From a virus: a stretch of 21,187 nucleotides of DNA. How positions within the stretch are numbered: the first letter of the stretch is position 1; the number at the start of each line of letters is the position of its first letter. The notes under the pieces were generated by a model, which was not told where the DNA came from, did not search any database, and worked only from the letters and a program-made list of their open reading frames with translations. Location: IMG/VR virus record IMGVR_UViG_3300022912_000053, positions 1 to 21,187 of that record. The stretch is one strand, 5' to 3'. The translations under genes were made by a program, and so were the position numbers. Shown here in pieces: positions 1-21,187 of the stretch.

Positions 1-1
1 G

Positions 2-163
2 CGGTTGCAATCACCACGAAAGGCTGAGGGAAAGCCGGTACTGGTGTCCATGATGATACTGGTTGGCGATGATGGCAACCCGGCGCGGTGGTTCCTGAGC
101 GAGTACACAAAAGGCGAAGGAATGCGCCCGGCAGACTTGTCATTGCATAAGGATATGTTATAA
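2..163 (+). CDS. C-terminal end of an unknown phage protein (5' truncated)
   Basis: An open frame runs in from the left edge and ends at TAA 161-163, giving 53 residues. The text reads as real protein (VLVSMMILVGDDGNPARW, then FLSEYTKGEGMRPADLSLHK) and no other frame here is convincing. It lies 44 bases upstream of the capsid gene on the same strand, so it is probably the end of a head-module gene such as the portal or a head protein. The fragment is too short to identify the family. Confidence 0.55.
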   Translation, partial: RLQSPRKAEGKPVLVSMMILVGDDGNPARWFLSEYTKGEGMRPADLSLHKDML

Positions 164-207
164 TCAAAACGACTAGAACAAACGTTCCCAGTTTGATTGA
201 GTGAGAT

Positions 208-2304
208 ATGAGCAAAAATTTGATATACATCAAGGCATTGGATGACTGGCAGCTAGAGGTGCGCGGAGTACCCTATGGCGGCCCCAACGGGGGTAGGGAC
301 GCTGACGGCGAGTATTTTGACGCATCGACTAATCTGCATGATGACAAGTTCGCGTTGCCGCCCGTTGTGTACTATCACGGTTTCGGCCCGAACGGTGAAC
401 CGCTTGGCGACCCTGAGTTTATTGGTAAGACAACGGGAAGTGAAAAACGATCTGACGGGGTTTGGTACAGGGTGGTGCTAGACAAGACAAGTCAACTAGC
501 ACAGCGGGTTTGGCAAGCCGCAAAAGACGGGCTAGCGCGAGCGTCGAGCGGTTCGATCAATCATCTAGTGCGCATTGCCAAAGACGGGCATATTTTACAT
601 TGGCCCGTCGCCGAGTTATCTGTTTTCGACATTGGCGATGGACGGCGGCCTGCGAACGGGTACGCTGTTGCGTTGCCGGTGATGAAGAGCATCTATAAGC
701 AAGCCGGTATCGAAATGCCGGAAATCGCAGAACCAGAGGCCAACGGCGGAGCAGGTGAAAACCTGGCCAAGGCGGCGAGCGACAACCAGCAGGACGAGAC
801 CATAAACAACTCAAACGTAAAACACATGGAGAAAAACAAGATGGACGAGAAAGAACTTAAGGCGCAGCTCGAAGCCGCAAAAGCCGCGGGGCGCGCAGAA
901 CATGAGGCCGAAATCGAAGCTGAAAATGATCGTCTGGCCGAAATCGAAGCTGCCAAAACTGAGGCCGTCAAAGCCTACAAAGAGCAGCAGGAAAAAGAAG
1001 CTGAAGACAAAGAGAAGGCCGCCGCCAAAGGCCGCCGACTGCCCGACAATGTTACGATTGCTAAGCATTCTGAACTGTGGAAATATGATAATCTCAGCTC
1101 AGAAGATCAGGCCGTTTTGGTGGGTGTATTGGACGCTGCCAAACGTGGCGGCGATAGTCGCAACGGGGCATCCGAATCTGCGAGAAAGGCACTCGCTGTC
1201 AAACTGGCCGAGGACAAGGGCCGTGTTGGCGAAGTTGGCCGAAAGGCGATGAAAGCCGTTGGTATCAAGGCAGACGAAATCCAGCAACAGGATTTGACCA
1301 GTTATGGCGATGAATGGGTAGGCGTGGCCTACTCGCAAGCACTGTGGGAAGCCATCCGTGCCGGCACTTTCGTCGCCGCCAATTTGCCCAGCATTGAAGT
1401 TCCTCCTGGGCATGAGAGTATCACGATCCCGCTGGAAAGCGGCGACCCCACTTTTTACAAAGTGGCCGAGGTTACCGATACTCAGACCAGCGGATGGCCC
1501 AACACCACGATTACCAGCTCGCAGATGGGAACGGCCAAGAAGTCGTTGACCCTCTCGAAAATGGGCGCTCGCGTTTTGTGGTCTGGCGAACTGGAAGAGG
1601 ATTCTCTGATTCCGTTCGTGGCACAGTTGCGCGCTCAGTTAGAGAAGGCTGGTGCGGAGCAGTTGGAACACGCCATTATTGACGGCGATACCGCTACTGC
1701 CGCAAGCACTAATATCAATGATATTGCAGCCACTGGCGCGCAGGCCGGTACAGAATTGCACCTGCTTTTCAACGGTTTCCGCAAATCGCCGCTGGTGACA
1801 ACCACGGCCAACAGCCGTAGCGCCGGGGCGTTGACTGTTGAGGACTATCTGGAAACCGTGAAGCTGATGGGCGCTGCCGGGCTAAATGCTGCTGATGTGA
1901 CTAAGGTCGCGTTTATCGTTGATCCCAACGTTTATTGGAAGTCGCTCGAACAGGCGGAGTTAAAAACTCAGGACGTTTGGCAGCAAGCCACGCTGAAAGA
2001 CGGCATGTTGGCGCAGTTGTGGGGGTACGATCTGTACCGATCATACTTTATGCACTACAAGAGCGCTGTCCGCAAGGCCAATTCCAGCGGCAAGGTCGAT
2101 CAAGACTCCACTGCAAACAACAGTACCGGCTCTATTTTGGCCGTACGTTGGGATCAATGGCTGCTTGGCTTCCGTCGCCGGATGACGATGGAAACCACCC
2201 GCATTGCGCGCGCTGACGCTACCGAGATCGTGGCATTGGCCCGGCTCGGACTGGCGCAACGCGACACAGAAGCGGCTGCGATTTCCTACAACGTCACTGT
2301 TTAG
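208..2304 (+). CDS. Fused prohead protease - scaffold - HK97-fold major capsid protein
   Basis: The 698-residue product appears to hold three head-building functions. Residues 1-175 resemble S78-type prohead proteases: His57 in VVYYHGFG, a serine in RASSGSI (113, 114 or 116) and Glu136 in PVAELSVFD are the candidate catalytic residues. Residues about 205-280 are rich in Glu, Lys and Ala and look like the coiled-coil delta or scaffold segment that is cleaved away during maturation. Residues about 345-698 look like an HK97-fold coat protein, with an N-arm (ALWEAIRAGTFVAANLPSI), a beta-rich E-loop region and AQLEKAGAEQLEHAIIDGD. In many phages these are two or three separate genes. An ATG at 841 (Met212) has GGAG 12 bases upstream and could start a scaffold-capsid product without the protease. 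The fold and residue assignments are by eye. Confidence 0.85.
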   Translation: MSKNLIYIKALDDWQLEVRGVPYGGPNGGRDADGEYFDASTNLHDDKFALPPVVYYHGFGPNGEPLGDPEFIGKTTGSEKRSDGVWYRVVLDKTSQLAQRVWQAAKDGLARASSGSINHLVRIAKDGHILHWPVAELSVFDIGDGRRPANGYAVALPVMKSIYKQAGIEMPEIAEPEANGGAGENLAKAASDNQQDETINNSNVKHMEKNKMDEKELKAQLEAAKAAGRAEHEAEIEAENDRLAEIEAAKTEAVKAYKEQQEKEAEDKEKAAAKGRRLPDNVTIAKHSELWKYDNLSSEDQAVLVGVLDAAKRGGDSRNGASESARKALAVKLAEDKGRVGEVGRKAMKAVGIKADEIQQQDLTSYGDEWVGVAYSQALWEAIRAGTFVAANLPSIEVPPGHESITIPLESGDPTFYKVAEVTDTQTSGWPNTTITSSQMGTAKKSLTLSKMGARVLWSGELEEDSLIPFVAQLRAQLEKAGAEQLEHAIIDGDTATAASTNINDIAATGAQAGTELHLLFNGFRKSPLVTTTANSRSAGALTVEDYLETVKLMGAAGLNAADVTKVAFIVDPNVYWKSLEQAELKTQDVWQQATLKDGMLAQLWGYDLYRSYFMHYKSAVRKANSSGKVDQDSTANNSTGSILAVRWDQWLLGFRRRMTMETTRIARADATEIVALARLGLAQRDTEAAAISYNVTV
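841..843 (+). promoter_or_regulatory. Possible internal translation start in the capsid fusion gene
   Basis: ATG 841 is preceded by GGAG at 828-831 and a second in-frame ATG at 826. It falls exactly between the protease-like part and the charged coiled-coil part. Internal starts that make scaffold from inside a protease gene are known in lambda-like phages (C/Nu3). Use of this start here is inferred from position and spacing only. Confidence 0.35.
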
Positions 2305-2319
2305 TTAGTTAGTTGACCA

Positions 2320-2344
2320 GGGGGTCACTGATTAAGTGACCCCC
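2320..2344 (+). terminator. Strong hairpin after the capsid gene
   Basis: A perfect 9-base-pair stem, GGGGGTCAC / GTGACCCCC, closes a 7-base loop 15 bases after the capsid stop codon. It lacks a T-run (ATAAACCTT follows), so it is not a textbook intrinsic terminator. It may be a partial terminator or an RNA-processing or stability element that sets capsid expression apart from the genes downstream. Confidence 0.5.
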
Positions 2345-2399
2345 ATAAACCTTGAGTCACCTGACAGCAGAAATGCCGAGGTGAAAGGACAGAAAAAAA

Positions 2400-2960
2400 A
2401 TGGGCGATACCTATGTTTTGAGAAAGGGCGTTGCAGACCCGACCGATTTGGCCGGGGTGACTGCTACCGCCGCTGAGCTAAATATCATGGATGGCTGTAC
2501 TGCTACCGCCGCTGAAATTAATGCCGTTGCAGATATGTCCGGGCAGGTAGTTGCGCCCGCGACCGGCAACCTGTCATTAACGGCGGCTACGCATGGCAAT
2601 CGTGTTGTTTACTATGATGATGCTGACGGTGTTATCACGTTGCCAGCCGCAACCGGTACAGGCTACCGATATACTGTCATTCTTAAAACCGCATTTACGG
2701 CCGGCTCAATCAAGGCCGCATCCGCGTCTGATAGTTTCTTGGGCGGCATTGTTGGCGTTGATGATGATGCCGACGCCGCTTATGCCTGGAAGGCGGAAAC
2801 GGATGATGACACGATTACCGGGAACGGAACGGCCACGGGGGGCAAGGTAGGGGATTGTTACGAGTTTATCGATCTCGCTACCGGCTTGTTTTACGTGAGT
2901 GGTTTTATCACGCAAAGCGGCGGATCTGAGGCGACACCGTTTAGCGCTACTGTTAGCTAG
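2400..2960 (+). CDS. Phage structural protein with TAAELN repeats (decoration or head-fibre candidate)
   Basis: The 186-residue product starts at an ATG with a good ribosome binding site (AGGTGAAAGGA). Its N-terminus has two back-to-back repeats, GVTATAAELNIMDG and CTATAAEINAVAD. Such TAAELN repeats are common in phage tail and surface structural proteins. The rest (residues 55-186) is rich in Gly, Thr, Ala and Asp and looks all-beta, with no catalytic motif and no membrane segment. Its place just after the capsid gene suggests a capsid decoration or head-fibre protein, which is an inference from gene order. A tail role cannot be excluded. Confidence 0.7.
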   Translation: MGDTYVLRKGVADPTDLAGVTATAAELNIMDGCTATAAEINAVADMSGQVVAPATGNLSLTAATHGNRVVYYDDADGVITLPAATGTGYRYTVILKTAFTAGSIKAASASDSFLGGIVGVDDDADAAYAWKAETDDDTITGNGTATGGKVGDCYEFIDLATGLFYVSGFITQSGGSEATPFSATVS

Positions 2961-3715
2961 TGGTTATATTTGTCGGTTTTGCAAACAAAGACTTCACCAG
3001 TCTCCCCGATGGTGAAGTCTGGACAATCAACCACGGCCACAAGTTCGGTTTCAGGATTGACCGGCTATTCGAGCTACACCAGAAAGATAATCTCGAAGAC
3101 CCGAACTGCTATACAAAAGAAACGCGTGAACTGCACATTAAATTTCTGAGAGCGCCGCATGACTTCCCCGTCTACATGCAGGCGAGTTGCCCGGAATATC
3201 CGGCCAGCGTTGAATACCCGCTGTCCGAGGCATTGAAAATCACCGACGACAAGCGCCGCTTTGCCAGTTCGTTCGATTACATGGCGGCGATGGCGATCAT
3301 CGAAGGTGTGGACACAGTGTATATACACGGCTTCGCAATGGACTATTACGAGACCGAGTATCGCTATCAGAAACCCAACGCGCTGTACTGGATCGGGCGC
3401 ATGGAGGGCGCAGGCATTCGGGTTCATGCTGATGATCTATTTCCCGAAGCAAAATTATATGGATACGAGCAGGCGCAAATGGTAGGCCGACACACGCTGG
3501 AAGAACATAAAAAACGCTACGAAAAACAGTACGCTAAATTTCTGGCAGAGGCTAATATATGGCGGGGCGTTTTTCAAGAGCGCAGCCAAAGCGGCGGCGA
3601 CATAAACGAAGCCGCTGCCGCCGTCAGGAGTTATGAGTATTCGGCTGCCGGAGCACAGGCAGCGGCAGATGCAATCCAGAACCTGATTGACGTCTGCGAT
3701 TTGAGGGAAGCATGA
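2960..3715 (+). CDS. Rossmann-like phage protein of unknown function
   Basis: The 251-residue product starts at GTG 2960, overlapping the previous stop by one base (TAGTG). The N-terminus (MVIFVGFANKD) looks like a beta-strand-loop nucleotide-fold start. The segment FASSFDYMAAMAIIEGVDTV, then YIHGFAMDY, YRYQKPNALYWIGRMEGAGI and RVHADD follows a pattern seen in small phage proteins related to the MptE-like (DUF115) fold: a helix after SS-Y, a strand ending in hGhxM, then YQ(R/K)PN. The last 70 residues are helical and charged. The activity is unknown. Sitting just before a sulfotransferase, it may act with it in making or modifying a surface group, but that rests on context only. Confidence 0.6.
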   Translation: MVIFVGFANKDFTSLPDGEVWTINHGHKFGFRIDRLFELHQKDNLEDPNCYTKETRELHIKFLRAPHDFPVYMQASCPEYPASVEYPLSEALKITDDKRRFASSFDYMAAMAIIEGVDTVYIHGFAMDYYETEYRYQKPNALYWIGRMEGAGIRVHADDLFPEAKLYGYEQAQMVGRHTLEEHKKRYEKQYAKFLAEANIWRGVFQERSQSGGDINEAAAAVRSYEYSAAGAQAAADAIQNLIDVCDLREA

Positions 3716-4569
3716 CAATGCTATCATCCGATATGGCGGTAATTGCAACGGCGGCATATACGAGCATAGCCGATAAAGCGCCGATAAAGCCGCCTAAATT
3801 GTATGTAAACGGGTTCCCGAAATCAGGCTTGCATTTGGCCGAGCGCATGGCCGTGGGGATGCTTGCACCACTCAATGCTGATAATAATTGGTTCGGGACA
3901 AATGCCTGGAAAACTGAGCGTCACAATTTGGCGCAGGCCGCCATTGTTTTGGGGGCATTGAGACCAGGGCAGTTTATAAAAGGGCATTCTGGATATTTGC
4001 GAGCATTGGAGGCCCTTTTAGTTGGCCTGGGTATAGGGATGGCACTTATATACCGTGATTTGCGCGACGTGGTTGTTAGTCAAGCGTATCATGTCACCAG
4101 TGATAATCCTGACCTAAACCACCCAGGCACTGAATATTTTCAATCACTGCCAGACAGAGAGGCGGTGATGCTGGCGATTATCGAGGGCACAGACGAATGG
4201 CCGGGAATTATTGAACGATGGAAAACATACGCCGGGTGGCATGATAGCCCGCATGTGCTTGGGTTGCGCTTCGAAGACATGATACATAAGCCTGAGCGAG
4301 AAGCCGGGCGCATGTTTGATTATTTGTATCAGTTGTCCATGCGAGATAGCGGAGTATCGGGATTTTTGCAAACTGCCGCAATTCGCAAAGCGGCAATCAA
4401 CGGGATGCTAACCGAGATGGGACACAAAGAGATGAGCACGACCTATCGCAAGGGGCGATCTGGCGAGTGGAAATATGAGTTTACGCCGCGGCTTGTGATG
4501 GCGTTCAAGGCCGCCGACAGGGATAACTGGTTAATGCGCCTGGGGTATGTGGATAGAGAGGACTGGTAG
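3712..4569 (+). CDS. PAPS-dependent sulfotransferase-family protein
   Basis: The 285-residue product starts at an ATG that overlaps the previous stop (ATGA). It has the full set of cytosolic-type sulfotransferase signatures. The 5'-phosphosulfate loop is VNGFPKSGLHL (Lys37). The probable catalytic histidine is His92 in FIKGHSGY, matching KTHLP in the family. The 3'-phosphate-binding segment is IYRDLRDVVVSQAYH (Arg115, Ser123). The later family motif LRFEDMIHKP is present, as is the C-terminal RKGRSGEWK loop (246-254) that grips PAPS. It should move sulfate from PAPS to a hydroxyl or amine on an unknown acceptor. Lying between head genes, the acceptor could be a virion protein, a glycan on it, or the host surface. 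Family assignment is firm; substrate is unknown. Confidence 0.88.
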   Translation: MTMLSSDMAVIATAAYTSIADKAPIKPPKLYVNGFPKSGLHLAERMAVGMLAPLNADNNWFGTNAWKTERHNLAQAAIVLGALRPGQFIKGHSGYLRALEALLVGLGIGMALIYRDLRDVVVSQAYHVTSDNPDLNHPGTEYFQSLPDREAVMLAIIEGTDEWPGIIERWKTYAGWHDSPHVLGLRFEDMIHKPEREAGRMFDYLYQLSMRDSGVSGFLQTAAIRKAAINGMLTEMGHKEMSTTYRKGRSGEWKYEFTPRLVMAFKAADRDNWLMRLGYVDREDW

Positions 4570-4571
4570 AG

Positions 4572-5159
4572 ATGGCAATAACGAACGGATACGCAACGCT
4601 TGCCGAATACAAAGCATACGCCAGCATTGATAGCACTGATGCAACAGACGATGGCGTTATTGAAGATTTGATAGAAAGCGCAAGCCGCTATATTGATGCG
4701 CAAACGGGGCGAACGTTTTATGCTCGCACGGAAACGCGTTATTTCAGCGTCCCCGGCAGCCGTGAGCTGCGATTTGATGACGATCTATTGACGATAACAA
4801 CGCTAACGAATGGAAACGGTACAACGATTGCCAGCACTGAGTATTATTTTTTACCGCGCAACGTATCGCCAAAGTACGCGCTCAAGCTCAAGGAAGGGTC
4901 GAGCACCGCATGGTATCCTGACAGCGACAGCAATTATGAGTATGTAATCAGTATCGCTGGCACTTGGGGTTACACAGCAACCAGACCTGACGATATTAGC
5001 GCTGCTTGCATGGAAATCACAAAAGCATCTTACGGACGCCGCAAAGGTCAAAATATGCAGGGCGTAGCCAGGGTTACGGCGGCCGGCGTTGTGATAACGC
5101 CGCAAGATATACCGGCATCAGCTATGGCAATTATTAAACGATACAGGAAGTACAATTAA
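4572..5159 (+). CDS. Head-tail connector (adaptor) protein
   Basis: The 195-residue product opens with a helical segment (YATLAEYKAYASIDSTDATD, then DGVIEDLIESASRYIDAQTGRTFY) typical of gp6/gp15-type head-tail connector proteins that bind beneath the portal. A beta-rich middle follows (TRYFSVPGSRELRFDDDLLT) and a closing helix begins at PDDISAACMEITKASYGRRK. The length suits the family. Its place between head and tail genes agrees. It starts two bases after the sulfotransferase stop with GAGAGG upstream. Confidence 0.75.
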   Translation: MAITNGYATLAEYKAYASIDSTDATDDGVIEDLIESASRYIDAQTGRTFYARTETRYFSVPGSRELRFDDDLLTITTLTNGNGTTIASTEYYFLPRNVSPKYALKLKEGSSTAWYPDSDSNYEYVISIAGTWGYTATRPDDISAACMEITKASYGRRKGQNMQGVARVTAAGVVITPQDIPASAMAIIKRYRKYN

Positions 5160-5608
5160 TGGCGATCAGAACTGTAACGCTGGCCGATAGCATAAGCAAG
5201 TTATCGGTATCAAACATTAGTATCAAAGATTTAGACGAGATCAAAGACGAGCTACTGGAACGCGACGGCTGCGTCGTAATGCCAGCGCCCGACTTCATCA
5301 GTAACCCGAAAATCCAACGTGATACTTTTGGGAGCGGCTCTGGCGCGAAATGGACATTTTCATACACGCTCACTTACAGGCTATTCTACAAGCCAGTACA
5401 GGACGAGCGAGAGCTGAAACGAATCTATCCAACGATGGTAGCGAGGGCGTGTGCGTTTGTTGACGCTGTCGTAGCTAATGACAATCTATCTGGCGCTGAG
5501 GATATAGAGTTTGGCGGCTTCGGTGCGTTTGGCGTAGTTGAGGATCCAAGCGGCGCGATGTATTTTGGATGCGACGTGCTGATTAACGTGCAAGAGTTTA
5601 TTAATTAG
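5159..5608 (+). CDS. Putative tail completion / head-tail joining protein
   Basis: The 149-residue product starts in a one-base overlap with the previous stop (TAATG). The order of secondary structure (helix ISIKDLDEIKDELLER, strand pair around KWTFSYTLTYRLFYK, helix RIYPTMVARACAFVDAVV, final strands) suits tail-terminator and completion proteins of siphoviruses, which cap the tail tube at the neck. It has no catalytic motif. The role is inferred mostly from gene order: after the connector and before the tail tube. Confidence 0.55.
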   Translation: MAIRTVTLADSISKLSVSNISIKDLDEIKDELLERDGCVVMPAPDFISNPKIQRDTFGSGSGAKWTFSYTLTYRLFYKPVQDERELKRIYPTMVARACAFVDAVVANDNLSGAEDIEFGGFGAFGVVEDPSGAMYFGCDVLINVQEFIN

Positions 5609-5618
5609 GAAGGGCGAT

Positions 5619-5810
5619 ATGGCAAAAATAAAAATAGCCGAAAGCGGGCATATTTATTTGGATGATTATGACATTTCGGGGTTTGTTGTTGATTACGAGC
5701 TGGTCGGCGAGCTTCTGGCCGTCAGGCTCACCGGCGAGATTGAGATGCCAACAGAAAAGCCAGTGCCAAAAAAAGCGACAGCGAAAAAGGCGGTAAAGCA
5801 TGAGCGGTAG
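5619..5810 (+). CDS. Small protein resembling the N-terminus of the next gene
   Basis: The 63-residue product has a strong ribosome binding site (AGGAAGGG). Its segment HIYLDDYDISGFVVDYELVG matches ARAYIDGYDLSGYTRSYGPL near the start of the following tail-tube protein, so it looks like a stand-alone copy of that N-terminal element. It ends in a Lys/Ala-rich stretch (KPVPKKATAKKAVKHER). The stop overlaps the next start by 11 bases, suggesting translational coupling. It could be a minor tube, adaptor or assembly factor. No function can be assigned. Confidence 0.65.
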   Translation: MAKIKIAESGHIYLDDYDISGFVVDYELVGELLAVRLTGEIEMPTEKPVPKKATAKKAVKHER

Positions 5811-6558
5811 AACGATTTTGAAACATGCACGTGCCTATATTGACGGATACGATCTGAGCGGATATACGCGCTCTTATGGGCCGCTTGAAGTCGTGTTCGA
5901 TGAACACGAAGGCACAACGCTAACGGATGGCGTAAAGAATATTTTACCAGGTCATGCCCGGCTTAGTATGGGTACGCTAAACGGCGTTTTCGACAACACT
6001 GCCACCAGCGGCATACACACAGTGCTGAGCGCAGCAACGGGAAAGCGCACTGTAATGCTGCCGATTGGTATGCGTGGCGCGCCTGCCGCTGGTGATCCGG
6101 TGTTCTGTGGCGAGTTCGAACAACTCGGCTATCTCGAAGAGGGCGAAGGCATGCTGACAGTTAGCGCAGCGATGGGAATGTGGTCTGCTAGAGCGACATC
6201 GTTACTATACGATAAGGCGTGGGGGCTGCTATTGCACGCTAAGGCCGCAGCTACCGCCGCCAATTCTACGACGGGCGCAGGTATTGATAACGGCGCCGCT
6301 TCTGCATCTGGTGGATATTTTGCCTATATGGTATTTAGCGGTGATGGCACGGCGACGCTATCGGTAGACGATAGCGCCGACGATTCGAGTTATTCAGCAT
6401 TATCTGGGGCTACCAGTGGATCAATTGATTGTAGCTCTGTGCAATATGGTATTGTTGCGTTGGGTACAACTGCAACAGTGCGGCAGTATTTACGATGGCA
6501 AATCGCACTTGGGACGGCAACTACGGTTACGTTTGCAAGTGCTTTTGTGAGAGCGTAG
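5800..6558 (+). CDS. Tail tube (major tail) protein, long paralogue
   Basis: The 252-residue product is beta-rich. Its middle, DGVKNILPGHARLSMGTLNG followed by VFDN and GIHTVLS, aligns with DAIKNVLPGHADCVISISG, PFDN and SHTILS in the next gene, so the two are paralogues. That core, their position before the chaperone pair and tape measure, and the lack of enzymatic motifs fit tail-tube subunits, which stack into the DNA-conducting tube. The extra C-terminal domain (about residues 160-252, rich in Ser, Ala, Gly and Thr) is absent from the shorter paralogue and may be an exposed Ig-like or carbohydrate-binding domain. Confidence 0.65.
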   Translation: MSGRTILKHARAYIDGYDLSGYTRSYGPLEVVFDEHEGTTLTDGVKNILPGHARLSMGTLNGVFDNTATSGIHTVLSAATGKRTVMLPIGMRGAPAAGDPVFCGEFEQLGYLEEGEGMLTVSAAMGMWSARATSLLYDKAWGLLLHAKAAATAANSTTGAGIDNGAASASGGYFAYMVFSGDGTATLSVDDSADDSSYSALSGATSGSIDCSSVQYGIVALGTTATVRQYLRWQIALGTATTVTFASAFVRA

Positions 6559-6579
6559 CAACTAATATAGGAGAAAACT

Positions 6580-7062
6580 ATGGCAACACAAACTGGTAGG
6601 ACTGTTTCAAAATGGACTGATTTTATCGTAGATGACAGCGGCGGCACGTTGCGCTCTATCCCTGTGGATAGTATCAACGGCGTCGGATTGAGTTACGATG
6701 AAACCGAAGTGACGGCGTTTCAGGATGCGATCAAGAACGTATTACCCGGACATGCCGATTGTGTAATTAGTATTTCAGGGCCGTTTGACAACTCGGTAGC
6801 GGCGGCCGTCGGGACGCTATCCGGGTCACACACTATTTTGAGTGGCATTGTAGGCGGGAATACTCCGCTTTCTCTTGATGTCCAGGTGGGTATCCGGCAC
6901 GCCTGGGAAAGCGGAGAACCGCAATTTGGGATAACATCGTCTGCGACTAGCGGGTTTATTTGCACTCAGTATAGCGTTGACTTGGACAGCATGAAATACA
7001 GCGCACAATTCCGCGTGATGGGTTCGACTGCGCCCGCGTGGGGAACGGCTGCTGAAACCTAA
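6580..7062 (+). CDS. Tail tube (major tail) protein, short paralogue
   Basis: The 160-residue product has the best ribosome binding site in this stretch (AGGAGAAAAC), which suits a highly made structural protein. It shares (K)N(I/V)LPGHA, G-FDN and HT(I/V)LS with the preceding gene. Its position directly before the tail chaperones is the usual place of the major tail-tube gene, so this copy may be the main subunit and the longer one a decorated or minor form. That division of roles is inference. Confidence 0.65.
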   Translation: MATQTGRTVSKWTDFIVDDSGGTLRSIPVDSINGVGLSYDETEVTAFQDAIKNVLPGHADCVISISGPFDNSVAAAVGTLSGSHTILSGIVGGNTPLSLDVQVGIRHAWESGEPQFGITSSATSGFICTQYSVDLDSMKYSAQFRVMGSTAPAWGTAAET

Positions 7063-7064
7063 AA

Positions 7065-7394
7065 ATGGCGAAAGTTATAATCTCACCCGTCAAACGGTTT
7101 AGTGGCAGCGTAACGCTGAGCGATCCGCTGACGTTTCCGCAGGCGTTAGCGGTAGAAAGTGCTATACGAAAAGGGCAAGCCCTCGGTGACGAAGGGACAC
7201 ACCTACAATTCGACAATGTGCTGCTCCCTGCCGTGCTGGCCTGTGTCCAGGAATGGAACATTGCGGGGGTTGACAATCCCACCCCTGAGACATTTCCGGC
7301 CACGCCGCGCACGGCATCTGCCGAGCTAATCGCCTGGCTAATTGGCGAGGTTATGGCGCTATACAAGGACGCCGAAGAACTCCCAAACGAATAG
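7065..7394 (+). CDS. Tail assembly chaperone, first frame (gpG-like)
   Basis: The 109-residue product lies between the tail tube and the tape measure, the standard place for the gpG/gpGT chaperones that coat the tape measure during tail assembly. Its last codons are CTC CCA AAC GAA TAG. They contain the -1 slippery heptamer C CCA AAC (7382-7388) in the correct phase. Slippage would give a gpGT-like fusion with the next frame. No strong ribosome binding site is visible; the start lies two bases after the previous stop. Confidence 0.7.
   Translation: MAKVIISPVKRFSGSVTLSDPLTFPQALAVESAIRKGQALGDEGTHLQFDNVLLPAVLACVQEWNIAGVDNPTPETFPATPRTASAELIAWLIGEVMALYKDAEELPNE
7382..7388 (+). promoter_or_regulatory. 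Candidate -1 ribosomal frameshift site CCCAAAC
   Basis: The heptamer has the X XXY YYZ form with P-site CCA and A-site AAC in the zero frame. After a -1 slip, translation continues CGA ATA GTG into the next open frame without a stop. It lies two codons before the zero-frame stop, as in lambda gpG/gpGT and many other tailed phages. The position, phase and gene pair all agree. Slippage itself has not been shown. Confidence 0.7.
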
Positions 7395-7681
7395 TGGCCG
7401 CCGCCTATGCACATGCGGACGGCGGCCCGATAACAAACGAGTTAGAACTACTGAGCCACATCGATAGATTTGGTGTTTATGCTGTGTTGGGCAGGTCGCT
7501 TGGAGCTGGAGAGATACGCAAACTGAGGGCCGCCGAAAACGTGGTGAACTACTACGTAGAGCGTGAACGATGCGGTACGGAATGGGCAACCTGGGCAAAG
7601 AGCCATCGGCAGAAAGCTGCCGTGTTGGAGTATGCTCTATCCAAAGCAGTCGAATTAGGCTATATAAATGGCGAATCCTAG
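7388..7681 (+). CDS. Tail assembly chaperone, second frame (gpT-like part of a frameshift fusion)
   Basis: This frame is probably reached by a -1 shift from the gene before it, giving a fusion of about 205 residues. An independent start would be GTG 7394, which overlaps the previous stop (TAGTG) but has no clear ribosome binding site. The text (ELLSHIDRFGVYAVLGRSLG, then RKLRAAENVVNYYVERERCG and TEWATWAKSHRQKAAVLEYA) is helical and typical of the second chaperone frame, which recruits the tail tube. The end overlaps the tape-measure start by 14 bases. Confidence 0.7.
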   Translation, partial: RIVAAAYAHADGGPITNELELLSHIDRFGVYAVLGRSLGAGEIRKLRAAENVVNYYVERERCGTEWATWAKSHRQKAAVLEYALSKAVELGYINGES

Positions 7682-9722
7682 AATACAGATAATAATTGAC
7701 GCTCTAAACCTGGCTGGCGATGAGTTAAAAAATCTTGAGAAAGAACTCGCTGGCGTCCAGGAACAAGCGAAAAAGGCATCAAGCGCCGCCGATAAAATGC
7801 GTGACAGTTTTGATGCAGTCAAAATGGCAGGCGCGGGTATCATCGCGGGTGGATTTGCACTCAAAAAAGCCTTTGACTTTGCCAAAGAGGGGGCGCAGAT
7901 CGAACTGGTAGAGACACGCTTTGGCCGGTTAGCCGAAAGCATTGGCACAACTGGCAGCGCGTTGATGAATGATCTTGCTCCCGCAATGGGCGGAATGTTA
8001 TCAAATGCCGAAATGATGCAAGCAGCCACCGACCTGATGGCGTTGGGGTTGGCAAAAACACATGACGAAGCCGTGAGATTGGCGAGTGTTGCCGGTCAGT
8101 TGAATATGAATATGAATCAACTGGTGTTGACGCTGACCAACCAAACAACCATGCGTTTTGATGCGCTGGGCGTTGCGGTGGATGGATTCGACGAAAAAGT
8201 CAAGGCGCTTGAGGCTACGGGGATGAGCGCCAATGACGCATTCAACGAAGCGTTTTTGCAGCAGGCCGAGGAGCAGCTTGAAAGAATTGGTAGTGCGGTA
8301 GACTCTACGGTTGGAAAAATGCAGAGACTAGAAGCGCATGGTAAAAATGCCCTTGATGGTCTAAAGAGATCAGCCGCGGATTTGCTGGCCGCTGGTTTGT
8401 TACCGCTCATGGATGGTTTTGCAGAATTGGACAATGCTCAACGGGGGCTAGTAGACTACTACAGGGGCGCGGCACCAACTTATGAAAACTATATACGTTT
8501 ACAAGTTGCGCAGGCAATCGCGTCTGGAGATTTGGCAAACAATCAGCGTGACTATATGGTTGCGTTGCTATTATCTGGAAACGTAACCGAAGGCACTGCT
8601 AAACAGTTTGATGTCATGTCTCAGGCTACCTGGGAGCTAGCAAACGCGGCGGGCTATGCAGACAAGGCCATGTTAACCTTTGCATTATCGTCGTCATCTG
8701 TTGGCGCAGGCTATGCCGAGACAATGGAGGACATGGTTGAAATAACGGGTCGCATGGTAAAAGAGGCTGAATCGGCAGATCAGGCAATGCTGAACTATGC
8801 GGGATCGGCAATGGTCGTAAGTCAGGGGCTATCTCCGCTGACGGCGGCGCTGCGCGAGGTTGCCGGGGCTACCGCCGATGTGACCGGGAGTATGAGTAAT
8901 GATATGGCCGCGGCCGCTCAGGGAATGATCGACGAATTTGATTATATCCAGGCGGGCGGCGTTGAGTTGGCGCAGTTATTCGATGAAATCGGGCGCGCCG
9001 AGATAACCCCCAGGGTCAAGCAGGGATTGCTGGACGATGCTTTAATTGCCGCCGTAGACTTTGAAATTGCGCTGGGCAACATATCGCAGAACGAAGGGCT
9101 GCGCATGTTGCGCGAGGGGCTTGACCTGAGCTCATGGGATGAAGCTAACATCAAACTAGAGGAATTTCGCACTGAGGGCATGGACGGCCTGATAGCAAAG
9201 CTGGAAGAGGCTAATGAGGGCGCGCTTGGCCTAGCTAATGCAAAAATCGTGGAGCTTGCTACCGTTATGCAGGATAATGAGGACGGTATGATCGACTCAG
9301 TTGGCGTTGTATCGTCGTCGCTTGAAAGTACGCTAGTGCCACAATTGCGCGATGCCGCTGGTTATGTAAGCTCTATTATCAGCGGCCTATTGCGGTTGTC
9401 AGAGATGGGCGGGTTTGATTTGGGATTTAGTCTTGGCGGTGGAGGTGGCGGGGGCGGTGGAGCTACAAATCTATCTCTGACAACCCCAGGCGGGGCGACT
9501 ATGGGACATAGCGGGTTGGATTTTGTCGTACCGCCTGGGTATCCGAATGATTCATACGGCCCAATTTACGTGGAGAGTGGAGAGCATGTCAACGTAACGC
9601 CAGCCAATCAGATGGGTAACCGCGGTGGGTCAATGCAGGCGTTAATTAGCCCGTTTGATATGGCGCGCATGGCGACTGTGATTAGCCGGGCCGTGCGTGA
9701 CGGCATTCAGATGGGTGTGTAA
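7668..9722 (+). CDS. Tail tape measure protein
   Basis: The 684-residue product has the tape-measure layout. An N-terminal coiled coil (DELKNLEKELAGVQEQAKKA) is followed by a hydrophobic segment (MAGAGIIAGGFALKKAF, about 46-62). Then comes a TP901-like core with GRLAESIGTTGSALMNDL and NAEMMQAATDLMALGLAKTH, a long helical middle, and a run of eight glycines near residue 594. The final segment GPIYVESGEHVNVTPANQMG is typical of tape-measure C-termini. At the usual 1.5 angstrom per residue it would set a tail of about 100 nm, a rule-of-thumb estimate. No peptidase or lysozyme domain is visible. Confidence 0.88.
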   Translation: MANPRIQIIIDALNLAGDELKNLEKELAGVQEQAKKASSAADKMRDSFDAVKMAGAGIIAGGFALKKAFDFAKEGAQIELVETRFGRLAESIGTTGSALMNDLAPAMGGMLSNAEMMQAATDLMALGLAKTHDEAVRLASVAGQLNMNMNQLVLTLTNQTTMRFDALGVAVDGFDEKVKALEATGMSANDAFNEAFLQQAEEQLERIGSAVDSTVGKMQRLEAHGKNALDGLKRSAADLLAAGLLPLMDGFAELDNAQRGLVDYYRGAAPTYENYIRLQVAQAIASGDLANNQRDYMVALLLSGNVTEGTAKQFDVMSQATWELANAAGYADKAMLTFALSSSSVGAGYAETMEDMVEITGRMVKEAESADQAMLNYAGSAMVVSQGLSPLTAALREVAGATADVTGSMSNDMAAAAQGMIDEFDYIQAGGVELAQLFDEIGRAEITPRVKQGLLDDALIAAVDFEIALGNISQNEGLRMLREGLDLSSWDEANIKLEEFRTEGMDGLIAKLEEANEGALGLANAKIVELATVMQDNEDGMIDSVGVVSSSLESTLVPQLRDAAGYVSSIISGLLRLSEMGGFDLGFSLGGGGGGGGGATNLSLTTPGGATMGHSGLDFVVPPGYPNDSYGPIYVESGEHVNVTPANQMGNRGGSMQALISPFDMARMATVISRAVRDGIQMGV

Positions 9723-11317
9723 TGGTTGATTTATTCTCACCTGTCACGCAATTTGCCCTTGAAAACGGCAACGGGATACTGTTTGAGAACGGTACAGGAT
9801 TTTTGTACGAGTATCAGTACGCAGTGTATATCCATGCCTATATTGGGGGGGCGTGGGTTGACCTGACGTATGATACACGCTCGCCCGTTCCCGTTATGGT
9901 ATCCTACGGAATTAAGGGGTATTCGGTAAAAGAACGCGTTGCATCTACTGGCACGTTGACGTTTGCGCTAGATAACTCAATCCAAAATAGCAGCGGGTTG
10001 CTTGGGCATTATTCACCGGATCATACTAACGCGCGCAGCGGGTTCGATCTTGGCGTCGCTGTGCGTATCAACATTGTGGATAATAGCGGGGCTAATTTCA
10101 AAATGCGCGGCAAAATTATTGGGATTGAACCAGTGGCCGGATTATATCGCGAGAAATATACGCTTGTTACGGTTGCGGACTGGATGGAGGATGCCGCAAC
10201 CCACGCACTTGATGGCATTGCGGTACAGACTGACCAGAGGGGCGATGAGGTTGTATCTACGGTTGTGGGTAATATGCCAACTGCCCCGCAAAGCACAAAT
10301 TATGGCACGGGCATTGAAACACTCGCGTACTCTCTCCAGTCAGAAGATGACGGCAAAACTAAGCCGCTTTCTGTATTTCAGAAAATTACACAGTCCGATA
10401 TGTCATATATCTATCGTAAGGGAAACACAACAAATGGAGAAACGCTTGTATACGAAACACGCAGACAGCGCGAGAACAACCTAACGCCGGTAGCAACGCT
10501 TGACGATACAATGGTAGAGTTAAGCGCAGTGAGAAACCTGGACACATTGTATAAGCAAGTTAATGTGGTGAATCGTCCAGTCGAGATTGATGACTACGCA
10601 ACAACGGTTCTGGCAACACTACAAAAAGAATTAGAGATACCGCCGGGACAAACTAGAACATTTATTCTGAGATATAGAGACTCAACGGAGCGAGCGCAGA
10701 GGGTATCCGGTACTGATATAGTCAATCCGCTGATTGCTGACACCGACTATAAATTTTCGTCATTGCCAGACAGCGAGCTTGGCGACATGAATGCTGATCT
10801 TGATATAACTGTCGCACCTGGCGGTAATACAATTGAGATTACAGCGATAAATAATAGTGCACGGCGATCTGGATACCTCAATCCGTGTCAAGTGCGAGGG
10901 CGGGGGATTTATCAGTACGATGATGTTACGAGTACCGCCGTGCCCGCGACGGTTGTCGGGAGCCAGGTATTGCAATTTGCGCAACCATATCTGGATAACC
11001 CAGTTTCTGGCGAGCGTTTTGCCCGTTGGATTGCCACACATTGGGGGGCAGCCACAACACAGATTGCGACTTGTGAATTTGTTGCAAACTCTAGCGCAGC
11101 ACTGATGACCGCGGCGGCGACTGTTGAGATCGGCGATTGCGTCTCCATTACAGAGACTGTGACGGGCATTGATAAAAAGTTCCACGTTATGGGCATTGAG
11201 TTGACATTGGACTATGGTAAACTGCTATATTGTAGTTGGATATTGCAGCGGACAGACGAAACAGTGTATGCTAAGGTTGACGCTGCAACAGTAGACAGCG
11301 GAATCATAGGATTATAA
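9722..11317 (+). CDS. Tail tip / hub protein
   Basis: The 531-residue product follows the tape measure in a one-base overlap (TAATG). It is largely beta. The N-terminus has a short repeat (FALENGNGILFENGTGFLYE). Residues about 35-160 (IGGAWVDLTYD, SYGIKGYSVKERVASTGTLT, RGKIIGIEPVAGLYREKYTL) and the C-terminal FHVMGIELTLDYGKLLYCSW resemble tail hub and tail-associated proteins of the gp27/gpD type. It probably forms the tail tip ring that receives fibres and lets DNA out. A distal-tail protein is the main alternative. Confidence 0.6.
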   Translation: MVDLFSPVTQFALENGNGILFENGTGFLYEYQYAVYIHAYIGGAWVDLTYDTRSPVPVMVSYGIKGYSVKERVASTGTLTFALDNSIQNSSGLLGHYSPDHTNARSGFDLGVAVRINIVDNSGANFKMRGKIIGIEPVAGLYREKYTLVTVADWMEDAATHALDGIAVQTDQRGDEVVSTVVGNMPTAPQSTNYGTGIETLAYSLQSEDDGKTKPLSVFQKITQSDMSYIYRKGNTTNGETLVYETRRQRENNLTPVATLDDTMVELSAVRNLDTLYKQVNVVNRPVEIDDYATTVLATLQKELEIPPGQTRTFILRYRDSTERAQRVSGTDIVNPLIADTDYKFSSLPDSELGDMNADLDITVAPGGNTIEITAINNSARRSGYLNPCQVRGRGIYQYDDVTSTAVPATVVGSQVLQFAQPYLDNPVSGERFARWIATHWGAATTQIATCEFVANSSAALMTAAATVEIGDCVSITETVTGIDKKFHVMGIELTLDYGKLLYCSWILQRTDETVYAKVDAATVDSGIIGL

Positions 11318-11319
11318 AA

Positions 11320-12630
11320 ATGAGTTGGACAACACCACACAATTGGGCTACGGGCGAAACGATAACCGAAACACTACTTGATGAGATTAGTGATAACTTA
11401 ACCTATCTCAAGGGGCGCATCGACACGTCTTTGACAAATAAATCCGGTAGCAATTTGCTAACTGGCGCAGTTGTTATATTTGACGTTGATAATAATAATG
11501 CGTTTACAACCACGACGGCCACGGGCGACCGCCGCGTTATGGGGGTGCTAACTGAGGACGTAGACAACGACGCGTCCGGAAATGTGCTAATTGGAGGAGT
11601 TGGTAGTATCCAGATTGCCGGAACGGTAAACCGAATGGAAGCGCTAGAAACATCCACGACAGCCGGAAAGGCCAGCGGCACAGGGGGGTATACAATGGCG
11701 CCGGGCGCGATTGGCTTCGCGTTGCAAAGCGGAACGGACACAACGATTACGGCGCTAATAGCCGTTCGCCATGTGGTTAGCTCGCAACCTGCCAACGGCT
11801 ATGTATCCGGTGGGTATGGCGTGGCAAATATTCAGGATACAGACGAATATGACCCTGATACCTGGACAAGCAAATCCGCAATGCCTTCTCCAGCTCGCGA
11901 CGAGCATACTTTTCGCGGCGGCGGCACTTCTCCACTTTTCGCCATTGGTGGCGATAATTCCGGAGCCTTGTCGGATAATGACGAATACGACCCAGATACC
12001 TGGACGAGCAGAACCGCCGCGCTTGCGGCGGCGGCGGATTTGCACGGCGGGCACAGCGAGCATTCCGGCGGGCAACTGGCGTTTGACCGGGGAAATGGGA
12101 ATCTTGACGAATACAGCGTTAGCGGTGATAGCTGGTCAAATAAGCTCGGCAGTGCCAGGGCTAATGTTGCCCGCGGTGCTGGGCTAGCCGATGGCAATAT
12201 GTATGAGTTTGGCGGGGACGTGGGCGGTTCATACGCCATTGATGACGTCGATGAATATGATTTTTCCGGTACTTTTACGTCAAAATCTCTTATGCCGGGA
12301 AATAGAGAGTGGTTGCACGGCGGGGCAGTCGATAACACGACTATAATAGCACATGGCGGCGAACGTAGCGGTGTAGGCACGTATGATACAACTTTTTTGT
12401 ACGACCCAGATACCTGGACATCGGGAACTGCCAGCGGAACGGCACTTAATCGTCACGCTATGTTTGATATTGGCTCGCTGATGTATATTTGTTTTGGTAA
12501 TACAGCAGACGTCTCAGCCCCAGTGGCGACTGATGCCACAAAAGAATATGATGTTTCGGGCGATTCTTTTACTGCAAAATCAGCCGGGCCGTCGCCTGCT
12601 CGCTATGATTTGGCCGGAGGCAGTATATAA
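11320..12630 (+). CDS. Tail fibre / receptor-binding protein with a kelch-type beta-propeller
   Basis: The 436-residue product has a virion-attachment-like N-terminus (MSWTTPHNWATGETITETLL, then residues to about 150 resembling phage fibre heads). From about residue 150 there are six imperfect repeats of 40-47 residues. Repeat starts read DEYDPDTWTSKSAMPSPARD, DEYDPDTWTSRTAALAAAA, DEYSVSGDSWSNK, DEYDFSGTFTSKS, FLYDPDTWTSGTA and KEYDVSGDSFTAKSAGPSPA. Each is followed by a glycine-rich strand such as FAIGGD, YEFGGD or IAHGGE. This is the kelch pattern, and the first and last half-repeats could close a six-bladed propeller. Host-glycan or receptor binding is likely, given its place after the tail hub, but the ligand is unknown. 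Confidence 0.75.
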   Translation: MSWTTPHNWATGETITETLLDEISDNLTYLKGRIDTSLTNKSGSNLLTGAVVIFDVDNNNAFTTTTATGDRRVMGVLTEDVDNDASGNVLIGGVGSIQIAGTVNRMEALETSTTAGKASGTGGYTMAPGAIGFALQSGTDTTITALIAVRHVVSSQPANGYVSGGYGVANIQDTDEYDPDTWTSKSAMPSPARDEHTFRGGGTSPLFAIGGDNSGALSDNDEYDPDTWTSRTAALAAAADLHGGHSEHSGGQLAFDRGNGNLDEYSVSGDSWSNKLGSARANVARGAGLADGNMYEFGGDVGGSYAIDDVDEYDFSGTFTSKSLMPGNREWLHGGAVDNTTIIAHGGERSGVGTYDTTFLYDPDTWTSGTASGTALNRHAMFDIGSLMYICFGNTADVSAPVATDATKEYDVSGDSFTAKSAGPSPARYDLAGGSI

Positions 12631-12908
12631 TGGCTACCAAGTATTTCACATATCGACCGCTTTATCTTGGCCCCAGGCTTGGAACAGTGCCGCTCGACTA
12701 TCATTTAAAAAAAGCGTACGGGACACTCAAATTTGATTTCGAATTAGCGATTGCAAACGGTACACCTTCTGGAGATGGCCGCGAGTTGGGGAGCATCACA
12801 GCAGATACGGAGATAATTATAGACGCTGTTTTACAGGGATTGCCGGTGGCGTGGGAAGAAGAAACCAAAGCGAACGCGCAAGAGAAGGTGAAGCGGTGGA
12901 AAAAATGA
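12630..12908 (+). CDS. Small phage protein of unknown function
   Basis: The 92-residue product starts in a one-base overlap with the fibre stop (TAATG). The first half is beta-like (MATKYFTYRPLYLGPRLGTV) and the end is helical and charged (EEETKANAQEKVKRWKK). No motif is recognised. It may be a fibre chaperone or a small tail component. The stop overlaps the next start by four bases (ATGA). Confidence 0.6.
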   Translation: MATKYFTYRPLYLGPRLGTVPLDYHLKKAYGTLKFDFELAIANGTPSGDGRELGSITADTEIIIDAVLQGLPVAWEEETKANAQEKVKRWKK

Positions 12909-13594
12909 CAACAGCAGATCAGTTCATTGAGTTTTTGTCTGATTATCAGGGCGGGATGTCACAGTTTCAAGATGATTACCTTGTTACCGTGCGCGCTGGA
13001 CTTACTAATTACGGTATGTATAAGCAGGCGTTGCGTGAAATGATGACGCGTCTCCGGTCTATCGCGCAGGCATACTATACGCATGAGATACTAGACATTG
13101 AGATAGCGGAGCTTATGGAGCAGGCAGAGATGGCACAGGGGTATGAGTTAGCGCGTATCGTGGCAGAACTAAAGCTAAAGCGCGTTAATTCTGTGTTCGA
13201 GCAAAAGCGCGTGAGCGAGTTAGAGGCCGAATTGTCACGCTTTTGGCAACAAGCTCACCATTTTAAGGCATTGGTTGGCGAGATAACGCCAGAACGCCGC
13301 AGGGAACTAGAAAACGAATACTGGGACGCTTTACTTACTGAGAGATTTGTTTTATCCGGCGGTGTACCGAATGACAAGCTGTTGCGCGATGTGGGTTCAA
13401 TGCCGCCAACTTTGCGGCGTGAAATGGTGCTGAAATACACACCAGAAAATTATTCAGTGCTTAGGCAACAGTACCTTGAGCGGGAACTTCCCGCGCTAGA
13501 CAATATGCCGCTTATTGGCGAGCGCATGGACAAAGAGAAGATAGAGAAAATATTATCAAGCGGCGCGTTCGAACTAGAGGCACAAAATGGCTGA
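12905..13594 (+). CDS. Helical phage protein of unknown function
   Basis: I place the start at ATG 12905, which overlaps the previous stop (ATGA) and has GGTGG upstream. An upstream start at 12851 lacks a ribosome binding site and would add residues overlapping the previous gene. The 229-residue product is almost wholly helical and charged (AQAYYTHEILDIEIAELMEQ; KQKR and QKRVSELEAELSRFWQQAHH segments). It has no membrane segment and no known motif. In the fibre cluster it may be a structural spacer or assembly factor; this is unsupported beyond context. Confidence 0.65.
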   Translation: MTTADQFIEFLSDYQGGMSQFQDDYLVTVRAGLTNYGMYKQALREMMTRLRSIAQAYYTHEILDIEIAELMEQAEMAQGYELARIVAELKLKRVNSVFEQKRVSELEAELSRFWQQAHHFKALVGEITPERRRELENEYWDALLTERFVLSGGVPNDKLLRDVGSMPPTLRREMVLKYTPENYSVLRQQYLERELPALDNMPLIGERMDKEKIEKILSSGAFELEAQNG

Positions 13595-14276
13595 TAAATC
13601 ACTATCGCAGGGTATTACCGACGGCGACGTTACCGCAAATACTGATCCGCAATCGGGGGATTATTTGTATTTGCTGGATGACCCAGCCGGTACACCGGCC
13701 AGCAACTACATTACTGTTGGCAATCTCGTATCGTCTGCAACCGTTTTGGCGTCTGGCGCTGCGATGTCGGGAGGGGCGTTCCATGATGGGTTTTCGGATT
13801 TTGTTGCAGACGAGCACTCGCCAAGTGCGTCTGCTGGCGAAACCACAACCGGGACGGCGACAAATAGACACGTAACACCAGACGCATTAGCGGGTAGTGA
13901 TTACGGTAAACGGGTAATCGAGATCATGCACACTCAATCAGATACAGCCGTATCTACTGGCGACGGGACTGTTGGCATAGGGATTACGGCGGAACTGAAT
14001 GGCTGGAATATCGTTGATTATTACGGGTTTGTTCATACGCAGGGTGTAACTGGAACGACAGATATACAATTGCGGCGACGGCGATCTGGCTCAGATGTAG
14101 ATGTAATGAGTACAAAAGCCACCATTGGCGCTGAATACTACGCCAATGATGGCGTAATTAATACATCAAACGACGACCTTGCAACAGGCGACCAGTTATA
14201 TGTTGACGTTGATGCCGTACACAGTGGCACAGCGCCCAACGGATTAACTGTTGCAATCGTTGTGCAATTACCATAG
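13587..14276 (+). CDS. Tail fibre-like structural protein
   Basis: The 229-residue product overlaps the preceding gene by eight bases. The first 60 residues (DYLYLLDDPAGTPASNYITV, then GNLVSS) and the segment TGTATNRHVTPDALAGSDYG are typical of phage tail fibres and fibre-like adhesins. The second half is beta-rich (GWNIVDYYGFVHTQGVTGTT) with a helical-wheel-free Asp/Thr/Val composition suggesting a beta-sandwich tip. A role as a second receptor-binding protein is inferred. Confidence 0.65.
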   Translation: MADKSLSQGITDGDVTANTDPQSGDYLYLLDDPAGTPASNYITVGNLVSSATVLASGAAMSGGAFHDGFSDFVADEHSPSASAGETTTGTATNRHVTPDALAGSDYGKRVIEIMHTQSDTAVSTGDGTVGIGITAELNGWNIVDYYGFVHTQGVTGTTDIQLRRRRSGSDVDVMSTKATIGAEYYANDGVINTSNDDLATGDQLYVDVDAVHSGTAPNGLTVAIVVQLP

Positions 14277-14289
14277 GATTTTATAACAC

Positions 14290-15621
14290 ATGAGTAGCTG
14301 GACGGATGACTTTTTGGCAAAAAGCGATGATTCGAGACGTCAAATTGTGCGGCGGGCGCGGCATGGTTTGCATTTCGATTTGGGTCGCGGGCGTGTGAGG
14401 GCGCATTTTACCGGCGCCCCTTGTCATTATCGCGGTTCCGATGGTCTGTGGAAACCTATATCGACCAGATTGCAATTAGATAGAAGCACAGGTAAATACG
14501 GCGCTCCCGGAATTGCAACACGTTTTGATTTGGACGGCACGATTATAGCGATGCGGCATAGCCAGCGAAACACAAGGATTGGGATATATAGCCCACGGAA
14601 AGAAGAATTTACGCCGCTGATTGTATTACCGGGCGGGGTTGTGGCGAATAATACGATGATTCGCGAAACACCGTTATTTAGCGAGCACACTTTTCTAAAA
14701 GAAAATGGCATAAAGCAAAATATCGTTGTTAATTCTGTTCCGGCGGGATTTGGAGAGGCTATATCCGGCGATATTTTATGTGTTGAGACGTTGATTGATT
14801 ATGATCTTCCCGATGGTCTCGTTTCAGCATTGCCGCGCTTTGCAGAGTATATGTTTCCGGAGCCATACAGCTATGACGATAGCGGGCGTCGTCTAAAGAC
14901 ATCACGTTATGCAAAAAAAGTGGGCGCATCTCAGTATATTTATACTGGTGTATTGGTTATTGATATTGAGTTGGCGAAATTCCCACTAACCATTGACCCT
15001 GATTTTAGCGGCGATACGGCAGATGGGTATATCGAGGGAATAAGTTCTAGCTGGTCTACGGCAAGAGGCACGGCTAGCTCGCATGGTACATCCGATGCGG
15101 CGAACAGCGTAGGAGCATATTCGTACTCGTCTATATTTCATGTTCTTCGTCATTTCTATAAATTTGATACATCATCTATTCCAGACGGAGATACAATTAC
15201 CCAGGTCAACCTAAAATTGACGTGCCAATCGGTACAAGTAACAGGTAATAATTTGGATGTGCAGATTGTGAAACAAGATTGGTCAAGTCAAGACCCAATA
15301 GCGTCTGGTAATAGAGAAGCGGCGTATGACAATTGTCTGTCTGGGACATTAGATGATGCAATTTGGCAGAACACATCTGGATTAGTAGCCGGAACGCAGT
15401 ATGCAAGCGGCAATCTCAATACGGGGTGGGTTAGCAAAACGGGGAATACCTATTACAGTTTGAGATCAAGTCTTGATTATGACAATGATCCCCCGCCCGC
15501 ATCACCAAACACGCTCGAATTTACGACGATACGGTCATCGGATCATGCTACGCCGGGGGATCGCCCAATACTTACGGTTGAGTATGGCACTGGCTTTGTT
15601 CAGCAAGTTGTGATGTTTTAG
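14290..15621 (+). CDS. Tail protein with a C-terminal DNRLRE-like beta-sandwich
   Basis: The 443-residue product is the last clear gene of the late block. Residues about 1-240 are beta-rich and not recognised. From about residue 245, the text IFHVLRHFYKFDTSSIPDGD, TITQVNLKLTC and RPILTVEYG follows the DNRLRE / carbohydrate-binding-like beta-sandwich pattern found in surface and tail proteins. In that family a Phe-Asp-hydrophobic-Ser-Ile-Pro motif opens the fold and L-x-V-x-Y closes it. It is probably a tail or virion surface protein that binds polysaccharide. No hydrolase motif is visible. Confidence 0.6.
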   Translation: MSSWTDDFLAKSDDSRRQIVRRARHGLHFDLGRGRVRAHFTGAPCHYRGSDGLWKPISTRLQLDRSTGKYGAPGIATRFDLDGTIIAMRHSQRNTRIGIYSPRKEEFTPLIVLPGGVVANNTMIRETPLFSEHTFLKENGIKQNIVVNSVPAGFGEAISGDILCVETLIDYDLPDGLVSALPRFAEYMFPEPYSYDDSGRRLKTSRYAKKVGASQYIYTGVLVIDIELAKFPLTIDPDFSGDTADGYIEGISSSWSTARGTASSHGTSDAANSVGAYSYSSIFHVLRHFYKFDTSSIPDGDTITQVNLKLTCQSVQVTGNNLDVQIVKQDWSSQDPIASGNREAAYDNCLSGTLDDAIWQNTSGLVAGTQYASGNLNTGWVSKTGNTYYSLRSSLDYDNDPPPASPNTLEFTTIRSSDHATPGDRPILTVEYGTGFVQQVVMF

Positions 15622-15664
15622 GATAAATCCTGCGGAACATATACCGCATAGGAGTTTTTAGAAC

Positions 15665-15757
15665 GTGGCGATAGTTTTGGGGGGTAGGGATTTTACCTAC
15701 GGACATTTGAGCATCGTTGAGAGGCTTCCCAGGGCCTTAGCCTGCCCCCGAATTTAG
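15665..15757 (+). pseudogene. Possible truncated start of a phage gene at the array junction
   Basis: A GTG at 15665 with GGAG 10 bases upstream begins a 30-residue frame (MAIVLGGRDFTYGHLSIVER, then LPRALACPRI) in step with the late operon and 43 bases after its last stop. The start region looks genuine but the frame ends at once at the edge of the opposite-strand block. It may be the remnant of a late gene cut when the right-hand block arrived, or merely a chance frame. Confidence 0.25.
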
Positions 15758-15761
15758 TTTG

Positions 15762-15962
15762 CTATTCAGCGGCGATGGTGCAGGCGTCACAATAATAGTC
15801 GCCAGCCGTGGTGAGATGTAGATACTCACCACATTCGCAAACGGGCGAATCGTCATCTTGCATACAGGCCACACAATAAAAATCACCCATAAAATCAAAG
15901 GCCCCCAAGACTCCGCACCCGTCGCATCTTAGATTTTTCTCAAACGGAACATTTCTTCTCAT
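15762..15962 (-). CDS. Double zinc-ribbon small protein
   Basis: The 66-residue product has a strong ribosome binding site (AAAAGGAGAACCA) before its ATG. It carries two four-cysteine units: Cys13/16 with Cys30/33, and Cys42/44 with Cys58/61. Both have aromatic residues before the second pair (DFYC, DYYC). These are very likely two treble-clef or zinc-ribbon knuckles. It is the last gene of the - strand block and converges on the phage late genes. No good attC core follows it. The function is unknown; small zinc-ribbon proteins often bind nucleic acid or protein partners. Confidence 0.75.
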   Translation of the reverse strand: MRRNVPFEKNLRCDGCGVLGAFDFMGDFYCVACMQDDDSPVCECGEYLHLTTAGDYYCDACTIAAE

Positions 15963-15980
15963 TGGTTCTCCTTTTATGTG

Positions 15981-16127
15981 TGGGGTGTGCAGGTGTCGAT
16001 CCTGCTACCATTCCTGTTTGTGAGTTCAGCGTAGTTTTTGTTTACCCGACCGGCAGGTATACGCCTTGCCCGCTGGCGCTTGAATGGCTATCGCTCCATC
16101 GGTTTCTGCTCCATCGCAGACACCCCA
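15981..16127. repeat. Long imperfect palindrome between two - strand genes
   Basis: TGGGGTGT at 15981-15988 is the exact inverse of ACACCCCA at 16120-16127. Further partial pairing lies inside (TCGAT near 15996 with ATCG near 16113; GCCGGCAGG near 16049 with CCTTGCCCGC near 16065). It fills most of the 170-base gap between the last two - strand genes. It lacks GTTRRRY and RYYYAAC at its ends, so it is not a standard attC, but its size and nested arms are similar. Confidence 0.4.
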
Positions 16128-16136
16128 TGATATTAA

Positions 16137-16388
16137 TTAGAACCGCTCTAAATATTCATCTACACCAAAAACTCTATCGCGCGCACGGTCAGGCACCACG
16201 TTGGGTTGGGCGGCTTTCTTGTACTCTCTTTGAACAACTTTTCTGAAATCTTTATACTCAAACTCAACATCAATATGAAGTATATTCTCCATGATTGCCA
16301 ATGTTAGAGTTTCGGCTTCGAATACAGTCAGATTGTTCTTGACGCAAAACTCTGACGCTTGCTTTGCTGTATACGTAAGTTGACCCAT
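16137..16388 (-). CDS. Cassette gene: small protein of unknown function
   Basis: I place the start at ATG 16388, which has GGAGAAAA directly upstream and lies 23 bases after an attC core. A longer frame from 16460 would be encoded by the attC site itself. The 83-residue product (MGQLTYTAKQASEFCVKNNL, then TVFEAETLTLAIMENILHID) is mixed alpha/beta and unrecognised. Its C-terminal third begins AAQPNVVPDRARDR at a possible R'' core (ACCCAAC, bases 16200-16206 on the - strand), so the tail may be encoded by a worn attC site. No good closing GTTRRRY core follows. Confidence 0.6.
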   Translation of the reverse strand: MGQLTYTAKQASEFCVKNNLTVFEAETLTLAIMENILHIDVEFEYKDFRKVVQREYKKAAQPNVVPDRARDRVFGVDEYLERF

Positions 16389-16410
16389 TTTTCTCCAATG
16401 GACGGTAGCC

Positions 16411-16538
16411 GCCCAACGTGCAGGTTCAGCGGCGGCGCGGTTTTGCGCCGGTGATTTCATCGGAATAAATATAATTATCTGTGGACGATTGCCCGTAATG
16501 CGTGGCTGTAGCGTCGTCCGCTGTAACGGTGGTTAGGC
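16411..16538 (-). other. Integron attC site
   Basis: On the - strand the site runs from R'' GCCTAAC (16532-16538) to R' GTTGGGC (16411-16417), both perfect matches to RYYYAAC and GTTRRRY. The inner arms GTTaCAGCGG and CCGCTGaAC pair. The length is 128 bases. The left end sits 23 bases before the start of the next gene. The upstream gene reads through the site to a stop at 16426. Confidence 0.85.
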
Positions 16539-16668
16539 GGTTTTCGTTGCATGGAACTTTCTCAACACCGAACAAATTATGCTCACCGTTTTCTAACGGC
16601 ACACCGTCTAAGCAGTACATACACAAGGGCGATTTTCTTAGTAATGCTATTTGATTTACGCTATACAT
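16426..16668 (-). CDS. Cassette gene: small protein with an attC-encoded tail
   Basis: I place the start at ATG 16668, preceded by AGGAGAGAAA. The 80-residue product (MYSVNQIALLRKSPLCMYCL...) has one CxxC pair and no recognised fold. From residue 44 (RLTTVTADDATATHYGQS...) the protein is encoded by the attC site that follows, ending in PRRR. A longer frame opens at ATG 16737, right after the previous attC core, and adds MTTNKRPKKWWGLHCRRFCL. That extra part matches WWGLHCR of the gene at 20092-20343 and looks like the remnant of a lost related cassette. Confidence 0.6.
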   Translation of the reverse strand: MYSVNQIALLRKSPLCMYCLDGVPLENGEHNLFGVEKVPCNENRLTTVTADDATATHYGQSSTDNYIYSDEITGAKPRRR

Positions 16669-16688
16669 TTTCTCTCCTAAACAAAAAC

Positions 16689-16712
16689 GCCGACAATGCA
16701 GTCCCCACCATT
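16689..16712 (-). repeat. 24-base exact repeat, copy 1 (WWGLHCR fossil)
   Basis: These 24 bases are identical to 20205-20228, where they encode WWGLHCR inside an intact zinc-ribbon gene. Here they sit between an attC core and the ribosome binding site of another gene, in a frame that would read KKWWGLHCRR. This suggests a fragment of a related cassette gene left behind by deletion. Confidence 0.75.
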
Positions 16713-16744
16713 TTTTGGGGCGTTTATTTGTGGTCATATTAGAA

Positions 16745-16822
16745 ACCTAACGATTGCTTCAAATGCCCGGCGGTGCTGACTGGATACACTGAGAGCGAGT
16801 TATTACCGCCGCTCGTTGTCAA
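16745..16822 (-). other. Integron attC site (short form)
   Basis: R' is GTTAGGT (16745-16751). R'' is a weak TGACAAC (16816-16822) that overlaps the TGA stop of the peptidase gene. The arms GCGGCGGT and ACCGCC pair within a 78-base site. Unlike most sites here, the upstream gene stops at R'' and does not read through. Confidence 0.75.
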
Positions 16823-17430
16823 GGCAACAATGGTAATGGGTCAACGTAATTTCTGTTCAGGCGCACAGTAACGTGAAGGTGTGGGCCAGTAGTATTTCCG
16901 GTATTGCCGGATAGCCCTATGCGTTGGCCTCGGGTCACATTTTCGCCACTTAAGACAAGCACCTGACTAAGATGGGCATATTTGGATTCATATCCATTAT
17001 CGTGTTTGATGGTTATATGCTTGCCGTAGTTGAATCTATGATCTTCTGTATGTTGTGACTTCGAGCTAGTCACAATTCCATCTGCGATTGCGTAGATGTC
17101 CGTGCCGATTGCTACGCCAATATCAAGACCTTCATGCCCGATCTGCGGCGTTCCGTCAGCATTTCGCATTCCGAATTTGCGGTAAATGGCTTCATTTTCA
17201 CCGAATTTCTGTGTCACCCATTTGGATAAGGTGGGCCACGCGAAAATGCCGCCTGTTGGCGCTACGGCATCCTCATTGGCTTCCCAGGTGAAGACCTTGT
17301 CAGGGAATAGGTTCGGCAATGCTGCGTGCAGAGCATCTTGGATAGCTCTCACGCCATCCCTGTTAATTCCAGAAACGTATATATTGTTGCTTGCGTGGTC
17401 GTGCATCATTTCCAAACTTAGTGTTGCCAT
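16819..17430 (-). CDS. M23-family zinc endopeptidase (likely lysin)
   Basis: I place the start at ATG 17430, preceded by AAGGAG; a longer frame from 17478 lacks this support. The 203-residue product carries the LytM/lysostaphin-type domain at about residues 95-200. Zinc ligands are His99 and Asp103 (HEGLD) and His186. Catalytic histidines are His152 (KYAHLS) and His184 (GPHLHV). GTDIYAIADGIV and RGQRIGLSGNTGNTTGPHLH are classic family text. It should cut peptide cross-links in peptidoglycan. There is no signal peptide or membrane segment, so if it is the phage endolysin it needs a holin, and none is visible here. The N-terminal 90 residues are not recognised. It occupies its own cassette. Confidence 0.85.
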   Translation of the reverse strand: MATLSLEMMHDHASNNIYVSGINRDGVRAIQDALHAALPNLFPDKVFTWEANEDAVAPTGGIFAWPTLSKWVTQKFGENEAIYRKFGMRNADGTPQIGHEGLDIGVAIGTDIYAIADGIVTSSKSQHTEDHRFNYGKHITIKHDNGYESKYAHLSQVLVLSGENVTRGQRIGLSGNTGNTTGPHLHVTVRLNRNYVDPLPLLP

Positions 17431-17445
17431 TTCTCGTATTCTCCT

Positions 17446-17508
17446 TTTTACGACTTGCTTCACGGGGCGGCGTTTCAATCGTTGCCATCGCTGCCCATGA
17501 TGTTAGTA
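17446..17508 (-). other. Degenerate attC-like site upstream of the peptidase gene
   Basis: On the - strand TACTAAC (17502-17508) is followed by arms GGGCaGCG and CGCcGCCC and by GTGAAGCAAGTCGTAAA near 17446-17462. That last part resembles the TGAAGCAATCGTTAGGT end of the next site but lacks GTT. It looks like a worn attC that may no longer recombine. Confidence 0.3.
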
Positions 17509-17539
17509 AATAATTCCCCACAAATCCACTGCATGTTAA

Positions 17540-17828
17540 GTTAGAAAAGCGGGCCGGGTTCTCACCGACACGGAGCATATTCAACAATTTATGCGCCTAT
17601 TCTCAATTGCGCAAGTACATTATTTGCTACTCGTAGGGATGAAATACAGGGATCATCGCCTTCTATGTGGCTCACCCGGAATTTCATAACTAAGCCCTAG
17701 CCGCTGTACCGCCGCTTTTCTATTTTCTGGCTTCCCAGATCGCACTCATCGGTTATACAGGGACATTACCGAATGCTACGGCCAGATTTTGTTATAAAGG
17801 TTCTACGGGGCTAGTCCCGCTTTCTAAC
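17540..17828. repeat. 289-base segment bounded by inverted GTTAGAA(A)AGCGGG repeats
   Basis: GTTAGAAAAGCGGG at 17540-17553 faces CCCGCTTTCTAAC at 17816-17828. The ends match the cores of attC sites (GTTAGAA...TTCTAAC), so the segment has the form of a single small cassette body. A miniature inverted-repeat element is the alternative; no target duplication is seen. Apart from the 32-residue frame listed separately, it holds nothing recognisable. Confidence 0.5.
17589..17687 (-). CDS. Possible 32-residue peptide gene in a small cassette
   Basis: ATG 17687 has AGGG 9 bases upstream and opens a frame reading MKFRVSHIEGDDPCISSLRV, then ANNVLAQLRIGA and TAA. It is the only sensible frame in the 400 bases between the two neighbouring genes. 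The composition is protein-like but the length is too short to be sure. It has no membrane segment. Confidence 0.35.
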   Translation of the reverse strand: MKFRVSHIEGDDPCISSLRVANNVLAQLRIGA

Positions 17829-17948
17829 GTTTGCATCAGCGGCTTGGCGGCGTATAGAAAACCGACCTGGCACAACTGATTTTATGATATGGATCGGGCT
17901 GATTGCAATCGGGGCAGATAGCCAAGTCCGCTGTATGTGTGGTTAGGT
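17822..17948 (-). other. Integron attC site
   Basis: R'' is ACCTAAC (17942-17948) and R' is GTTAGAA (17822-17828, one base off the consensus). The arms AGCGGacTTGGC and GCCAAGCCGCT pair well. The length is 127 bases. The upstream gene reads through it and ends at 17836. Confidence 0.8.
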
Positions 17949-18117
17949 TGCCGCATGAACAACCCAATTCGCCGTTTGATGTGGGATCGGCGGCGATAAT
18001 TTCATCGGCACGAAGCAACAACTGATACAACTCCGAGCGCGCATCCTGAAATTCATCGAAGCTGTGTTCTAGACTTTGCATAATGCGAAACATTTCTGTA
18101 AATTTATCGGCTAACAT
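17836..18117 (-). CDS. Cassette gene: small helical protein with a zinc-binding attC-encoded tail
   Basis: I place the start at ATG 18117, with GGAG five bases upstream. It lies inside the end of the preceding gene, which it overlaps by 14 bases, so the two are probably coupled and share one cassette. The 93-residue product has a long helix (FRIMQSLEHSFDEFQDARSE), then CSCG. From NLTTHTADLAICPDCNQPDP onward the text is encoded by the attC site. The CxC and CPDC pairs could form a zinc site, half of which would then come from attC. The function is unknown. Confidence 0.6.
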   Translation of the reverse strand: MLADKFTEMFRIMQSLEHSFDEFQDARSELYQLLLRADEIIAADPTSNGELGCSCGNLTTHTADLAICPDCNQPDPYHKISCARSVFYTPPSR

Positions 18118-18334
18118 CTTCACTCCATTCTGGAACATCATCATACGGCATTCCTTCGCCGCACTGGCAACAACATGCCCAGCCTTCATATTCATCAGGT
18201 TCATAATATGTGCCTGGGTATCGCTTCCACTTGACTTCTACCTGCGGGTGCTTGCAATCGCTACCACAAGCACCGCTTCCCATACGATGCGGAAATTTAT
18301 AGGCTGGGCATTGGCATGTTTTTGTTTGTGTCAT
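18104..18334 (-). CDS. Cassette gene: cysteine-rich zinc-binding phage-type protein
   Basis: I place the start at ATG 18334, with AGGT upstream. A TTG at 18355 in frame is possible, but it lies within the attC core. The 76-residue product begins CQCPAYKFPHRMGSGACGSD, a pattern (CxCPAYxFPHRxxxGxC) I associate with small phage and plasmid proteins. It has further cysteines at 27, 54-56 and 58. The cysteine layout implies metal binding. The function is unknown. It is the first of two overlapping genes in this cassette. Confidence 0.65.
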   Translation of the reverse strand: MTQTKTCQCPAYKFPHRMGSGACGSDCKHPQVEVKWKRYPGTYYEPDEYEGWACCCQCGEGMPYDDVPEWSEDVSR

Positions 18335-18354
18335 TTTAGACCTACGTTTAGGCA

Positions 18355-18447
18355 AACTAACGGTTTAGGCCACCCGCTGTTTGCCCATATTGCCGTCGCT
18401 GGCTAAAACGCGAGCGGGCAAACAGTCGGGTGCGCCTGTTGTTAGTG
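18355..18447 (-). other. Integron attC site
   Basis: R'' CACTAAC (18441-18447) and R' GTTAGTT (18355-18361) pair over ACTAAC / GTTAGT. Inside them GCACCCG pairs with CGGGTgGC and GTTTGCCC pairs exactly with GGGCAAAC. The 93-base hairpin is among the clearest in the window. The upstream gene reads through it. Confidence 0.88.
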
Positions 18448-19099
18448 ATGCCGTGTGCGCAAGTTTGAATTCAACAACCCATACCCACGGGTTAACGTCC
18501 CATCCGTAGCCACGCTGTCCGTTGATGTTGTCCCAAAGCTCTGCAAATTCGACGCGTGGCATATACCGATCGTTTTTCATAAGCCCTTCTGCAAGCGCAT
18601 TTTCTGTGCTGATTTCCTGCACACGCTCAACGCGCACATCCACAATATCGAGAGTGATCCGGCTCGCCCAGCGTGGCATAAAAATAGATGGACGCCAACT
18701 ATCACCATGATTACCGCGTGCATCCATCCATTTGTACGATGCTTCCTGCGTGTTCTCGATTTCGATAAACGCATTATCGGCGCGATAGCGAATACCATCA
18801 AGGCCGGGATTGTGACTATCGTCGCCGAGTTCTTCAGCCCGCCAAGTTTCGCGCACCCAAATAGTATCAGTCGTACCATCCGAATATACGGAGCCATACG
18901 GCGAACCCCTATCGCCATAAACGTCGTGGAATAAATGGGATTGCATAAGGCAATCAGATACATAAAATAAATCGCCATGCCACCATCCGCCGCTCATCGC
19001 CATCGGTTGTGGCTTTATTACCCGGCGGGTTTGGGATTTGCGGCCTTCCAGGATTGCATTTACCATTTCGCCGTTAAATAGGATAGGTTTTTCAGCCAT
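18365..19099 (-). CDS. Cassette gene: ASCH-domain phage protein
   Basis: I place the start at ATG 19099; the frame from 19138 begins inside attC. The 244-residue product opens MAEKPILFNGEMVNAILEGR followed by KSQTRRVIKPQP, the usual start of the ASCH/PUA-like proteins common in phages. It continues with IWVRETWRAEE, PSIFMPRWASRITLDIVDVR, the PF-like segment VERVQEISTENALAEGL, and ends its normal domain at NPWVWVVEFK. The fold suggests RNA or modified-nucleotide binding; the reaction is unknown. After VEFK the extra tail LAHTASLTTGAPDCLPARVL... comes from the attC site, which such proteins do not normally carry. Confidence 0.82.
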   Translation of the reverse strand: MAEKPILFNGEMVNAILEGRKSQTRRVIKPQPMAMSGGWWHGDLFYVSDCLMQSHLFHDVYGDRGSPYGSVYSDGTTDTIWVRETWRAEELGDDSHNPGLDGIRYRADNAFIEIENTQEASYKWMDARGNHGDSWRPSIFMPRWASRITLDIVDVRVERVQEISTENALAEGLMKNDRYMPRVEFAELWDNINGQRGYGWDVNPWVWVVEFKLAHTASLTTGAPDCLPARVLASDGNMGKQRVA

Positions 19100-19120
19100 A
19101 AAGTTACTCTCTTTCAGGCA

Positions 19121-19244
19121 CACTAACGGTTTATTCATTTGCCGGGCGGGTTTGCAAAAATACCCGGCATATTGAATTGACTGGCCGCAAAGCGCCGCGG
19201 CCTATCCGGGCGACTAGCCCGGTCTAATGCAATTTTGGTTAGGT
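19121..19244 (-). other. Integron attC site
   Basis: R'' ACCTAAC (19238-19244) and R' GTTAGTG (19121-19127) bound a 124-base site with arms TTgCATtagaCCGGGC and GCCCGGcaaATGAA. It contains a further small hairpin, CCGGGCtagtcGCCCGG. Related TAGCCCGGTC text occurs in the sites at 20352-20474 and 20955-21079, so these sites form one family. The upstream gene reads through to 19135. Confidence 0.85.
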
Positions 19245-20040
19245 GCGGATGCGATAAATCACCAACCCCGCACGAAACACACGCAGATTCAGTATCGAGT
19301 TCGCATAAATCAATGCCCAGACTGGCTTCGTATCGCTCTCGCAGTTCCGTCAATGGCAGCGGCGATACATTGCCGCCCGACTGATCCCTAACAATGGCGT
19401 AATTTTTGCGCACTGGATGATCTCTCATTGCGGTTTCCCAGTTTTCAATTTCTGCGTATCGTTCAGGATAATTTATGAGAGTGCGCAACCAATCGCCCTG
19501 CCCCTGCTTGACGCAGACGCCACCACAATTAGCGTGAGTGTAGCCTAGCGCGTACATTCTAGGTGGCTCAATGCACCAATCGTAGCGTACAACATCCGCA
19601 TATTTACGGTATTCGATGGGCTTCCAGAGTAATGGATAGTCAACATCCCAACCGCGGGCATTGTAGTTTTTTGTAGTAGCTTCGCAGCGGTGAATTTCTG
19701 AGAAATCATAGCCAATGTGAATTGTTACCGGATCGCTGATTGTTTCCAGGTATGCAACAAACGGTTCAATTTTCAATCGGAACGTGCAAGGTGCAATTTT
19801 TTGATTTGCTATGATTGACTGATCCGCAAAAACCTGATACGGCGTGCGACCTTCTGCTAGGGTTGTTATTGGCATATTCCAACGGCGGCGGCAATCATCC
19901 ATGAAGCGGTAATTGTCTCCGTCTTCGATTTTTGTATCCATGAATACGATTTCAACCGCCGATTTTCCATAGCGATTGATAACGCGCTCAACCGTGAGCG
20001 CAGATGATAAGCCGGTTGAAAAGCTAATGATGTGTTTCAA
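19135..20040 (-). CDS. Cassette gene: PAPS-reductase-like PP-loop protein
   Basis: I favour TTG 20040 as the start (MKHIISFSTGLSS); its ribosome binding site TTAGGTG is the attC core itself. GTG 20049, inside the core, is the alternative. The 301-residue product has the PP-loop SFSTGLSSAL, a strand IVFMDTKIEDGDNYRFM, the segment APCTFRLKIEPF, and the motif YTHANCGGVCVKQGQGDWLR. These mark the phage branch of the PAPS reductase / adenine nucleotide alpha-hydrolase superfamily. A cysteine cluster (CELDTESACVSCGVG) follows. It may adenylate or sulfur-modify a substrate; true PAPS reduction is unproven. From HLTKIALDRASRPDRPRR onward the protein is attC-encoded. Confidence 0.8.
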   Translation of the reverse strand: MKHIISFSTGLSSALTVERVINRYGKSAVEIVFMDTKIEDGDNYRFMDDCRRRWNMPITTLAEGRTPYQVFADQSIIANQKIAPCTFRLKIEPFVAYLETISDPVTIHIGYDFSEIHRCEATTKNYNARGWDVDYPLLWKPIEYRKYADVVRYDWCIEPPRMYALGYTHANCGGVCVKQGQGDWLRTLINYPERYAEIENWETAMRDHPVRKNYAIVRDQSGGNVSPLPLTELRERYEASLGIDLCELDTESACVSCGVGDLSHPHLTKIALDRASRPDRPRRFAASQFNMPGIFANPPGK

Positions 20041-20047
20041 AATAAGC

Positions 20048-20138
20048 ACCTAACGATGGCGTAACCCGCTTGTGGCATAGCGGATCACTGATTATTTTGC
20101 GCCCGATTGCCACAAGTCGGGTTTACGTTTGGTTAGGT
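20048..20138 (-). other. Integron attC site
   Basis: R'' ACCTAAC (20132-20138) and R' GTTAGGT (20048-20054) are perfect inverse copies. Each is eight bases from its inner arm, AACCCGaCTTGTGGCA and TGCCACAAGcGGGTT, which pair with a single unpaired base. This 91-base site is a textbook attC. The R' continues GTTAGGTG into the translation start of the next gene. Confidence 0.92.
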
Positions 20139-20343
20139 GCGCCGTTTCTTGCACAGTGACCGGGCGCTGGCCGCAATTTGGGCATAGATTTTGGTAACCA
20201 TCATGCCGACAATGCAGTCCCCACCATTGATCGCCACAAAAAAGACATTTTCTCAGAAAATGCACGGACTCTTCCCCAAAATCGCCGTCGCTTTTGGGAT
20301 ATGAATCAAATTCACATTCGCATATTTCTATGTAGTCGTTCAT
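20092..20343 (-). CDS. Cassette gene: zinc-ribbon protein
   Basis: The 83-residue product starts at ATG 20343; the only ribosome binding site is AGGTG from the attC core 8 bases upstream. Cys33/Cys36 (CLFC) and Cys54/Cys57 (CPNC) frame GDQWWGLHCRHDGYQNL, a zinc-ribbon layout. The end HLTKRKPDLWQSGAK is attC-encoded. A 24-base piece of this gene (20205-20228) recurs at 16689-16712. The function is unknown. Confidence 0.72.
   Translation of the reverse strand: MNDYIEICECEFDSYPKSDGDFGEESVHFLRKCLFCGDQWWGLHCRHDGYQNLCPNCGQRPVTVQETAHLTKRKPDLWQSGAK
20205..20228 (-). repeat. 24-base exact repeat, copy 2
   Basis: These bases encode WWGLHCR inside the intact zinc-ribbon gene and are identical to 16689-16712, about 3.5 kb away. 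Flanking sequence diverges at once on both sides. Confidence 0.75.
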
Positions 20344-20351
20344 AATTTAGC

Positions 20352-20474
20352 ACCTAACGTTTTAGTAACCGGCTTGGCGGGTTAGCTCAGAGCCATTGCC
20401 GGGAGATATGATAATTTGCTAGACTTCATCGTTTTGCGCCGCGGTAGCCCGGTCGGGTTCACTTTGGGTTAGGT
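20352..20474 (-). other. Integron attC site
   Basis: R'' ACCTAAC (20468-20474) and R' GTTAGGT (20352-20358) are perfect inverse copies bounding 123 bases. The inner arms AACCcG and CCGGTT pair imperfectly, and GACCGGGCTA recalls the neighbouring sites. R' continues as GTTAGGTG just upstream of the next start codon. The upstream gene reads through to 20419. Confidence 0.87.
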
Positions 20475-20667
20475 TTCGTGACGGCTTATCGTTGCTAACC
20501 ATATCGCTGCTTTGATACAATTTCATCCAGCACGTATCACCATTGCACGTTCTCGAAACTTCATCGAGATAGAATGCAACCCAACCACGACGGCGGAGAT
20601 ATTTTGCCATTAGCCTATGATGAAACCTTAGTGCGTTGTGCATTGTTACTGTAATAAATTCTGACAT
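20419..20667 (-). CDS. Cassette gene: orphan small protein
   Basis: The 82-residue product starts at ATG 20667 with a strong GAAGGAAGG ribosome binding site. It is basic at its N-terminus (RFHHRLMAKYLRRRGWVAFY), has two cysteines (RTCNGDTCW) and ends in the attC-encoded tail NLTQSEPDRATAAQNDEV. No family is recognised. Its layout is typical of cassette orphans. Confidence 0.65.
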   Translation of the reverse strand: MSEFITVTMHNALRFHHRLMAKYLRRRGWVAFYLDEVSRTCNGDTCWMKLYQSSDMVSNDKPSRNLTQSEPDRATAAQNDEV

Positions 20668-20685
20668 ATTAACCTTCCTTCAGAA

Positions 20686-20807
20686 ACCTAAGGTTTGCTT
20701 CAAGCGCCGACGTCTTTTACTTCTTTACCATTCACAAAAGTGCGATCCTTAGCTCCGGGCGCGGCGTAGTCCACGCCAAAGGCGGTCGCTTGCAAGTTTT
20801 GTTGGGC
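20686..20807 (-). other. Integron attC site with a mutated core
   Basis: R'' is probably GCCCAAC (20801-20807) and R' is CTTAGGT (20686-20692), where the invariant first G of GTTRRRY has become C. The arms GCAAGCG and CGCTTGaagc are 7-8 bases from the cores. The length is 122 bases. A second possible R'' (TCCTAAC) lies at 20818-20824. Because cleavage occurs next to the lost G, the site may be inactive. Confidence 0.7.
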
Positions 20808-20924
20808 GGCTTTCTTTGTTAGGAAGTCGGTAAAATCTTGCAATGCCCATCGAACACCAGCCGTCAACGATGACGGATTTTCTACTTCTAAAATAAACTC
20901 GGATAGCAATTCTTCATAATCCAT
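20700..20924 (-). CDS. Cassette gene: orphan small protein
   Basis: I place the start at ATG 20924, which has AAGGAAGG upstream; the frame from 20960 starts in the attC core. The 74-residue product has an acidic helical start (MDYEELLSEFILEVENPSSL, then TAGVRWALQDFTDFL). From about KKAAQQNLQATAFGVDYAAP the text overlaps the attC site. The KKAAQ-N segment and its 16 coding bases are shared with the cassette gene at 16137-16388. The function is unknown. Confidence 0.6.
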   Translation of the reverse strand: MDYEELLSEFILEVENPSSLTAGVRWALQDFTDFLTKKAAQQNLQATAFGVDYAAPGAKDRTFVNGKEVKDVGA

Positions 20925-20954
20925 TTTGTTGCCTTCCTTTTCTTGGACGTGTCC

Positions 20955-21079
20955 GCCCAACGTTTAGCATAACCAGCCGGGCGATTACACCCTGAGCTTG
21001 TTAGCCTACAAACTACTTGAATAATTCACCCTGCTTACCCTCGGGCGATAGCCCGGTCTGAGTTGATGCGGGGTTAGGT
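20955..21079 (-). other. Integron attC site
   Basis: R'' ACCTAAC (21073-21079) and R' GTTGGGC (20955-20961) bound 125 bases with arms AACtCAgaCCGGGC and GCCCGGcTGgTT. It contains the short hairpin CGGGCtatcGCCCG seen in related form in other sites here. The upstream truncated gene ends inside it. Confidence 0.88.
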
Positions 21080-21187
21080 TGCTCTATGCCATCAAATAAT
21101 CCGGCTTGCCCCATCGCTCGCATTTTCCAGGCTTCTGGAATTGGGCGAGTGTAATTACATTCGGGCCAGTTGGGACATCCAAGAAAT
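21013..21187 (-). CDS. C-terminal end of a protein with a topoisomerase-type zinc finger (5' truncated)
   Basis: An open frame of 57 residues enters from the right edge and ends at TAG 21013-21015. It begins FLGCPNWPECNYTRPIPEAW, which matches the C4 zinc-finger repeat of bacterial topoisomerase I and related nucleases (FxGCxxxPxCxYT). Only the second half of the finger is visible. The end (EQPNPASTQTGLSPEGKQGE, then LFK) is encoded by the attC site, but in a different frame from the other cassettes. The full protein lies outside the window. Confidence 0.65.
   Translation of the reverse strand, partial: FLGCPNWPECNYTRPIPEAWKMRAMGQAGLFDGIEQPNPASTQTGLSPEGKQGELFK

Follow-up and report, generated by a model that had tools for sequence, protein, structure and literature searches.

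We have found an array of integron-type gene cassettes that abuts a phage late operon. The window (the whole stretch of DNA that was analysed) is the entire linear IMG/VR record IMGVR_UViG_3300022912_000053, 21,187 bases long. The late operon, on the plus strand (208–15621), takes up the left three quarters of it; from 16.4 kb to the right end the DNA has the organisation of integron gene cassettes, all lying on the minus strand. We consider it probable that this array is a CALIN (a cluster of attC sites without an integrase) carried by a phage, whose host probably belongs to Anaerolineae. An earlier note on this DNA, made from the letters alone, had proposed that an array of integron-type cassettes, with cargo of phage type, lies next to a phage late operon, and the analysis described below supports that proposal.

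The phage late operon

The late operon starts with the gene for the major capsid protein (208–2304; PF05065, phrog_10), followed by genes for a sulfotransferase (3712–4569; PF00685) and a head-tail connector (4572–5159; phrog_442), all on the plus strand. On the same strand lie the genes for the presumed tape measure (7668–9722) and, up to 15621, for the presumed tail proteins; these roles were assigned from length and order. Positions 1–9005 are 100% identical to a contig (L002) from another metagenome, in which terminase and portal genes, named by inspection and order, lie upstream of the shared part. Since this DNA was obtained from two metagenomes, we conclude that the phage part comes from a real virus, probably a dsDNA tailed phage of Anaerolineae (Chloroflexota).

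Two features of the operon deserve mention in their own right. The interval between the capsid and connector genes (2400–4569), compared with L004 and L061, holds variable extra genes; its sulfotransferase-like gene is also present in L061, and other relatives carry different genes there. In the tail region a Kelch-repeat protein is encoded at 11320–12630, perhaps a beta-propeller receptor-binding part.

Identification of attC sites

The scan for attC sites scored both the cores and the pairing of the inner arms, tolerated one to three core mismatches and accepted scores of 12 or higher. It yielded seven sites in 15700–21187, spanning 4.7 kb (16.4–21.1 kb); at least two close attC sites define a CALIN. 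Four sites (16411–16538, 20048–20138, 20352–20474 and 20955–21079) have both cores perfect (RYYYAAC ... GTTRRRY) and three more (17822–17948, 18355–18447 and 19121–19244) appear once one to three core mismatches are allowed. Below the scan threshold, two or three degenerate sites are seen as repeats near 16747, 17521–17546 and 20682; the eight sites with such cores counted in the earlier note were thus about right. At the same threshold no site was found in 60 dinucleotide shuffles of the array region, nor in the phage part of the window (1–15700). In other viral DNA, about 614 kb in all, 16 scattered matches turned up, versus seven in the 5.5 kb of the array.

The paired inner arms noticed earlier were confirmed with one exception. 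The L″ arm scores 13.8 on average with its own L′ and 6.5 with the L′ of other sites, except at 20352–20474; six of the seven sites pair best with themselves, leaving at least two bases unpaired. Two unpaired bases are located on the L″ side of the pairings at near-constant spacing, and extrahelical bases on this side are a known feature of attC sites. Site 20352–20474 pairs poorly and looks like a hybrid: its two arms match those of neighbouring sites better than they match one another. The sites also agree with the gene limits: six of the nine genes end inside an attC site and six of the nine start no more than 35 nt from one, a match reached in none of 100,000 random placements.

The earlier note had suggested a search with covariance models, and this check succeeded for one site. 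A model built from 15 bacterial attC arms recovered 16411–16538 (29.5 bits, E-value 4.6e-6) but missed the remaining sites of the window, and with filters off it returned none of the sites; the misses are likely due to long loops and to the narrow training of this small model. Because it missed most sites, we relied on the structure-aware scan with shuffles. An Rfam search of the window produced no match.

The attC sites of the array were turned into a search pattern, which retrieved 30 stretches in bacterial and archaeal genomes. Several of these stretches hold arrays of attC sites, and in six of the eight attC-array genomes tested an integron integrase scored above the curated cut-off. Since the pattern retrieves integrase-bearing genomes with attC arrays, the sites of the window are of the type used by real integrons. 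In viral contigs a pattern of the array's attC type gave only a chance match inside a gene (L019).

Cassettes and their cargo

All genes and sites of the array are on the minus strand. The gene nearest to the tail operon (15762–15962) encodes a 66-aa zinc-finger protein and is not accompanied by a clear attC; a cassette array among the short minus-strand genes, as described earlier, therefore holds from about 16.4 kb onwards and does not extend to this first gene. The next open reading frame (16137–16388, 83 aa from an internal ATG) is cassette-like: its start lies 23 nt away from the attC 16411–16538, with no attC seen at its 3′ end. A 103-aa cassette gene of unknown function (16426–16737) ends inside the attC 16411–16538, the site backed by cores, scan, pairing and covariance model alike. 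A degenerate attC with approximate limits (16746–16840; repeat family D1/D5) is followed by the gene for an M23 peptidase (16819–17430, 203 aa from an internal ATG; PF01551, E-value 2.8e-29) and by a second degenerate attC, also of approximate limits (17449–17546; repeat family D2 at 17521–17546).

Inside the attC 17822–17948 ends a cassette of two overlapping genes (17836–18334), one encoding 122 aa (17836–18204) and the other assigned to phrog_5016 (18104–18334). This site and the next two, 18355–18447 and 19121–19244, are identified by scan and arm pairing; the latter two are followed by the phrog_874 gene (18365–19099; E-value 1.8e-61) and by the gene for a 304-aa PP-loop/PAPS-reductase-like protein (19135–20049; phrog_424, E-value 1e-37), respectively. 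Next to the attC 20048–20138, where arm pairing adds to cores and scan, is a gene for a cysteine-rich 83-aa protein (20092–20343), a zinc ribbon by motif with no family match above the cut-off. The mismatched site 20352–20474, supported by cores and scan, contains the end of an 82-aa gene of unknown function (20419–20667). There follow a third degenerate attC (20688–20808, limits approximate; repeat family D5), a cassette gene of 74 aa from an internal ATG with no good phage match (20700–20924) and the attC 20955–21079 (cores, scan and arm pairing). The start of a further cassette gene (21080–21187) has an open frame that runs off the end of the record, which thus ends inside the array.

No promoter or terminator signals clearly above chance were found in the array. 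By eye, the genes at 16137–16388 and 20700–20924 look related, and two cassettes have in common a 33-nt stretch, 88% identical and encoding WWGLHCR (16680–16712 and 20196–20228).

Judged by family assignment, the cargo is partly of phage type (phrog_874, phrog_424 and phrog_5016). The ASCH domain named in the earlier note is not supported by Pfam; the protein encoded at 18365–19099 belongs to phrog_874, of unknown function. The phrog_874 gene has relatives in 339 phage records by tblastn and the phrog_424 PP-loop gene in 86; among 298 Anaerolineae genomes, each of the two has a homologue (E-value 1e-10 or lower) in just one. At 80 other viral loci the phrog_874 genes lie outside any attC array, and the PP-loop gene has no close relative in the viral contigs. 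The PP-loop protein matches SspD weakly (E-value 1.1e-11), and a search for defence systems gave nothing besides this match. The M23 gene matches PHROGs of phage peptidases, endolysins and tape measures. M23 peptidases are common in phages as a lysin or tail enzyme, and equally common in bacteria; to call this gene the lysin of the phage is no more than conjecture. PHROG matches at E-value < 1e-5 were obtained for four of ten array proteins and for one of ten proteins in a small bacterial-cassette control, an excess that is only suggestive.

The junction and related phages

Between the last tail gene, which ends at 15621, and the first minus-strand gene at 15762 lie about 140 bp, contrary to the earlier reading that the cassettes meet the tail genes with no spacer. 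No integron integrase was seen among the open reading frames examined in the record, which stops within the array, and the intI and attI of a complete integron are absent from the available sequence. The attC block begins near 16.4 kb, leaving the gene at 15762–15962 and the left edge of the next one without a recognisable attC, and no attC repeat is found at the junction itself. Over 32 aa, the product of the gene at 15762 is 56% identical to a protein whose gene lies upstream of that for the capsid in L065–L067, distant capsid relatives from the same phage family. The G+C content is continuous across the junction (about 0.47–0.50 on both sides), and the tetranucleotide and base-composition distances between array and phage part (0.25–0.28) compare with 0.16–0.23 within the phage part and 0.32–0.57 to the other loci compared. 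The junction is present in one assembly only, L002 stopping before it, and IMG/VR contains no exact match to the window's right end. A strong long hairpin without attC cores (15960–16140, about −51 kcal/mol) is located between the first and second minus-strand genes.

Comparison with related phage contigs, from which the earlier note had hoped to read cassette gain and loss, showed the array in none of the capsid relatives L058–L067, with one isolated low attC match in L059. The 44-kb relative L061 has no attC; behind its tail genes come further plus-strand genes that resemble a lysis region. Relatives of the last tail gene (L006–L018) contain no credible attC, the scan matches in L012 having been rejected for their positions inside genes, and no integron integrase was found in 13 related viral records.

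The presumed host class

The phage family points to Anaerolineae (Chloroflexota) as the probable host. We sampled 298 genomes from this class, to which the reference genome L031/G001 belongs: 27 have a homologue of the capsid protein (the best at 781 bits) and 73, about a quarter, encode an integron integrase that passes the curated cut-off. One integrase-bearing genome (G228) contains a cassette attC that matches window positions 16408–16450 with 88% identity over 42 nt. An array matching that of the window was found in none of the 298 genomes, and about 204 kb adjoining capsid homologues at 18 Anaerolineae loci contain no attC. In another Anaerolineae genome (G138) the late genes of a related prophage run straight into apparent bacterial genes.

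Alternative explanations

That the array is situated inside the phage genome, rather than in host DNA adjoining a prophage, is likely; the right flank is missing from the record, and this gives the competing reading its room. In that reading the phage would end near 15.7–16.1 kb, beside or within a host chromosomal integron of which the array would be the distal part. In G138 the prophage seems to stop directly behind its tail genes, so the tail operon here could likewise end at a prophage edge; against such an edge speak the continuous base composition and, on the array side of the junction, the homologue of a gene from the phage family. Integron integrases are frequent in the class, no relative of the phage shows the array and a Vibrio prophage bounded by attC sites has been described (PMC9892861), but the cargo includes families that are widespread among phages and hardly occur in Anaerolineae genomes, and the DNA near the capsid homologues of the class is free of attC. 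The cargo, the composition, the phage-family gene, the attC-free host loci and the failure to find a matching host array together lead us to prefer a phage-borne CALIN; a prophage next to a host integron is less likely, and we regard it as rather improbable.

Much less probable is an assembly chimera joining a phage contig to the cassette array of another organism. Cassette repeats can mislead assemblers, and the junction is backed by a single contig, the identical L002 covering 1–9005 only; still, the attC repeat is absent from the point of joining, the first minus-strand gene has phage relatives and base and tetranucleotide composition are close on both sides. Finally, the repeats might be ordinary terminators or intergenic repeats, which the resemblance that attC sites can have to weak terminators and the degeneracy of three sites would make conceivable. 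The core boxes, the two extrahelical bases, the pairing of arms with their own partners, the positions at gene limits and the 88% match to a cassette attC from an integrase-bearing Anaerolineae genome largely refute this idea, and we give it almost no weight.

Possible mechanism and significance

Given that no integrase is seen, recombination of a phage-borne CALIN would have to occur in trans, most simply by an integron integrase of the host. The phage may have acquired its cassettes through such an enzyme, which could insert cassettes into the phage and remove them during infection, with attC sites in their folded single-stranded form as its substrate. The array would then serve the phage as an exchangeable stock of accessory genes (small zinc proteins, the PP-loop enzyme and the M23 peptidase) and might pass cassettes between phages and host integrons. 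Transcription of the cassettes would be directed towards the late operon, presumably from a phage promoter situated upstream, past the right end of the record.

More speculative, and in our opinion doubtful, is the suggestion that the accessory region of the phage is an integron-style cassette bank, with phage genes turned into cassettes and exchanged between phages via host integrases. Were this true, phages would have in the integrons of Anaerolineae a machinery for exchanging genes. Cassette arrays in phages offer a route of gene exchange with bacterial integrons that has been little explored, and this one is long, occurs in a phage family that can be tied to an integron-rich bacterial class and contains genes that seem to stem from phages and not from bacteria. 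With it, one can test whether phages employ the integron integrases of their hosts to reshuffle accessory genes of their own.

Comparison with known systems

Storage of cassettes by a phage, called unusual in the earlier note, is indeed rare, but less so than was stated there: 17 CALINs and three complete integrons were reported in phage genomes in 2023 (Qi et al., PMC9892861). The array resembles the CALINs of Tetrasphaera phage TJE1, Polaribacter phage P12002L and Pseudoalteromonas phage PH101 (PMC9892861) in having attC-flanked cassettes, with no integrase gene seen in the available sequence; as in TJE1 and PH101, the cassettes point in one direction. It is longer, with seven clear and about three degenerate sites compared with three sites in TJE1, and its cargo (PP-loop, phrog_874 and M23) differs from that of the published phage CALINs, which includes DNA methyltransferases (PMC9892861). 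The phage itself is from a different, uncultured family, probably of Anaerolineae. Six attC sites from virulent phages have been assayed with IntI1, which recombined five of them (Qi et al. 2023, PMC9892861).

With the chromosomal integrons of Anaerolineae and other environmental bacteria the array shares the attC architecture, the 88% identical 42-nt stretch and single-gene cassettes; unlike them, it adjoins a phage late operon, its cargo is partly of phage families and its record has neither integrase nor attI. Phage genes also adjoin a cassette array in the Vibrio anguillarum prophage Va_90-11-286_p16 (PMC9892861). That prophage is bounded by attC sites, and its array, integrase included, represents a subset of the chromosomal integron of its host; for the array of the window, in contrast, no such host array was found in the 298 Anaerolineae genomes. 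We found no published description of a CALIN in a phage of Chloroflexota, within an incomplete coverage of the literature. The array is thus a long and clear new example of a known but rare system, notable for its size, the probable phylum of its host and its phage-type cargo.
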